Of a stretch of 61,210 bases of DNA, positions 1 through 61,210 are shown piece by piece (the first letter of the stretch is position 1; every line of letters starts with the position of its first letter). Location of the stretch: positions 1 through 61,210 of the forward strand of contig JASLXG010000005.1 of the NCBI GenBank assembly GCA_030740435.1. The letters run 5' to 3'. This DNA is from Alphaproteobacteria bacterium (GTDB taxonomy: Bacteria; Pseudomonadota; Alphaproteobacteria; UBA2966). The notes under the pieces were generated by a model that was not told the DNA's origin, made no database searches, and was given only the letters and a program-made list of their open reading frames with translations. A program made the translations under genes and the position numbers.

Positions 1-2109
1 ACGGGCGAGGATTGCGACAAGACCTATGGCGTCCTGCCCATCGCCATGAACGAATATCCGCTCGCGCGCGGGCGCGTGCGCTACCGGGGTGAGCCCGTGG
101 CCGCCGTCGCCGCCATCGACGAGGCGACGGCCGAAGCCGCCCTCGATTTGATCAGCCTCGAAGTCAAGGAACTGCCGGCCTACTATCGCATCGCCGATGC
201 CCGAATTCCCGGCGCGACACAGATCCACGAAGACAAACCCGGCAACCTGGAACGGGACGTCCATCACGAATTCGGGGATGCCGACCAGGGCCTCGCCGAC
301 GCGGATCTGGTGCGCGAGGAATCATACACCTGCGCCGAGGTCGGCCACGTGCAGATGGAGCCCAATGTCTCCCTTGCAGAATACGATCCGGAGCGGGACC
401 GCCTGACTCTCAAGACCTGCACCCAGGTCCCCTACTACGTCCACATGATGGTGGCCAAGTGCCTGAAGATGGACGAGCAGAGCATCCGCGTCATCAAGCC
501 GTTCGTCGGTGGTGGATTCGGCCATCGGTCGGAGGCCCTGAACTTCGAGATCATCGTTAGCATGCTGGCGCGCGCGGCCTGCGGCACGGTGCGCATGTAT
601 CTGAGCCGCGAGGAGACGTTCCTCACCCATCGCGGCCGCCCTGAGACCGAGATCAAACTGAAGCTCGGCATGAAAAAGGACGGCACCCTCACCGCCTGCA
701 TCGCCGAAGTTCTGCAGGCAGGCGGCGGCCACGCCGGATACGGGATCGTCACCATCCTCTATTCCGGGGCGTTGCTGAATGCCATCTACGACATTCCGGC
801 GGTCAAATACGACGGCTACCGGGTCTACACCAACACGCCGCCCTGCGGCGCCATGCGCGGCCATGGCACGGTCAACACACGCTTTGCCTTCGAATGCGTG
901 CTCGACCAACTTTGCTCCGAGATGGGCCTCGACCCCTTCGAAGTCAGGCGTAAAAACATGATCCAGGCGCTAACATTCACCGAGAACGACTTGATGGTGA
1001 AGTCCTGCGGCCTGCCGGAGTGCCTCGATTGGGTCGAGGAAAAGTCGGGCTGGCAGAGCAAGAAGAACGGCCAGCTCGGACCTTGGCGTGGTGTCGGCAT
1101 GGCCGCCTCGCACTACGTTTCGGGCGCCTCCAAACCGGTGCACTGGACCGGCGAGCCCCACGCCACCGTCAACCTCAAGCTCGACTTCGACTGCTCGATC
1201 ACGGTGCTGACGGGTGCTTCAGACATCGGCCAAGGCTCGTCCACCATCCTGGCCCAGTGCGTCGCCGAAACCATGGGGCTGGATCTCTCGCGCATTCGCG
1301 TGGTCGCCAACGACAGCGCCGTGACGCCCAAGGACAACGGCTCCTACTCTTCGCGCGTCAGCTTCATGTGCGGCAACGCCGCCATCGACGCGGCCAACAA
1401 CCTCAAAGAAATCCTGGTGGCGGCGGCGGCTCGCAAACTCGAGGCCGAGCCCGGCGATATCGAAGTGTTGGGGGAGACCTATCGCGTGGCCCAAAGCCAG
1501 GACCCGGGCCTGACCTTCAACGAGGTGGTGATGGCGGCGCTGGAGAAGACCGGCACCATCACCACCAAGGGAACCTTCGACACCCCGACTGAATCCCACG
1601 GCGGCAAAAAGTACCGCGGCTCGGCCATCGGCGGCACCATGGGCTTTTCCTATTCCGCCCAGGTGGTCGAGGTTAGCGTCGATCCCGACACCGCCCAGAT
1701 CACCGTGGAGCGGGTCTGGGTGGCCCAGGACGTGGGTTACGCCCTTAACCCGCTCTCCGTCGAAGGCCAGATCCAGGGCTCCGTCTGGATGGGCATGGGC
1801 CAGGCACTGAGCGAGGAGACCTGCTACCACGAAGGCCTGGCCGTCAGCGGCAACTTCCTCGACTACCGCATCCCCACCATCAGCGATACGCCGCCCATCG
1901 AGACCCACATCGTCGAGAGCATCGACCCGGGCGGCCCCTTCGGCGCCAAGGAAGCCAGCGAATGCGCGCTTTCGAGCTTCCTGCCGGCGCTGGCCAACGC
2001 CGTCGCCGATGCCACCGGGGTCAGGCCCGACGAGACACCGGTAACGCCGGACCGGCTTTATGAAGCGCTGGCCCGCCAGGCCCGCCAGAACGCCCAGGCG
2101 GCGGAATAA
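1..2109 (+). CDS. hcrA: 4-hydroxybenzoyl-CoA reductase, molybdopterin (alpha) subunit, 5' truncated
   Basis: This is the large molybdenum subunit of 4-hydroxybenzoyl-CoA reductase, which removes the ring hydroxyl of 4-hydroxybenzoyl-CoA to give benzoyl-CoA using low-potential electrons. The reading frame is open from base 1 ([11 protein letters not shown]...), before the first ATG at 46, so the true start lies outside the window; 702 residues are present and roughly 65 are missing. Hallmarks of the xanthine-oxidase family are seen: [10 protein letters not shown] near residue 180, the [11 protein letters not shown] stretch near 280, the [11 protein letters not shown] loop, and the C-terminal [10 protein letters not shown] carrying the catalytic Glu. 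These stretches match HcrA more closely than xanthine or CO dehydrogenases. It is followed 13 bp later by hcrB. The small 2Fe-2S subunit gene is not adjacent on the right and may lie upstream, outside the window. Confidence 0.93.
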
Positions 2110-2122
2110 GGGAGTAGGCAAG

Positions 2123-3094
2123 ATGGACGTGCTGCCCGATTTCCGACTGCACCGCCCCGCCACCATCGCCGAGGCCGTGGCCGCTTGCGCTGACGCCTCC
2201 GATGCCCGCTACATCGCCGGCGGTACCGACCTGTTGGCCAATGTGCGCCGTGGCCTGACCCCGGCCGGCGCCTTGATCGACCTCTCGGCCATTGCCGAGC
2301 TGCGCCAGATCGAGCGCGACGCGGCCGGGCTGCATCTGGGGGCCAGTGTAACCTTGGCCGAGATCGCCGAAGATGGCGCCATCGCGGCCGACTATCCGGC
2401 GCTCAGTCAGGCCGCCGCCTCGGTGGCGGCTCCGGCCCACCGCGAGGCCGGCACCATCGGCGGCAACCTCTGCCTCGATACGCGCTGCTATTTCTATAAC
2501 CAAAGCGACTGGTGGCGCCAAAGCAACGACTTCTGCCTCAAGTACCGCGGCGAGACCTGTCACGTGGTGCCCACCAGCAAGCGCTGCTACGCCGCCTATT
2601 CGGGCGACACGGCGCCGGCGCTGCTGGCCCTGGGTGCCGAAATCGACATCGCCGGCCCAGAGGGCAGCCGCCGGCTGGGACTGGCCGATCTCTTCAACGA
2701 CGACGGCATCGATTATCTCACGCTGGGGCCCGGCGAGCTGGTCAGCGCCATCCATCTGCCACCGGCCGGCGGCCGATCGGGCTACGAAAAGCTGCGCATC
2801 CGCCGGGCCATAGATTTCCCCCTGGCCGGCGTCGCCGTCTGGCTGGAGATGGCCGGCGACACGCTGGCGGCACTCCGCATCGCGCTCACCGGCACCAACG
2901 CCCGGCCCTTCGTGGTGACGGGCACGGAAGCGGCGCTGGGCCAGTCCCTCGACGACGAGCAAGTGGCGGTGCTTGGCAAACTGGTGCAGAAGCAGATCAG
3001 CCCGGTCCACACCACGACCACGCAGCCGCAATACCGTCGCCGCGCCATAACGGCGCTCTCGGGCCGGCTATTACGGCGTTTGGCTGCCGCTTGA
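2123..3094 (+). CDS. hcrB: 4-hydroxybenzoyl-CoA reductase, FAD/4Fe-4S (beta) subunit
   Basis: This 323-residue subunit carries FAD and passes electrons to the molybdenum subunit. The N-terminal half has the FAD-binding IAGGTDLLANVR segment (about residues 31-43) and TIGGNL (111-116). It also has the insertion found only in 4-hydroxybenzoyl-CoA-reductase-type beta subunits, with cysteines at 122, 138, 146 and 155. These are the same residue numbers as the extra [4Fe-4S] cluster ligands known in the Thauera aromatica protein. That cluster is linked to the inverted electron flow of this enzyme. The ATG at 2123 is chosen over the in-frame ATG at 2060 because it follows GGGAG at 2110-2114 and lies beyond the hcrA stop. 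The TGA stop overlaps an FNR-type box that serves the next operon. Confidence 0.93.
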   Translation: MDVLPDFRLHRPATIAEAVAACADASDARYIAGGTDLLANVRRGLTPAGALIDLSAIAELRQIERDAAGLHLGASVTLAEIAEDGAIAADYPALSQAAASVAAPAHREAGTIGGNLCLDTRCYFYNQSDWWRQSNDFCLKYRGETCHVVPTSKRCYAAYSGDTAPALLALGAEIDIAGPEGSRRLGLADLFNDDGIDYLTLGPGELVSAIHLPPAGGRSGYEKLRIRRAIDFPLAGVAVWLEMAGDTLAALRIALTGTNARPFVVTGTEAALGQSLDDEQVAVLGKLVQKQISPVHTTTTQPQYRRRAITALSGRLLRRLAAA

Positions 3095-3104
3095 TGACGA
3101 TCAA
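3091..3104 (+). promoter_or_regulatory. FNR/Anr-type box, exact consensus
   Basis: The sequence TTGATGACGATCAA matches the FNR-family consensus TTGAT-N4-ATCAA at all ten defined positions. It overlaps the end of hcrB. A TATGCT hexamer at 3126-3131 places the box centre about 41 bp upstream of a plausible transcription start near 3138-3139, which is the spacing of class II FNR-activated promoters. The downstream genes (DUF2249, NnrS-like, hemerythrin) are of the kind controlled by oxygen- or nitrogen-oxide-responsive FNR/Anr/Dnr/NnrR regulators. The binding protein itself is not in the window. Confidence 0.8.
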
Positions 3105-3125
3105 AGCGGCTCTGGCCTCGCGCCC

Positions 3126-3131
3126 TATGCT
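3126..3131 (+). promoter_or_regulatory. Candidate -10 element of the FNR-dependent promoter
   Basis: TATGCT lies about 29 bp downstream of the centre of the FNR box. No good -35 hexamer precedes it, as expected where an activator bound at -41.5 replaces the -35 contact. The start of the first gene (GTG at 3169) leaves a leader of roughly 30 nt. Confidence 0.5.
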
Positions 3132-3168
3132 GAATGGCAGGTAGCGAAACCGAAGCGAAGGGAAAAGC

Positions 3169-3960
3169 GTGGGCCAGAGCGACCTCAGCCCCACGACCCG
3201 TCTCGGTGCGGCACTTGCCGCCGACCCCGACCTATTCGAGCGGCTGGTGGCCGGCGATGCCGTGTTCGCGCGACTGCGAACCGTGGTGGGAACTCCGACG
3301 GCGGACAAACTGACGCTCGACGACGCGGCTTGCGTCGCCGGCCGTGACGTCGCCATGCTATTGGCCATTGCCCGGGGCGAACAAGCGCCGGCGAGCAAGG
3401 GCAGCGAAGCTGCGGCCGAGATCTCGGCGCGGCCCGATTGGGCCGATGAAAGCTCGCTCGCTACCGCCCACCGCCTTGACACGCGACCCATTTTCGAACG
3501 CCGCGAACACCCCCTGGCGGCGGTCGTCGAGCTCTCGGCGCAGGTGCCGCCGGCGGGACTACTGGTACTCGACTGTCCCTTCGACCCGCTGCCCTTGAGG
3601 CGGCTGCTGATCCAGCGCGGCTTCGCCGCCTGGGGCGAGCGGATCGAAGACGAGCATTGGCGTATCTGGTTCCGCCAGGACGCCGGCACTTCCGGCACCC
3701 CCGGTGCTGAAGAGGGCGCCCGGCTGTGGCAACAGGACGGGGTGCCGCACATCGACGTCCGCGGACTGGCGGCGCCGGAGCCGTTGTTGGCCGTCGTCCG
3801 GCTGATCGAATCCGGGGAGACCGGCAACCGCGCCGTCGTGCTGCTTGATCGCGAGCCGGTCTATCTCTACCCCGAGCTCGGCGAGCGCGGCTGGAGCTAT
3901 CGCATCGAGGTCAGCGAGCCGGGCCTGGTGCGCCTCTCGCTGAGCCGCGACAACGCTTGA
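3169..3960 (+). CDS. DUF1858/DUF2249 domain protein
   Basis: This is a 263-residue soluble protein of unknown biochemical role from families common next to denitrification and NO-response genes. An N-terminal DUF1858-like segment (about residues 25-70) is followed by two DUF2249-like domains. The first starts at LDTRPIFERREHPL (about 105-170) with the usual GLLVLDCPFDPLPL strand and ends in the aromatic WRIWF; the second runs from IDVRGLAAPEPLL to the C-terminus. The start is the GTG at 3169, preceded by GGGAAAAGC, since no ATG gives the full domain. It is the first gene behind the FNR-type box and ends 9 bp before the membrane-protein gene, so it is probably expressed under oxygen limitation. 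The function is not established for these families; binding of a metal or redox partner is a guess. Confidence 0.75.
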   Translation: MGQSDLSPTTRLGAALAADPDLFERLVAGDAVFARLRTVVGTPTADKLTLDDAACVAGRDVAMLLAIARGEQAPASKGSEAAAEISARPDWADESSLATAHRLDTRPIFERREHPLAAVVELSAQVPPAGLLVLDCPFDPLPLRRLLIQRGFAAWGERIEDEHWRIWFRQDAGTSGTPGAEEGARLWQQDGVPHIDVRGLAAPEPLLAVVRLIESGETGNRAVVLLDREPVYLYPELGERGWSYRIEVSEPGLVRLSLSRDNA

Positions 3961-3969
3961 GAGGCGGGC

Positions 3970-5250
3970 ATGAGCTCTCCCGGTGCTTTCCTCGGTGGAG
4001 CCAACGAGCGCCTGCTGCCGGCCTCGATCCCGTTTCGCTATTTCGGCGCCGCCGCGGTTTTCCATGTAGCGGTCTGGCTCGTGCTGCTGCTGGGCGGCGA
4101 CGATGTGGTGCAATCCGAGGGCGGTTTCGGCTTGCCCCTGGCGGCGTTGCACCTGTTGACACTGGGCGTGCTGGCCATGACCGCCATCGGAGCGGCGCTG
4201 CAACTGCTGCCGGTGGCGACACGGCAGCCGTTACGTGCCGTCTGGCCGGCTCGGCTGATCTTCTGGCTCTTCGTCCCCGGCGTGGTGGTGCTAGCTCTCG
4301 GCATGGCCAGCGGCCAGGAACTGCAACTTGGGTTGGGTGCCGGGCTGAGCATTGCCGGGCTGCTGATTGCCGCCGCGCTTATTGCCGACAACCTGTTGCG
4401 GGCCGGCGAGCAGGCCCTGGTGGCCGCCCACGCCTGGGGCGCCCTGGCTTCGTTGCTGGCGCTGCTGGCGTTTGGCGTGCTGTTGATCGTCGACCAGTGG
4501 AGCGGCCTCTTGAGCGACCAGCGCAGCGTCGTCATCGTCCACCTGGGGTTCGCCGCTTATGGCTTCATAGGTCTGCTGGTGCTCGGTTTCAGCCAGATTC
4601 TGCTGCCCCTGTTCGCGCTGACGCCGGCGCCTTCCCAACGCCTTGGCTACGGCGCGCTGGGACTGGCCTTGGCCGGACTTGCCTTGCTCCTGGCCAGTGG
4701 CCTGGGCCAAGCCTGGCTGCTGCCGCCGGCCATCGTGCTCGGCCTGGCCGCCAGCGCCAGCCACCTGGGCGCCATGGTCCAGGTCTTGCGCCGCCGCATG
4801 CGCCGACGCCTGGGGCTTTCGTTCAAACTCATCTATCTGGCCTGGCTGGCGCTGCCGCTCAGCCTGCTGCTGGCCTTGGCACTTTCCCTTGACCTCGGCC
4901 CGGCGCGGGGCGGGCCACTCTTTGTGGCGCTGCTAACGCTGGGCTGGATGCTTACCTTCATGCTCGCCACCCTGCAGCGCATCGTGCCCTTTCTGGCCTC
5001 GATGAACAGCGTCCGGCCAGGCCAGCCGCCACTGCTGCCTTCGGCGCTGGCGCCCGAGTGGCCGACCCGGCTGAGCTTCTGGGCCCACTTGGCTGCGCTG
5101 GCCCTGGTGGGTTTGGGCATCATCGCCGGCTGGGGGCTGCTGGTCCGCCTGGGGGGCGCCGCCGGCCTGGTTGGCGCTCTTGCCTTCGCCTGGTTCTTCA
5201 CTACCGTGGTGCGCCGCATGACAGCCAAAAACCAGGCCGGCGCGGGCTGA
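3970..5250 (+). CDS. Polytopic membrane protein, NnrS-like
   Basis: This is a 426-residue, very hydrophobic protein with about twelve predicted membrane segments and short loops. The start PASIPFRYFGAAAVFHVAVW and scattered membrane histidines (HLLTLGVLAM, HLGFAAYGFIG, ASHLGAM) resemble NnrS-type haem/copper proteins and the cytochrome-oxidase subunit I-like proteins encoded in denitrification clusters. The exact subfamily cannot be settled by eye. It sits between the DUF2249 gene and a hemerythrin gene in an operon behind an FNR box, which supports a role in NO tolerance or anaerobic respiration. It could instead be a general haem-copper-like membrane sensor. Confidence 0.65.
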   Translation: MSSPGAFLGGANERLLPASIPFRYFGAAAVFHVAVWLVLLLGGDDVVQSEGGFGLPLAALHLLTLGVLAMTAIGAALQLLPVATRQPLRAVWPARLIFWLFVPGVVVLALGMASGQELQLGLGAGLSIAGLLIAAALIADNLLRAGEQALVAAHAWGALASLLALLAFGVLLIVDQWSGLLSDQRSVVIVHLGFAAYGFIGLLVLGFSQILLPLFALTPAPSQRLGYGALGLALAGLALLLASGLGQAWLLPPAIVLGLAASASHLGAMVQVLRRRMRRRLGLSFKLIYLAWLALPLSLLLALALSLDLGPARGGPLFVALLTLGWMLTFMLATLQRIVPFLASMNSVRPGQPPLLPSALAPEWPTRLSFWAHLAALALVGLGIIAGWGLLVRLGGAAGLVGALAFAWFFTTVVRRMTAKNQAGAG

Positions 5251-5276
5251 AAGCGTTGGCGTCGATGAAATTATAT

Positions 5277-5298
5277 GGTAATTTGGTACCGAATTACC
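5277..5298 (+). promoter_or_regulatory. 22-bp near-perfect palindrome upstream of the hemerythrin gene
   Basis: The half-sites GGTAATTTGGT (5277-5287) and ACCGAATTACC (5288-5298) are inverted copies of each other with one mismatched pair out of eleven. The site lies in an 87-bp AT-rich gap, 39 bp upstream of the hemerythrin ATG, inside otherwise GC-rich DNA. This is the form expected of a dimeric repressor operator, possibly an Rrf2-type NO- or iron-responsive regulator. The regulator is not identified. The gap suggests the hemerythrin and acetyltransferase genes have their own promoter besides read-through from the FNR-type promoter. Confidence 0.55.
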
Positions 5299-5337
5299 TA
5301 TTAAAAATGACGACATAATGATCGAGGACTCTGCATC

Positions 5338-5841
5338 ATGATGGAATACAGCCGACAGATCACCCGAACCCTGCACCAGGAGCATCTTGCGACGCTCGGC
5401 TTCGTCGATCGCCTGGACACTTTTCTGGCGCAGCACCGAGGCGACGCCCCGGCTCCCCAAGGCGCCGATCTCGAACGCCTGTTGGGTGATCTCAGGGCTA
5501 CCATCGGCGACGCCGTGGCCAAGCATTTCGACTTCGAGGAAAGCCGGCTCTTTCCCGCCCTGGTGGCCGGCTTCGGCGACAACGCCATGGTCATGATCCT
5601 GACCCAGGAGCACGAAATATTGCGCCCCTTGGCGAAGCAACTGGTGACGCTGGCCGGGATCGGCGAAAGTGGTTTCGAACCTGCCACCTGGAGCGAGTTT
5701 CACCGCCAGGGATGGGAATATGTCGAACGCATGGTGTCGCACATCCAGAAAGAGGAAATGGGCCTGTTGCCGGCGCTCGAGGACGTGCTCGACGACGAAC
5801 AAGACGCCAGCCTTCTGGAAGAGTACGCTATGAGTGGCTAA
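5338..5841 (+). CDS. Hemerythrin-domain protein
   Basis: This 167-residue four-helix-bundle protein is likely to bind a diiron centre with O2 or NO. Candidate ligands are spaced along the helices: HQEH (residues 13-16), KHFDFEESRLFP (about 62-73), LTQEHEI (about 87-93) and HIQKEE (about 134-139). The ATG at 5338 starts MMEYSRQITRTLHQEH. The second codon is also ATG, so the start may be 3 nt downstream. It follows an AT-rich palindromic control region and precedes the tandem acetyltransferase by 26 bp. The setting behind an FNR-type box with DUF2249 and NnrS-like genes points to NO or oxygen handling during the shift to anaerobic growth. A second, different hemerythrin is encoded at 23307. Confidence 0.85.
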   Translation: MMEYSRQITRTLHQEHLATLGFVDRLDTFLAQHRGDAPAPQGADLERLLGDLRATIGDAVAKHFDFEESRLFPALVAGFGDNAMVMILTQEHEILRPLAKQLVTLAGIGESGFEPATWSEFHRQGWEYVERMVSHIQKEEMGLLPALEDVLDDEQDASLLEEYAMSG

Positions 5842-5867
5842 CAGCCGCTGGTTGGGAAGATCAGGCT

Positions 5868-6836
5868 ATGAGCAGTTCCTCGAAGATGACGCTCCGCGCC
5901 CTCGTCGCCGACGACCTGGACGAGGTGGTGGAGATCGATCGCCAACACACCGGCCGCTCGCGCCGCGACTTCTTCCAGCGCCGCATCGCTGCCGCCCTGG
6001 AGAGCCCCGGCGACTACATCCAAGTGGCCATCGCCGATGACAACGACTTCGCCGCCTTCGCCACGGCGCGGGTGTTGTCGGGTGAATTCGGCAGCCCGGA
6101 ACGGGCCGTGACGCTCGACCTGATCGGCGTCGACCAGGCCTTTGAGGCCCAGGGCCTGGGCCGGCACCTGCTGGCCGGACTGATCGAGGTCGTGCGCAAC
6201 AAGGGCATCGCGGTGCTGTTGACCGAGGCCGACTGGACCAACCACGACCTCTTGCGCTTTCTCGACGCCTCGGGCTTTGACATCGGCCAGCGCCAGGTCA
6301 TCGAGCGCAACACCGAGGTGCGCATTCTCGACGACGGCGACGACACGGACGAATTCGACGAGACGGCCGTGGGCGCGGCGCCGCAATTGGCCCACGACCG
6401 GGTACCGGTGCGATCGCTCGAAGCCGCCGACATCGAGGCCCTGCTGGCCATCGACCGGCGCATCACCGATCATGACCGCAGCGATTATCTCCGCCAGAAG
6501 GCGGCCGAGGCGCTGGACGCCTCGGCGGTGCGGGTCTCGCTGGTGGCCGAAATCGACGGCTTCCCGGCCGGCTTCGTGATGGCGCGCATGGACTTCGGCG
6601 AGCACGGCCGCACCGAGCCCGCGGCCGTCTTGGACACCATCGGCACCGACCCGCGCTACGGCTTCCGTGGCGTCGGTACGGCGCTGCTGTCGCAGCTCAT
6701 GATGAACCTCTCGGCGCTGCACGTGGAGGCCGTGCAAAGCACGCTTTCCTCGAGCGACTTCGACTTGCTCGCTTTCCTCTACCGCTGCGGCTTCCAGCCC
6801 TCCTCACGCCTGGCTTTTACCAAGCGGCTGGATTAG
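5868..6836 (+). CDS. Tandem GNAT-family N-acetyltransferase
   Basis: This 322-residue protein is built from two GNAT folds. The first covers about residues 5-155, with the acetyl-CoA loop region FEAQGLGRHLL (about 85-95). The second covers about 170-322, with RYGFRGVGTALLSQL (about 265-279). Both halves begin with similar VR/LR-ADD or EAADIEALLAIDR stretches, which indicates internal duplication. The ATG at 5868 is used; an in-frame ATG at 5712 would overlap the hemerythrin gene and adds unrelated sequence. It is the last gene before the IS4-type element and is probably co-transcribed with the hemerythrin. The acetyl acceptor is unknown. Confidence 0.85.
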   Translation: MSSSSKMTLRALVADDLDEVVEIDRQHTGRSRRDFFQRRIAAALESPGDYIQVAIADDNDFAAFATARVLSGEFGSPERAVTLDLIGVDQAFEAQGLGRHLLAGLIEVVRNKGIAVLLTEADWTNHDLLRFLDASGFDIGQRQVIERNTEVRILDDGDDTDEFDETAVGAAPQLAHDRVPVRSLEAADIEALLAIDRRITDHDRSDYLRQKAAEALDASAVRVSLVAEIDGFPAGFVMARMDFGEHGRTEPAAVLDTIGTDPRYGFRGVGTALLSQLMMNLSALHVEAVQSTLSSSDFDLLAFLYRCGFQPSSRLAFTKRLD

Positions 6837-6885
6837 GGGCGCGGCGGCGGTAAAACAAAACACCCCCTCCCTCCCCCATCATGGG

Positions 6886-8372
6886 CTAAAGTATGCACAC
6901 ATCTTGATGCGACAAATTGACTCAGGGCACAAGATGTAGGTTTCCTTGCATCGGGATTGTGTGATTCTGTTTCCGACACTTTGGAATTGCCGGGGTGTCA
7001 TGATGCAAGATTGCCAGGATGTGTTGTCGGGCCGGTTAGGGGATCGCCGCCTTGAATAAGGGGGGCGGCGGTGCTTGAAGAGATGGTTGCGTGCCAAGGT
7101 GTCTCGCTGCGTCGGTTGGGCGGCTGCCGGGCGCGGGAGGTGCGTTTCGGACGCTTTTTTGGCAACTCGAAAGTGACTGTGGAGCGGCTGATCGAAAGCT
7201 GGGGCACTGGCACTGCGGAGTCTGCGGTGGGGCGCCATGTGCTTGCGATCCAGGACACCAGCGAGTTCAACTTCAAGACCACGGCGGAGCGGCAGCGCGG
7301 CCTGGGTGAGATCGGCAAGGGGAACGGCCGCGGCGCCCTGGCGCACGTCATGCTGGGTCTCGATGCGCAGGACGGCAGTTGTCTCGGCCTGGTTTCGGGC
7401 CGGATCTGGACCCGCCAGGGCCGGGTGACGCGGCCGCACGGCAAGCGGCCGCTGACGGCCAAGGAATCGGAGCGCTGGCTGAGCACTGCCGAGGCGGCCA
7501 AATCGGTTCTGGCCGATGCCGCCATGGTGACGGTGCTGGCCGACCGCGAGAGCGACATCTACGCCGGCTGGGCGCGGCTGCCGGAAGCCAACTTCCACCT
7601 GATCACGCGGCTCAGGGGAGACCGGCGATTGGCCACAGGTGGCAAACTCCACGCCTTCGGAGCCAGCCTGCCGGTGGCCGGCAAGCGGCAGCTTGAGCTG
7701 CGCGCCCAGCCCGGCCGATCGGCGCGAACGGCGTTGCTGACGCTACGTTTCGGCACGGTGGCATTATGCCGGCCCAAGAATACGCCCGAGCACGATCTGC
7801 CGCCGAGCGTGACGTTGTGTCTGGTCGAGGTCGTCGAACTGGAACCACCGAATGGTGTCGAGCCGCTACACTGGCGCCTGCTGACGACGCACGAGATCAA
7901 CGCCGCCGCGGGCGCCTGGCAGATTGTCGACTGGTATGCCCAGCGCTGGATGATCGAACAGCTGTTTCGGGTGATGAAGCGCCAAGGGCTGAAGGTCAAG
8001 AACAGCCAGATAGAGAGTGCTGATCGGCTGCTCAAACTGATCGCCATGGCGGCCAGCGCCGCGGCCCTTACGCTGCAACTGGTCCAGGCCCGCGACGGCG
8101 CCGACGCCCGCTCGGCCGGCGTCGCTTTCAAGCCCGAGGAAATCGAAACCCTGGAGGCCGTCAACCCTCGTCTCGAGGGTAAAACCGCAAAGCAAAAAAA
8201 CCCCCACCCCCAGCACAGCCTCGCCTGGGCGGCCTGGATCGTCGCCCGCCTCGGCGGCTGGGATGGCTACCGATCATCGAGACCACCGGGGCCCATCACC
8301 TTCGCCAACGGTATAAATCACTTCAAAGCAATCGCAACCGGTTGGGCGCTCAGAGATGTGTGCATACCTTAG
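6886..8372 (+). mobile_element. IS4-family insertion sequence
   Basis: The element is 1487 bp, bounded by inverted repeats: left CTAAAGTATGCACACATCT from 6886, right (read inward on the minus strand from 8372) CTAAGGTATGCACACATCT, with 18 of 19 positions identical. It encodes one transposase whose stop codon lies within the right repeat. A 9-of-10 bp direct repeat flanks the insertion, offset by one base on the right. The element separates the acetyltransferase gene from the Flx/Hdr/Kor block and may mark one edge of an acquired region. Confidence 0.85.
7071..8372 (+). CDS. IS4-family transposase, possible N-terminal frame break
   Basis: This DDE transposase has 433 residues from a GTG start. 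The catalytic Asp residues are in AIQDTSEF (about residue 62) and VLADRESDIY (about 164). The C-terminal Y-(2)-R-(3)-E-(6)-K signature of the IS4 family is seen as YAQRWMIEQLFRVMK. A more usual N-terminus (MMQDCQDVLSGRLGDRRL) is encoded just upstream at 7000-7053 in a different frame that ends at TAA 7057-7059, so the GTG at 7071 may be only the remains of a longer frame. The two pieces would join if two bases were removed from cttgaataaggggggcgg. The copy may therefore be inactive or translated from the internal GTG. Confidence 0.85.
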   Translation: MLEEMVACQGVSLRRLGGCRAREVRFGRFFGNSKVTVERLIESWGTGTAESAVGRHVLAIQDTSEFNFKTTAERQRGLGEIGKGNGRGALAHVMLGLDAQDGSCLGLVSGRIWTRQGRVTRPHGKRPLTAKESERWLSTAEAAKSVLADAAMVTVLADRESDIYAGWARLPEANFHLITRLRGDRRLATGGKLHAFGASLPVAGKRQLELRAQPGRSARTALLTLRFGTVALCRPKNTPEHDLPPSVTLCLVEVVELEPPNGVEPLHWRLLTTHEINAAAGAWQIVDWYAQRWMIEQLFRVMKRQGLKVKNSQIESADRLLKLIAMAASAAALTLQLVQARDGADARSAGVAFKPEEIETLEAVNPRLEGKTAKQKNPHPQHSLAWAAWIVARLGGWDGYRSSRPPGPITFANGINHFKAIATGWALRDVCIP

Positions 8373-8644
8373 ACCATCAAGGGGGAGGGGAAAAAATTGA
8401 AATAACAATAAGATAAACTCCCTCCCCCCTTGTGGGGCAGGGTTGGGGTGGGGGGGTAGCCCTCAGTGAAAAAGCTCGGCCCTGGCCAGCAGCTCGTCGA
8501 GGCCCGGCTCGTCCGGGTTGCGCGGCTTGCCGGGGTGGATGGGAGAGACCTGGCAGGTCTCCGCTTTTCCTTTGATAGTCGCTGGGACCCAGCACAGGGA
8601 CCAGCGGATATTATTGACATTGCCCGACCTGCGTCGTCCAGTCG
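8373..8644. other. Non-coding gap with repeat and a possible gene remnant
   Basis: This gap holds the right half of the split palindrome, a second GC-rich repeat (8418-8456), and a minus-strand open stretch at 8466-8562 reading ETCQVSPIHPGKPRNPDE and then GLDELLARAELFH with a stop. The last has natural-looking composition and could be the C-terminal remnant of a gene lost at the IS boundary, but I do not recognise it. No intact gene is visible. Confidence 0.4.
8418..8456. repeat. GC-rich palindromic intergenic repeat
   Basis: The stretch begins CTCCCTCCCCCCTTGTGGGG and continues as a G/T-rich tail ending in seven G residues. It is similar in composition and layout to the palindrome interrupted by the IS4-type element 30 bp away, and to small repeats scattered between genes in many alphaproteobacteria. 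It could fold into a hairpin in RNA and act as a barrier or terminator, but that is inference. Confidence 0.5.
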
Positions 8645-9469
8645 TCAAAACTCCTGGGGCAGGTCCTTCAGGTCGGCCCAGGAGTAGACGGGCCCCTTCA
8701 CGCACACATAATCCTTGCCGACGTTGCACCGGCCGCACTTACCGACGCCGCATTTCATCTTGTTCTCGAGGGTCGTGTAGATCTGCTCGTCGGCGAAACC
8801 CAGGTTCTTCAGGTTCATGATCACGAACTTAATCATGATCGGCGGGCCGCAGGTGATGGCGATGGCGTTGTCGGGCGAGGGCTCCTGCGCCACGATGTTG
8901 GCCGGGACGAAGCCGCAGAACTCCTCCCAGCCCTCCTCTTCGGAATCCACGGACAGGTGGACCTCGGCGTCGCTCCGGAGCTTTTCCAGCTCGGACCGGT
9001 ACATGATGTCGCGCGACGTCCGGCCGCCGTAGAAGACAGTGATCGCCCCGAAGTCGGCCCGCCGGGCCACCACCGTCTGGACCACCGGCCAGATGGGGGC
9101 GAGGCCGCAGCCGCCGCCGATCAAGACCAGGTTCTTTCCCTGCCAGGCCTCGACCGGGAAGTCGTTGCCGTAGGGGCCGCGGACGCCGATGACGTCGCCC
9201 ACCTCCAGATCGTGGAGCGCCGAGGTCACGCGGCCAACACGCATGACGCTGAACTGCTTGTAGTCTTCGATAAGCGGCGATGAGGCGATGGAGATCATCA
9301 TTTCGCCCTTGCCGAAGACCGACAGCATCGCACACTGGCCGCAGGCGTGTTCGAATCCGTCGCCGTCGGCGAAGGTGACCTGGAAAGTCTTGATGGCGCG
9401 GTTTCCCTCGACCTCGGTCTTGATGTGGGCGATGCGGCCCGGTTTGGGCAGGTAGATGTTATTTGGCAT
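8645..9469 (-). CDS. flxA: FlxA-like NAD(P)H/FAD oxidoreductase subunit
   Basis: This 274-residue protein is of the ferredoxin-NADP reductase/PyrK/hydrogenase-gamma type. The FAD domain includes GQCAMLSVFGKGEMMISIAS (about 43-62), the NAD(P)-binding domain has LVLIGGGCGLAPIWPV (about 115-130) and AITCGPPIMIKF (about 210-221), and the C-terminal 2Fe-2S site is KMKCGVGKCGRCNVGKDYVC. It is the pyridine-nucleotide entry point of FlxABCD-HdrABC complexes, which in anaerobes couple NAD(P)H oxidation to two acceptors by flavin-based electron bifurcation. The ATG at 9469 overlaps the end of the preceding gene by 11 bp; earlier in-frame ATGs lie in unrelated sequence. It is the last gene of the fourteen-gene block. 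Cytoplasmic; it could equally be called a hydrogenase gamma-like subunit, but no hydrogenase gene is present. Confidence 0.85.
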   Translation of the reverse strand: MPNNIYLPKPGRIAHIKTEVEGNRAIKTFQVTFADGDGFEHACGQCAMLSVFGKGEMMISIASSPLIEDYKQFSVMRVGRVTSALHDLEVGDVIGVRGPYGNDFPVEAWQGKNLVLIGGGCGLAPIWPVVQTVVARRADFGAITVFYGGRTSRDIMYRSELEKLRSDAEVHLSVDSEEEGWEEFCGFVPANIVAQEPSPDNAIAITCGPPIMIKFVIMNLKNLGFADEQIYTTLENKMKCGVGKCGRCNVGKDYVCVKGPVYSWADLKDLPQEF

Positions 9470-10532
9470 GGCCGGCCACCCTGTTGACGATCGCGACGAT
9501 GTCGATTCCCACCGGGCACTCGGTGATGCAGCGCCCGCAACCGACGCACTGGTGGGTGCCATGGTTTTCGAAGAAATAGAGGAACTTGTGGCAGACCCGC
9601 TGACGCAGCCGGCTGCCGCAGTCAGGCCGCGGGTTGTGTCCCGATGAATGCATGGTGAAGTCGGGGAACTGGCAGGTGTCCCAGGTCCGAACCCGCCGGC
9701 CTTCGAGGGGCGTCGAGCCCGTGACCTCGTCGGTGATATCGAAACAGTGGCAGGTTGGGCAGAGGAAGGTGCAGATGCCACAGCCAATGCAGGCGCGCGC
9801 CATTTCGGACCACAGCGGCGAGTCGAATTCCGCCTCCAGACGACCCGGAACCGCCTCCATGTCGGGGAGGGTCCGCTGTGGGTGTTGGCGGGACAAGGCG
9901 TGGGTTTCCTCCAGATCCTTGCGGTCCCGGTCGCCGGGCTCGCCGAACAGGGGCTCGGCCAGGGTGACCAGCGCGGCGCCCTGGTCGGTCAGCGCCTTGA
10001 CGGCGTACCGGTTCTCCAGGTCGGTCATCAGGATATCGAGGCCATCGTCGGAGTGGGGCGACCCCCCGACCGCGAGACAAAAACAGTTCGCCGAGGGCGG
10101 CTTGTTGCAAGCGAGTCCGATCAGGATGGTCCCGCTGCGCCGCGCCCGGTAATAGGGATCCTCCATCTCGCCGGAAAAGACTCGATCGTTGCACGGAGCG
10201 CCGCGGCCATCGCAGGGTCGGACCCCGAACACCACGGTGGTGGCAGGGTCGGGAACGGTGGAGTCCAGCACCGGCGCTTCGCCGCTTACCTGGCGGTAGG
10301 TGTAGAACACTTCGCGCTGGGGAAAATGGAATCCCTTGGGCGGTTCCACGGTGTTGGGGTGATCCAGCCGCGGGGTCTGCCCGTCGCCGAGCGCCTGGTA
10401 GCTCCACGCGTCATCGCCGAAAACCGGCGTCTGGACGTCGTAAGCGCCGAGCTGCGCCACCCACTCGCCCAGGTTCTTCTTGTGGAGGATCTTTTCCACG
10501 GCGCTAGCGGATGAAGTCGTTGGGGTCGTCAT
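9459..10532 (-). CDS. HydB/FlxB-like 4Fe-4S dicluster electron-transfer subunit
   Basis: This 357-residue iron-sulfur protein resembles the beta chain of cytochrome-c3-type hydrogenases, the position taken by FlxB beside FlxA in Flx-Hdr clusters. The N-terminal domain holds VVFGVRPCDGRGA and LIGLACNKPPSANCFC. The C-terminal part has two ferredoxin-like motifs, CIGCGICTFLCPTCHC (about 245-260) and CVGCGRCITECP (about 335-346), with further cysteines between them. The ATG at 10532 (MTTPTTSSASAVEK) is used and overlaps the upstream gene by 29 bp. It probably conducts electrons between the FlxA flavin and the rest of the complex. The B or C label within the Flx naming is uncertain. Confidence 0.8.
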   Translation of the reverse strand: MTTPTTSSASAVEKILHKKNLGEWVAQLGAYDVQTPVFGDDAWSYQALGDGQTPRLDHPNTVEPPKGFHFPQREVFYTYRQVSGEAPVLDSTVPDPATTVVFGVRPCDGRGAPCNDRVFSGEMEDPYYRARRSGTILIGLACNKPPSANCFCLAVGGSPHSDDGLDILMTDLENRYAVKALTDQGAALVTLAEPLFGEPGDRDRKDLEETHALSRQHPQRTLPDMEAVPGRLEAEFDSPLWSEMARACIGCGICTFLCPTCHCFDITDEVTGSTPLEGRRVRTWDTCQFPDFTMHSSGHNPRPDCGSRLRQRVCHKFLYFFENHGTHQCVGCGRCITECPVGIDIVAIVNRVAGHAK

Positions 10533-11538
10533 CGCGAAACGACGCGACCAGTGAGGGTAGATCAGCATCGGTACCGGGCCGGTAGCCGAACGCCTCGTAG
10601 GCTTCCTTCTCAAGCTTGGAGTTGAGCAGGCGCAACGGAATGTTGACGGGGCAGACTCGCTCGCATTCACCGCAATCGATGCAACGCCCGGCCAGATGCA
10701 GGGCCCGCACCAGATGATATCCGGCGTTCTCGGAGGTCACGGCCGAGCGTTCGATCCACTTGATGCGGTTGGCCTTCTCCTCGGCGCTGGTGTCCGGGCT
10801 AACGTTAAAGACGATACTGTCGACGACGCACTCCTCGCAATAGCACATGGGGCAGACCGAGCGGCAGGCATAGCAGCGCAGGCAGCGGTCGAACTGGTGC
10901 CGCCAGAATGTCCACGGCGCGTCGCCGAACGCCCGCTCCGCTGCTTCCAGGGCATGGAACGATTCGTCGTAGGTCCGCTCGACAGCCTCTCCGAAAAGGA
11001 TGTCGTTGACCGCCGGCGACGGAGCCCGGCATTCCAGGCAGCGGTCGGCTAGGATCTCGCGGGCCGGGATCTCGATATCGCCGTCGTCGGTGGTGATGCG
11101 GAAGATGTCAGCGCCGGTAAAAGCGGTCGCGTCAGCCGTCCGCCCGTCCAGTCTCTGCGCCAGCTTTCGTTGGTCGATGACACCGGTTCTCTCGCAGGAA
11201 ACGCCAAGGATGCGGACGTCATCGCGGCTGAAATATTTCTCCTGAAGGAGCACGACGATGCCACGGCTGTCGCACCCCTTGGCCACGAGGGCCACCGGTC
11301 GCCGGTCGCCGCCCTCACCCGCTGCGGCCTGTTTCTTGCACTCGTCAACCAGGTAGAGCGCCAGGTTGTGCACGCAGGTGGGATCCCAGGTCAGGTCGTC
11401 CGCGTCTTCGGGCCGCGAGACGAAAGCGGGCGCCGCCATGGGGCCGGCGGTGCTGTCCCGGTAGCCGAGGACGAGTCGGACCTCGCCGCTTTCCAGCAGG
11501 GACCGCGCCTGGTCCCGAATGTCCTGGGGATCGATCAT
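10504..11538 (-). CDS. FlxC-like iron-sulfur subunit with FrhB-type N-terminus
   Basis: This 344-residue protein has an N-terminal half like the beta subunit of F420-reducing hydrogenase/dehydrogenases (VALVAKGCDSRGIVVLLQEK, about 84-103; ILGVSCERTGVID, about 113-125). A cysteine-rich C-terminal half follows: CLECRAP, CLRCYACRSVCPMCYCEEC (about 223-241) and CIDCGECERVCPVNIP (about 293-308). The ATG at 11538 overlaps the flxD stop by 4 bp. It lies between FlxD-like and HydB/FlxB-like genes, the position of FlxC in mirror-image Flx-Hdr operons. The role is electron transfer within the cytoplasmic complex. Whether the N-terminal domain still binds a flavin cannot be seen. Confidence 0.78.
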   Translation of the reverse strand: MIDPQDIRDQARSLLESGEVRLVLGYRDSTAGPMAAPAFVSRPEDADDLTWDPTCVHNLALYLVDECKKQAAAGEGGDRRPVALVAKGCDSRGIVVLLQEKYFSRDDVRILGVSCERTGVIDQRKLAQRLDGRTADATAFTGADIFRITTDDGDIEIPAREILADRCLECRAPSPAVNDILFGEAVERTYDESFHALEAAERAFGDAPWTFWRHQFDRCLRCYACRSVCPMCYCEECVVDSIVFNVSPDTSAEEKANRIKWIERSAVTSENAGYHLVRALHLAGRCIDCGECERVCPVNIPLRLLNSKLEKEAYEAFGYRPGTDADLPSLVASFRDDDPNDFIR

Positions 11539-11990
11539 CGGCGATTCGCCTTTAATTTCTCCTGCGGGCCGAGGGTGCGCAGGTCGTCGACGAACTGCTT
11601 GATCACCTGGGCGAACTTGGCGCCCTCGGCCGCTGAGATCCACGACATGCGAAGCCGTTGCGGTTCCAGCCCGACGAACTCGACCAGCTTGTGAACCAGA
11701 TAGACCTTCCGCCGCGCCTGGTAGTTGCCCTCCATGTAATGACAGTCACCGGGATGGCAACCGGAAACCAGCACGCCGTCTGCGCCCTTGTTGAAGGCGG
11801 ACAGGATGTAGACGGGTGATACGCTGCCCGAACACATGACGGTAATCGGAACGGCATTGGGGGGATATTCCAGGCGCGACACGCCGGCGAGATCGCTGCC
11901 GGCGGACGAGCACCACTTGCACAGAAAGGCGACAATCTTGGGTTCGAACGGTTGGGGCATCGTTTCCGAAACCGTCATTTCCTCTACCAT
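11535..11990 (-). CDS. flxD: MvhD/FlxD-type hydrogenase iron-sulfur subunit
   Basis: This 151-residue protein is of the MvhD/FrhD delta family, the [2Fe-2S] protein that docks to HdrA and feeds it electrons. Characteristic segments are FLCKWCSSAGSDLAG (about 22-36), TVMCSGSVSP (about 50-59) and GVLVSGCHPGDCHYMEGN (about 72-89), which contain the conserved cysteines. Translation may start at the ATG at 11990 or at 11978. It follows hdrA by 9 bp. In methanogens MvhD links the hydrogenase to HdrABC. Here, with no hydrogenase genes, the adjoining Flx genes are the likely electron source. Confidence 0.88.
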   Translation of the reverse strand: MVEEMTVSETMPQPFEPKIVAFLCKWCSSAGSDLAGVSRLEYPPNAVPITVMCSGSVSPVYILSAFNKGADGVLVSGCHPGDCHYMEGNYQARRKVYLVHKLVEFVGLEPQRLRMSWISAAEGAKFAQVIKQFVDDLRTLGPQEKLKANRR

Positions 11991-11999
11991 CCTAGTCCT

Positions 12000-13955
12000 C
12001 TACCACCCTAGGCTAGCGCTGATCATCTCGTGCACCTGAAGGGGCGTGACATTCCTGACCTCGATGGCGGCGCGCAGACAGGTGGCCGAACAGGTGCCGC
12101 AGCCCTCGCAGAGCACTTCGTTCACCTGGGCCTTGCCGTCGACCAGATGGATCGCGTCGTAGGGGCAGGCCTGGACGCACATCTCGCAACCGGTGCAGAG
12201 CGGCATGCGAACCTCGGCTACGGCGGGGCTGTGCGCCAATTCGTCCTGGGACAGCAGACCGATCACCTTGGACGCCGCGGCGCTCGCCTGGGCCACGGTT
12301 TCCGGGACGTCCTTCGGCGACTGGGCGGCGCCGGCTAGGAAGATCCCGGCCGTGACGCTCTCGACCGGTTTCAGCTTGGGATGGGCCTCGGCCAGGAAGC
12401 CGTCTTTGTCGCGGGCGATCTTGAGGATCTTGGCGATCTCGGCGGTGCCCTTGGAGGGCTGCATGGCGAGCGCCAGAACGACCATGTCGGCGTCGATTTC
12501 CACGTTCTGGCCCGACAGCGTGTCGATGCCCAGGACCTTGATCTTGCCGTTCTCCTCGTAGAGCTTGGACACCTTGCCGCGCAGGTAGATGGTGCCGTCC
12601 TTCTCCATGGACCGTTGGACGAACTCCTCGTAGCCCTTACCGCCGGAGCGGATATCGATATAGAAGATGTAGGCTTGGCCGTCGGGCACTTGGTGCTTGT
12701 AGAGCATCGCGTGCTTGGCGGTGTACATGCAGCAGATCTTGGAGCAGTAGGCGCAGTGCTGCTCCGGATCCCGCGAGCCAGCGCATTGGATGAAGACGAT
12801 TTCTTTGGGCACTTTGCGGTCCGACGGGCGCAGGATCTTGCCCCCGGTCCCCCCAGCTGCCGAGCACATACGCTCGAACTGGAGCCCGTCGAGGACATCG
12901 ACGTACTTGCCGCCGCCGTACTCCCCCAATTTGTCCTTGCCGTAGAGATCGAAGCCGGTGGCGACGACGATCGATCCCACCTCCTCGACGATGGTTTCCG
13001 GCTTCAAGTCGTAGTCGATGGCGCCGGGCTCGCAGACCTCGGGCTCGATGCATTTGCCGCAGGCGATGGGATTGAGGCCGAGGCAGGCGTCCTCGTCCAG
13101 CGTATAGGTGGCCGGGATCGCCTGGGCGAAGGGGATGTATATGGCACGCCGACCGGTCATCCCTCCTTCGTATTCGTTGGGGACGACGACCGGGCAAACC
13201 TCGGTGCAGTTGTCGCAGACGGTGCATTTGTCCGGGTCGACGAAGGAGGGCTTGCGCTGGATGGTGACCCGAAAATTACCGACGAAGCCCGACACGTCGG
13301 TCACCTCGCTGTAGGTCAGCAGCCGGATGTTCGGGTTCTTGGACACCTCGACCATTTTCGGCGACAGGATGCACTGGGAGCAATCCAGCGTCGGGAAGGT
13401 CTCCGAGAGCTTGATCATGTTGCCGCCGATGGTCGGCTGCTTCTCCACCAGGATCACCTCGAAGCCGGCGTTGGCCATGTCGATGGCGCTCTGGATTCCG
13501 GCGATGCCGCCGCCGACGACGAGAACCCGGCGGGTGACGGGAATGCCGATGGGGATCAGGGACTGGTTGCGCGTCGCCCGCCGGACGGCGTTGCGCGAGA
13601 TCTTGATCGCCTTTTCGGTCGCCTCGTCCTTGTCGCGGTGGACCCAGCTGCACTGCTCGCGGATGTTGGCGATTTCGCACTGGAACTGGTTGAGCCCCCC
13701 CATTTCCGCGACGTCACGGAAGGTCTTTTCGTGCAAGGTCGGCGAGCAGCATGAAATGACCACCGATTCCAGGCCGTTGTCGCGGATCGCCTCGGCGACC
13801 GCCCGCTGGCCCGGATCGGAACACATGAACACAGCGTCGTCGGCGAAGACGACATCGGCGTCCTCGGCCAGTTCCGCGGCCACCCTCTTGACGTCGAGGT
13901 TGCCGGCGATGTTGGAGCCGCAATGGCAGACGAATACACCGGTGCGTTTTGCCAT
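12000..13955 (-). CDS. hdrA: Heterodisulfide reductase subunit A-like flavoprotein
   Basis: HdrA carries the FAD that performs electron bifurcation in HdrABC complexes. The 651-residue protein has the N-terminal HdrA domain starting FVCHCGSNIAGNLD (about 8-21), then a Rossmann FAD motif RVLVVGGGIAGIQSAID (about 143-159). Next come TLDCSQCILSPKMVEV, an inserted ferredoxin CTVCDNCTEVCP (about 245-256) and a C-terminal ferredoxin pair CTGCEMCVQACP (about 600-611) and CEGCGTCSATC (about 628-638). No selenocysteine codon interrupts the frame. It follows korC by 2 bp and precedes flxD. The neighbours make a bifurcating role with NAD(P)H (through FlxA) and ferredoxin likely; which acceptor HdrBC serves is not known. 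Confidence 0.92.
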   Translation of the reverse strand: MAKRTGVFVCHCGSNIAGNLDVKRVAAELAEDADVVFADDAVFMCSDPGQRAVAEAIRDNGLESVVISCCSPTLHEKTFRDVAEMGGLNQFQCEIANIREQCSWVHRDKDEATEKAIKISRNAVRRATRNQSLIPIGIPVTRRVLVVGGGIAGIQSAIDMANAGFEVILVEKQPTIGGNMIKLSETFPTLDCSQCILSPKMVEVSKNPNIRLLTYSEVTDVSGFVGNFRVTIQRKPSFVDPDKCTVCDNCTEVCPVVVPNEYEGGMTGRRAIYIPFAQAIPATYTLDEDACLGLNPIACGKCIEPEVCEPGAIDYDLKPETIVEEVGSIVVATGFDLYGKDKLGEYGGGKYVDVLDGLQFERMCSAAGGTGGKILRPSDRKVPKEIVFIQCAGSRDPEQHCAYCSKICCMYTAKHAMLYKHQVPDGQAYIFYIDIRSGGKGYEEFVQRSMEKDGTIYLRGKVSKLYEENGKIKVLGIDTLSGQNVEIDADMVVLALAMQPSKGTAEIAKILKIARDKDGFLAEAHPKLKPVESVTAGIFLAGAAQSPKDVPETVAQASAAASKVIGLLSQDELAHSPAVAEVRMPLCTGCEMCVQACPYDAIHLVDGKAQVNEVLCEGCGTCSATCLRAAIEVRNVTPLQVHEMISASLGW

Positions 13956-13957
13956 CC

Positions 13958-14515
13958 TTACCCTCCCGCGCCTTCTACGGCCAAGACCTCGCAGCCGTAG
14001 TCATAACCCTTCTCGAACGCCTTGATGTTGATCTCGAGAAAACGGTCGGGTACCAGGCCGGGCACGGCCTTCTTCATGGCTTCCGGCGAAACGATATCGG
14101 TCACCGCGGTGAAAAACCCCAATGCCACCAGGTTGGCGAAGATCCGGTTGCCCAGTTCTTCGGCGAAGCGGGTCGAGGGAACCGACCGCAACTCGATGTC
14201 GGCCCGGGGCGAGCCCGGCTTGACCAGGTCCTCGTCGATGATGAGGACGCCCTCCTCGCGCAGTTCGGGCTCGTACTTGTTGTAGGCCTCCTGGGAGAGC
14301 GCCATCAGAACGTCGGTTTCCGAGATGTAGGGATAGAGCACGCGTTCGTCGGAGACCACGAGCTGCGAGCTACAGGCGCTGCCGCGTGCCTCGGGTCCGA
14401 AGCTCTGGGTCATGGTGGCGTGTTTGTCGTCGAAGAGCGACAGCGCCTTGCCCATGATCAGGGCGCAGCGGATGACGCCCTGTCCGCCGTATCCGGAAAA
14501 CCGAATATCACTCAT
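13958..14515 (-). CDS. korC: 2-oxoacid:ferredoxin oxidoreductase gamma subunit
   Basis: This is a 185-residue gamma-domain protein. It opens with the typical FSGYGGQGVIRCALIMGKAL (residues 6-25) and has the TMTQSFGPEARGSACSSQLV stretch (about 34-53) seen in 2-oxoglutarate and 2-oxoisovalerate ferredoxin oxidoreductases. Its ATG overlaps the korB stop by 8 bp (ATGAGTGA), which suggests translational coupling and equal synthesis. It belongs to the KorABC enzyme that oxidatively decarboxylates a 2-oxoacid, probably 2-oxoglutarate, to the acyl-CoA while reducing ferredoxin. Confidence 0.88.
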   Translation of the reverse strand: MSDIRFSGYGGQGVIRCALIMGKALSLFDDKHATMTQSFGPEARGSACSSQLVVSDERVLYPYISETDVLMALSQEAYNKYEPELREEGVLIIDEDLVKPGSPRADIELRSVPSTRFAEELGNRIFANLVALGFFTAVTDIVSPEAMKKAVPGLVPDRFLEINIKAFEKGYDYGCEVLAVEGAGG

Positions 14516-15425
14516 CGCCGTCTTCCCGCCGTTTATTGTCCTCCGCCTCGCGCTCGGGGTCGGTCTTGCCGTACAGCTGGTAGTCGTCGCCGATGACGTT
14601 GGCGTAGTGGCTGTTCACGGCATCCAGGTAGGTGGGTTTTTCCTTGTCGACGAACTTGCCCATGACGAGGGGGCCCTGGTAGTCGATGTCCGCGGTCCGG
14701 GTATCGGTGCCGTGCTCGATCTCGCAGGCGTCCTGGTAGTATTGCAGGACGTCGACGCCGTCGCCGAGGCGGTTGCGGCGCGCATAGAGCGTCGCGCAGG
14801 GCGTGACGACCTCGATGAAGGAAAAGCCCTTCTTGACCAGCGCCTCCTCGATCGAACCGGTGATGCGCCGGGCGTGGAGCGACGTCCAACGCGCCACGTA
14901 GGTGGCCCCGCAGGCGTCGGCCAGGAACGGCAGGCTGAAGGGAAATTCGTAATTGCCGTACGGCGTGGTCGAGGCGTTGGCCGTATGGGGTGTCGTCGGC
15001 GTCACCTGGCCGCCGGTCATCCCGTAGGTGAAGTTGTTGATGCAGATAACCAGCAGATCCATGTTGCGCCGCGCCGCGTGGATAAAGTGGTTGCCGCCGA
15101 TTCCCGTGAGGTCGCCGTCGCCGCTGATCACGACCACCTTGAGATCGGGGTTGGCCAGCTTGAGGCCGGTCGCCACCGGAATGGCCCGCCCGTGGGTGGT
15201 GTGGATGGAATCGTAATTGACATAGCCGGCGACCCGGCCCGAGCAGCCGATGCCCGAGACCACGACGATCTTGTCCGGATCGACACTGGACTTCTTGATC
15301 GCTTCGGCGAAGGCGGTTACCACGGTGCCGATGCCGCAGCCCGGACACCAGATGTGCGGCATCCTATCCATGCGCAGGATTTCGGCCATGGGGCTTTCCG
15401 CCGCGAACTGGGTTGAATCGGTCAT
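14508..15425 (-). CDS. korB: 2-oxoacid:ferredoxin oxidoreductase beta (TPP) subunit
   Basis: This 305-residue catalytic subunit binds thiamine diphosphate: WCPGCGIGTV (about 26-35) with a cluster cysteine pair, and the TPP/Mg motif GDGDLTGIGGNHFIHAARRN (about 100-119) completed by INNFTYGMTGGQ. These are hallmarks of 2-oxoglutarate-type KorB. The ATG at 15425 overlaps the korA stop by 4 bp; an upstream extension of the open frame is not protein-like. KorAB supplies reduced ferredoxin for benzoyl-CoA reduction in Thauera-type anaerobes, so its presence near hcrAB is notable. The substrate is inferred from family resemblance and is not proven. Confidence 0.9.
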   Translation of the reverse strand: MTDSTQFAAESPMAEILRMDRMPHIWCPGCGIGTVVTAFAEAIKKSSVDPDKIVVVSGIGCSGRVAGYVNYDSIHTTHGRAIPVATGLKLANPDLKVVVISGDGDLTGIGGNHFIHAARRNMDLLVICINNFTYGMTGGQVTPTTPHTANASTTPYGNYEFPFSLPFLADACGATYVARWTSLHARRITGSIEEALVKKGFSFIEVVTPCATLYARRNRLGDGVDVLQYYQDACEIEHGTDTRTADIDYQGPLVMGKFVDKEKPTYLDAVNSHYANVIGDDYQLYGKTDPEREAEDNKRREDGDE

Positions 15426-16585
15426 TGGCCGGCCTCCTTTATGGCGGTCAGGATGTCTTCGGGATCGTGCACGGCGCCGCCGTAGTGGGGCACGCCAATG
15501 ACGCGGCACTGGCCGGCCGCGCAGCGTTCGACTTCGAGGACCATCTGGCCGACGTTGATCTCGGGCATGACGATCGCCCGCACCCGGCCGGCGATCTCGC
15601 GGATCCTCTTTTCGGCGAACGGCCAAACGGTGACCAGGCGAAGCGAGCCCACCTTGAGACCGGCGGCCCGCGCCAGTAGAACCGCCCGGCTGGCGATCCG
15701 TGACGTGATGCCGTAGGAGACGACGACGATCTCGCTGTCGTCCACCTGATCTTCCTCGAGGCGGATGATAGTGTCGGCGTTGTTTTCGATCTTGTCGATC
15801 AAGTGGCTGACGCATCGCTCGTTCGCCTCGGGGGTGACCATGGGATAACCGCTTTCCTGGTGGGTCAGGCCGGTGATATGGAACCGATAGCCTTCGCCGG
15901 CGCGGACCATCGGCGCTGGCCTGCCGTCGAACCGGAAGGGCTGGTAGTCGTTCTTGGCGCCCTCGTACCAGTTGCGCTCCACCACCTCGATCTCCTCGGC
16001 CGGCGGGATAATGACCTTCTCGTGCATGTGCCCGACGGTTTCGTCGGTCATGATGAAAACCGGCACCCGGTAGGTCTCCGACAGGTTGAAGGCCTGGATC
16101 GCCAGGTCGAAACATTCCTGGGGTGAATCGGGCGACAGCGCAATGATCCGGTAATCGCCGTGGGATCCCCATCGCGCCTGCATCATATCCTGCTGGGCGG
16201 TCAGCGTGGGCAGGCCGGTCGAGGGGCCGGCGCGCTGCACGTCGGCGATCACCAGCGGTGTCTCGGTCATGCAGGCGAGGCCGATGTTCTCCATCATCAG
16301 CGAAAACCCGGGACCCGAAGTCACGGTCATCACCTTCTTCCCACCCCAGGCGGCACCGATGAGGGCGCCAACCGATGCCAGTTCGTCCTCCATCTGGACA
16401 AACATGCCGCCGACATGGGGCGCCCGTTCGGCGAACCGTTCGGCGGACTCGGTCGAGGGGGTGATCGGATATCCGGCGAAGAACCGGCAGCCGGCCGCGA
16501 GCGCCCCTTCGGTGATGGCATGGTCACCGTCCAGGAAATGGGCTCCCTCGAGGACACCTATCGGGTCTGCGGCGGTCTTATGCAA
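15422..16585 (-). CDS. korA: 2-oxoacid:ferredoxin oxidoreductase alpha subunit
   Basis: This is the pyrimidine-domain subunit of the KorABC enzyme (387 residues from the chosen start). Motifs are FFAGYPITPSTESAERFAER, VQMEDELASVGALIGAAWGG and TSGPGFSLMMENIGLA, all near the N-terminus and typical of KorA. I prefer the TTG start at 16585: it follows AGGAG with a 7-nt spacer and overlaps the ferredoxin stop by 8 bp, the same kind of overlap as korB/korC. The ATGs at 16618 and 16615 give a longer, basic leader and have no good ribosome site. Confidence 0.9.
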   Translation of the reverse strand: MHKTAADPIGVLEGAHFLDGDHAITEGALAAGCRFFAGYPITPSTESAERFAERAPHVGGMFVQMEDELASVGALIGAAWGGKKVMTVTSGPGFSLMMENIGLACMTETPLVIADVQRAGPSTGLPTLTAQQDMMQARWGSHGDYRIIALSPDSPQECFDLAIQAFNLSETYRVPVFIMTDETVGHMHEKVIIPPAEEIEVVERNWYEGAKNDYQPFRFDGRPAPMVRAGEGYRFHITGLTHQESGYPMVTPEANERCVSHLIDKIENNADTIIRLEEDQVDDSEIVVVSYGITSRIASRAVLLARAAGLKVGSLRLVTVWPFAEKRIREIAGRVRAIVMPEINVGQMVLEVERCAAGQCRVIGVPHYGGAVHDPEDILTAIKEAGQ

Positions 16586-16850
16586 TGGGTTTCTCCTGTT
16601 CCTCGTCGCCTTCATCATCGTCAATGGTGACGTATATGGCGAACTCCGGGCAGACGATTTCGCAGTAACGGCATTCCCGGCATTCGTCGACGACCTCGAC
16701 CTCGGGCGGATGGTAGCCCTTGGCGTTGAATCCGTGCGACAGCACCAGGACATTCTGGGGGCAGAACTGGACGCAGAAACCGCAGCCCTTGCACCACTCG
16801 TTGTGGATGTGGACCGTCCCCTTTCTTGGTTTTAGATCGCCAAAGAACAT
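16578..16850 (-). CDS. 2x[4Fe-4S] ferredoxin, KorD-like subunit
   Basis: This 90-residue ferredoxin has two cluster motifs, CKGCGFCVQFCP (about 20-31) and CRECRYCEIVCP (about 57-68), and an acidic C-terminus (DDDEGDEEQEKP). It lies directly upstream of korA and corresponds to the delta/ferredoxin subunit of four-subunit 2-oxoacid oxidoreductases. It may be the mobile or bound carrier that joins KorABC to the Hdr/Flx genes. The ATG at 16850 is 10 bp after the hdrB stop. Confidence 0.88.
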   Translation of the reverse strand: MFFGDLKPRKGTVHIHNEWCKGCGFCVQFCPQNVLVLSHGFNAKGYHPPEVEVVDECRECRYCEIVCPEFAIYVTIDDDEGDEEQEKPIA

Positions 16851-16860
16851 TGCCGTCCCC

Positions 16861-17739
16861 TCAGACCAGCCCCTTTTGCGCCAGCACAGGCTTCGGATCG
16901 ATGTGGTGGAGGTCCAGACGCAGCGCCGTTTCCGGGCACCCCAGCGCCAGTGCCATGAGTTGCGTGAAATAGACCACCGGCAGTCCCTCGAAGTCGGGAT
17001 AGAGCCGAAGGGTCTCGGCCTGCCGTCGGTCCAGGTTGAAGGCACAGAGCGGACAGCTGACGGCGACGATCTCGGCGCCTTGGTTGCGGGCGTTCCCCAG
17101 GATCTTGTAAGTGCGCTCGGCGACGATCTCGGGCTTGTCGACGGTGAGATAAGCGCCGCAACACTCGGTCTTGAGAAAGAATGGCACCGGCTCGGCGCCG
17201 AGGGCCACCACCAGGTCTTCCATGATGGCGGGATTTTCGACGTCGTCGAAGGCCACTTCGCGCGGACGCACCAGCAGGCAACCGTAGTAGCTGGCCACCC
17301 GGAGACCGCCCAGCGGTCGCTCCACCTTCTCCTCCAGCTCGTCGAAGCCGACGCGATCACGCAGAAACTCCAGCAGATGGCGGACCTCGACGTCGCCCTG
17401 GTAATCAACCTCTTCCAGGTTCATGAATCCGTTGATGACGTCGAGGCTTTCGGGATCGGAGCGGACACGCTCGTTGGACCGCTTGAGCGTGTTGTAGCAC
17501 ATGGCGCAGCCCGTGGCGAGTTCCTCGGCCCCGGCCTCTTTGGCGCGGATCAGGTTGCGGACCGGGGCCAGGTGATGCATGAGGTCGTCGGTGGCCAGGG
17601 AAAAGACTGTGCCACAGCAGTTCCAGCGCGTGAGTTCCTCGACCTCGACGCCCAGGATCGTCATCGAGGACAAGGTCGAATCCTCGAAGTTCCGGGCATG
17701 GTTCTTGAGCGTGCAGCCTGGGTAATAGCTGATTTTCAT
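16861..17739 (-). CDS. hdrB: Heterodisulfide reductase subunit B-like protein
   Basis: This 292-residue protein has two complete CCG domains, the motifs that hold the noncubane [4Fe-4S] clusters where HdrB reduces disulfides. Domain one is RWNCCGTVFS (about 38-47) with ATGCAMCYNT (about 75-84); domain two is KTECCGAYLT (about 191-200) with AVSCPLCAFN (about 226-235). Both are preceded by a YPGC or YYGC turn. All cysteines needed are present, so an active site on each domain is plausible. HdrB-like subunits also occur in SdhE and methanogen thiol:fumarate reductase, where they pair with a fumarate-reductase flavoprotein, a gene that lies three places upstream here. Confidence 0.92.
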   Translation of the reverse strand: MKISYYPGCTLKNHARNFEDSTLSSMTILGVEVEELTRWNCCGTVFSLATDDLMHHLAPVRNLIRAKEAGAEELATGCAMCYNTLKRSNERVRSDPESLDVINGFMNLEEVDYQGDVEVRHLLEFLRDRVGFDELEEKVERPLGGLRVASYYGCLLVRPREVAFDDVENPAIMEDLVVALGAEPVPFFLKTECCGAYLTVDKPEIVAERTYKILGNARNQGAEIVAVSCPLCAFNLDRRQAETLRLYPDFEGLPVVYFTQLMALALGCPETALRLDLHHIDPKPVLAQKGLV

Positions 17740-17756
17740 CCGCGGTTCGTCTTTCC

Positions 17757-18164
17757 TTACGACGTCAGTTTCCGCATCGCCGAGATCAGCGCGATGGGCG
17801 GCAGTTCCGCCCGGTCGCCGGCTGACAACGCCATCACCCGAAGCTCATCGTGACGGTCTCGCAGCCGCACCAGCCGCAGTGCCTCGATGATCTCGGCGAT
17901 GTTGATGCCCTTCGGACAGCGGCTATTGCAGGTCATGCAGGAAACGCAGGACCAGATGGTCCGGGATTCGATCAGCGGGTCGGTCATGCCCAGTTGGGCC
18001 ATCCGGATGACCTGGTTCGGCAGGATGTCCATGGGCGAGGTCATGGGGCAGCCGGCGGAGCATTTGCCGCACTGGTAGCAGGCGAGAAGGTCCTGGCCGC
18101 TGAGTTCCTCGATTTGACGGACGAGGGCGGCCGACCGGTTGGCGGACGAGATCCGAACCGTCAT
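17757..18164 (-). CDS. hdrC: Heterodisulfide reductase subunit C-like protein
   Basis: This is a 135-residue 2x[4Fe-4S] protein: CYQCGKCSAGCP (about 29-40) and CVSCMTCNSRCP (about 72-83), followed by the usual GINIAEIIEALR helix. HdrC conducts electrons between HdrA and HdrB. The order hdrC-hdrB, with hdrA separated from them by the ferredoxin and kor genes, is unusual. The stop of the rubrerythrin-like gene ends just before this start. Membrane anchors are absent, so the protein is cytoplasmic. Confidence 0.92.
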   Translation of the reverse strand: MTVRISSANRSAALVRQIEELSGQDLLACYQCGKCSAGCPMTSPMDILPNQVIRMAQLGMTDPLIESRTIWSCVSCMTCNSRCPKGINIAEIIEALRLVRLRDRHDELRVMALSAGDRAELPPIALISAMRKLTS

Positions 18165-18165
18165 G

Positions 18166-18702
18166 TCAGTACTTTCCGTCCATCCGGAATTCCGGCTTGT
18201 CGAGCCAGATGCCCACGTTCATCAAACTGTCCGCCTGGGCCTGGAGAAGGTCGTAATGAAACCGCTCCTCGTCGACCAGCCGCTCGGCCAGGGCGCGCAC
18301 CTTGGGGTCCGGCGTCCGGTCCCGAAGCCCCTCGTACAGTCGGATCGCCCGCCGTTCCATGTTCATGGCCAGGCGCAGCGCCTCGGCCTCGTCGACGGAC
18401 TCTAGTTCGCCCCCCCTGGCGGCGATGGCTGCCTCCAGTTGCTCGACCACCGTCGAAGGTGCGTCACCGGCGATGCGCCGCTCCGCGATCTTTTTCCAAT
18501 CGCCGCTCCCGGTGATCGCGGTGAAGATGCGGCCGATTTCGTCGAGATGGCCGACCTCCTCCTCGGCGAGCCGGCGGAACACCTTTTTGCCCGTCTTGCT
18601 GCGGGTCACCGCCGTGGCCCGTTCGTAGAAACGCTGGCCATTGACCTCCAGGTCGATGGCCTCGCGGACCACCTCGACCAGTTGGTCGTCGGTAAGTGTC
18701 AT
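18166..18702 (-). CDS. Rubrerythrin-like ferritin-fold protein
   Basis: This 178-residue all-helical protein has the spaced carboxylate ligands of a diiron four-helix bundle: AIDLEVNGQRFYERA (about 15-29), LAEEEVGHLDEIG (about 45-57), AMNMERRAIRLYEG (about 110-123) and LVDEERFHYDLL (about 141-152). No C-terminal rubredoxin domain is present. The start overlaps the flavoprotein stop by 4 bp (ATGA), so the two are translationally coupled. Within an oxygen-sensitive iron-sulfur operon it probably removes peroxide or oxygen, or it may be a dedicated redox partner. The exact role is not known. Confidence 0.82.
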   Translation of the reverse strand: MTLTDDQLVEVVREAIDLEVNGQRFYERATAVTRSKTGKKVFRRLAEEEVGHLDEIGRIFTAITGSGDWKKIAERRIAGDAPSTVVEQLEAAIAARGGELESVDEAEALRLAMNMERRAIRLYEGLRDRTPDPKVRALAERLVDEERFHYDLLQAQADSLMNVGIWLDKPEFRMDGKY

Positions 18703-20417
18703 GGGCGATCCCCTGCGATATCGGCGTGGACCCTGTTGCGCAGCCCGGAGCTTCCGGGCAGCTTGCCGCCGACCCGCGCCAACTGGCGTTTTTTGACGTC
18801 GTCCGGCGTGTAGGAGGGCAGAATGATCGGCGCCACCAGGTCGGTCTCGATCCCGACCGAAACCAGTTCCTTCTCGTAGGCATCGACGTGGGCCAGGGAC
18901 ATCGAGCCCAGCTTGACCTTGGCGGCGTACTCGCTGGCGTAGCGGCCGGCGCGCCGTCCGAAGACGTTGTAGTCGAGGACCGAGTTTCCCATTAGACGGT
19001 TGCGGCCGTGCAGACCGCCGGTCGCCTCGCCGGCCACGTAGAGGCCGGGTATGGCGGTTTCGCAGTTGGCGTTGATCTCGATGCCGCCGTTCTGGTAGTG
19101 CAGCGTCGGGTAGATCAGCATCGGTTCGGCGGTGATGTCGATGTCGTAGCGGATGAATTGGCGGTACATGGCGGGGAACTGCTTGTTGATAAACCCGGCG
19201 CCGTGGATCATCTCGATGAGGGGCGAATCCAGCCAAACACCGTCTCGGCCGCTGGGGGTCTGGATGCCGTTGCCGTTCTCCCGGCACTCGCGGATGATGG
19301 CCGAGCTTTCCACGTCCCGGGGCTCACGCGGGAACACGAACAGTTCCCCGAACTTGTTCAGCGGCTGGCCACCGACGGCGCGGATCTTCTCGGTGATCAG
19401 GAAGCCGGAGATCTGCTCCGGGAAGGCGGCACCGGTGGGGTGGTACTGGACCGAATCCATGAACAGCAGCGGCGCCCCGGCCCGGTAGGCCATCACCAGG
19501 CCGTCGCCGGTCGCACCGTAGTGGTTGGTGGTATCATAGCCCCGAAGGTGAAGGCGCCCGTAGCCCCCGGTTGCGACGAGCGTGGCTTTGGCCCGAACGG
19601 TGACGAATTCCTCCGTCTCCAGATTGTAGAGCACGGCGCCGGCGCACTGGCCCTTGGCATCCATGATCAGCTCAATCGCCGGCATGAACTCCTGCACCGC
19701 CACCATTTCCGGGTGGTTGCGCACCTCGTCCATCAGGGTGCGCATGATGATGGCGCCCGTATAGTCGCGGCAGGACAGCATCCGTTTGCGCGAGGTGCCG
19801 CCGCCGTGAAGCACCTGCAGGGAGCCGTCCTCGTTCTTGTCCCAAACGACACCCAGGTCCTCCAGCCATTTGACCGTTTCGGCGGCGTCCTCGGTGAGCG
19901 CGCGCACCAGTTCCGGTTTGTTCTCGAAATGGCCGCCGCCGAGGGCGTCGAGGAAATGCCGGGTCGGAGAATCGGTCGGCGAGACGGCAGCTTGCATGCC
20001 GCCCTGCGACATCATCGAATTGGCATCACCCATGCGGAGCTTGGTGGCGATGAGCGATTTGACGCCGGCTTGCAGGGCGACGATGGCGGCCTGACAGCCG
20101 GCGCCGCCGCCGCCGACGATCAGCAGATCGGTTTCCAGATCCGGTTCCCGGAGATCGAACAGGCCCGAGCTTATCCAGGAATGGGCCTCCAGCATGTGGG
20201 CGACCTCGGTGGTCAGGATCTCGCCCTTGTTGGGGCCGACACGAACCGGGCGGCGCGAGTCCTTTTCATAGTCGGGATGGAATTTCCGGAGCACGTCCTC
20301 GCGCTCCGCCGGTCCCATCGGCGGATAGACCGGTTCGCCGGACTTGGCAGGATTCAGCCGTTGGGAACGGGTCCTGACGACCGCCTTCAGCGAGTCCTGC
20401 ATGTAGTCTGGGTACAT
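18699..20417 (-). CDS. Fumarate reductase/succinate dehydrogenase-like flavoprotein, soluble type
   Basis: This 572-residue FAD protein is of the FrdA/SdhA/L-aspartate oxidase family. The FAD Rossmann motif is LLIVGGGGAGCQAAIVA (about 98-114). Catalytic-site elements are present: MDSVQYHPTG, PRDVESSAI, LHYQNGGIEI and GGLHGRNRLMGNSVLDYNVF. The position that carries the covalently bound FAD in SdhA/FrdA (His in SHTxxAQGG) is Asn here (NSMMSQGG), so FAD should be noncovalent, as in L-aspartate oxidase. The ATG at 20417 follows GAGGG and gives the family length. It is paired with the iron-sulfur gene upstream, and no membrane-anchor genes are present. The likely reaction is fumarate or another enoate to its saturated acid, or the reverse; the direction and substrate are open. 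Confidence 0.85.
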   Translation of the reverse strand: MYPDYMQDSLKAVVRTRSQRLNPAKSGEPVYPPMGPAEREDVLRKFHPDYEKDSRRPVRVGPNKGEILTTEVAHMLEAHSWISSGLFDLREPDLETDLLIVGGGGAGCQAAIVALQAGVKSLIATKLRMGDANSMMSQGGMQAAVSPTDSPTRHFLDALGGGHFENKPELVRALTEDAAETVKWLEDLGVVWDKNEDGSLQVLHGGGTSRKRMLSCRDYTGAIIMRTLMDEVRNHPEMVAVQEFMPAIELIMDAKGQCAGAVLYNLETEEFVTVRAKATLVATGGYGRLHLRGYDTTNHYGATGDGLVMAYRAGAPLLFMDSVQYHPTGAAFPEQISGFLITEKIRAVGGQPLNKFGELFVFPREPRDVESSAIIRECRENGNGIQTPSGRDGVWLDSPLIEMIHGAGFINKQFPAMYRQFIRYDIDITAEPMLIYPTLHYQNGGIEINANCETAIPGLYVAGEATGGLHGRNRLMGNSVLDYNVFGRRAGRYASEYAAKVKLGSMSLAHVDAYEKELVSVGIETDLVAPIILPSYTPDDVKKRQLARVGGKLPGSSGLRNRVHADIAGDRP

Positions 20418-20524
20418 GTTCCTACCCTCTTGGGAAAATAGGCACACCGGCATCCGATGATTCCGATGGTTGTGCCCTTTGCGGTTTCGCCGCCGAAGGC
20501 GCCTCGAGTGGCCGTGAACGACGG

Positions 20525-21268
20525 TTATTCCATGTCTCGGTCGTAGTACCTCTTCTTGAGTTCGTCGTGGCTCATGGCCAGTAAGACCTCGTATTCCGCG
20601 TCGTAGTTGCCGCCGCTGATCTCCCCTATCCGTTTGACCAACTCCGGGCTTTCCTTGCGCAGGTACCGCCCGAACAGACGGCGGCCCAGGACGCCGACGT
20701 TGTAGTGGGTGATCTCGGCCGGGCAGCGAAGGACGCACATACCGCAGGACACGCAGTCGAAGGACAGGTCCATCAGCATCTCGATGTCGCCGCGCTTGGC
20801 GGCCTGGATGTAATCCATGACGAGAAGCCCCTGCACGCAGGCCTTGGTGCAGGTGTTGCACTCGACGCATCGGAAGATCACCGGATAGAGCTTCGCCATG
20901 GTCGCCACGTCAGGCGTCAGTTCCTCGATGTCGTAGATCGCCTTCTCGGCCGGGAAGGACGGGATTTGGGCCAGGGACATGCCGTCTTGAACCAGGGTCG
21001 TGCAGGCAAGGCCCATGGCCAGCTTGTAGTCGCCGGGAAGCCGGTAGACAGTGGCGCAGGCGCCGCAAAAGCCTTCACGGCACCCGGCGCCGCGGACAAT
21101 CTGGTATCCCGCATGCTCGATGGCGCCCATGATCGTCGCTTCAGCGGGCACCGAATAGGCCCTGCCCATGATATGCACGGTGATCATGGGATTCGGGGAG
21201 CGGGACTGGGAGCTTTTCTTCGGGGATTTCCGTTGGGACGGTGCTTTCTTAACCTTCGCTTTGACCAT
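20525..21268 (-). CDS. Fumarate-reductase-like iron-sulfur subunit
   Basis: This 247-residue protein carries an N-terminal [2Fe-2S] site (CREGFCGACATVYRL, with a further Cys about 13 residues on) and two cubane motifs, CVECNTCTKAC (about 119-129) and CVSCGMCVLRCP (about 151-162). The second and third sites are both regular ferredoxin-like motifs rather than the [3Fe-4S]-type spacing of SdhB, closer to soluble TfrB-like proteins. A lysine/serine-rich leader (MVKAKVKKAPSQRK...) precedes MITVHIMG. The start may be 21268 or the ATG at 21187. It is the first gene of the block, 107 bp before the flavoprotein, with a 437-bp gap upstream that must hold the main promoter. Confidence 0.82.
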   Translation of the reverse strand: MVKAKVKKAPSQRKSPKKSSQSRSPNPMITVHIMGRAYSVPAEATIMGAIEHAGYQIVRGAGCREGFCGACATVYRLPGDYKLAMGLACTTLVQDGMSLAQIPSFPAEKAIYDIEELTPDVATMAKLYPVIFRCVECNTCTKACVQGLLVMDYIQAAKRGDIEMLMDLSFDCVSCGMCVLRCPAEITHYNVGVLGRRLFGRYLRKESPELVKRIGEISGGNYDAEYEVLLAMSHDELKKRYYDRDME

Positions 21269-21705
21269 TTCGGCATTCTCGCAAGTTTACCACGTGACAC
21301 TCGACACGTTGGAAGCTGAAAGACCTTCCAAGATGACGCCAGACTACCAAGATAACGGCAGACTAACGCACTGAGCCCGCCGACGACAACCCGCCTGGTT
21401 CGGTTCGGGGCAAAAAAAACCGTCATGGCCGATTTTGCTTGGGCGCGACCTTGGATTGAGCTGGCACCCCGCCAGCGCATCGGGTTGCCTTGTTCATGAA
21501 CGCGTTGCGGCGGAAGCTCTTTCTTGCCCGTTCTTGCCCGCGATTTCATGCCCTCGACACCGAGCGCCGCGACCGCTGTGCATCGGCTGGCCGCCGACAA
21601 AACTTATCAAGACCCCCGCCAAATGCGAAAATTGCCGGGAAGGGTCTTCACCCCCAGTCCCCAAATGAACCTGTTTCCGGGCGACATGAGATCGTGATTC
21701 TGTTA
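21269..21705. other. Intergenic region upstream of the Frd/Hdr/Kor/Flx block
   Basis: No convincing gene lies in these 437 bp on either strand. A GCTGGC/GCCAGC hairpin is at 21460-21476, and TTCTTGCCCG is repeated in tandem near 21521-21540. I looked for, and did not find, an FNR-type box or a clear sigma-70 or sigma-54 promoter facing the block. The right edge is the IS5-type element, so part of the control region may have been replaced. Confidence 0.4.
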
Positions 21706-21719
21706 GAGCCTGTTGACAA

Positions 21720-22142
21720 TTAGCGCATGGCAATGATGGTGGCGGCAAGGTTCAAGTTTGCGGCGTAGCTGATGTCGGTCTTGTCGTAGCGGGTGGCGAT
21801 GCCCTGGAATTCCTTGATCTTGGCGAAATAGTTCTCAACCAAATGGCGCCAGTGGTAGATGTCTTTGTCGTAGACGATCTGCCTTATCCGGTCGGCTTTC
21901 GGTGGGATGACGGCGATGGTGCCACGGTGGTCCAGCTCCGCACGCAGCCAGTCGACGTCGAACGCCTTGTCGGCCAGCAAGGCATCGAAGTGAAGCTCTT
22001 GGATCAAGGGGCCGACGCCGATGGTGTCATGGCGTTGACCAGGCAGGAGCACGAAGCGCACCAGATTTCCCAAGGCATCCACCAGCGCGACGATCTTGGT
22101 GGTCAGGCCTCCTTTGGATCGCCCGATGGCCTGATTTTGAGT
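21720..22142 (-). CDS. IS5-family transposase, second frame (orfB)
   Basis: This is the C-terminal catalytic part. The frame reads GRSKGGLTTKIVALVDALGN across the overlap, then LLADKAFDVDWLR with the second Asp and HLVENYFAKIKEFQ with the catalytic Glu. It has no start codon of its own upstream of the conserved region. A -1 slip on GGGGGGG (22143-22149) joins it in frame to orfA, giving one DDE protein. The frame appears intact, so the copy may be active. Confidence 0.75.
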   Translation of the reverse strand, partial: TQNQAIGRSKGGLTTKIVALVDALGNLVRFVLLPGQRHDTIGVGPLIQELHFDALLADKAFDVDWLRAELDHRGTIAVIPPKADRIRQIVYDKDIYHWRHLVENYFAKIKEFQGIATRYDKTDISYAANLNLAATIIAMR

Positions 22143-22477
22143 CCCCCCCTTGCGCCGCTCGCCTTCTGCTGAACGCTGACGATGGTGCTGTCGATGAGGG
22201 CATATTCGAAGTCCGGGTTCTCCGATAACACCTCGAACAGATGCTCAAAGACGCCCTTCTTCGCCCATTGGCGAAAGCGTTGGAAGACGCTGTTCCACTT
22301 GCCCAGAGCCGGCGGCAAGTCGCGCCACGGAGATCCCGTACGAACCCGCCACAATACGGCTTCGAGAAAGAGGCGATTGTCTGCCGCCGTCACACCGCGA
22401 TCCGTGACCTTGCCCGGCAAATGAGGCGAGACCTTTTCCCAAACCTCGTCCCTGATAACCAAACGCTCAGTGATCAT
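22103..22477 (-). CDS. IS5-family transposase, first frame (orfA)
   Basis: This is the N-terminal part of the transposase (DUF4096-like), with RLVIRDEVWEKVSPHLPGK, the WRVRTGSPWRDLPP motif and the first catalytic Asp in ALIDSTIV. The ATG at 22477 (MITERLVI) fits the family; the open frame extends to 22510. The frame ends at 22103, after the G7 run at 22143-22149 where the second frame is entered by a -1 shift. Confidence 0.8.
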   Translation of the reverse strand: MITERLVIRDEVWEKVSPHLPGKVTDRGVTAADNRLFLEAVLWRVRTGSPWRDLPPALGKWNSVFQRFRQWAKKGVFEHLFEVLSENPDFEYALIDSTIVSVQQKASGARGGLKIRPSGDPKEA

Positions 22478-22569
22478 CCAAACCTCCTCGCAAAAGAAAG
22501 CTTGAATCACCTTTCGACGCTTTTGGGAATCCCTTACATGTCAACAGACCCCAGAAGAATCATGATCTT

Positions 22570-23019
22570 TTGGCGTTCCTGAGGTTCGATACGGCTCACC
22601 CGACGGGTGAAAGCGAAGCGGGGATTTCGAGGCAGGATTTCGACCGTCGGCGGAAGCTGGAATTTCCTGGGTCGAGGGTCACCACCGATGCCGGACTTAT
22701 ACCTTTCCGGGAACTCGACGACGCCCTCGCTGTCCTTTCTGATCTGCCGGGGCAGTAGATCGACCGGGTTCACGACTGCCGTCCGCCGAACAAAATCATC
22801 CTCGACATGGACTCCGACGTCAGCCCGACCTACGGCGACCAGGAAGGCACGACCTACAACGGTCACTTCGGCTGCACCTGCTATCATCCGCTTTTCCCAT
22901 TCAACCAGTTCGGCGACCTGGAGCGGCGTCGCCCGCGTTCTGGCAACATGCACAGCGCCGATGGCTGGCGGGACATCCTGGCTCCAGTCGTGGTACGCTA
23001 CACGGAGGAAAGGCCATGA
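22570..23019 (+). pseudogene. IS1380-family transposase remnant
   Basis: Fragments of an IS1380-type transposase lie in one frame. The N-terminal FDRRRKLEFPGSRVTTDAGL is followed by FRELDDALAVLSDLPGQ, then a TAG at 22756-22758 where the family has Trp. After it come IDRVHDCRPPNKIILDMDSD and TYNGHFGCTCYHPLF, ending with SADGWRDILAPVVVRY. Roughly 80 residues are missing after ELDDAL, and the last two thirds of the protein after residue ~150 are absent. It cannot encode an active enzyme. The IS5-type element abuts its upstream side. Confidence 0.82.
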
Positions 23020-23306
23020 GGATACCGGGAGAGGTGTGTCCGGATCACGGGAAATCGGGCCGAATAGGGCCGCCGAGAGCAGCTCTGTGGCCGAAAGCTC
23101 GTCACAACGGGCCAGGGTCTGGGGCATGGTTCCAAAACCGAGCCTGTTCGGCTATCATCGGGGCCGAATTTGGGAGTCACCTGGGGAATGTCGGCTTCAA
23201 GCGGTGATTGGCCAGAGATCGATGCCATCGCCTTTGAATCCTTCAATTGGGTTCGAAAAACCGACAAACCAAGTGATCGGTCCTTTTGCGATTGGGAAAG
23301 CATGAA

Positions 23307-23756
23307 ATGGCGTTCATACAATGGGACGAATCGTTATCGGTTGGCGTGCCGGTTATCGATGGCGAACACAAGAGCCTGATCGACAGTGTGAATAAGCTCC
23401 ACGAGGCCACCGAAAGCTTGAAGCCTCAGAGAACCGTGAGCACGATCCTCGACTCGTTCGTCGATCTGGTGAGCTACCATTTCCGTCGCGAGGAACGCGT
23501 TATGCGGGCGACGGGCTATCCCGACTTGGAGGACCACATGGCCAAGCACCGGGAGTTCGAAACCTACCTCCTTGCCAACCGGCATCCGTCCAAGGGGAAG
23601 GCGCGGCCGCCCAGCGACCGGGACGCCGTCAACCACATCAAACAGTGGCTTGTCGACCACATCCGCAACGATGACAAGCTGTACGCACCTTATACTGGCG
23701 ACAATCCGGCCGTGGTCACCGCCGTCTACGAGACCGCCGTCTACGAGGACGTTTGA
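23307..23756 (+). CDS. Bacteriohemerythrin
   Basis: This 149-residue single-domain hemerythrin binds O2 at a diiron site. The N-terminus is diagnostic: IQWDESLSVGVPVIDGEHKS. The ligands can be placed: His in DGEHKSL, H-x3-E in YHFRREE, HxxxH in EDHMAKH, and H-x4-D in VDHIRNDDKLY. The ATG at 23307 is used; seven further in-frame codons upstream are not conserved in type. The last residues (ETAVYEDV) come from a short tandem duplication in the DNA. It stands alone between an IS1380 remnant and a truncated reductase gene; its role is probably oxygen storage or sensing beside the oxygen-sensitive block. Confidence 0.9.
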   Translation: MAFIQWDESLSVGVPVIDGEHKSLIDSVNKLHEATESLKPQRTVSTILDSFVDLVSYHFRREERVMRATGYPDLEDHMAKHREFETYLLANRHPSKGKARPPSDRDAVNHIKQWLVDHIRNDDKLYAPYTGDNPAVVTAVYETAVYEDV

Positions 23757-23759
23757 CGT

Positions 23760-24116
23760 TTACGAGGACGTTTTCGCCCAACAGGTCGCGGAAAAAGGAG
23801 ACCCGAAGGCATCGACCGAGTTGGGATTCTCTAGGAACTTGCCGTAGAGCTCGGCGATGGTCAACGGGATGCGCTCGCCGCCCTCATGCAGGATGACGAT
23901 GACGAACTGGCCCGGCCTGGCCGCCCGCGCCATCTGGGGGTGGTGAAATTCAAGCAAATAGGTGACGTCCGAGAAATCCTGGCGCGCCACGATCTCAAAC
24001 AGCGACCTCTGGGCCTCGCCGTCCCGGCCCCGCCCGCCTTTGGCACCCGAAACGTCAACTGGCGTCGCTACTTTGGCATCGGCCATGCCGCGCATCTCCG
24101 CCAATACCAATTCCAC
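23760..24116 (-). pseudogene. Truncated NfnA/SudB-like ferredoxin:NADP oxidoreductase subunit
   Basis: Only the start of the FAD-binding domain remains: LFEIVARQDFSDVTYLLEF, RAARPGQFVIVILHEGGERI and PLTIAE, which is the opening pattern of NfnA/SudB-type NADH-dependent ferredoxin:NADP oxidoreductase subunits. After LTIAE the frame runs into unrelated sequence and stops at 23760. The FAD/NAD half and the partner NfnB gene are missing. It is a broken relic of another electron-bifurcating enzyme, perhaps once part of the nearby module. Confidence 0.7.
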
Positions 24117-24251
24117 AATTTCTCTGTGGATTCTTTCGAGATAATCCGATTTCCCAGCGGAATCAAGTGGGTAAACGAATAATTCGGCGCCATTCCACCC
24201 CTGGTGCGAAAGAGAGCCGGCCGCTTCGCGTGATGATTACTTCACCCGCCC

Positions 24252-25001
24252 TCACTTCATCACCACGCCGCCGTCGACGACGATGGTCTGGCCGGTGATA
24301 AAGCTGGCCAGGTCGCTGGCCAGGAAGGCGATCAGGCCGGCCACTTCTTCAGGCCGGCCGAAGCGTTTCAGCGGGATGGTTTTGACTAGGCGATCGCCGT
24401 GCTTGGCGATGAACTCGGCCGGCATGGGGGTGTCGATGATGCCCGGGGCCACGGCGTTGACCAGCACCTCGGGCGCCCAGGCCTGGGCCAGCGAGCGCAC
24501 GATGCCGAAAAGCCCGGCCTTGGCCGCGGCGTAGGACGCGAAGTGCCGATTGCCCTGTTCGCCGGCGACGGAGTTGGCGAAGATCAGCCGGCCCGGCCGC
24601 TGGCCATTGGTCCGCGCCCGGAAGGCCAGGGCGACGTCGTAGGCACTGGTCAGGTTGACGGCGATGGCGCGGTCCCAAAGCTCCCGGTTGTCGGGCTCCA
24701 GGCGGTCGAGCTCGAAAATTCCGGCCAGGTGGACCAGCACGTCGATGGGCCCGTCGGCGGCGTCCAGGGCCTCGGCACAAGCTTCTGGAGAATGCAGCGC
24801 CGAGGTGTGGGTCGAGAGGTTTTCGTGGCCCTTGAAGTGGGCCACCGCCGCCTCCAGCCCCTCGGGCCGGACGTCGATGAGGTCGACCAGGGCGCCACCG
24901 GCCAGGAACACCTCGGCCGAGGCCAGCGCAATGCCACCGGCGCCGCCGGTCAGCACCACGCGGCGGTCCTTGAAGTCGAACCGGTTTTTCATCTTATTCA
25001 C
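24252..25001 (-). CDS. Short-chain dehydrogenase/reductase (SDR)
   Basis: This is a 249-residue classical SDR. The nucleotide-binding loop is VLTGGAGGIALA (about 16-27), the NAG-like strand is LVHLAGIFEL, the catalytic Ser is in ANSVAGEQG and YxxxK is in ASYAAAKAG. The C-terminus TGQTIVVDGGVVMK is typical. The acidic residue after the second strand (LIDVRPEG) favours NAD(H). The GTG at 25001 overlaps the pentapeptide gene stop by 4 bp; an ATG at 24992 is an alternative. The substrate is unknown. It probably follows the mutase/oxidoreductase operon, with the pentapeptide gene in between. Confidence 0.87.
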   Translation of the reverse strand: MNKMKNRFDFKDRRVVLTGGAGGIALASAEVFLAGGALVDLIDVRPEGLEAAVAHFKGHENLSTHTSALHSPEACAEALDAADGPIDVLVHLAGIFELDRLEPDNRELWDRAIAVNLTSAYDVALAFRARTNGQRPGRLIFANSVAGEQGNRHFASYAAAKAGLFGIVRSLAQAWAPEVLVNAVAPGIIDTPMPAEFIAKHGDRLVKTIPLKRFGRPEEVAGLIAFLASDLASFITGQTIVVDGGVVMK

Positions 25002-26176
25002 TTCGCCGGCACTTCCAAGCCGTCGGTCAGCACCGCACCTTCAAGATCGGCGCCCTCCAGCTTGGCGCCCGGCAGTTTGGCGCGACTGAGATCGGCCGCC
25101 ACGACATTGCCGGTTGGCGCCCCCGAGGCGTCATGGATCTCGACCGGGCCCAGCTTGGCCAGCGTCAGATCGGCCTCGCTCAGATCGGCCTCGATCAGAC
25201 GGGCACCGCTGAGATCGGCGAACTCGAGGTTGGCGGCCCGCAAGTTGGCCGCGGAAAAGTCCGCCAGCACCAGTCGGCAATAGGAAAGATCGGCCGCCGC
25301 CAGCACGGTGGCGCGCAAACTGGCGCCAGAGAGGTCGACGCCGGCCAAGACCACGTTGGAAAAATTCATGCCGTCGAGCACGGCCCGGCTGCCCTTGGCA
25401 CCAGATGATTTCGACCATTCGGCGTGCTGGCGCAGCACGGTCTGTATGTCGAGCGTCAGGTTGTCGACGTTGACCACCACGGTGGCGCCCTCGAGGTCGG
25501 CGTTCGAAAGATCGACGCCGGTCAGCGTGGCGCCGCTGAGATCGGCATTGCGAAACTGGGCGCCTGCGACCTGGGCGCCAAAAAGCTGGGCGTTGCGCAG
25601 GTCGGCCTCGTTGAGCGCGGCCTGGCTGAAATCGGCACCGGAAAAGTCGGCCTGCTGCAGGTTGGAGCGCGTCAGGTCGGCCTGACTCAAATTGGTATTA
25701 CGCAGCGCCGTCCCCTTGAGGTTCGAGTTGACCAAGCTGGCGTTGGCCAGCGAGGCCTCGGAAAGATCGGCCTCGACGCTGCCGCCAGCCGCCGGTTTGG
25801 GCTGGTTGGGGTGATCGGGCAGCGCCTTGGCATGCATCAGGGTGCCGCTGCGCAGATCGACCTCGTCGAGGTTGGCCCCGCTGAGGTCGGCACCGAAGAA
25901 CTGGGCCCCGCGCATATCGGCCTGACTGAGGTCGGCGCCGGACAAATCGGCGTGACGAAAGTCGGTGGCGAAAAGATCGGCCTGGCTAAGATTGGCACCT
26001 GTCAGCACAGCGTGGCTGAGGTCCGATCCGGCCAGGCTGGCCTGCTTCAGATTGATCCCGGGCAGCTTCAGCCCGGTCAGTACCTGGTTGGCCAGGTTGG
26101 CGCGCTGGCCCCCGGTCTTGCCCTCCGCCCAGAGGCGGTGCTTTTTGAGAATTTCGACCAGTTCGGCGGGCGTCAT
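24998..26176 (-). CDS. Pentapeptide-repeat protein
   Basis: This 392-residue protein is made mostly of A(D/N)LXX repeats (for example ADLSGADLSQADMRGAQFFG) that fold into a right-handed quadrilateral beta-helix. The first ~45 residues (MTPAELVEILKKHRLWAEGK) form a helical cap that is also seen in other bacterial pentapeptide proteins. A non-repeat insert is seen near 255-275 (DIQTVLRQHAEWSKSS), followed by a second repeat block. No signal peptide or membrane segment is visible. The function is not predictable. Coupled to the SDR gene by a 4-bp overlap and 55 bp downstream of the oxidoreductase gene. Confidence 0.88.
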   Translation of the reverse strand: MTPAELVEILKKHRLWAEGKTGGQRANLANQVLTGLKLPGINLKQASLAGSDLSHAVLTGANLSQADLFATDFRHADLSGADLSQADMRGAQFFGADLSGANLDEVDLRSGTLMHAKALPDHPNQPKPAAGGSVEADLSEASLANASLVNSNLKGTALRNTNLSQADLTRSNLQQADFSGADFSQAALNEADLRNAQLFGAQVAGAQFRNADLSGATLTGVDLSNADLEGATVVVNVDNLTLDIQTVLRQHAEWSKSSGAKGSRAVLDGMNFSNVVLAGVDLSGASLRATVLAAADLSYCRLVLADFSAANLRAANLEFADLSGARLIEADLSEADLTLAKLGPVEIHDASGAPTGNVVAADLSRAKLPGAKLEGADLEGAVLTDGLEVPAK

Positions 26177-26231
26177 GGCATCATTTTGCCGCCATGGCGT
26201 GGACTATGGCAAGACGGTCCTGCTACCGCGC

Positions 26232-29200
26232 CTACTCGGCAGCGGCGCTGCCGGGCCTTTGGGCCAGTGCGCGGCGCAATTCCTCTTCGCGAGTCTGGGC
26301 GGCGCTGGCGGCGGCTTCCTTGACGTGGCCAAAACCGCGGATCTGTTCGGGCAGGCTGAGCAGCCCCCGTGCCAGATCATAATTCTCGCGCCCCACCTGG
26401 GCCAAGACCTCGTCCACCAGGGCCTCGTAGCGGGCGATCAATTGGCGCTCCAATTGCCGGTCGCGGCCCAAACCGAAGAGGTCGAGCGGCGTTCCCCTGA
26501 GGCCCTTGAATTTGGCCAACAGACCCATGGCCGGGAACACCCAGGGCCCGTAAAGCCGCTTCTTGGGCAGCCCGCTGACGGGATCGGGACGGCTCAGCAG
26601 CGGCGGCGCCAGGTAGACCCGGGCCTTGAATCCGTCTTCGAAAGCGGCCTCCAGGCGGTTTCGCAAGTTGGCCCCGGAATAGAGCCTGGCGACTTCGTAT
26701 TCGTCCTTGTAGGCCAGCAGCTTGGCGTAAGAACGGGCGACCGCGGCGGTGAGCTCACCGGGCCGGTTCAAGAGCCGCGTCTCGGTCTCGCCGACCCGTT
26801 CCACCAGGGCCCGGTAGCGCGCCGCATAGGCCCTGTCTTGGTATTCCGTAAGCATCCCGGCGCGTTCCTCGATCAGCCCCTCCAGCGTCAGTTCGACCTC
26901 CTCGGCCAGCCCCACCAGGGCCTCGACGGCGGCCTGGTCGTGGGCAGCACTGCGGCCCCAGAGGAAGGCCTGGCGGTTCTCGGCGATCATCACGCCGTTG
27001 AGGTCGATGGCCCGCGACAAGGCCTCGGCCGAGACCGGGATCAGGCCCTTCTGGTAGGCAAAGCCGAGCATGAAGACGGTCGACAGAATGCCCTCGCCCA
27101 TGAGGCCACCGATCAGCGCTCCGGCATCGACGTAATCCGCCTCGCCGACCGCCAGTTCCACCTTCTTCTTCATCTGCTCGAGGGGAAAGCCGAGATCGGG
27201 ATTGTTGGTGAACTCACCCGCCGCGGCCCGCGCCGTGTTGACCACGGCCCGGCTGACGCCGCGTTCCAGACGGTCCGTGGCCTCGTCCTCGCAGACCACC
27301 GAGATATCGCAGCCGACGATGGCATCGGCGCTCAGCGGTATGCGGGTAGCAAAGATCCACTCCGGTGTCTCGGCGATGCGCACGTAGGACGTGGCCGCCC
27401 CCCAGCGCTGAGCCAGGCCGGTCATGTCGAGCACCGTGGCGCCGCGGCCATCGAGGTGCGCCGCCATGGCGATGATGGCGCCCAGCGTCATGATGCCCGA
27501 GCCGCCGATGCCGGCGACGATGATGCCGTAGGGTTTTTCGACACTCGGCAAGTTGGGTTCCGGCACGGCGAAAGGTTCATCGCCACTGGCCTCGGGGCGG
27601 CGCGGCACGCCGCCCTCGAGCGAGACGAAACTGGGACAGAAGCCCTTGGCGCAGGAATAGTCGGTGTTGCAAGAAGACTGGTCGATGTGCCGCTTGCGCC
27701 CATTGCTGGTCTCCAGCGGCATCACCGAGAGGCAGTTCGAGATGGCCGAGCAATCGCCGCAGCCCTCGCAGACCTCGGGGTGGATGAAAAGCCGGCTCTC
27801 AGGCTGCGGCGCGGTGCCGCGCTTGCGCTGGCGGCGCCGTTCGGTGGCACAGGCCTGGTCGTAGATCAGCACCGAGACGCCCTCGATTTGGCGCATCTCG
27901 CGCTGCACCAGGTCGAGTTCGTCCCGGTGGCGAATGGTGACGCCGTGGGCTAGGCCGGCGCCGACAGCATGGCGGTCGGGGTCTTCCGTCACGATGACCA
28001 TGCGCGAGACGCCCTCGGCCGCCAACTGGCGGCTGATCTGGGGCACCGTCGGGCTGCCCACCAGGGGTTGGCCGCCGGTCATGCCGACGGTGCCGTTAAA
28101 CAAGAGCTTGTAGGTGATGTTGACGCCTGCCGCCACGGCCGCCCGTATGGCCAGTATGCCTGAGTGCAAATAGGTGCCGTCGCCCAGGTTGGCGAAGACG
28201 TGTTCGTTCTGGCTGAAGGGCGACTGGCCGATCCAGGCCGCGCCCTCGGCCCCCATGTGGCAATAGGTCATTGTGCTGCGGTCCATCCACATGACCATAA
28301 AGTGACAGCCCACGCCGCCCTGCGACCAGGAGCCCTCGGGCAGCCGGGTCGAGGTGTTGTGCGGGCAGCCGGAGCAGAAATAGGGCAGCCGGCCTTTGGT
28401 GAAGAGCGCATCCGAGCCGATCTCGATGGGTGTCTCGCGCAGCCGCTTTTGCGTCGCCTCGCGAGCGTCCAGGTGCGCCAATCCGCGCTTGATGGCCTCG
28501 CTCTCATGAAAGCGGGCCAGGCGGGCGGCGATCACTCGGGCGATCTTGGCCGGGCTCAGCTCGCTCACCGAAGGCAGCAGCCAGTCGTCGAGGCGGCCCT
28601 CCCAGTTGCCCTTGCCGGCGTACTTGCCGACGACCTGCGGCCGGCGGCTCTCAGGCCAGTTGTAGAGCTGCTCCTTGATTTGCTCCTCGATCACCGGGCG
28701 CTTTTCCTCGACCACCAGGATTTCCTCGAGGCCGTCGGCGAAAGCGGCGATGCCGCTGGGCTCCAGCGGCCAGGTCATGGCCACGCGATAGAGTTTGAGC
28801 CCGATGGCTTCGCTCTCGGCATCATCGATACCGAGGATCTCCAGCGCCTCCATGACGTCACCGTAGGCCTTGCCCGAGGTAACGATGCCGAAGCGCGGCC
28901 GCGGGCTCTCGATGATGGTCTGGTCCAGCCCATTGGCGCGCACGTAGGCCAGCACGGCGGCCAGGCGTTCCTCCTTGCTGCGCCGCTCCTGTTCGGGCCC
29001 GGCGTCGGGCCAGCGGATGTTGAGACCGCCGTCCGGCATGGCGAAGTCGTCTGGCAGCCGCACCTGGACGCGATGGGGATCGACGTAGACGGAAGCCGAG
29101 CTTTCGATGTTGTCGCAGACCGAGGTGAAGCCGATCCAGAGGCCCGAATAGCGCGACATGGCGAAACCGTGGACACCCAAATCGAGGTAGTCCTGGACGC

Positions 29201-29723
29201 TGGCGGGATTGAGCGAGGGAATGCCGGCAGCCGAGAAGAAGATCTCGCTTTGGTGCGGCGTCGTGGTGGTGCGGGCCGCATGGTCGTCGCCGGCGATCAC
29301 CAGCACGCCGCCGTGACGCCCGCTGCCGGCGGCGTTGGCGTGGACGAAGGCGTCACCGGTGCGGTCGACGCCGGGTCCTTTGCCGTACCACATGCCGAAA
29401 ACGCCGTCGTACTTGGCGCCGGGATAAAGCTCGAGCTGCTGGGCCCCCCAGATGGCCGCCGCCGCCAGATCCTCGTTCAGCCCGGGCCGGAAAACAATAT
29501 GGTGTTTCGTCAGGAAGGGTTCGGCCCGGGCCAGGGCGAAATCGAGGCCGGAGATGGGCGAGCCCTGGTAGCCCGAGACATAGCCCGCCGTATTGAGCCC
29601 GGCCGCCTCGTCGCGCTGGCGCTGAATGATGGGCAGCCGCACCAGGGCCTGGAAGCCCGACATGTAGGCCCGGCCGCTGTCGCGGGTGTATTTGTCGTCA
29701 AGGCTGGAAACGGCGAGCGTCAT
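26232..29723 (-). CDS. Indolepyruvate ferredoxin oxidoreductase, fused IorA-IorB type
   Basis: This 1163-residue enzyme oxidatively decarboxylates aryl (or branched) 2-oxoacids to acyl-CoA with ferredoxin reduction. The N-terminal TPP/pyrimidine domain includes GYVSGYQGSPISGLDFAL. The TPP-binding part has CSGCPHNTSTRLPEG and ANLGDGTYLHSGILAIRAA with FNGTVGMTGGQ. A ferredoxin segment has CEGCGDCSAISNC and CAKGFCPSF. The gamma-type domain has GIIVAGIGGSGIMTLGAII, followed by a C-terminal extension of this fused family. Its ATG overlaps the B12-subunit stop by 4 bp, so it is co-translated with the mutase subunits. The context suggests that its acyl-CoA product, or a derivative of it, is the substrate of the mutase. 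Arylpyruvate specificity is by family only. Confidence 0.9.
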   Translation of the reverse strand: MTLAVSSLDDKYTRDSGRAYMSGFQALVRLPIIQRQRDEAAGLNTAGYVSGYQGSPISGLDFALARAEPFLTKHHIVFRPGLNEDLAAAAIWGAQQLELYPGAKYDGVFGMWYGKGPGVDRTGDAFVHANAAGSGRHGGVLVIAGDDHAARTTTTPHQSEIFFSAAGIPSLNPASVQDYLDLGVHGFAMSRYSGLWIGFTSVCDNIESSASVYVDPHRVQVRLPDDFAMPDGGLNIRWPDAGPEQERRSKEERLAAVLAYVRANGLDQTIIESPRPRFGIVTSGKAYGDVMEALEILGIDDAESEAIGLKLYRVAMTWPLEPSGIAAFADGLEEILVVEEKRPVIEEQIKEQLYNWPESRRPQVVGKYAGKGNWEGRLDDWLLPSVSELSPAKIARVIAARLARFHESEAIKRGLAHLDAREATQKRLRETPIEIGSDALFTKGRLPYFCSGCPHNTSTRLPEGSWSQGGVGCHFMVMWMDRSTMTYCHMGAEGAAWIGQSPFSQNEHVFANLGDGTYLHSGILAIRAAVAAGVNITYKLLFNGTVGMTGGQPLVGSPTVPQISRQLAAEGVSRMVIVTEDPDRHAVGAGLAHGVTIRHRDELDLVQREMRQIEGVSVLIYDQACATERRRQRKRGTAPQPESRLFIHPEVCEGCGDCSAISNCLSVMPLETSNGRKRHIDQSSCNTDYSCAKGFCPSFVSLEGGVPRRPEASGDEPFAVPEPNLPSVEKPYGIIVAGIGGSGIMTLGAIIAMAAHLDGRGATVLDMTGLAQRWGAATSYVRIAETPEWIFATRIPLSADAIVGCDISVVCEDEATDRLERGVSRAVVNTARAAAGEFTNNPDLGFPLEQMKKKVELAVGEADYVDAGALIGGLMGEGILSTVFMLGFAYQKGLIPVSAEALSRAIDLNGVMIAENRQAFLWGRSAAHDQAAVEALVGLAEEVELTLEGLIEERAGMLTEYQDRAYAARYRALVERVGETETRLLNRPGELTAAVARSYAKLLAYKDEYEVARLYSGANLRNRLEAAFEDGFKARVYLAPPLLSRPDPVSGLPKKRLYGPWVFPAMGLLAKFKGLRGTPLDLFGLGRDRQLERQLIARYEALVDEVLAQVGRENYDLARGLLSLPEQIRGFGHVKEAAASAAQTREEELRRALAQRPGSAAAE

Positions 29724-30139
29724 GGCGATCCCCCTGCCCGGGCCTGCAGGAAATCGAGAATCTCCCGCGAACGCGTGTTGCTGTCGAAGATGCCGTCGAT
29801 GCCCAGATCCGCGAGTGCCGCGAAGTCCTGACGCGGGATGACGCCGCCGATCATCAGCGTCACCTCGGTCATCTCGCGTTCAGCCAGGCCTTCGACCATC
29901 TCGCGGCAGTATGGAACATGGGCGCCGCCAAGGAAACTCAGGCCAATGACGTCGACGTCTTCCTCCAGCGCCGCCTCGATCACCTGGTCGACGGTGAGGT
30001 ACTTGCCGAGATAAATGACCTCGTGGCCGGCCTCGCGAAACAGCGAGGCCAGCACCTTGATGCCGCGGTCGTGGCCGTCGAAGCCCACCTTGGCCAGCAG
30101 GATGCGCCGGGCATCGGCAATCTCAGCCGCCGCGGACAT
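29720..30139 (-). CDS. Cobalamin-binding small subunit of acyl-CoA mutase
   Basis: This 139-residue B12-binding domain is like the small subunits of isobutyryl-CoA, 2-hydroxyisobutyryl-CoA and similar two-part mutases. The DxHxxG motif is DGHDRG (residues 21-26), where His23 would be the lower cobalt ligand. SFLGGAH (about 68-74) and LMIGGVIP (about 94-101) complete the SxL and GG signatures. The ATG at 30139 shares its A with the large-subunit TGA. A TTG one codon earlier is less likely. It forms one enzyme with the upstream large subunit. Confidence 0.9.
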   Translation of the reverse strand: MSAAAEIADARRILLAKVGFDGHDRGIKVLASLFREAGHEVIYLGKYLTVDQVIEAALEEDVDVIGLSFLGGAHVPYCREMVEGLAEREMTEVTLMIGGVIPRQDFAALADLGIDGIFDSNTRSREILDFLQARAGGSP

Positions 30140-31818
30140 CAAAACGGCGCCTCGTTGGCGCCCAGGTCGTCGTAGCTGTAACCAAAACCCTGGCGGATGT
30201 AGCCGTTCAACTCACCCAGCGTGGCGCCCGCCTCGATGGCCTCCATGGCGGCCGGGAAGAGGTTCACGGCGCGCCCGGCCGCCTGTTCGCGCAGGCCTGC
30301 GAGCGCCGGCTCCAACGCCTTTTTGTCGCGTGCTTCCTTGAAGCGGCCGAGGCGCTCAACGTGGGCCCGGACCTCGGCCTCGGGGACCTCCTGGACCACC
30401 ACCTCGCGTTCTTCGTCAATCTCCGAGATACCGCGATTGACGCCCACCACGGTGCGCTCGCCGGCCTCTACCTGCTTGTGGTGGCGCAGCGCCTCGGCGT
30501 CGATCAGGCGGTCGGCCCAGCCCGTCTCCTGGGCCATCATCATGCCGCCCTGTTCGGCGATGGCGGCCAGCAGCTTGCGGATCTCGGCCTCCATCGTGTC
30601 GGTCAGACTCTCGACGTAATAAGAACCCGCGAGCGGGTCGGCGACGTTGCCGATGCGGCTCTCAAAAGCCAGCACTTCCTGGGTGCGCACCGCCAGTTCG
30701 ACCGATTCCTCGGTCGGCAGGCCGCTGTTCTCGTCATAGGAACAGGTGTGCAGCGACTGGGTGCCGCCGAGCACTCCGGCCATAGCCTCGACGGTGACGC
30801 GAATGGCGTTGACCAGCGGCTGCTGGCGGGTCAGCGACGATCCGGCGGTGTGGACGTGGAACTTGTACTTCAGTGCCTTGGGGTCGCGGCCGCCATAGTC
30901 GTCGTGGATGATACGGGCCCACAATCGCCGGGCGGCGCGCAGCTTGCATATCTCCTCGAAGAAGTCCATCTCGGCGCTGGCCGTGAAGGTGATGCGCGGG
31001 GCCAGATCGTCAATGTCGAGGCCGCGCCTGAGTCCCTCGTCGAGGTATTCCCGGGCCAGCGCGAAGGTGAAGGCGATCTCTTGGGGCGCCGTGATGCCGT
31101 TTTCGCGGATGTTATAGCCGTCGACGCTGAGCGGGTTCCACTTGGGCACGTGGTTGATGCAGTATTCGACGCAGTCGATGGAAAGCTTGAGCCCCAGATC
31201 GGGCGGCACGAAGCTGCGCTTGTAGCCGCAGAAGGGATCGCCCAGCGTGTCGTTGAGGATGGTGCCGCGCAAATCGGCGGCCTCGAAGCCCCGGCGCCGA
31301 GCCGCCACCAGGTAATAGGCCATCAGCATGGTGACGCCGACGGTGCTGAGGTTGACGCTGACCTTGTCCAACGGGATCCCATCGAGCACCTCTTCCATGT
31401 CCTCGATGGTCGAAACCGGCACGCCCTGCAGGCCGACGTCGCCGCGCGCCAGGGCGTGGTCGGCGTCGACGCCGGAATTGGTGGGGATATCGAAGGCCAC
31501 GTTGACGGCGCTCTCGCCGGTATCGATGAGGTAGTGGATGCGTTCGTTGGTCAGGCGCGGCGAGCCGAAGCCGCAGAGCTGGCGCCGGCTCCACAACCGG
31601 CCGCGGTACATGCTGGGATAGATGCCGCGGGTGTAGGGGTAGCTGCCGGGATCGCCGAGGTCGCCAGCGTAGTCGAGCCCGGCCACGTCATCGGGACCAT
31701 AGACCTCTTTTACGGCATAGCCCGAGCCGGTTTCAAAGCGTTCGACGGTCTCGCGGTAGGCTTGGGCGACGCGCTCGGAGCGGCTTTCGGGGGCCTCGGC
31801 GGCGCTATTTTGGGACAT
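30139..31818 (-). CDS. Coenzyme B12-dependent acyl-CoA mutase, large subunit, atypical active site
   Basis: This 559-residue TIM-barrel mutase subunit has the length of IcmA/HcmA-type subunits that use a separate B12 domain. Family marks are YPYTRGIYPSMYRGRLWSRR (about 60-79), SVNVAFDIPT-like VNVAFDIPTNSG, FDFFEE-like EMDFFEEICKLRAARRLW, and GTQSLHT. Specificity positions are unusual. The residue equal to Tyr89 of methylmalonyl-CoA mutase is Leu81 (RRQLCGFG). The Arg207 region reads FCGYKRSFVPP, with Gly198/Tyr199. The otherwise conserved catalytic His244 (SGYH) is Asn236 (DGYN). The enzyme should therefore rearrange a different, bulkier or aromatic acyl-CoA. It is the first gene of the operon behind a TetR-type operator. 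Confidence 0.88.
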   Translation of the reverse strand: MSQNSAAEAPESRSERVAQAYRETVERFETGSGYAVKEVYGPDDVAGLDYAGDLGDPGSYPYTRGIYPSMYRGRLWSRRQLCGFGSPRLTNERIHYLIDTGESAVNVAFDIPTNSGVDADHALARGDVGLQGVPVSTIEDMEEVLDGIPLDKVSVNLSTVGVTMLMAYYLVAARRRGFEAADLRGTILNDTLGDPFCGYKRSFVPPDLGLKLSIDCVEYCINHVPKWNPLSVDGYNIRENGITAPQEIAFTFALAREYLDEGLRRGLDIDDLAPRITFTASAEMDFFEEICKLRAARRLWARIIHDDYGGRDPKALKYKFHVHTAGSSLTRQQPLVNAIRVTVEAMAGVLGGTQSLHTCSYDENSGLPTEESVELAVRTQEVLAFESRIGNVADPLAGSYYVESLTDTMEAEIRKLLAAIAEQGGMMMAQETGWADRLIDAEALRHHKQVEAGERTVVGVNRGISEIDEEREVVVQEVPEAEVRAHVERLGRFKEARDKKALEPALAGLREQAAGRAVNLFPAAMEAIEAGATLGELNGYIRQGFGYSYDDLGANEAPF

Positions 31819-31837
31819 GGCTAGGCCTTTCTTTCAG

Positions 31838-31851
31838 CAAACGACTGTTTG
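31838..31851 (-). promoter_or_regulatory. TetR-type operator, mutase side
   Basis: CAAACGACTGTTTG is a CAAAC-N4-GTTTG palindrome 20 bp upstream of the mutase start. With flanks it matches the operator at the divergent TetR gene at 14 of 16 positions. Occupation would block transcription of the mutase/oxidoreductase operon. Confidence 0.75.
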
Positions 31852-31940
31852 TCTAAATGGTTAGAAGGAGGGCCCGATGGAGTCAAGAGGGGAATTCACT
31901 GGCGTATCGATTTTTGTGGAAAATCAATTAGTTAAAAAAA

Positions 31941-31969
31941 TTGACAGATGAACCGAGCCTCCCTATTAA
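31941..31969 (+). promoter_or_regulatory. Sigma-70-type promoter of the TetR gene
   Basis: TTGACA at 31941-31946 and TATTAA at 31964-31969 are separated by exactly 17 bp, which is close to the ideal housekeeping promoter. The operator at 31972-31985 covers the expected transcription start, so the TetR protein should repress its own gene. Confidence 0.75.
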
Positions 31970-31971
31970 TA

Positions 31972-31985
31972 CAAACAATTGTTTG
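31972..31985 (+). promoter_or_regulatory. TetR-type operator, regulator side
   Basis: CAAACAATTGTTTG is a perfect 14-bp palindrome directly downstream of the -10 element of the TetR promoter. It shares the CAAAC-N4-GTTTG pattern with the site before the mutase gene. Two matched sites in one divergent gap strongly suggest that the adjacent TetR protein binds both. Confidence 0.8.
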
Positions 31986-32004
31986 CCTTCGAAATCGAGT
32001 CTTC

Positions 32005-32589
32005 ATGGCCCAGACAGCCCGCCAGATCCGCCGCCCGCGCAGCGACAGCCGCCGCCGGGAACTGCTCAACGAAGCCGCCTGGCTGTTTCGCCAGAAGGGC
32101 TACCACGCCACCTCGGTGCGCGATGTCTGTTCGGCCGTGGGCATGCTGCCGGGCTCGCTCTACAGCCATTTCGCCAGCAAGGAAGACCTGCTGGTGGCGG
32201 TCTACGAGGCCGGCATCGCCGAAATATCCGAAGCCGTGACCAACGCTCCGGCCGCGGGCGACCCCTGGGCCCGCTTCGAAGCGGCCTGCACGGCGCACCT
32301 CGAAGCGCTGCTGAAATCGAGCGACTATCCCCAGGTCGTGGTGCGCGTGCTGCCCGAGGACGCGCCCGGCGCCAGGGACGAACTGGTGCGGCTGCGCGAC
32401 AGCTACGAGGCCATCTTCGTGCCCCTGATCGCCGACTTGCCGCTGGCCGCCGGCGCCGATCGGGGTTTCCTTTTGCGTCTGGTCATAGGCGCCTTGAACT
32501 CGACCACCACCTGGTTCCGGCCTTCGGGCGATTCGCCCCGCACCATCGCCCACAAGTTCGTCGCCACGCTGCGCCAAGCGGCGACTTAG
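32005..32589 (+). CDS. TetR/AcrR-family transcriptional regulator
   Basis: This is a 194-residue repressor. The N-terminal helix-turn-helix region is ELLNEAAWLFRQKGYHATSV, followed by DVCSAVGMLPGSLYSHFASK (about residues 20-62), typical of TetR. The C-terminal ligand domain is less conserved. The ATG at 32005 gives the normal short leader; the in-frame ATG at 31948 lies upstream of the operator and is not used. It is divergent from the acyl-CoA mutase operon and probably responds to an acyl-CoA or aromatic acid from that pathway. The stop overlaps the decayed cupin gene on the other strand by 4 bp. Confidence 0.9.
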   Translation: MAQTARQIRRPRSDSRRRELLNEAAWLFRQKGYHATSVRDVCSAVGMLPGSLYSHFASKEDLLVAVYEAGIAEISEAVTNAPAAGDPWARFEAACTAHLEALLKSSDYPQVVVRVLPEDAPGARDELVRLRDSYEAIFVPLIADLPLAAGADRGFLLRLVIGALNSTTTWFRPSGDSPRTIAHKFVATLRQAAT

Positions 32590-33229
32590 ATAGTGATGAA
32601 CTCGTCGAGAAAATGGCTGCGGCCCAGCGGCTTCGGTTTGTCCCGCTCCTCCGGGTTCTGGTAGCGCACCGATGACTTGCCGGCATGCTCCCGCGTCAGC
32701 ACCATGGCGCGCACGAAAGCGCTCTCGACATCTTCCGCAGCCGTCGCCAGGACCGTCTTGGGGCCGGCTTCGAACCAGGGATCGAAGGGCCGCAATTCGT
32801 GGACCTGCCCGTCCGTCTCGACCCGCAGGCGGCCCTTCAGCAGGCAGCGGATGCCCGGCCCGACGTGGGTGTGACGCTGGGCGATGCCGCCCCGGGGGGA
32901 AAATCGATGCGGTCGCAGCGCATGAGATATTCCTCGCCACCATCGAGCTCGATCTCCTGGGCGAATTTGAGACGGGAGGCGACGCCCGGCAACAGCTCCT
33001 CGTCGCCCGCCGCGGCCAGTTCGAAACGCAGCACGTGTGCCCCCGCCTGCCCCGCGCCCAATTGGCAGGAATCGGCGCTGAAATGGGCCTGATTGTCCGC
33101 CAGCGTCGCCCCGCCGACCGAGATTTGGCCCGAGGCACAATAGAAAATACGCTTGGCCGGCCCCAGCGAGAGCCCTGAAACCGCCGCCTCCAGACGGTCT
33201 TCCAGCAGTCTCATGACCTGGACAGCCAT
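32586..33229 (-). pseudogene. Cupin-domain protein gene with frameshift
   Basis: Two frames together make one protein of about 214 residues. The first runs from ATG 33229 (MAVQVMRLLEDRLEAAVSGL) to RCDRIDFPPG. The second continues GGIAQRHTHVGPGIRCLLKG, RLRVETDGQVHEL, RPFDPWFEAGPKTVL to the stop at 32586. RHTHVGPG is the metal-binding cupin motif. The break lies in the C6-G4 run near 32892-32901 and is repaired by one added base, so it is either a single-base deletion or a sequencing error at a homopolymer. The neighbouring gene is also broken, which favours real decay. Confidence 0.75.
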
Positions 33230-33304
33230 CGCTTTGCGTTCCCCTCGGTACACACTATCTTCGACCACCAGTGTAACAGCCGCGGCTGAGACAGGAAGCT
33301 TGGT

Positions 33305-35641
33305 ATGAATGACGAGGACCCCGGTACCGGCATTGGCCGATCGCTGCCCCGGCTCGAGGATCGGCGCTTTCTGCTCGGCCGGGGAGGCTTCCTCGACAAT
33401 CTGGAATTCCCCGCCGTCGCCCACGCCGTGCTGCTGCGCTCGCCCCACGGCCACGCCGATATCCTCGATCTCGACCTGGGCGCCGCCCGCCAGAGCCCCG
33501 GGGTGCTGCTGGTCGCCGGCGGTGCCGAATTGGCGACCGAGGGGCTGGCTGGCATCGATTGCCTGATGGTGCCGCCCGACTGCGAGGGCCGGCGGACCTT
33601 CATTCCAGCGCACCCGCTGTTGCAGACCGAGCGGGTGCGCTTCGTCGGCGATCGGGTCGCCCTGGTGGTGGCAGAGACCCGGGACCAGGCCCGCGATGCG
33701 GCGGAGTTGATCGGCGTCGACTACCGCCCCCGGCCGGCCCTGGTATCGCCAGGCCAAGCCCGCGCCGCCGGGGCCGCGCTGCTTTGGGACGAGGCCCCCG
33801 ACAACGTCTGCTTCCGCTAGACCGAGGGCGACCGCGAAGCCACCGAGGCGGCTTTCGCCCGGGCCGCCCATGTCGTCGAGCTCGACCTCGTCAACAACCG
33901 CATCATCACCAATTTCATCGAGCCCCGGGCCGCGCTGGGCCTATACGACGCCGCCCAGGACCGCTTCACGCTTTATGCCGGAACCCAGATGCCGCATCGC
34001 GTGAAAGCCAATATGGCGGCCGTCTTCGGCCGGCCCCAGGGCGATATTCGCGTCGTCGTGCCCGACGTGGGCGGCAGCTTCGGCAGCAAGATGAGCGCCT
34101 GTGCCGAACAGGCCCTGGTGCTCTGGGCCGCCGGCAAACTGGGCCGCCCGGTCAAGTGGCTGGCGGAGAAGAACGAGGGCTTCGCCAGCGACTCGGCGGC
34201 CCGCGACAGCGAAACCCGGGCCGCCCTGGCCCTCGATGCCGAGGGCCGCTTCCTGGCCGTGCGCGTCGATACGCTGGCCAACATGGGCGGCTGTCTCTCC
34301 AACGGCACCACGCTGGCGGCCATCAACGGCCTGACGCTGCACACCGGGCCATATGCGATCGAAGCGGGATTCGCGGCGCTGGAGGGCGTCTTCTGCAACA
34401 CCGTTCCCACCGACGTCATGCGCGGTGCTGGCCGGCCCGAGGCGATCTATGCCATCGAGCGCCTGGTCGACGCCGCGGCCGAAAAACTCGGCATCGCGCC
34501 CGACGCGCTACGCCGGCGAAATCTGATTCCGCACGATGCCTTCCCTTACCTCACGGCATTCGGGCTGAATTACGACAGCGGCTGCTTCGAGAGCAACCTG
34601 GAAAGCGCCCTCGGCCGCGCCGACTGGACCGGCTTCGCCCAGCGCCGCGCCGCCGCCGAGGCCCGGGGCCTGCTAGCCGGCATCGCCGTCGGCTGCTACG
34701 TGCAGCGCAACGGCGGCCGCCTCTTGGACGAAAACGCCCAGATCCGCATCGACCCCACGGGCTTTGCCACCCTGCTGATCGGCACTCTGGATACCGGCCA
34801 GGGCCATGAAACCGCCTACGCCCAGATCGTCGCCGAGAGCCTCGGGCTCGCTCTGGATGCCATTCGTGTGGTCGAACGCGACACCGACATCGTCGCCCAC
34901 GGCAACGGCACCGGGGGCTCGCGTTCGATGATGGTGGGCGGCTCGGTGACGCTGCTGGCCTGCCGGCGCATCATCGCCAAGGCCACGACCATCGCCGCGC
35001 ATCTGCTGGAGGCCAGCGCCGACGACATCGCCGTCTCGGACGGCCATTATGTGATCTCCGGCACCGACCGCGGCGTCACGCTGCAAGAGATTGCCGCCGC
35101 CGCCTACCGCCAGGACCTGCTGCCGCCCGAGATCGAGACCGGCCTCGACGAGCGCGCCAACTTCCGCCCGCCCAATTTTTCATTTCCCAACGGCGTCTAC
35201 GTTTGCGAGGTCGAAGTCGACCCCGAGACCGGCCGGGTGGTAATCAAACGCTTCACGGCGGCCGAGGATTTCGGCACCGTGGTCAACCCGTTGCTGGTCG
35301 AGGGCCAGGTTCACGGCGCCCTGGCCATGGGTTTCGGCCAGGCGATTTTCGAGCATACAGTTTACCAGCCCGGCAGCGGCCAGTTGCTCTCGGGCTCGCT
35401 GCTCGATTACGCGCTGCCCCGGGCCAGCGACATGCCGCCCATCGACCTGGCCGTGGACCAGAGCGCGCCTTGCCTGAGTAACCCGCTGGGCGCCAAGGGC
35501 GCGGCCGAGGGCGGCACCGTGGGCGCGCCGCCGGTGGTCATCAACGCCATCCTCGACGCCCTCAGGCCGCTCGGCGTCGAACACATCCAAATGCCGGCAA
35601 CTCCCGAACGCGTCTGGCAAGCGATCCAAGAGGCCGGCTGA
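33305..35641 (+). pseudogene. Xanthine-dehydrogenase-family molybdopterin subunit with in-frame amber codon
   Basis: This is one open frame of 778 codons apart from a TAG at 33818-33820, where family members usually have Trp (CFR*TEGD). The first part has the ald_Xan_dh domain (SLPRLEDRRFLLGRGGFLDN). The rest has the MoCo-binding VVVPDVGGSFGSKMSACAEQ, TDVMRGAGRPEA, GTLDTGQGHETAYAQ and the C-terminal GAKGAAEGG with the catalytic Glu. The gene stands alone, without medium or small subunit genes. A truncated 171-residue product is expected, or an internal restart near 33989 could make a partial protein. The Cox/xanthine subtype and substrate are unknown. Confidence 0.82.
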
Positions 35642-35646
35642 GCCGG

Positions 35647-36681
35647 CTACTTCCTGGCCGGGTGCGCCAGCACCATCAGGGCCAGGATCTCGAACAACAT
35701 CTGGGCGCCGACATGGGCCGTGTTGGTCGAAGGATCGTACTGCGGGGCGATTTCGACCACGTCGCCGCCGATCACGTCGAGCCCCGCCAGGCCGCAAAGG
35801 AGCTCCTGGCACTCCCGCGGCGAAAGCCCGCCCACCTCCGGCGTACCGGTGCCCGGGGCATAGGCGGGATCGAGGCCGTCGACGTCGAAGCTGACGTAGC
35901 AGGGCCCCGCGCCCACCACCTCACGCGCCTTGTCCACCACCGCCGCCACGCCCATTGCCGAAAAATCCTCGACGTGGATCACTGTCATGCCGGCATCGTA
36001 GGAAAATTCCCAGACGAATTCGGACGAGCCGCGGATGCCGATCTGGATGCTGCGCCGGGGATCGACGACGCCGTCGAGCACGGCATGGCGGAAGGGCGCA
36101 CCGTGATTGAACTTGGAGCCGTCGAGCTCGCCGCCGGTGTCGCAGTGGGCATCGATATGCACCAGGCCGACGGGCGCCCGGCGGCCGATTGCTTTCAAGA
36201 TCGGCTGGCTGACCGAATGGTCGCCGCCGACGCTCAAGGGCCGGACGCCTGCGGCCACGAGCTTGGAATAGAAATCCTTGATGTCGGCGAGCGAGGTGTC
36301 GAGATCGAAGCGACTTTGCAGGGGCACGTCGCCGACGTCGCCGAGCCGGCACTCCGCCCTGGGCACCAGCCCGTGGCGATAGTGGTAGGGCCCGACGCGT
36401 TCGATGGCCCGCACCGCCCGCGGCCCGAAGCGCGCACCCGAGCGGTTGACCACGCCGAGATCCATGGGCACGCCCACAAGGGCTATGTCGAGGTCCTGGA
36501 AGTCGGACACGTAGGGCGCATCCAGCAAGGTCGGAACGCCACCAAACGGCAACGCCCGCGGCTTGCCGTCGAGGGCCAAGAGCTCGGCCACGGTTTGGAA
36601 CTTCGGGTCGAAAATTTCCCGGCCGGCGTCGGCGAATTTCCGCCGCAGGCGTTCGAGTTCATCCGGGTCCACAGGGTTCAT
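35647..36681 (-). CDS. Agmatinase/ureohydrolase-family protein
   Basis: This is a 344-residue member of the arginase/agmatinase fold that hydrolyses a guanidino compound to urea. The Mn-binding motifs are complete: VGGDHSV (about 164-170), HIDAHCDTG (about 185-193) and SFDVDGLDPAYAPGTGTPE (about 276-294). The N-terminal ~50 residues and the loop ALVGVPMDLGVVNRSGARFG fit guanidinobutyrase or guanidinopropionase-like members as well as agmatinase, so the substrate is left open. The gene is convergent with the broken molybdenum-hydroxylase gene, 5 bp between stops. Confidence 0.88.
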   Translation of the reverse strand: MNPVDPDELERLRRKFADAGREIFDPKFQTVAELLALDGKPRALPFGGVPTLLDAPYVSDFQDLDIALVGVPMDLGVVNRSGARFGPRAVRAIERVGPYHYRHGLVPRAECRLGDVGDVPLQSRFDLDTSLADIKDFYSKLVAAGVRPLSVGGDHSVSQPILKAIGRRAPVGLVHIDAHCDTGGELDGSKFNHGAPFRHAVLDGVVDPRRSIQIGIRGSSEFVWEFSYDAGMTVIHVEDFSAMGVAAVVDKAREVVGAGPCYVSFDVDGLDPAYAPGTGTPEVGGLSPRECQELLCGLAGLDVIGGDVVEIAPQYDPSTNTAHVGAQMLFEILALMVLAHPARK

Positions 36682-36795
36682 GGTTCTGCCTAGAGCAATT
36701 CAAAGTTGAAGCGAATCAGTCACGCTCCTCATATGTCCCGCCGCAAAAGCAGAAGCAGGCGCGCGTTGCCCAGCGTCTTGTCCGCCGCCACCGGG

Positions 36796-37152
36796 CTATT
36801 CCCGCTTCGCCTCGATCTCCTCGATCATAGCGGACACAGCGGCCTCCAACTCGGGCAGGTCGCCTGTCACGGTTGCCCATATCTCGCGCGGCAGAATGCT
36901 CGGGTAGTCGTGACGCAGTACGTTGCCGATGCCGGCGATCTCCCGCCAGGGTATGTGGGAAAAGCCCGTCTTCAATTCCTCCGGTAGATGGCGCGACGCC
37001 TCCGACACGCGTTCAATATTGCGTTCGACGGCGTCGATCAGTTGTCGGTCGTTGGTGAATTCCTCCAGGTTCTTGTCAGCGACGTATCGCCGGATCGCGG
37101 CAATGGCCGTGAGGATGTGGCCGAGGCGGGCCCGGAGGAGTTCGTCGCTCAT
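36796..37152 (-). CDS. HepT-like (HEPN, DUF86) protein
   Basis: This 118-residue helical protein is of the HEPN family, the toxin/RNase partner of MNT/HEPN pairs. The segment PWREIAGIGNVLRHDYPSI (about 71-89) is the family core. Its usual R-x4-H-x-Y reads G-NVLR-H-D-Y here, with the Arg replaced by Gly, a variant that may alter or abolish RNase activity. It starts directly after the stop of the nucleotidyltransferase gene, so the two are co-expressed. Confidence 0.85.
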   Translation of the reverse strand: MSDELLRARLGHILTAIAAIRRYVADKNLEEFTNDRQLIDAVERNIERVSEASRHLPEELKTGFSHIPWREIAGIGNVLRHDYPSILPREIWATVTGDLPELEAAVSAMIEEIEAKRE

Positions 37153-37449
37153 TCAAAAAACGCTCACCTCATCGCGGCCGATGCGGGTGCGCTCGGGCGG
37201 CGACAGGCTTTCGCGCACGACAACGTCGGTGGCGCATTCCAGAAGGTCGCCGAGATAGAGCGACAACCCGGAATGATCGACGAGCGAAAATGGCTGCTGC
37301 GGATCGATATCGACAAGCACATCGACGTCACGCGCGGTCGCCTCGCCGCGAGCCGTCGAGCCGATCAGCGCCAGACGGCAGACGCCGCGGGCGCGCAACT
37401 CTTGTTCGCGGGCCTTGAGCCGATTGACGATGCGATCACGTTCCGGCAT
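37153..37449 (-). CDS. MntA-like minimal nucleotidyltransferase
   Basis: This 98-residue nucleotidyltransferase has the GSx(n)DxD motif GSTARGEATARDVDVLVDID (about 34-53). In MNT/HEPN systems this protein AMPylates and silences the HEPN toxin. The ATG at 37449 (MPERDRIVNRLK) is preferred over an upstream in-frame ATG at 37530, which would overlap the 5' part of the intergenic region without protein-like sequence. Probable role: antitoxin of a small stabilisation or phage-defence module. Confidence 0.85.
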   Translation of the reverse strand: MPERDRIVNRLKAREQELRARGVCRLALIGSTARGEATARDVDVLVDIDPQQPFSLVDHSGLSLYLGDLLECATDVVVRESLSPPERTRIGRDEVSVF

Positions 37450-37526
37450 GCCATTCACCGTTGTCAATAAAGACCATTCTAACCTCGCACTGCCGCCACC
37501 GCTAACCCCCGACACTCGCCCATCGT

Positions 37527-39239
37527 TCAACGCTCAAAAAGTGCCAAGAACTTGACAACGGCAACCGGCCCACCGTCGATGTCGATTTCGTCGGCGGCGT
37601 AGGCCAGCGCCGGATTGCGCTTTTTGGTGACGATGCGTTTCCAGGTGGCGGCCGTGGTGGCGATGCGGATGTCGGTGGGGCCCGCGCCGCCTTCTCGCAA
37701 TTCCGCCACGCCGCGGCGCACGTGGATGGTGAAGCTGCGGCCCACGTCGGCAAAATCAAACCGCACCCGGGTGTCGGTCTCGAGTGCCTCTTCGGCCTTC
37801 AGGCGCGTGGTCATGCCGGCGAGAAAGCCGTCGATGGGCAGGCTGTCGAGCATGCCGTCGGGAAGGGCGCTGGGATCGGGCCTCTCGATCACCAGATCGC
37901 CGGCGAGTTCGCGGGCCTGGGTGAGATACCAGTGTCGGGCGTTGGGATTGCCGTGGTCGCGGGCCTTGGCCCTGAGCGCCCGGGCCAGCAGCTCACGGGC
38001 TTCGGCCGCCTCGGGCTGGGCCCTGAGCCAGTGGCGCGCCAGTTCCGCCGCCCATTGCAGCTTGCCCGCGGCCAGGGCGGCGCGGGCCTGGTCGGGCAGC
38101 GGCCGGCCGGCGGCGAAGACGGCCATCAGGCGCCTCGAGCGTTCTTCCGGTGGCAACGGCTCGAGCGTCGTGGCATCGCCATCGAACCAGCCCAAATAAC
38201 CGCCGTAGACGGCGCGCACCGACCAGGCCACGGTGCCGTAGTGTTCGGCCAGCCAGGGATGCTCGGCCAAGTGGCGCGGCAGGCGCACGGCGGCGACGAT
38301 TTGGTCGGGACCGAGCCCCCCATTGATGCCGCGAACCGTCTGGTCGTGGACGAACTGGATGGCATCGCGGTAGGCGGTCAGGACCTCGGCCACCTTGTCG
38401 CCCCCCACCAGCGGCCGGGTATGCGCCGGAACCAGGACCTCGGGCCCCAGCGCGCGCATGCGATCGAGGCTCTCGACCCACGTCATGACGTCGCGGTGCG
38501 CCGTGCCACGGATGGTGTAGAGGTTGGGAAAGGTCTGGTAGATGTTGTCGGCCGGCAACAGGATTTTTCGTTCGGGCAGCCAGACCATGATCTGGTCGTC
38601 GGTTTCGCCGGGCGCGTGGATCAGCTCAAACCGCACCCCGGCGACTTCGATCTCCAGCTTGTCGTCGAACACATGCGTCGGGCGCCTTAGCGCCATGTCT
38701 TGCGTTTCAAACCCCAAGTCGGGACCGATGCCGGCGTTTATCACCCCGCCGGCCGGCAGCAACTGGCCGAACATACGCATGCCGCGCCGGTAAAGGACGT
38801 CGGCCAGCACGTTGACGATGCGGTTGATGTGGGCGTTGGTGGTGCGATGGGCGTAGACCGGCACTTCGCGCCGCTGGGCAAAAACCTGGCTGCCATAAAT
38901 GTGGTCGGGGTGGTTGTGGGTCAGCACGATGGCCTTGACCGGCTTTTTCGTAATTTCGCGAAAAGCGGCCAGCGCCGCCTGGGCGCGCGTGCGGCTTTCC
39001 AGGCTGTCGACGATGATGACGCCGTCGTCGCCCTCGATCATGATCGAATTCGCCAGGCCGTAGCCGACGGCGACGTGGATGCCGGCCGCGGGGCTGATAA
39101 CTTGGCGCTCAAAAAGCCGGCTGTGGGCCTCGAGGGTCGAGGCCCCGCCAGTGGTGGTGTCAGTGCTCTTTTCAGCCTCCCCGCTGTCGCAGCCGGCCAG
39201 CGCCAGGACGGCGCCGATCAGCAGACCGAGCCCTTTCAT
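37527..39239 (-). CDS. Alkylsulfatase-like metallo-beta-lactamase lipoprotein
   Basis: This 570-residue protein has a lipoprotein signal (MKGLGLLIGAVLALAGC, Cys17 as lipid site) and so is probably anchored in the periplasm. The metallo-beta-lactamase Zn motif is LTHNHPDHIYG (about 106-116), with further ligands near HAPGETDDQ and PAHTRPL. The dimerisation and C-terminal SCP2-like domains (SFTIHVRRGVAELREG...KFLALFER) match the BDS1/SdsA1 secondary and primary alkylsulfatase family. It may hydrolyse sulfate esters of alkyl chains. No regulator or transporter is adjacent. Confidence 0.85.
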   Translation of the reverse strand: MKGLGLLIGAVLALAGCDSGEAEKSTDTTTGGASTLEAHSRLFERQVISPAAGIHVAVGYGLANSIMIEGDDGVIIVDSLESRTRAQAALAAFREITKKPVKAIVLTHNHPDHIYGSQVFAQRREVPVYAHRTTNAHINRIVNVLADVLYRRGMRMFGQLLPAGGVINAGIGPDLGFETQDMALRRPTHVFDDKLEIEVAGVRFELIHAPGETDDQIMVWLPERKILLPADNIYQTFPNLYTIRGTAHRDVMTWVESLDRMRALGPEVLVPAHTRPLVGGDKVAEVLTAYRDAIQFVHDQTVRGINGGLGPDQIVAAVRLPRHLAEHPWLAEHYGTVAWSVRAVYGGYLGWFDGDATTLEPLPPEERSRRLMAVFAAGRPLPDQARAALAAGKLQWAAELARHWLRAQPEAAEARELLARALRAKARDHGNPNARHWYLTQARELAGDLVIERPDPSALPDGMLDSLPIDGFLAGMTTRLKAEEALETDTRVRFDFADVGRSFTIHVRRGVAELREGGAGPTDIRIATTAATWKRIVTKKRNPALAYAADEIDIDGGPVAVVKFLALFER

Positions 39240-39272
39240 GCCGCCCTCCCCCGTTCCCAGAGCCCGTGGCTC

Positions 39273-40088
39273 CTAAAGGCCGTGGTTGGGCCAACTAGGT
39301 TCAAAATTCTTGTCGAGGAAGGCCTGGGCGCCCTGGGTGTGGCTGTCCTTGCGCAGCCACATGGACATCATCATCTCGGTCTCGATGCGCAAGCGTTCCT
39401 CGAGCGTCCGCCCGATGCCCCGGACCACGGTTTCCTTGTCGGACCTGAGCGCACCCTGGGGCAGCTGGGCGATCGACTTGGCCAGCTCCAGCGCACGCGC
39501 ATACGCCTTGCCCTGGGGCACCACCTCGTTGACCAGACCCATACGAAAGGCCTCGTGGACGTCGATGAAGCGGCCGGTGATGAGCAATTCCATGGCGTGG
39601 CCGTGGCCCACGATAAGCGGCAGGCGCACGGCCAGGCCGTCGCCCGAGATGATGTTCCAGCGCCGCTCGGTAGCGCCGAACTTGGCGTTCTCGGCACCGA
39701 TGCGAATGTCGGCCAGCAGCGCCGTCTCCATACCGGCGGCCACGGCGTAGCCGTTCACGGCGGCGATGATGGGTTTGAAGATGTCGGCCCGCTTGGTGTA
39801 GCCGCAAAAGCCGTCGGAATTGTAGATGGCCTGGCGGTAGTCTTCGTAATCCTCGAACTTGAAGTTGTCGGAAGCCGCGTCTTCGAGGTCCCAGCCGGCG
39901 CAAAAGGCCTTGTCGCCGGCACCGGTGATGATGGCGACGAGGGCGTCTTTATCATCACGAAACCTCTTCCAGGCCTCCTGCAGCTCCAAGTTCATGGTGT
40001 TGCTGATGGCATTGCGCCGCTCGGGCCGATTGAGGGTGATGGTGACGATGTGATCGGTCATTTCGTATTTGATGGTCTCGTAGCTCAT
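39273..40088 (-). CDS. Enoyl-CoA hydratase/isomerase-family protein
   Basis: This is a 271-residue crotonase-fold protein. Oxyanion-hole segments are FCAGWDLED (about 62-70) and NGYAVAAGMETALLADIRIG (about 112-131), followed by the GATERRWNI loop. Of the two catalytic Glu positions used in hydratases, one is Glu in METALLAD and the other lies at the RRWNIISG loop and is not obviously conserved, so it may be an isomerase or dehydratase-type member. The ATG at 40088 has GGGAG eight nt upstream; a GTG at 40097 overlaps the marR stop. It is co-transcribed with the MarR gene. Confidence 0.87.
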   Translation of the reverse strand: MSYETIKYEMTDHIVTITLNRPERRNAISNTMNLELQEAWKRFRDDKDALVAIITGAGDKAFCAGWDLEDAASDNFKFEDYEDYRQAIYNSDGFCGYTKRADIFKPIIAAVNGYAVAAGMETALLADIRIGAENAKFGATERRWNIISGDGLAVRLPLIVGHGHAMELLITGRFIDVHEAFRMGLVNEVVPQGKAYARALELAKSIAQLPQGALRSDKETVVRGIGRTLEERLRIETEMMMSMWLRKDSHTQGAQAFLDKNFEPSWPNHGL

Positions 40089-40093
40089 TGCAG

Positions 40094-40543
40094 TCACTCC
40101 CTTGGCGAAGAAATTTCCAGAAGATTGGCTTTGACGGCCAGCAGGTCGTCGATCAGGCGTTCGCGCCCAGCCGCCGGCAATCCTGCCAGGGCCTGGCGGT
40201 TGAGGGTGGCGCCGACCTGGTTCACGAAGGCCCGGACGGGGTCTACCTTGGGCGTGAGGTGAACTCGCTTGGCGCGGCGGTCGTGGGCGTCGGCGCGGCG
40301 CTCGACCCAGCCCTTGCGCTCGAGATGGTCGAGCAGCACGCCCAGGCTGGGCCGTCCGATCTCGAGATCAAAGGCCAAGTCCGCCTGGGTCACGCCGTCC
40401 TGGCGCATGAGGTGAAGCAGCACCCACCACTGCGAACGCGTGAGGCCGAGTTCGCGAACCCGCTGGTCCAGCACCTGGCGGATGAGGCGGGCCAGGTCGT
40501 GGATGAGAAAACCGAAATTGCCTTCGTGGGCCGGCCGGGACAT
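40094..40543 (-). CDS. MarR-family transcriptional regulator
   Basis: This 149-residue winged-helix regulator includes GLTRSQWWVLLHLMRQDGVT (about 43-62), DLEIGRPSLGVLLDHLERKG (about 72-91) and WVERRADAHDRRAKRVHLT wing residues (about 92-110). It lies upstream of and next to the enoyl-CoA hydratase gene, suggesting control of that operon by an aromatic or acyl-CoA ligand, as for BadR/HcaR-type MarR proteins. The upstream gap to 40599 is AT-rich and probably holds its promoter and operator; no clean palindrome stands out. Confidence 0.9.
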   Translation of the reverse strand: MSRPAHEGNFGFLIHDLARLIRQVLDQRVRELGLTRSQWWVLLHLMRQDGVTQADLAFDLEIGRPSLGVLLDHLERKGWVERRADAHDRRAKRVHLTPKVDPVRAFVNQVGATLNRQALAGLPAAGRERLIDDLLAVKANLLEISSPRE

Positions 40544-40598
40544 GCCGGGATATTAGTACGCTAGACAATAATATGCAAGAATATAATTTGTTAACGTA

Positions 40599-42065
40599 TT
40601 AATTTTCCACCTCGGCCGCAGTGTAGAGAGCGACCTCGCCGCTGACGCCCTTGAGCTGGGTGCTACCGACAGGCCGGATCTCGGCCACCCCGGCGGCTCG
40701 TTCGGCCACTTCGGCACTGAACAAAAGCGGCGGATGGGGCGGCTTGGTCTCGCTTTCCAGACGCGCCGCCAAGTTCACCGTGGGCCCGATGACGGTGAAT
40801 TCGAGGCGGTCGGCGCTGCCGATGTAGCCGGCCACCACCTGGCCGAAATGAATGCCGATGCCGCTCGACAAGGTGGGGCGGCCCTGGTCGCGCTGGCTTT
40901 GATTGAAAAGCTCGAGGCGGTGGCGCATCTCCAACGCCGCCGCCACCGCCGCGGCGGCACTGTTCTGCTCCCCATCATCCAGACCGAACACCGCCATCAC
41001 GGCATCGCCCATGAATTTGTCGACCATGCCGCCGTGGTTCCGGATGGCCAGCACCATCTCGCCGAAATAGCCATTCAGCAGGCTGGTCAGGGCCTCGGGC
41101 TCGAGGTCCTCGGAAAGCGCCGTAAAGTCGCGCAGATCCGAGAGCAACACCGCCACCCGGCAGCGCCGGCCACCCAGCTTGACCTCGTTGCCAGCGACCG
41201 CGTGCTTGGCGATGAACTCCTCGGCCACCTGGGGATTGACGAAGCGGCCGAAGGCGTCGCGGATGCGTTCGCGCAGCATCAGGCCCTGGGCCATATCGTT
41301 GATGCTGTCGGCGACGCGGCCCAGCTCGTCGGGCCGCGAGGCGTCGAGGCGCACGTCATAGTAGCCCTCGGTCACCATTTCCAGGGCCTCGAGGATGCGG
41401 TCGCAGTCGTGCCGCTGCGCCTGGCCGTAGCGCCAGGCGATGAAAAGCGCGGCGGCGACGAAGCTGGCGCCCAGGAACGTCACTTCCAGCGCCACCCCGA
41501 GAGCGGCATAGCCCTCGTAGACGAAGCGAAAGGCCATCAGCACCATGACCGCCGCCGGCACGATGGTGAAGACGGCGTAGCCCTCGATCAGGCGCGGCGC
41601 CATGCGCCCCAGGATGGTGGCCGGGGTCTCGCCCTCGGTGCCGCGCACGAACTGCTCCAGGCCGATGTATTCGAGCTGCGACAGCACGCCGCCGCCCAGG
41701 GCCCAGTAACCGACCAGCAGCTTGAGGTGACTTTCGGGCGGGAAGTCGGGATAGAGCACGGCGTGCACGATCACCGCCAGCTCGCCGGCCACCAGCCAGG
41801 AAACCACGGCGATGAAAAAGCCGTGCCGGGCCAGGCTGCGCGGCGCCCGGGCCTCGGGGTAGAGCCGGTAGAGGCCCTCCCGCAGTGCGATCTGCAGCAC
41901 ACATACCAGGCCCAGTCCCAGCATCACCCGCGACAGCATGATGGCAGCGATGAAGGGACAGACGACCTGGCCGTAAAAGGCCAGGAACGCCACCGCCACC
42001 AGCGGCCCCAGGTGCAAACGCCAGCGCGTGCCGGCGTCGATGCGCGTCAGCGTCAGATCCGTCAT
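40599..42065 (-). CDS. Membrane-bound class III adenylate/guanylate cyclase with HAMP domain
   Basis: This 488-residue protein has about six N-terminal membrane segments (residues ~10-220), a HAMP-like linker (ALEMVTEGYYDVRLDASRPD) and a C-terminal class III cyclase domain (about 295-470). Metal-binding Asp residues are in VLLSDLRDFTALS and DKFMGDAVMAVFG, and the GPTVNLAARLES motif is present. It would make cAMP in response to a membrane signal. The ATG at 42065 follows a GGGGG site; an ATG at 42092 is less likely. No effector gene is nearby. Confidence 0.9.
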   Translation of the reverse strand: MTDLTLTRIDAGTRWRLHLGPLVAVAFLAFYGQVVCPFIAAIMLSRVMLGLGLVCVLQIALREGLYRLYPEARAPRSLARHGFFIAVVSWLVAGELAVIVHAVLYPDFPPESHLKLLVGYWALGGGVLSQLEYIGLEQFVRGTEGETPATILGRMAPRLIEGYAVFTIVPAAVMVLMAFRFVYEGYAALGVALEVTFLGASFVAAALFIAWRYGQAQRHDCDRILEALEMVTEGYYDVRLDASRPDELGRVADSINDMAQGLMLRERIRDAFGRFVNPQVAEEFIAKHAVAGNEVKLGGRRCRVAVLLSDLRDFTALSEDLEPEALTSLLNGYFGEMVLAIRNHGGMVDKFMGDAVMAVFGLDDGEQNSAAAAVAAALEMRHRLELFNQSQRDQGRPTLSSGIGIHFGQVVAGYIGSADRLEFTVIGPTVNLAARLESETKPPHPPLLFSAEVAERAAGVAEIRPVGSTQLKGVSGEVALYTAAEVEN

Positions 42066-42188
42066 GGTTTCCCCCGAAGCTGTTCCGCCCACTTCCCGCC
42101 GAGCATAGCAGCCGCGGCATCAGGCCGTGACCCGATGCGAAATCCGGGCTAAAGGATTGGCGTTGCGGCCCACGGGGAGCCCGAAGCC

Positions 42189-42848
42189 ATGGCGGAGAAA
42201 CTATTCGATCGGCTGCGCGCCGCTTGTGCCGAAGACTGGCGGGCCTACGTCGAGCATGAATTCGTAAGGCAACTGGGAGACGGCAGCCTGCCGGACGCCT
42301 GTTTTCGCCACTACCTGTGCCAGGATTATTTGTTCCTCATCCACTTCGCCCGGGCCTACGCGCTGGCTGCCTACAAATCCCAGGAGCTGGACGACATCCG
42401 CCAGGCGGCGGCGGGACTGGCCGCCATCACCGACTTGGAAATGGGCCTGCACGTGGAATTCTGCGCCGGCTGGGGACTGGACGAAGCCGCCATGCAGGCG
42501 TTGCCAGAAGCCGAGGAAACCATGGCGTACACGCGGTACGTCTTGGAGAAAGGCCTTTCTGGCGATCTTTTGGACCTGCACGTGGCGCTAGCGCCCTGTG
42601 TCATCGGCTACGGCGAAATCGGCCGCAACCTAGCGGGCAAAACCGTCGGCAACCCCTACGCCAAATGGATCGAGATGTACGCGTCCGACGACTACCAAGA
42701 GGTGGCGGCAGGCGCCGCCGACCAGCTCGACAGCCTTTATGAGCGCCGCGCCGGCGAGGGCCGCTGGCCGGAAATGGTCAAGACCTTCGGCCAGGCGACG
42801 CGGCTGGAGGTGGCGTTCTGGGAGATGGGGCTGAAGATGGGGGGCTAG
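42189..42848 (+). CDS. tenA: TenA-family aminopyrimidine aminohydrolase/thiaminase II
   Basis: This is a 219-residue TenA protein that salvages thiamine breakdown products. Conserved residues are Asp in CQDYLFLIHF, Cys in ALAPCVIGYGEIG and Glu in AFWEMGLK, corresponding to the catalytic set of TenA. The length fits. I examined the 120 bp upstream for a TPP riboswitch (CTGAGA and the second conserved block) and did not see one. Divergent from the cyclase gene. Confidence 0.9.
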   Translation: MAEKLFDRLRAACAEDWRAYVEHEFVRQLGDGSLPDACFRHYLCQDYLFLIHFARAYALAAYKSQELDDIRQAAAGLAAITDLEMGLHVEFCAGWGLDEAAMQALPEAEETMAYTRYVLEKGLSGDLLDLHVALAPCVIGYGEIGRNLAGKTVGNPYAKWIEMYASDDYQEVAAGAADQLDSLYERRAGEGRWPEMVKTFGQATRLEVAFWEMGLKMGG

Positions 42849-42856
42849 GAATCCAA

Positions 42857-43195
42857 CTATTCCAGCCCTTCCTCGGCAAACGGTAGCCAGCCCTCGCGGT
42901 CCTCGATCTCCAATATCCAAAGGTCGGGGTCGAAGTCTACTTGACGCGCCAGGTAGACGTCGGATTCTTGTTCGGGCACCGGGTCGGGGCCCGTCACCGC
43001 GGTCCATAACAAATTGCCATCGAAGTCGCGCTGGCGGCCGTAGACGACACAGCCTTGTTCCAATCGGTTGAGCTTGACGAAGACCATGCCGGCGTCGCCG
43101 TCGCCGCGCCTGGCCACGGTGGCGGGGACGCCGCGCGCGAGACAACGTTTTATCGTGGCCTTGATCCAGAGGTCGGTCTTTAGCCTGGGTTCCAA
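42857..43195 (-). CDS. DUF1491-family protein
   Basis: This 112-residue protein begins RLKTDLWIKATIKRCLARG and contains ATVARRGDGDAGMVFVKLNR, the pattern of the DUF1491 family, which is found almost entirely in Alphaproteobacteria. No function is known. It lies 6 bp upstream of nothing on its own strand except convergence with tenA, and 6 bp after the start side of the TfoX-type gene, so co-transcription with that gene is likely. Confidence 0.8.
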   Translation of the reverse strand: MEPRLKTDLWIKATIKRCLARGVPATVARRGDGDAGMVFVKLNRLEQGCVVYGRQRDFDGNLLWTAVTGPDPVPEQESDVYLARQVDFDPDLWILEIEDREGWLPFAEEGLE

Positions 43196-43201
43196 AGAAA
43201 C

Positions 43202-43549
43202 TTACTTCTTGGCTTTTTTCTTCTTCTTCGCCCCCTTGGCCGCCGCGCCACGTAGCGCGGCGCCCACGGCGCCTTCGGCCCAGGGCTGCATTTCGGCCCA
43301 GCCCGCGAGCGCCTCGTCGGGCGCGGCGCGGTAGGGCATCTTGCCGTAGCCTTCCAGGCCGCGGGCCTCGAAGGCCGGGCGGTTTTCCTCGTCGGCCTTG
43401 AGGTAGAGCCGGTCGGCCCGGGTGATCAGCGCGAACATGGTGCCGTCGAGGAAGAGGCCCTGGCCGCCGAACATGGGTTTCGCCCGAACCTCGCCCAGCG
43501 GCGTCAGGATCTCCAGCACCCGGACGACGTATTCGCTTTGCTTGGCCAT
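43202..43549 (-). CDS. TfoX N-terminal-domain protein
   Basis: This 115-residue protein has the TfoX/Sxy N-terminal fold: RAKPMFGGQGLFLDGTMFAL (about 22-41), then DRLYLKADEENRPAFEARGL and YRAAPDEAL. The C-terminal TfoX domain is absent. The tail is a lysine-rich KGAKKKKKAKK. Such stand-alone proteins are common and mostly uncharacterised; a competence role should not be assumed. Confidence 0.85.
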   Translation of the reverse strand: MAKQSEYVVRVLEILTPLGEVRAKPMFGGQGLFLDGTMFALITRADRLYLKADEENRPAFEARGLEGYGKMPYRAAPDEALAGWAEMQPWAEGAVGAALRGAAAKGAKKKKKAKK

Positions 43550-43553
43550 GGAT

Positions 43554-44330
43554 CTAGGACCTTAGTTTCAAGAGTTGCGCGATTACGCTGACGGCGATTT
43601 CGGGCGGCGTATTGTCGCCCAAGTCCTCGCCGATGGGGCAGACGATGCGCTCGATGAAAGCAGCATCGACCCCGGCATCGGCCAGCTCGCGGCGCGCCAC
43701 GCGAGCCTTGGTTTCGCTGCCGATCATGCCAATGAACGAGGCACTCGTGCCCAATTCGTTCAAGCGCAGCAATATCGGCACGTCGGTGGCGTGGCCCATG
43801 GTCATCAGCACCACGGCGGCACCGGACGGGACACGGGCGACGCCGTCGGAGTATTCGGCTTGCAGGCGTTCCAAGCGCGGGCTTTCGGGCAGGCGCTCGA
43901 GCCACTCGGCGCGGGGGTCGACGCAGAGCACGTGGCAGTCGAGCTCCACCAGGAACCGGCAAAGCTTCTGGGCCACGTGGCCGGCGCCGAAGACCGCCAC
44001 GTTCCACACCGCTGTCGGCCGATGGACCTCGAAAAACAGCGCCATCTCGCCGCCGCAGCTCATGCCCAGGTCAACCTGGATGTTCCAGCGCTCGAAGTGG
44101 GTGGGCTGGGGCTCGTTTCGCCGCAGCAGATCCGCCGCCACCTCGGCGCACTTGGCCTCGATGCGGCCACCGCCCACCGTGCCGTAGCAAAGCCCCTCGG
44201 CAGCAAAGACCGCCCGGGCACCGACCACTTGCGGAATGCTGCCGCGCCCGTCGACGATGGTGGCGACGCAAAACGGCTCGCCGGCCGCCTGCAAACGCTC
44301 GATTTCAAGCAGGAATTCAAGACTGAGCAT
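43554..44330 (-). CDS. xdhC: XdhC-family molybdenum hydroxylase maturation factor
   Basis: This 258-residue protein is of the XdhC/CoxI family, which binds and sulfurates molybdopterin cofactor and inserts it into xanthine-dehydrogenase-type enzymes. The N-terminal part has CVATIVDGRGSIPQVVGARA and YGTVGGGRIEAKC; the C-terminal Rossmann part has VAVFGAGHVAQKLCRFLVEL and FIGMIGSETKA. It is the last gene of the minus-strand operon that begins with the aryl-CoA-reductase-type subunits at 51865, separated from yqeC by a gap with REP-like repeats. Confidence 0.88.
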   Translation of the reverse strand: MLSLEFLLEIERLQAAGEPFCVATIVDGRGSIPQVVGARAVFAAEGLCYGTVGGGRIEAKCAEVAADLLRRNEPQPTHFERWNIQVDLGMSCGGEMALFFEVHRPTAVWNVAVFGAGHVAQKLCRFLVELDCHVLCVDPRAEWLERLPESPRLERLQAEYSDGVARVPSGAAVVLMTMGHATDVPILLRLNELGTSASFIGMIGSETKARVARRELADAGVDAAFIERIVCPIGEDLGDNTPPEIAVSVIAQLLKLRS

Positions 44331-44395
44331 TTTCTTACCTTACACCAAGTACCGACACGCCCGTCAGCGCCACCGTGGCCCTGATGCCGGGCCGC

Positions 44396-44420
44396 AAAAG
44401 TGGTGCCTGTCACCATTCTT
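44396..44420. repeat. REP-like repeat, copy 1
   Basis: AAAAGTGGTGCCTGTCACCA with a weaker right arm (TTCTT). It shares its first 17 bases with copy 2, 52 bp further on, in the same orientation. It lies between xdhC and yqeC. Confidence 0.6.
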
Positions 44421-44471
44421 GCCGCAAAAACTCAATGAAATCAAAGGGTTCACTGGCTGTTGGCGTCCAAC

Positions 44472-44495
44472 AAAAGTGGTGCCTGTCCCCACTTT
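44472..44495. repeat. REP-like palindromic repeat, copy 2
   Basis: AAAGTGG-TGCCTGTC-CCCACTTT forms an imperfect hairpin, the form of the widespread GTGGGGACAGGCACC-type REP element. It touches the stop codon of yqeC. A role in mRNA stability between genes of the operon is possible. Confidence 0.65.
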
Positions 44496-45271
44496 CACGC
44501 ACTTTCCCTTTGGTTGCTGGCGGCGATACCTGGCTCGGGCAGCAGCCAGCCGGCCACGCTGCGGTCCGGGCAGCGGCCCCCGAGCGTGGGCAGCAGTTCC
44601 ATGACCCGCTCGGCGGCCCGGATCCGGTCCGGCCGGTCGGCACGATTGAGAAACAGCACCAGCCGCGCCCCCTTCGGGCAGCCCTTGGCCAGGCCGTCGG
44701 GATGGACGATAGCCCGGGCCAGGCTCTCCGTCCCTACCGGCTGGCCGGGCGCCAGGCCGGTGAGTTCGGCCCAGAGCCCCGGCCGGAAGACATGATCCTC
44801 GTCCAAGGGCCAGCCCAGGCCGCCCAGGCCGGCCACACAGACCTGGGCATCGCTGGCCGCCGGCACCACCGGCTCGTGGGCCGCCGGCACCTTCAACGGC
44901 AGGCGCTTCGAGCCATCGGCCTCGACGACGATGCGGTCGAACCAGCCGGCGGCGGCGATTTCGTCGATGATTTCCGGGGCCGGGCCGATGCGGCGGGCGC
45001 CATCCGGGGTCTCCCCCGACCAGGCGACGACGGCTCCGGCTGTCGGCAAGAGGGCCCTGGCACGGTCTAGAAATTCGCCGGCCGTGGCGGCGGCAAACCC
45101 GGGCCAGGTCTCGGATTCGTCGGCGGCGATCTTGGTCGTCGTGGTGACCAGTACGCGCCCGCCGGCGGCCACACTCTCGCGGGCCAGGGCAAACATCAGG
45201 TTGGTCTTGCCGCCGGCACCCACGAGAGACACCAGGCGGCAGCTTTCGAGGCCGAGCGCGGCCAGCAGCAT
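44495..45271 (-). CDS. yqeC: YqeC-like selenium-dependent hydroxylase accessory protein
   Basis: This 258-residue protein has a P-loop-like N-terminus, RLVSLVGAGGKTNLMFALA (about 12-30), and the following VLVTTTTKIAADE stretch, typical of the YqeC family. YqeC is a marker of selenium-dependent molybdenum hydroxylase maturation. Its stop region overlaps a REP-like repeat, and its start touches the stop of the MocA-YqeB fusion (shared base 45271). The biochemical role is not known; it may be a nucleotide-dependent insertase. Confidence 0.82.
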   Translation of the reverse strand: MLLAALGLESCRLVSLVGAGGKTNLMFALARESVAAGGRVLVTTTTKIAADESETWPGFAAATAGEFLDRARALLPTAGAVVAWSGETPDGARRIGPAPEIIDEIAAAGWFDRIVVEADGSKRLPLKVPAAHEPVVPAASDAQVCVAGLGGLGWPLDEDHVFRPGLWAELTGLAPGQPVGTESLARAIVHPDGLAKGCPKGARLVLFLNRADRPDRIRAAERVMELLPTLGGRCPDRSVAGWLLPEPGIAASNQRESA

Positions 45272-46677
45272 CAGCCCTCCAATCCGCGGTTGGTCGCACC
45301 CCGGTTGGCCTGGCGCATCACGGCCTCCAGTACGGAGCCGGCGATGGCCCGGGCCTTGTCGGAGATGGTGGTGCAGTATTCCGCCCGGCCGCGCGGGTCG
45401 ATGTCGCCAAGCTTTCGCCCGGCGGCGATCTCGGTACCGGGCCGCAAAAGGCCGCGAAGCACGCCGTCAAGCTCGGCGACGACGGGCTGGCCGGCGATCT
45501 CACCCACCGTTTCGCCGGCCGCCACCTGGTCGCCGATGGCGTGATCGCTGGTGAAAACCCCGGCCGCAGGGGCGCGCAGCACGCGCTCGGCCTGGTGGCC
45601 GGCGATGGCGCCCGGGACGCCCGTATTGGGCTCGGCCGAGCCCGTTTCGATCAGACGGCCAAGGTCGTGGCCGCGGTTGGTCTCGACCACGATGTGGCAG
45701 TCGCGGCCCGCCTCGAAGCCCGGGCCCAGCACCACCACCAGCGGCGCCTCGTCCAGGCCGGTTCCCAGGTTGCGCTTGGCCAGGATGGCATCGACCACCA
45801 CGTCGGGGCTGAACCCGAAGGCCGGCCAACGCCGGCTGAGCGCCAGGGCGATTTCACCCGCCGCCCAGCAATCGCGGACACCCGCCGCATCCTCGACGAG
45901 GCGGGCGCTGACGCCTTCGACAACGGTGGTACCGCCCTCCAGGGCGCTGCAAAACGAAACCGCGCGGCGCACCGCCAGCGGTTTCTCCAGCTCCAGCATG
46001 CAGATCCTGCGCAACCGGGCCTGCCAGAGCCGCCAGGCCACGGCGCTGGCCATCTCGCCGGCCCCCTTGATGAGCACCAAGGGCGAAATCGGCGGCGCCA
46101 GGCGCTCGAGCTCGGCGTTCGAGTCAACGTCCATGAACGGCCCCTCGCGGTCAAACTCGACGGTGCCGACGGCCTCGGGGTTGGCGGCGATGACGGCCCG
46201 CGCCCCACTGTCGCCGGCAAGCGCCAGGATATCCGGGAAAAAGCGCCGCGCGAAGATCACCGGGTTGCGCAGCCGGCCGGCCACCATGGGGTGGCAGATT
46301 GCGTCCAAGGCATGGCTTTCGATCAGCCGGTCGATGATGGCCGGCTCGATCAGCGGCTGGTCACCCATCAGGAACATGGCGGCCGGGCAGTCTTCAGGCA
46401 GCGCCCTGAGCCCGGCGACCACGGTGGTGCTCTGGCCCTCGGCAAAGCGCGGGTTTTGGACGATATGCAGGCGGGGATCGGCAAACGGTGCCAGCGCCGC
46501 CCGCAAGAGCTCGCTCTCATGCCCCAGCACGACAACGACCGGGTTCAAACGGGAGCCCAGCGCCGCCGCCACGACGCGGCATATCATGGGCTGGCCGGCC
46601 ACAAGGCCCAAGAGCTTGTTGCCCTGGAAACGGCGCGAGAGGCCGGCCGCCAGGACCACACCGGCAACCGGTTTCAC
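45271..46677 (-). CDS. Fusion of MocA-type nucleotidyltransferase and YqeB/EF2563-type protein
   Basis: This 468-residue two-domain protein starts with residues 1-200, a MobA/MocA cytidylyl- or guanylyltransferase: GVVLAAGLSRRFQGNKLLGL (about 6-25), NPRFAEGQSTTVVAGL and FLMGDQPLIE. Residues ~205-468 begin VLIKGAGEMASAVAWRLWQA and match the YqeB/EF2563 selenium-dependent molybdenum hydroxylase system protein, with AAPAAGVFTSDHAIGDQVAA near the end. These two functions are usually separate genes. The fusion suggests that cofactor nucleotide modification and selenium handling are coupled. It lies 2 bp after the ligase gene. Confidence 0.85.
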   Translation of the reverse strand: MKPVAGVVLAAGLSRRFQGNKLLGLVAGQPMICRVVAAALGSRLNPVVVVLGHESELLRAALAPFADPRLHIVQNPRFAEGQSTTVVAGLRALPEDCPAAMFLMGDQPLIEPAIIDRLIESHALDAICHPMVAGRLRNPVIFARRFFPDILALAGDSGARAVIAANPEAVGTVEFDREGPFMDVDSNAELERLAPPISPLVLIKGAGEMASAVAWRLWQARLRRICMLELEKPLAVRRAVSFCSALEGGTTVVEGVSARLVEDAAGVRDCWAAGEIALALSRRWPAFGFSPDVVVDAILAKRNLGTGLDEAPLVVVLGPGFEAGRDCHIVVETNRGHDLGRLIETGSAEPNTGVPGAIAGHQAERVLRAPAAGVFTSDHAIGDQVAAGETVGEIAGQPVVAELDGVLRGLLRPGTEIAAGRKLGDIDPRGRAEYCTTISDKARAIAGSVLEAVMRQANRGATNRGLEG

Positions 46678-46679
46678 AA

Positions 46680-47999
46680 CTACTCTTCCCGGATCAGGCG
46701 TTTGGCCTTGCCCTCGACCCGGGGCAGGCTGCCGATCTCAACCACCTCGACGGCCGGCGTGATGCCGACGCGGTAGCGCACGGTTTCGATCAGGTGTTCG
46801 CGGGCGCGCTCAATCTCGGCCCGGCCCAGACGCTCGTGGGCCGGCTCGACCTCGATGGTCAGCGGCCGGCCGCTGCCCTGGCGCGGGATGCGCAACTGGT
46901 ATTCGAGCGACAACTCGTCGTTGCTGTGCACCAGGTTCTGGATCTGGCTGGGAAAGACGTTGACGCCGGCGAAGTGGAACATGTCGTCCGACCGCCCCAG
47001 CACGCCGCCTTCCAGGCGCACGAAAGTGCGGCCGCAGGCGCAAAGTTCGCGGTTGAAGCGCACCAGGTCGCGCATGCGGTAGCGGATCAACGGCGCACTG
47101 GTGCAACTGAGGTTGGTCAGCACCAACTCGCCGATCTCGCCGTCGGGCAAAGCCTCATCGCTCTCGGTATCCAGCACCTCGGCCAGGAACATGCTCTCCA
47201 CCACGTGGGTGCCGTCGTGGGCCCGGCATTCGAAGCCGAAATTGCTGATCTCGGTGGAACCGACGTCGTCGAAGCACTCGGCGCCCCACTGGGATTCCAG
47301 CGCCTTCTTGGTGGCCTGCACGTTGGCCCCAGGTTCGCCGGCGGCGATGATTCTTGCTATCGCCGAACCGGCCAAGTCGGGTCCGCCCTTGGCCGCCATC
47401 TCGGCCAGATAGAGAAGATACGAAGGCGTGCCGCAAACCACCGTGGCGCCCCAGTCGATCATCGCCCTGAGGCGATCGGCAGAACTTTGCCCGCCGCCCG
47501 GAACGCACAGCACTCCGGCCCGCTCCATGGCCGTCTGAAAACCCCACCAGGCCATGAAAAGCCCGTAGTTGAAAGGCACGAACATCACGTCGGCCTCGGT
47601 CATCCCGTAGCCGCAGCGGTAGTGTTGGAATTGCTCGTAGAAGGTCTCGAACCAATCCTGACGGTTGTACATGATACGCACCGGCGTGCCGGTGGTGCCC
47701 GAGGTCTGGAAAACGCGCACCGCTTCGTCAGGCGCAATACAAGAAAAATCGCCCCAGGGCGGCGCCACCGACTGGCTGTCCTTGAGTTCCTGCTTTTCCG
47801 TGAAGGGAATATTGCGCAGGTCTGCGAGAGTACGGATATCGTCGGGTTTGATGCCGGCGGCGGCGAACTTGCGCCGGTATAAGGGACTGCGTTCGCTGAC
47901 GTAGGCCAGTTGCTGGCGCAGCTTGGCGAGCTGGTGCTGCTCGAGAGCGGGCCGGCCCATACATTCCAATTCGGGCCGCCAGTAGACGTGCTCGGTCAT
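46680..47999 (-). CDS. Phenylacetate-CoA ligase (PaaK)-family aryl-CoA ligase
   Basis: This is a 439-residue adenylate-forming CoA ligase. Motifs: FQTSGTTGTPVRIMYNRQDW (P-loop-like, about 94-113), DVGSTEISNFGFECR (about 235-249) and the C-terminal YRMRDLVRF and LGRSDDMFHFAGVNVFPSQI, all typical of PaaK rather than the larger benzoate-CoA ligases. The ATG at 47999 overlaps the upstream reductase stop by 4 bp (ATGA). Coupling to an aryl-CoA-reductase-type enzyme suggests it makes the CoA thioester that the reductase uses. The acid is unknown. Confidence 0.88.
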   Translation of the reverse strand: MTEHVYWRPELECMGRPALEQHQLAKLRQQLAYVSERSPLYRRKFAAAGIKPDDIRTLADLRNIPFTEKQELKDSQSVAPPWGDFSCIAPDEAVRVFQTSGTTGTPVRIMYNRQDWFETFYEQFQHYRCGYGMTEADVMFVPFNYGLFMAWWGFQTAMERAGVLCVPGGGQSSADRLRAMIDWGATVVCGTPSYLLYLAEMAAKGGPDLAGSAIARIIAAGEPGANVQATKKALESQWGAECFDDVGSTEISNFGFECRAHDGTHVVESMFLAEVLDTESDEALPDGEIGELVLTNLSCTSAPLIRYRMRDLVRFNRELCACGRTFVRLEGGVLGRSDDMFHFAGVNVFPSQIQNLVHSNDELSLEYQLRIPRQGSGRPLTIEVEPAHERLGRAEIERAREHLIETVRYRVGITPAVEVVEIGSLPRVEGKAKRLIREE

Positions 48000-50338
48000 C
48001 GCCGGCGCTCCAGTTCCTTGATGCCCTGCAGGATGCGGTCGGGCGAAAACGGCGTGGTGTGCAGGCGCACGCCGGTGGCGTCGTAGATGGCGTTGGCGAT
48101 AGCCGCCAGGATGCCCGAGACCAGGCCCTCGCCGACCTCCTTGGTGCGGTAGGGTTGGCCCACTTTGTACTCCTCGGTGATGACGTGGGCCTCTTCCGAG
48201 AGCGCGATGTTGTGGATGGTGGGCATGCGGTAGTCGAGCCAGTTGGGATTGAGGGTATAGCCGTCCTTGGTGATGACTTCCTCCATGAAGGCGTGGCCCA
48301 GCGCCATCGAGATCTGGCCGTCGACCTGGCCCTTGACCAGGCCCGGATTGATGGGAAAACCACAATCATGCACGGTCAGTGCTTTCACGAGCCGCGCCTC
48401 GCCGGTCTCGATGTCGACCTCGACCTTGGCCACCTGGGCCGAGAAGGCATAGTTCTCGGTCCAGCGGCCCTTGGTGGTGGCCAGGCTGGGATGGTGGGGC
48501 TCGTCGCGCATGGTGCGCCAAAAACCCTCGCCGATGATGGTGTCGCCTCGGCGCGTGGCTATGCTGGTCTCGATGACCTTGGCGTAACTCAGCCGGTTGT
48601 CGGGATTGCTGATGCTGATGACCTGCTTGTCTTCGAGGCGCAGATCCTCGACCGCCGTGTTCATGCGCTCGGCGGCCACGGCCAGCAGTTTTTCACGGGC
48701 GTTGCCGGCGGCCTGGCGGGCGGCGTTGCCGGTGACGTAAGTCAGGCCCGAGATCCACGAGCCGATGTCCTGGGGCGTGACGTCGGTATCGGCGGCGATG
48801 ATCTTGATGTCGTCCATGCCGATGGAGAGTTCCTCGGCGACGATCTGGCTGATCACCGTCTCGGCGCCCTGGCCCACGTCGAGCGCGCCGGTAAGCACGA
48901 TGGCGGAGCCGTCATCGTTCATCTTGACGATCACACCCGAGCCGTTGGGGTAGATCAGGGTGCCGCCCATGTAGGACGAAACGCCGATGCCGACGCCGCG
49001 ACGCAGCGGCCCCTCGGGCGCTGACTTGCGGTCGCTGCCATAGTGCTTGAGCAGCTCGGATTTCTCGGCCGCCACGGTGATGCAGTCCTTGAGGCCGGCC
49101 TGGTGGGTGTTGTCCTTGTTGGGCAGTTCTTCCCATGAATCGCGGGCGTTCTTCAGGCGGATGGCGATGGGATCGAGGCCGATGGCCTCGGCGATGTCGT
49201 CGAGCTGGGATTCGATGGCGAAACGGATCTGGGGGCAGCCGTGGCCGCGCTGGGGCGCCCGCACCGTGTGATTCGTGTAAACGGAATAGGCCTCGTAGCG
49301 CAGGTTGGGAATGCGGTAGGGCACCATGGTGAAGCCCCAGCCCAAAAAGATGACGACCACGCCCGAGCCCCGGTAGGCGCCCGAATTATTGGTCACGCGC
49401 AACTGCTGGGCGACGATCGACCCGTCCTTCATGACCCCGGTCTTGACCTCGACCACCAGCGGCTGGCCGTGGCGAAAGGCCGAGAAAATCTCCTCGCGGC
49501 TGGCCACCATGCGCACCGGCCGGCCGCTGAGCATGGAAAGCCGGGCAGCGCAGTATTCGTGGGAAAAGAGATCGATCTTGCCGCCGAAGGTGCCGCCCGT
49601 ATAGGTCTTGTGGATGCGCACCGAGGAATAGGGAAGATCGAGCACCGCGGCCAGCTTGGCGCGCTTGACGAAAGCCCCCATGGACGAAGTCCAGACGTTA
49701 AGCTTGTCGCTCTCCCAGTGCGCCAGCGTGGCCTGGGGCTCGAGGTAGCCGTGGGTTCGGAGATGGCTCTCGTAGCGGTCCTCGCGCACGTAGTCGGACT
49801 GGGCAAAGCCTTCCTCCACGTCGCCCCAGCCCGTGGCCGTCTTGCCGCCGATGTTGGCCAGGTCCTCGTGGGCGATGACCTTGGGGTGCGAGGGCTGGAC
49901 CTCGGGGGCGCCCGGCTGCATGGCCTTGAAGGGATCGAAGACCGCCGGCAGAGGCTGGTATTCGACTTCGATCAGGTCCATGGCACGCTGCGCCGTCAGG
50001 GCGTCGACGGCGGCCACCGCCGCCACCTCCTCGCCCACGTGCACCACGCGATCGCGGGCCAGCACCTCCTGGTCGGCGGGATAGCGCGGCGTGTCGACGA
50101 AGGCGTGCTTGATGCCCAAGGTGTCGTCCACCGTGATCACGGCCTTTACGCCCTCCAGCGCTGCCGCCCGGCTGGTGTCGATGGACAGTATCCTGGCGTG
50201 GGGATGGGGGCTGCGCAGCACACGGCCCTGCAAGGTGCCGGGCAGCTTGACGTCCTGGGTGAAGACGGCCCGGCCGGTGACCTTGTCGGGGCCGTCCTTG
50301 CGGCGCGCGCTTTTTCCGACGTGGCTGAGCTCGTTCAT
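47996..50338 (-). CDS. Molybdopterin subunit of a 4-hydroxybenzoyl-CoA-reductase-type enzyme
   Basis: This 780-residue large subunit is of the xanthine oxidase family. The N-terminal ald_Xan_dh domain starts KDGPDKVTGRAVFTQDVKLP. The molybdenum region has KTYTGGTFGGKIDLFSHEYC, VRAPQRGHGCPQIRFAIE, ALDVGQGAETVISQ and the terminal QPYRTKEVGEGLV with the catalytic Glu. It resembles HcrA in layout but differs from the first hcrA (for example RAPQRGHGC against [10 protein letters not shown]), so it is a diverged paralogue with a different substrate. The small and medium subunit genes precede it with gaps of 9 and 15 bp, which makes a complete heterotrimer. Confidence 0.88.
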   Translation of the reverse strand: MNELSHVGKSARRKDGPDKVTGRAVFTQDVKLPGTLQGRVLRSPHPHARILSIDTSRAAALEGVKAVITVDDTLGIKHAFVDTPRYPADQEVLARDRVVHVGEEVAAVAAVDALTAQRAMDLIEVEYQPLPAVFDPFKAMQPGAPEVQPSHPKVIAHEDLANIGGKTATGWGDVEEGFAQSDYVREDRYESHLRTHGYLEPQATLAHWESDKLNVWTSSMGAFVKRAKLAAVLDLPYSSVRIHKTYTGGTFGGKIDLFSHEYCAARLSMLSGRPVRMVASREEIFSAFRHGQPLVVEVKTGVMKDGSIVAQQLRVTNNSGAYRGSGVVVIFLGWGFTMVPYRIPNLRYEAYSVYTNHTVRAPQRGHGCPQIRFAIESQLDDIAEAIGLDPIAIRLKNARDSWEELPNKDNTHQAGLKDCITVAAEKSELLKHYGSDRKSAPEGPLRRGVGIGVSSYMGGTLIYPNGSGVIVKMNDDGSAIVLTGALDVGQGAETVISQIVAEELSIGMDDIKIIAADTDVTPQDIGSWISGLTYVTGNAARQAAGNAREKLLAVAAERMNTAVEDLRLEDKQVISISNPDNRLSYAKVIETSIATRRGDTIIGEGFWRTMRDEPHHPSLATTKGRWTENYAFSAQVAKVEVDIETGEARLVKALTVHDCGFPINPGLVKGQVDGQISMALGHAFMEEVITKDGYTLNPNWLDYRMPTIHNIALSEEAHVITEEYKVGQPYRTKEVGEGLVSGILAAIANAIYDATGVRLHTTPFSPDRILQGIKELERRR

Positions 50339-50347
50339 AACGCCCCC

Positions 50348-50851
50348 CTACTCCACCTGCCCCGGCGCTTGGCCCGAGGCCTGAAGCACGGCATCGACGA
50401 TGCCGTTGTAGCCGGTGCAGCGGCAGAGGTTGCCCTCCAGCGCCTTTTTGATTTCCCGCGGCGTCGGTTTGGGATTGGCCTCCAGCAGCGCCGTCGCCGA
50501 CATCAATACGCCCGGCGTGCAAAAGCCGCACTGGGTGCCGCCCTGGTCGAGGAAGGCTTCTTGCAGCGCGTTCAGCTTCTCGCCCTGGGCCAGGCCCTCG
50601 ACAGTGCGCACGCTGCGGCCATGGCACTCCAGCGCCAGGGTCAGGCAGGCCAGCACCGGGCGGTCGTCAACGAGCACGGTGCAGGAGCCGCAGGTGCCCG
50701 AGGCGCAGCCGTCCTTGGTGCCGGTCAGGCCGATCATCTCGCGCAGCACCTCGACCAGCGTGTGGCGCGGCCGCACCGTGGCCTCGTGGTGCTCGCCATT
50801 GACGCTGAGGCTGATGACCCGGGGTTTAGCCGGCGGCCGCGGTTGGTTCAC
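50348..50851 (-). CDS. 2Fe-2S small subunit of the second aryl-CoA-reductase-type enzyme
   Basis: This 167-residue protein has two [2Fe-2S] sites: the plant-type GCASGTCGSCTVLVDDRPVL (about 53-72) and the C-terminal CGFCTPGVLMSA (about 96-107) with LCRCTGYNGIVDAV (about 141-154). It transfers electrons between the FAD subunit and the molybdenum subunit. The start MNQPRPPAKPRVISLSVNGE gives the normal family layout. Its presence here contrasts with the first hcr locus, where the small subunit is not in view. Confidence 0.9.
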   Translation of the reverse strand: MNQPRPPAKPRVISLSVNGEHHEATVRPRHTLVEVLREMIGLTGTKDGCASGTCGSCTVLVDDRPVLACLTLALECHGRSVRTVEGLAQGEKLNALQEAFLDQGGTQCGFCTPGVLMSATALLEANPKPTPREIKKALEGNLCRCTGYNGIVDAVLQASGQAPGQVE

Positions 50852-50866
50852 GCTCTTGTCCTCCGT

Positions 50867-51865
50867 TCAGGCAGCGCGTGCGCGCTCGGCGGCGTGGCCA
50901 AGACTGCGCCGCAGGTGGACCCGCACGTTGTCACGCAGATAGCGCTTGGTGTAGCCGTGGTGGGGCAAAGGATTTATCTCGCGGCTGGCCTCTTCGGCCA
51001 CCCGGGCGATGGTGTCGTCGTCGAGTCGGGCGCCCACGAGGGCGGTTTCCGCCGCCTCGGGCCTGAGCGGTCCTTCGCCGATGGCACTGAGAACGATACG
51101 CGCTCCGGCACAGGTCTGGCCGTCGTCCTCCAGCCTGAGCGTCACGGCCATGACCACCATGCCGAATTCGAGGCCGCCGCGCAGTGTGGTTTTGTGAAAG
51201 CCCCAGCCACTACCGGTCGGGGCCTGTGGCACCGTCACGGCGGTGACGATCTCGGCCGGGCCCAGCGTCAGGGGCGAGAGGCCGTTGGCGCTGTAAAGGT
51301 CCTCGAGCGCCTGGTGGCGCCGGCCCTCGGGGCCGAGAATTTCGATCTCGGCGCCGAGCGCGATCAGGGCCGGGGCCAGGTCCGAACAATGCACCGCCCA
51401 GCAAGTCTGGTCGTCGTTGCCGGGAAAGGGATAGCAACATTCGCCGCCACGTTTGTAGCAGCCCGCCACGAACTGGTAGTCGTGCTGCTGATTGTAATAA
51501 AGGCAGCGCGTTTCCTGGCAGAGATTGCCGCCCAGCGTGCCCATCTGGCGCACCTGCTTGCCGCCGACGCTGTGGGCCGCGGCGGCCAGCAGCGGCGCCT
51601 GGCGGACGACCAAGTCGTCGGTTTCCAGGCTCGAGAGCCGCGTCAGCGCATCGATACGCAGGCCGCCCTCGGGCAAGAGCTCGGGCTCGGCCGGGACCAG
51701 CCCGGCCAGGCTGACGAGATGGCTGGGCCTGACCACTTGGACGCGCATGTTGGGGAAGAGATCGGTGCCGCCGGCCAGCAACTTGGCCTCGGCCTCGGCC
51801 CCCAGCAGCGCCACCGCCTCCTCGATCGTCTCGGGCCGTTCGTATTCGAAATCGAAGAGAATCAT
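50867..51865 (-). CDS. FAD/4Fe-4S medium subunit of the second aryl-CoA-reductase-type enzyme
   Basis: This 332-residue FAD subunit has KLLAGGTDLFPNMRVQVV (about 28-45) and MGTLGGNLCQ (about 108-117). The cysteine-rich insertion that defines 4-hydroxybenzoyl-CoA-reductase beta subunits is present, with Cys at 121, 136, 143/144 and 155 or 160 and the shared RCxYYNQ pattern. This implies an extra [4Fe-4S] cluster and a reductive, ferredoxin-linked reaction rather than an ordinary hydroxylase. It is the first gene of the seven-gene operon running to 43554. Confidence 0.9.
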   Translation of the reverse strand: MILFDFEYERPETIEEAVALLGAEAEAKLLAGGTDLFPNMRVQVVRPSHLVSLAGLVPAEPELLPEGGLRIDALTRLSSLETDDLVVRQAPLLAAAAHSVGGKQVRQMGTLGGNLCQETRCLYYNQQHDYQFVAGCYKRGGECCYPFPGNDDQTCWAVHCSDLAPALIALGAEIEILGPEGRRHQALEDLYSANGLSPLTLGPAEIVTAVTVPQAPTGSGWGFHKTTLRGGLEFGMVVMAVTLRLEDDGQTCAGARIVLSAIGEGPLRPEAAETALVGARLDDDTIARVAEEASREINPLPHHGYTKRYLRDNVRVHLRRSLGHAAERARAA

Positions 51866-52017
51866 CGTTAGGGCTCCACTAGCCCGCAGGTATTTTTTGG
51901 GTCTACCGGGGAAGCGAAAACTTAGCCCGGATCTCTCCCCAGGTCACGGACTGCGTCGCGCCCAGGTGATGCGATCTTTAAGTCGTTGGAATATAGCGAA
52001 TTTTTCATCTCCGTCCC

Positions 52018-52578
52018 CTACTCCGCCGCTTTATAATCCAGCGGGAAGTTTTGCCGCATGAAGTCGCCGTCGCGGCGGTAGGCGTGGCAGGAATCGAGCA
52101 GCGCCGACGGCAGGCGGCGCTCTTCGGGATGGCTCGCCGCTTCGCTTTCGGGCTCGCGTTCCGACCACAGCGCCTGCATGGCGGCGGTGGCCATCTGGGC
52201 CAGCATCTCGACCAGATGGGTGCAGCCCAGGCCATGGCCGACGCGCTGGCGCACGCCGCGGTTCCAGCCGGGCGCGATGCGCAGACCGGCCAGTTCGGCA
52301 AAATTGGGCTCGACGCCGGCACAATAGGCGTGGGCGCCGACGTCGAACTTGGCCTCCGCCGCTTGCACCACCAGTTCCTTGTCGACGGTCAACCTTAGCC
52401 ACATATCATGTACCGGCTCGCCGGCGGCCCGGTAGGTATCGGTGAAATTGTGGGTGAACGGTTTGACGTCGATGATGTGGCCCTCAATGTCGTATAGGCC
52501 GTCGCTACGGCGATAGGCCCGCAGATCCATGGTGCGGGTGTGGATCATGTCGCGTTCGGCCGCGGGGGAAAGGGGCAA
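52018..52578 (-). CDS. DUF2889-domain protein
   Basis: This 186-residue protein matches the DUF2889 pattern: RDMIHTRTMDLRAYRRSDGL (about 9-28), YDIEGHIIDVKPF (about 29-41), VHDMWLRLTVDKELVV and CTHLVEMLAQMATAAMQAL (about 120-138). Its function is not known; members often lie near CoA-ligase and aromatic-degradation genes. Translation starts at the ATG at 52578 or at the later MIHTRTMD. It is 152 bp upstream of the aryl-CoA-reductase operon on the same strand and may belong with it. Confidence 0.8.
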   Translation of the reverse strand: MPLSPAAERDMIHTRTMDLRAYRRSDGLYDIEGHIIDVKPFTHNFTDTYRAAGEPVHDMWLRLTVDKELVVQAAEAKFDVGAHAYCAGVEPNFAELAGLRIAPGWNRGVRQRVGHGLGCTHLVEMLAQMATAAMQALWSEREPESEAASHPEERRLPSALLDSCHAYRRDGDFMRQNFPLDYKAAE

Positions 52579-52797
52579 AGGTGCTACTCCGTTTTGTGGC
52601 TCTTGGCTGAAGTATCATACCGCAGTGCAGCAAGCGAGGTGGCATTCCGGCCGGCTCTGCTGTAAACTGCGGCCCGCAGGTTCCACTCGGCCGTTCCCCC
52701 CGGCCCCTCCCTCAGCGCTGGCTCACGGCAAGCTCTCACGAGAGAGGGAAGAGCCGCCAATGTTCGGCCGATAGCTGCCTGCGCCCCGGGGGAGGAC

Positions 52798-52853
52798 ATG
52801 GTTGACGGCCCCCTTGGCGGTCATGTGCGGAACGTGTTGTCGAAGCGGAAACG

Positions 52854-52857
<4 letters not shown>
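52798..52857 (+). CDS. 19-codon upstream ORF overlapping gltB
   Basis: A short frame reads MVDGPLGGHVRNVLSKRKR. It has a strong ribosome site (GGGGGAGG) just before its ATG. Its TGA overlaps the gltB ATG as ATGA. The gltB start itself has no clear ribosome site, so gltB may depend on ribosomes finishing this peptide. It is too short for gene finders and could be a leader peptide or only a coupling device. Confidence 0.5.
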
Positions 52858-57494
<4,637 letters not shown>

Positions 57495-57498
57495 GGCC

Positions 57499-58941
57499 AT
57501 GGGCAGGCCCACAGGTTTCAAGGAGATCCATCGCCGTGACCGCTCCTATGCGCCGGTTTCCCAGCGCGTGCGCCATTTCGGCGAGTTCGTGATACCGCTC
57601 AGCGAGGCCGAGACGCGCCAGCAGGGCGCACGTTGCATGGATTGCGGCATCCCCTTCTGTCACAACGGCTGTCCGGTCAGCAACATGATCCCGGACTGGA
57701 ACGACGCAACCTATCGCGGCGGCTGGCGGGAAGCCCTCGAGGTGCTGCACTCGACCAACAATTTCCCCGAATTCACCGGCCGCGTCTGCCCCGCTCCCTG
57801 CGAGGCGGCCTGCACTCTCAACATCACCGACCGCCCGGTGACCATCAAGACCATCGAGTGTTCGATCGTCGAGAAAGGCTGGCAGGAAGGCTGGATAGGG
57901 CCGCAGATTCCGGCCCACCGCAGCGGCCGCCAGGTGGCCATCGTCGGCTCCGGTCCGGCTGGCCTGGCCTGCGCCCAACAGCTCGCCCGGGCCGGTCATG
58001 GCGTCGTGGTGTTCGAAAAGAACGCCCGCATCGGCGGCCTCTTGCGCTACGGCATTCCCGATTTCAAACTGGACAAGGCCATCATCGACCGGCGCATGGC
58101 GCAGATGCGAGCCGAAGGCGTCGAGTTTCGGCCCAACACACACATCGGCGTCGGTGTCCCGGCGGCCGAGCTGCTGGAGAAGTTCGACGCTCTGGTGTTG
58201 GCCGGCGGCGCCGAGCATCCGCGCGACATGCCGGTGCCGGGCCGCGAACTCGACGGCGTCCACTTCGCCATGCCCTTCCTGATGCAGCAGAACCAGCACT
58301 TGGCGGGCGAACAAGTCACCGCCGACCAACCCATTAGCGCCGAAGGCATGCACGTCGTGGTCATCGGCGGCGGCGATACAGGATCCGACTGCGTTGGCAT
58401 CTCGATCCGTCAGGGCGCCGCCACGGTGACGCAACTGGAGATCATGCCCAAGCCGCCAGAGAGCGAGGAAAAGGAGCTGGTCTGGCCCAACTGGCCCAAC
58501 AAGCTGCGTACCTCGACCTCCCACGAGGAGGGCTGCGATCGCGACTGGGGGGTTTCGACGACGGCGGTCAAGGGATCTAACGGCCGCGTCGAGGCGCTCG
58601 AGCTGGTGCGGGTACGCTGGGACGAGGCCGAGGACGGCCGCTTCAGCATGCTCGAGATCGCCGGCAGCGAATTCGAGCTCAAGGCCGATTTGGTGCTGCT
58701 GGCCATGGGTTTCGTGCGGCCGCGCCACGAGGGACTTTTAGAAAGCCTGGGCGTCAGCCTCGATGAGGGCGGCAACGTCGCCGCCAATACCGTCGACTAC
58801 CAGACCTCGGTCGACAAGATCTTCGCCGCCGGCGACATGCGTCGCGGTCAGTCGCTGGTGGTCTGGGCCATCCGCGAAGGCCGCCAGTGCGCCCGCGCGG
58901 TCGACGAATTCCTCACCGGCGCCTCCGGCCTACCGCGCTAG
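57499..58941 (+). CDS. gltD: Glutamate synthase small subunit
   Basis: This 480-residue FAD/NADPH subunit feeds electrons to GltB. Iron-sulfur cysteines are in [20 protein letters not shown] (about 47-66) and CPAPCEAAC. The FAD motif is [18 protein letters not shown] (about 149-166) and the NADPH motif is [15 protein letters not shown] (about 289-303). The ATG at 57499 follows the gltB stop closely; an upstream in-frame ATG inside gltB is not used. A hairpin with a T-run follows the stop. Confidence 0.96.
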
Positions 58942-58967
58942 CGGCCCGGCCGCTCCTTAGTTTTTCT
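58940..58967 (+). terminator. Candidate rho-independent terminator after gltD
   Basis: AGCGGC-CCG-GCCGCT forms a 6-bp GC-rich stem from the stop codon onward, followed after six bases by TTTTTCTCTT. The distance from stem to T-run is slightly long, so termination may be partial. Confidence 0.5.
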
Positions 58968-59011
58968 CTTGACCTCAATTGGCAAAAAAAAATTCCCGTC
59001 GGCCCATTGCC

Positions 59012-59035
59012 ATATTTGCACAATTGCGCAAATAT
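59012..59035 (+). promoter_or_regulatory. 24-bp near-perfect palindrome, probable ArsR-family operator
   Basis: Half-sites ATATTTGCACAA (59012-59023) and TTGCGCAAATAT (59024-59035) are inverted copies with one mismatched pair of twelve. The site is 28 bp upstream of the ArsR-family gene, where autoregulatory operators of this family lie. Binding there would control the regulator and the permease behind it. Confidence 0.75.
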
Positions 59036-59063
59036 ACATGGATATTAGCGAGGAACACCCGCC

Positions 59064-59435
59064 ATGCAGCCCAACCCGACGCCCCTGGAAGTGATTTCGA
59101 ACCTGGCCGAGGATAACTCTCGCGGCTCCGGCCTCGAAGGTTTGCTCGAGCCCCGCCTTTTCAAGGCGCTCGGAGATCCCACCCGGGTCGCCATCCTGCT
59201 CACCCTGGCGCAATCGCGAGACGGCCTGCCGGTGGGCGAAGTGGCGGCACGCAGTCCGGTCGACGTCTCGGTAGTATCACGCCATCTGGCGGTGCTGCGC
59301 GAGGCCGGCATCGTGGAGTGCGAACGCCAGGGCAAGGTGGTTTTCTACTGGGTGCGCTACGGCGCCCTGACCAGCAGTCTGCGCGCGCTTGCCGATGCCC
59401 TCGATCAATGCTGTCCGACTCAAGGAGCCAATTGA
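59064..59435 (+). CDS. ArsR-family transcriptional regulator
   Basis: This 123-residue winged-helix metalloregulator type protein includes LFKALGDPTRVAILLTLAQS (about 32-51), and the recognition region DVSVVSRHLAVLREAGIVEC (about 72-91). A cysteine pair at the C-terminus (DQCCPTQ) and Cys91 could form a thiol metal site, though the classic CVC motif in the recognition helix is absent. It lies between a palindromic operator and the permease gene, whose ATG overlaps its stop (TGATG). The inducer may be arsenite, an organoarsenical or another thiophilic ion. Confidence 0.88.
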   Translation: MQPNPTPLEVISNLAEDNSRGSGLEGLLEPRLFKALGDPTRVAILLTLAQSRDGLPVGEVAARSPVDVSVVSRHLAVLREAGIVECERQGKVVFYWVRYGALTSSLRALADALDQCCPTQGAN

Positions 59436-60394
59436 TGCCACTCTCGATTTATCTTCCGCAATTGCAGGATTCGCTGATTTTCTTCGCCATCGTGTCGGCG
59501 GAGATGACGGTCCTTTTCATCGGCATCACCTTTCTTGTCGGCATTATCCTGGAGCTCTTCCCGGCCGAGCGCATCAGCGCCATCATGTCGGCGCGGCGCG
59601 GCCACGGCTATGCGGTGGGTGCCGGTTTGGGGGCGCTGACGCCCTTTTGCAGTTGCTCGACTATTCCGCTGACCATGGGCCTGATCAAGGCACGCGCCGG
59701 CTTCGGCCCGACCATGACGTTCCTCTTCACCTCGCCGCTGGTCAATCCGCTGTTGGTGGCATTGTTGTGGATGGCACTGGGCATCCGGTTCACCGTGGTC
59801 TACGTCGGCATGGCGCTGACGCTGACGGTGATCATCGGCTATCTGCTCGACCGTTTCGGGTTCGACCGCTTCATTCGGGCCGACCTTCTGGTGACCAAAT
59901 CGTCTTGCGGCGCCGCTCCCGAGGACTCGCCGCCCAACGACACCACGGTGCGGGCGGCCGCGGCGCGCCTCTTCCGCGATCGGCTGCGGCTCAAGGAGTT
60001 GCTGATCGACGCCGTGGGCCAGTTCCGCACCTTCCTGCCCTTCATCATCGTCGGCATCGGCATCGGCGCCGTCACCTATGGCTTCGTGCCGCAGGATTTC
60101 TTCGCCAGCGTCGCCGTTTCCGACAGCCCCTGGGCCATCCCGGCCTCGGCCGTGATCGGCATTCCGCTTTACGTGCGGCCCAGCACCATGGTGCCCATGG
60201 TCATGCCGCTGGCCGCCAAGGGCGTGGCGCTGGGGGCCATCGCCGCCCTGATCATCGGCGCCGCCGGTGCCAGCCTGCCGGAGGTGGTGATGCTCAAACG
60301 CATGTTCCGCATGCCCATGATCGTGGCCTTCGTGACCGCCGTCCTGACCATCGCTGTGACCACGGGATTCGTTTTCCAGGCCGTGGTCGCTTAG
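59435..60394 (+). CDS. DUF318/ArsP-type permease
   Basis: This is a 319-residue membrane protein of the permease family PF03773, with about eight membrane segments. The conserved [20 protein letters not shown] (about 66-85) carries the CSCST motif, and a mirror-image second half contains [21 protein letters not shown] central hydrophilic loop has [15 protein letters not shown]. Relatives include ArsP (efflux of trivalent organoarsenicals) and YraQ-type permeases. Coupling to an ArsR regulator supports export of a toxic metalloid. Confidence 0.85.
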
Positions 60395-60407
60395 ATAACA
60401 GGAGGCC

Positions 60408-60719
60408 ATGGACGAGCAGCAGCAGGAAAAAATCATCCAGGACCTCGAGCGGGACTACGAAGACCGCTGCGAGAACTGGTCCTGGGTAATCCGCCTGGCC
60501 AAACTGGCCATCCTGGTGCTGCTGATCGGCAAGCTTTACATCGCGGTTCTTCTGATGTTCGGGCTTTACTGTCTCGAGCACCAATTGCTGGCCCCCTTCG
60601 GCTACCGGCCGACAACCGGATTTCTCGTCGACCTGATCGTCAGCAAAGAGAAATTCATCGCCCGCAGACTGCCGCGGCCGAACGATCCCCCGCATGAGGG
60701 CTTGGCGCCGGACGGGTAA
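60408..60719 (+). CDS. Small membrane protein of unknown function
   Basis: This 103-residue protein has an acidic, helical start ([20 protein letters not shown]), then one or two membrane segments ([20 protein letters not shown] and [17 protein letters not shown], about 26-62), and a basic tail. A ribosome site AGGAGG precedes the ATG at 60408, 13 bp after the permease stop, so it is probably the third gene of the ArsR/permease operon. I do not recognise the family. Confidence 0.7.
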
Positions 60720-60771
60720 GGCGCTATACAGCCGGGCCGACGGCCCGCCCCTCCCCGCCCCCACGCCCCTT

Positions 60772-61210
<439 letters not shown>

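Follow-up and report, generated by a model that had tools for sequence, protein, structure and literature searches.

The window, a stretch of 61,210 nucleotides of an alphaproteobacterial contig, carries fourteen intact genes, all on the minus strand, in the order tfrBA-rbr-hdrCB-korDABC-hdrA-flxDCBA, which run from position 21268 down to 8645 and mostly overlap or nearly touch one another. The tfrB-like gene (20525–21268) encodes an Fe-S subunit of 247 residues with a plant-type [2Fe-2S] site (C63, C68, C71 and C89) and two regular CxxCxxCxxxC [4Fe-4S] motifs (C134–C144 and C172–C182), and all twelve cluster cysteines are invariant in 24 sequences. It is followed by a tfrA-like gene (18699–20417, with the ATG start codon at 20417) for a flavoprotein of 572 residues. 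Both genes had been correctly located in the initial annotation, which had also recognized the 2Fe-2S site and the two cubane motifs of the Fe-S partner and had named hdrC and hdrB as the electron-transfer genes downstream. These do follow tfrA, with a rubrerythrin-like gene (rbr, 18166–18702, PF02915) intervening; its start overlaps the tfrA stop, and it is found in betaproteobacterial operons too. HdrC (17757–18164) contains two [4Fe-4S] motifs, with eight cysteines that are invariant wherever the alignment column is filled, and HdrB (16861–17739) has two intact CCG domains, the sites of non-cubane [4Fe-4S] clusters, whose ten cysteines are likewise invariant in the filled columns of 20 sequences.

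Further members of the operon, the kor, hdrA and flx genes, lie downstream and went unmentioned in the initial annotation. The ferredoxin-type korD (16578–16880) matches the 2-oxoglutarate ferredoxin oxidoreductase delta profile under its cut-off, korA (15422–16666) exceeds the cut-off of the 2-oxoacid:ferredoxin oxidoreductase alpha family NF006412, and korB (14508–15425) and korC (13958–14515) match profiles of the beta and gamma subunits. The hdrA gene (12000–13955; NF040770, 783 bits) encodes an HdrA2-like flavoprotein, the candidate site of bifurcation, most of whose cysteines are invariant in its relatives. The last four genes are flxD/mvhD (11535–11990, PF02662); flxC (10504–11538), a 4Fe-4S protein recognized by its position, its similarity to the relatives' genes and its Fer4 domains; flxB (9459–10535), a HydB/AsrA-like 4Fe-4S protein according to its profile matches; and flxA (8645–9463), a NAD(P)H-binding FAD subunit (PF00175, PF10418). 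In agreement with the earlier claim that a membrane anchor is lacking, none of the fourteen genes matched an anchor family in the Pfam and NCBIfam profiles.

Alignment of the flavoprotein with E. coli FrdA (literature numbering, initiator Met not counted) places Asn133 at the position of the covalent-FAD His44, and His326, Thr342, Glu343, Arg367, His440 and Arg474 at those of the dicarboxylate residues His232, Thr244, Glu245, Arg287, His355 and Arg390, so that the substitution and the retained catalytic residues noticed at the outset are both borne out. Asn133 and all six catalytic residues are invariant in 47 TfrA orthologues, which makes the asparagine a family trait rather than a chance substitution. 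When other complex II enzymes lose the covalent link to FAD, they no longer oxidise succinate but still reduce fumarate, and a non-covalent FAD in TfrA therefore fits a one-way, reductive enzyme (PMC2680327). The pocket position of FrdA Phe116 is occupied by Gly205, which also aligns with the L-aspartate oxidase marker Glu121, and the substrate range of TfrA could differ from that of FrdA. The Pfam search did not find the SDH/FRD C-terminal domain (Succ_DH_flav_C) in TfrA, most of the C-terminal part of FrdA has no counterpart in the alignment, and the protein carries an N-terminal extension of about 93 residues common to its orthologues; neither the missing domain nor the extension figured in the initial annotation. 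Relative to complex II SDH/FRD enzymes, TfrA thus has the catalytic residues and lacks the covalent histidine, the C-terminal domain and a membrane anchor.

Every named flavoprotein family scores this protein under its curated cut-off. The best NCBIfam family is the thiol:fumarate reductase TfrA (338 bits against a cut-off of 718), NadB reaches 269 bits against 453, and AprA does not appear among the 25 best matches listed. The initial description of a soluble, Hdr-linked enzyme of the fumarate reductase type is supported. In a tree built without symbiont, methanogen, Hydrogenobacter or AprA sequences, with methanogen TfrA represented in the analysis by the NCBIfam profile alone, the protein stands separate, across long branches, from both E. 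coli NadB and the FrdA/SdhA references; a placement among the L-aspartate oxidases, which would have overturned the first reading, therefore does not apply. It lies inside a fully supported group of betaproteobacterial proteins (100/99), where its exact sister position has support of 88/65. The best solved relatives by fold of an AlphaFold model computed from 47 sequences (pLDDT 86; an earlier one from 11 sequences, with pLDDT 66, was not used) are fumarate reductases, a common fold that by itself is no proof of function. To our knowledge, no activity of a purified TfrAB family member has been described.

A scan of genome contigs yielded 587 relatives, the best 80 of which come from many phyla, archaea included, with hdr genes mostly adjoining tfrAB. 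The betaproteobacterial copies (Gallionella, Hydrogenophilales and Sulfurisoma; L065–L069 and L072) have the gene order of the window operon, and their TfrA proteins, the nearest in the tree, are 72–75% identical to that of the window; in the Gallionella and Hydrogenophilales MAGs the identical order tfrB-tfrA-rbr-hdrC-hdrB-korDABC-hdrA-flxDCB is found. In the two betaproteobacterial genomes checked, L069 (G455) and L077 (G458), flxA completes this order and type-II ATP-citrate lyase (ACL) genes lie on the operon's contig. The pair consists of a Citrate_bind/ATP-grasp protein and a 904-residue protein with a Succ_CoA_lig domain, and in one of these genomes it directly follows hdrA-flxCBA, whereas the window operon ends at flxA. 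A second clade has the order tfrBA-sucCD-korAB in 18 of 18 fetched loci (one truncated stretch lacking tfrB), mostly in hosts with ACL matches, and flxCBA-tfrBA-sucCD-kor occurs in several deltaproteobacterial loci. Of 81 homologue stretches, 14 contain a FumA-like gene, a count that stands without a background rate, and in Ilyobacter polytropus an aspartate ammonia-lyase gene heads hdrBCA-flxDCBA-tfrBA. The relatives' neighbours thus either produce fumarate, as fumarase and aspartase do, or draw on succinate, in the case of sucCD and kor, which points to fumarate as the substrate. The collected gene orders make this assignment directly testable for a large uncharacterised flavoprotein family.

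The operon is also present in one congener, G001, within a block (8373–24900) that is 99.3% identical between the two genomes, with 113 differences in 16,328 bp (0.7%); the operon codons hold 36 synonymous and 13 non-synonymous changes. From 24.9 kb onward, a point that falls within an SDR gene, identity drops to about 82% along a collinear right flank. Since the block is so much more alike than its flank, it points to a recent transfer in which the right-hand end was joined by homologous crossover. In composition, too, the block stands out from the remainder of the contig (GC of 63.6% against about 66%; tetranucleotide correlation of 0.92–0.93 against 0.99). An IS4-like element on the plus strand (6885–8372, DDE_Tnp_1), with the terminal inverted repeats CTAAAGTATGCACACATC / GATGTGTGCATACCTTAG, abuts the left end of the operon and is absent from the corresponding point in G001. 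Inside the block, an IS4/IS5-type insertion sequence on the minus strand (21707–22551, ends approximate; DUF4096) is present in both congeners, with copies 96.6% identical. A SudB-like fragment (23760–24236) had no protein-level match in the relatives' loci, and its tblastx rows look like chance fragments. Two other origins were considered and rejected: a binning error, because the 99%-identical block in G001 continues into the collinear flank of about 82% identity, and a plasmid, the nearest plasmid homologues being 54% identical or less. Among 385 sampled genomes of the class, with the best three candidates scored per genome, the host was the sole match at E<=1e-100, and the other owners of the operon in a phylum-wide search are listed under another class of the same phylum. 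A plasmid of the alphaproteobacterium Pseudoroseomonas carries a more distant TfrA-like pair (41%), which has a NuoF-like neighbour.

The initial annotation held that such an enzyme would be new, a claim that does not survive comparison with the literature. In gammaproteobacteria, among them tubeworm symbionts (Escarpia, Riftia) and Thioflavicoccus mobilis, korABCD and tfrAB are set among the genes of flxABCD-hdrABC, together with rbr, an arrangement for which direct electron delivery has been proposed (Rubin-Blum 2019, PMC6315080); judged by this published description, the gene set is the same as that of the window, with the rubrerythrin included and kor inside the hdr genes. Unlike the symbiont cluster, the window operon has no ACL, aconitase or idh beside it, and its host lacks detectable ACL or RuBisCO. 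In the succinate-producing Pseudoclostridium thermosuccinogenes, a clostridial relative, one operon holds Flx-Hdr and fumarate reductase genes with proposed bifurcation to ferredoxin, as in the window; the transcript of this 'succinate operon' rises about 4-fold under CO2 limitation, and it differs in including a fumarase, in that kor is not named there and in belonging to a fermenting Gram-positive host (PMC7282089). The 8-methylmenaquinol:fumarate reductase of Wolinella (MfrABE/SdhABE) shares with the window the non-covalent FAD and an HdrB-like protein, there a third subunit, but is periplasmic and quinol-linked (PMC2680327), whereas the window enzyme stands inside a Flx-Hdr-Kor operon. The interspersed gene order and the clustering of its TfrA with those of such operons (symbiont sequences left out of the tree) place the window enzyme with the Flx-Hdr-linked TfrAB modules. 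The Flx-Hdr-Kor-Tfr operon is therefore an already described system, known from sulfur bacteria that fix CO2 and from other anaerobes, and not a new kind (PMC6315080, PMC11636981, PMC7282089); what looks new is limited to its presence in this class of bacteria and in a host without detectable ACL. On this evidence, the electron-bifurcating fumarate reductase module of reverse TCA (rTCA) bacteria seems to travel as a unit, across bacterial classes, and to be able to part from the CO2-fixation enzyme that usually accompanies it.

We consider it probable that these fourteen genes specify a cytoplasmic Flx-Hdr-Kor-Tfr module in which NADH-driven fumarate reduction is coupled to the reduction of ferredoxin. 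The genes themselves, their cofactor ligands and catalytic residues, the order in common with published clusters and the recent gain of the block are established, and from sequence we infer the formation of a complex, the electron path, bifurcation and direction. NAD(P)H would hand a hydride to FlxA, and the electron pairs would be split at the flavin of HdrA. The high-potential electrons would pass through HdrC and HdrB to the two [4Fe-4S] clusters and the [2Fe-2S] cluster of TfrB and on to the non-covalent FAD of TfrA, which would reduce fumarate to succinate at a standard fumarate reductase site. The low-potential electrons would reduce ferredoxin, which KorABCD would use for, or receive from, the interconversion of succinyl-CoA plus CO2 and 2-oxoglutarate. 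With E0' values of roughly +30 mV (fumarate), -320 mV (NADH) and -450 mV (ferredoxin), some 40 kJ/mol would be released by the reaction 2 NADH + fumarate + 2 Fd(ox) -> 2 NAD+ + succinate + 2 Fd(red). Besides the profile scores under cut-off, the glycine at the FrdA Phe position and the lack of a purified member with known activity, two observations run against this scheme: the cluster of Endoriftia is co-expressed as an operon with the exception of tfrAB, which departs from the pattern of the rest (PMC11636981), and HdrB, its CCG domains being intact, might act on a disulfide substrate in place of direct electron transfer.

Given that no ACL is detectable in the host, the module likely serves anaerobic redox balancing and the supply of ferredoxin rather than an rTCA cycle. 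The host has bcrABC genes for benzoyl-CoA reductase over cut-off together with the dearomatising hydratase, and native korAB beside the benzoyl-CoA reductase genes. It also carries another set of BCR-like genes and the alpha subunit of a phenylglyoxylate dehydrogenase. As another user of ferredoxin, nitrogenase gave no NifH-like match past short P-loop hits in the host or congener. The supply of ferredoxin to benzoyl-CoA reductase would be, on this gene content, a plausible use of the operon. The fuller proposal, that an rTCA-type operon severed from its ACL genes has recently passed from species to species and that its NADH-dependent, fumarate-driven bifurcation feeds the ATP-dependent benzoyl-CoA reductase of an anaerobe that degrades aromatics, is one we put forward tentatively and with considerable doubt. 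If true, facultative anaerobes would have a second way, next to the oxidation of 2-oxoglutarate, of meeting the cost of dearomatisation.

The operon could instead run oxidatively, with KorABCD oxidising 2-oxoglutarate, Flx-Hdr reoxidising ferredoxin with NAD and TfrAB idle or a minor sink. Kor beside benzoyl-CoA reductase is a known oxidative use of the enzyme, the host already has that pairing, and Hdr complexes can be reversible. This direction seems unlikely to us, considering that non-covalent FAD disfavours succinate oxidation (PMC2680327) and that the linkage of the relatives' tfrAB with succinyl-CoA synthetase and kor points the reductive way.

We judge it similarly improbable that HdrB has a protein disulfide, for instance DsrC, as its substrate for reduction, with TfrAB acting as a thiol:fumarate reductase on the resulting thiol. 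Methanogen Tfr uses thiols; it is the best NCBIfam match of the flavoprotein and shares with the window a CCG-domain partner and the absence of a membrane anchor. Among the options in the literature is a carrier resembling DsrC (PMC11636981), the CCG motifs of HdrB are intact and the host has a DsrC homologue. In methanogen TfrB, however, an HdrB-like half is fused (NF004898, positions 262–465 of 488 match HdrB), whereas the window TfrB lacks this half and HdrB is a separate protein; dsrC also lies outside the operon and occurs in family members without it.

That the operon serves an autotrophic rTCA cycle, as in the tubeworm symbionts, finds support in the identical operon of published rTCA hosts (PMC6315080) and in the ACL genes that share its contig in the betaproteobacterial genomes. 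The ACL profile (PF16114) had no match in either the host MAG, 98.6% complete, or that of the congener, against 20 of the 26 genomes in the same search, and RuBisCO was not found in the host or the less complete congener. Since both enzymes escaped detection while benzoyl-CoA reductase is present, a canonical rTCA cycle is unlikely in the host, and we give this use of the operon little credence; the host may run a variant based on citrate synthase.

Reduction of an enoate or some other C=C compound instead of fumarate, as the initial annotation had allowed for enoates, is very improbable: urocanate reductase and ketosteroid dehydrogenases share the FAD_binding_2 fold and a glycine replaces Phe116, but the dicarboxylate-binding His/Thr/Glu/Arg set is kept throughout the orthologues and the neighbouring genes, which make fumarate or consume succinate, give an enoate no support.

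On pILYOP01 of Ilyobacter polytropus (L178), a cultivated fermenter, the genes for TfrA, the fumarate-reductase-like flavoprotein, and its Fe-S partner TfrB are found in the order aspA-hdrBCA-flxDCBA-tfrBA-aspartate aminotransferase. A TfrBA-like pair is also present on a plasmid of the alphaproteobacterium Pseudoroseomonas cervicalis (L177, 8177-11780), where it is followed by a NuoF-like NADH-binding protein in place of the Hdr genes, an arrangement that may represent an NADH-linked variant. Downstream of the kor genes, six of the fetched loci (L109, L125, L131, L136, L137 and L143) carry an additional TfrA paralogue, 27-34% identical.

Within the transferred block, the operon is adjoined by a hemerythrin gene (23304-23753). 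The block also holds a short minus-strand ORF (23760-24236), probably a broken gene, which by eye alone resembles a fragment of a FAD/NAD-binding protein of the SudB/dihydroorotate-dehydrogenase type.

The large subunit of an acyl-CoA mutase encoded in the window (30139-31818) gave 16 matches in the host genome and 19 in its congener G001, spread across many contigs; B12-dependent mutase homologues are unusually numerous in both. Elsewhere in the host, a single cluster on contig C78 (L165, 3299-11840) encodes all of the following: subunits A, B and C of a class I benzoyl-CoA reductase, the enzyme 6-oxocyclohex-1-ene-1-carbonyl-CoA hydratase, and KorAB; contig C179 (L166) bears a further BCR-like set, and contig C201 (L168) a PadG-like gene.
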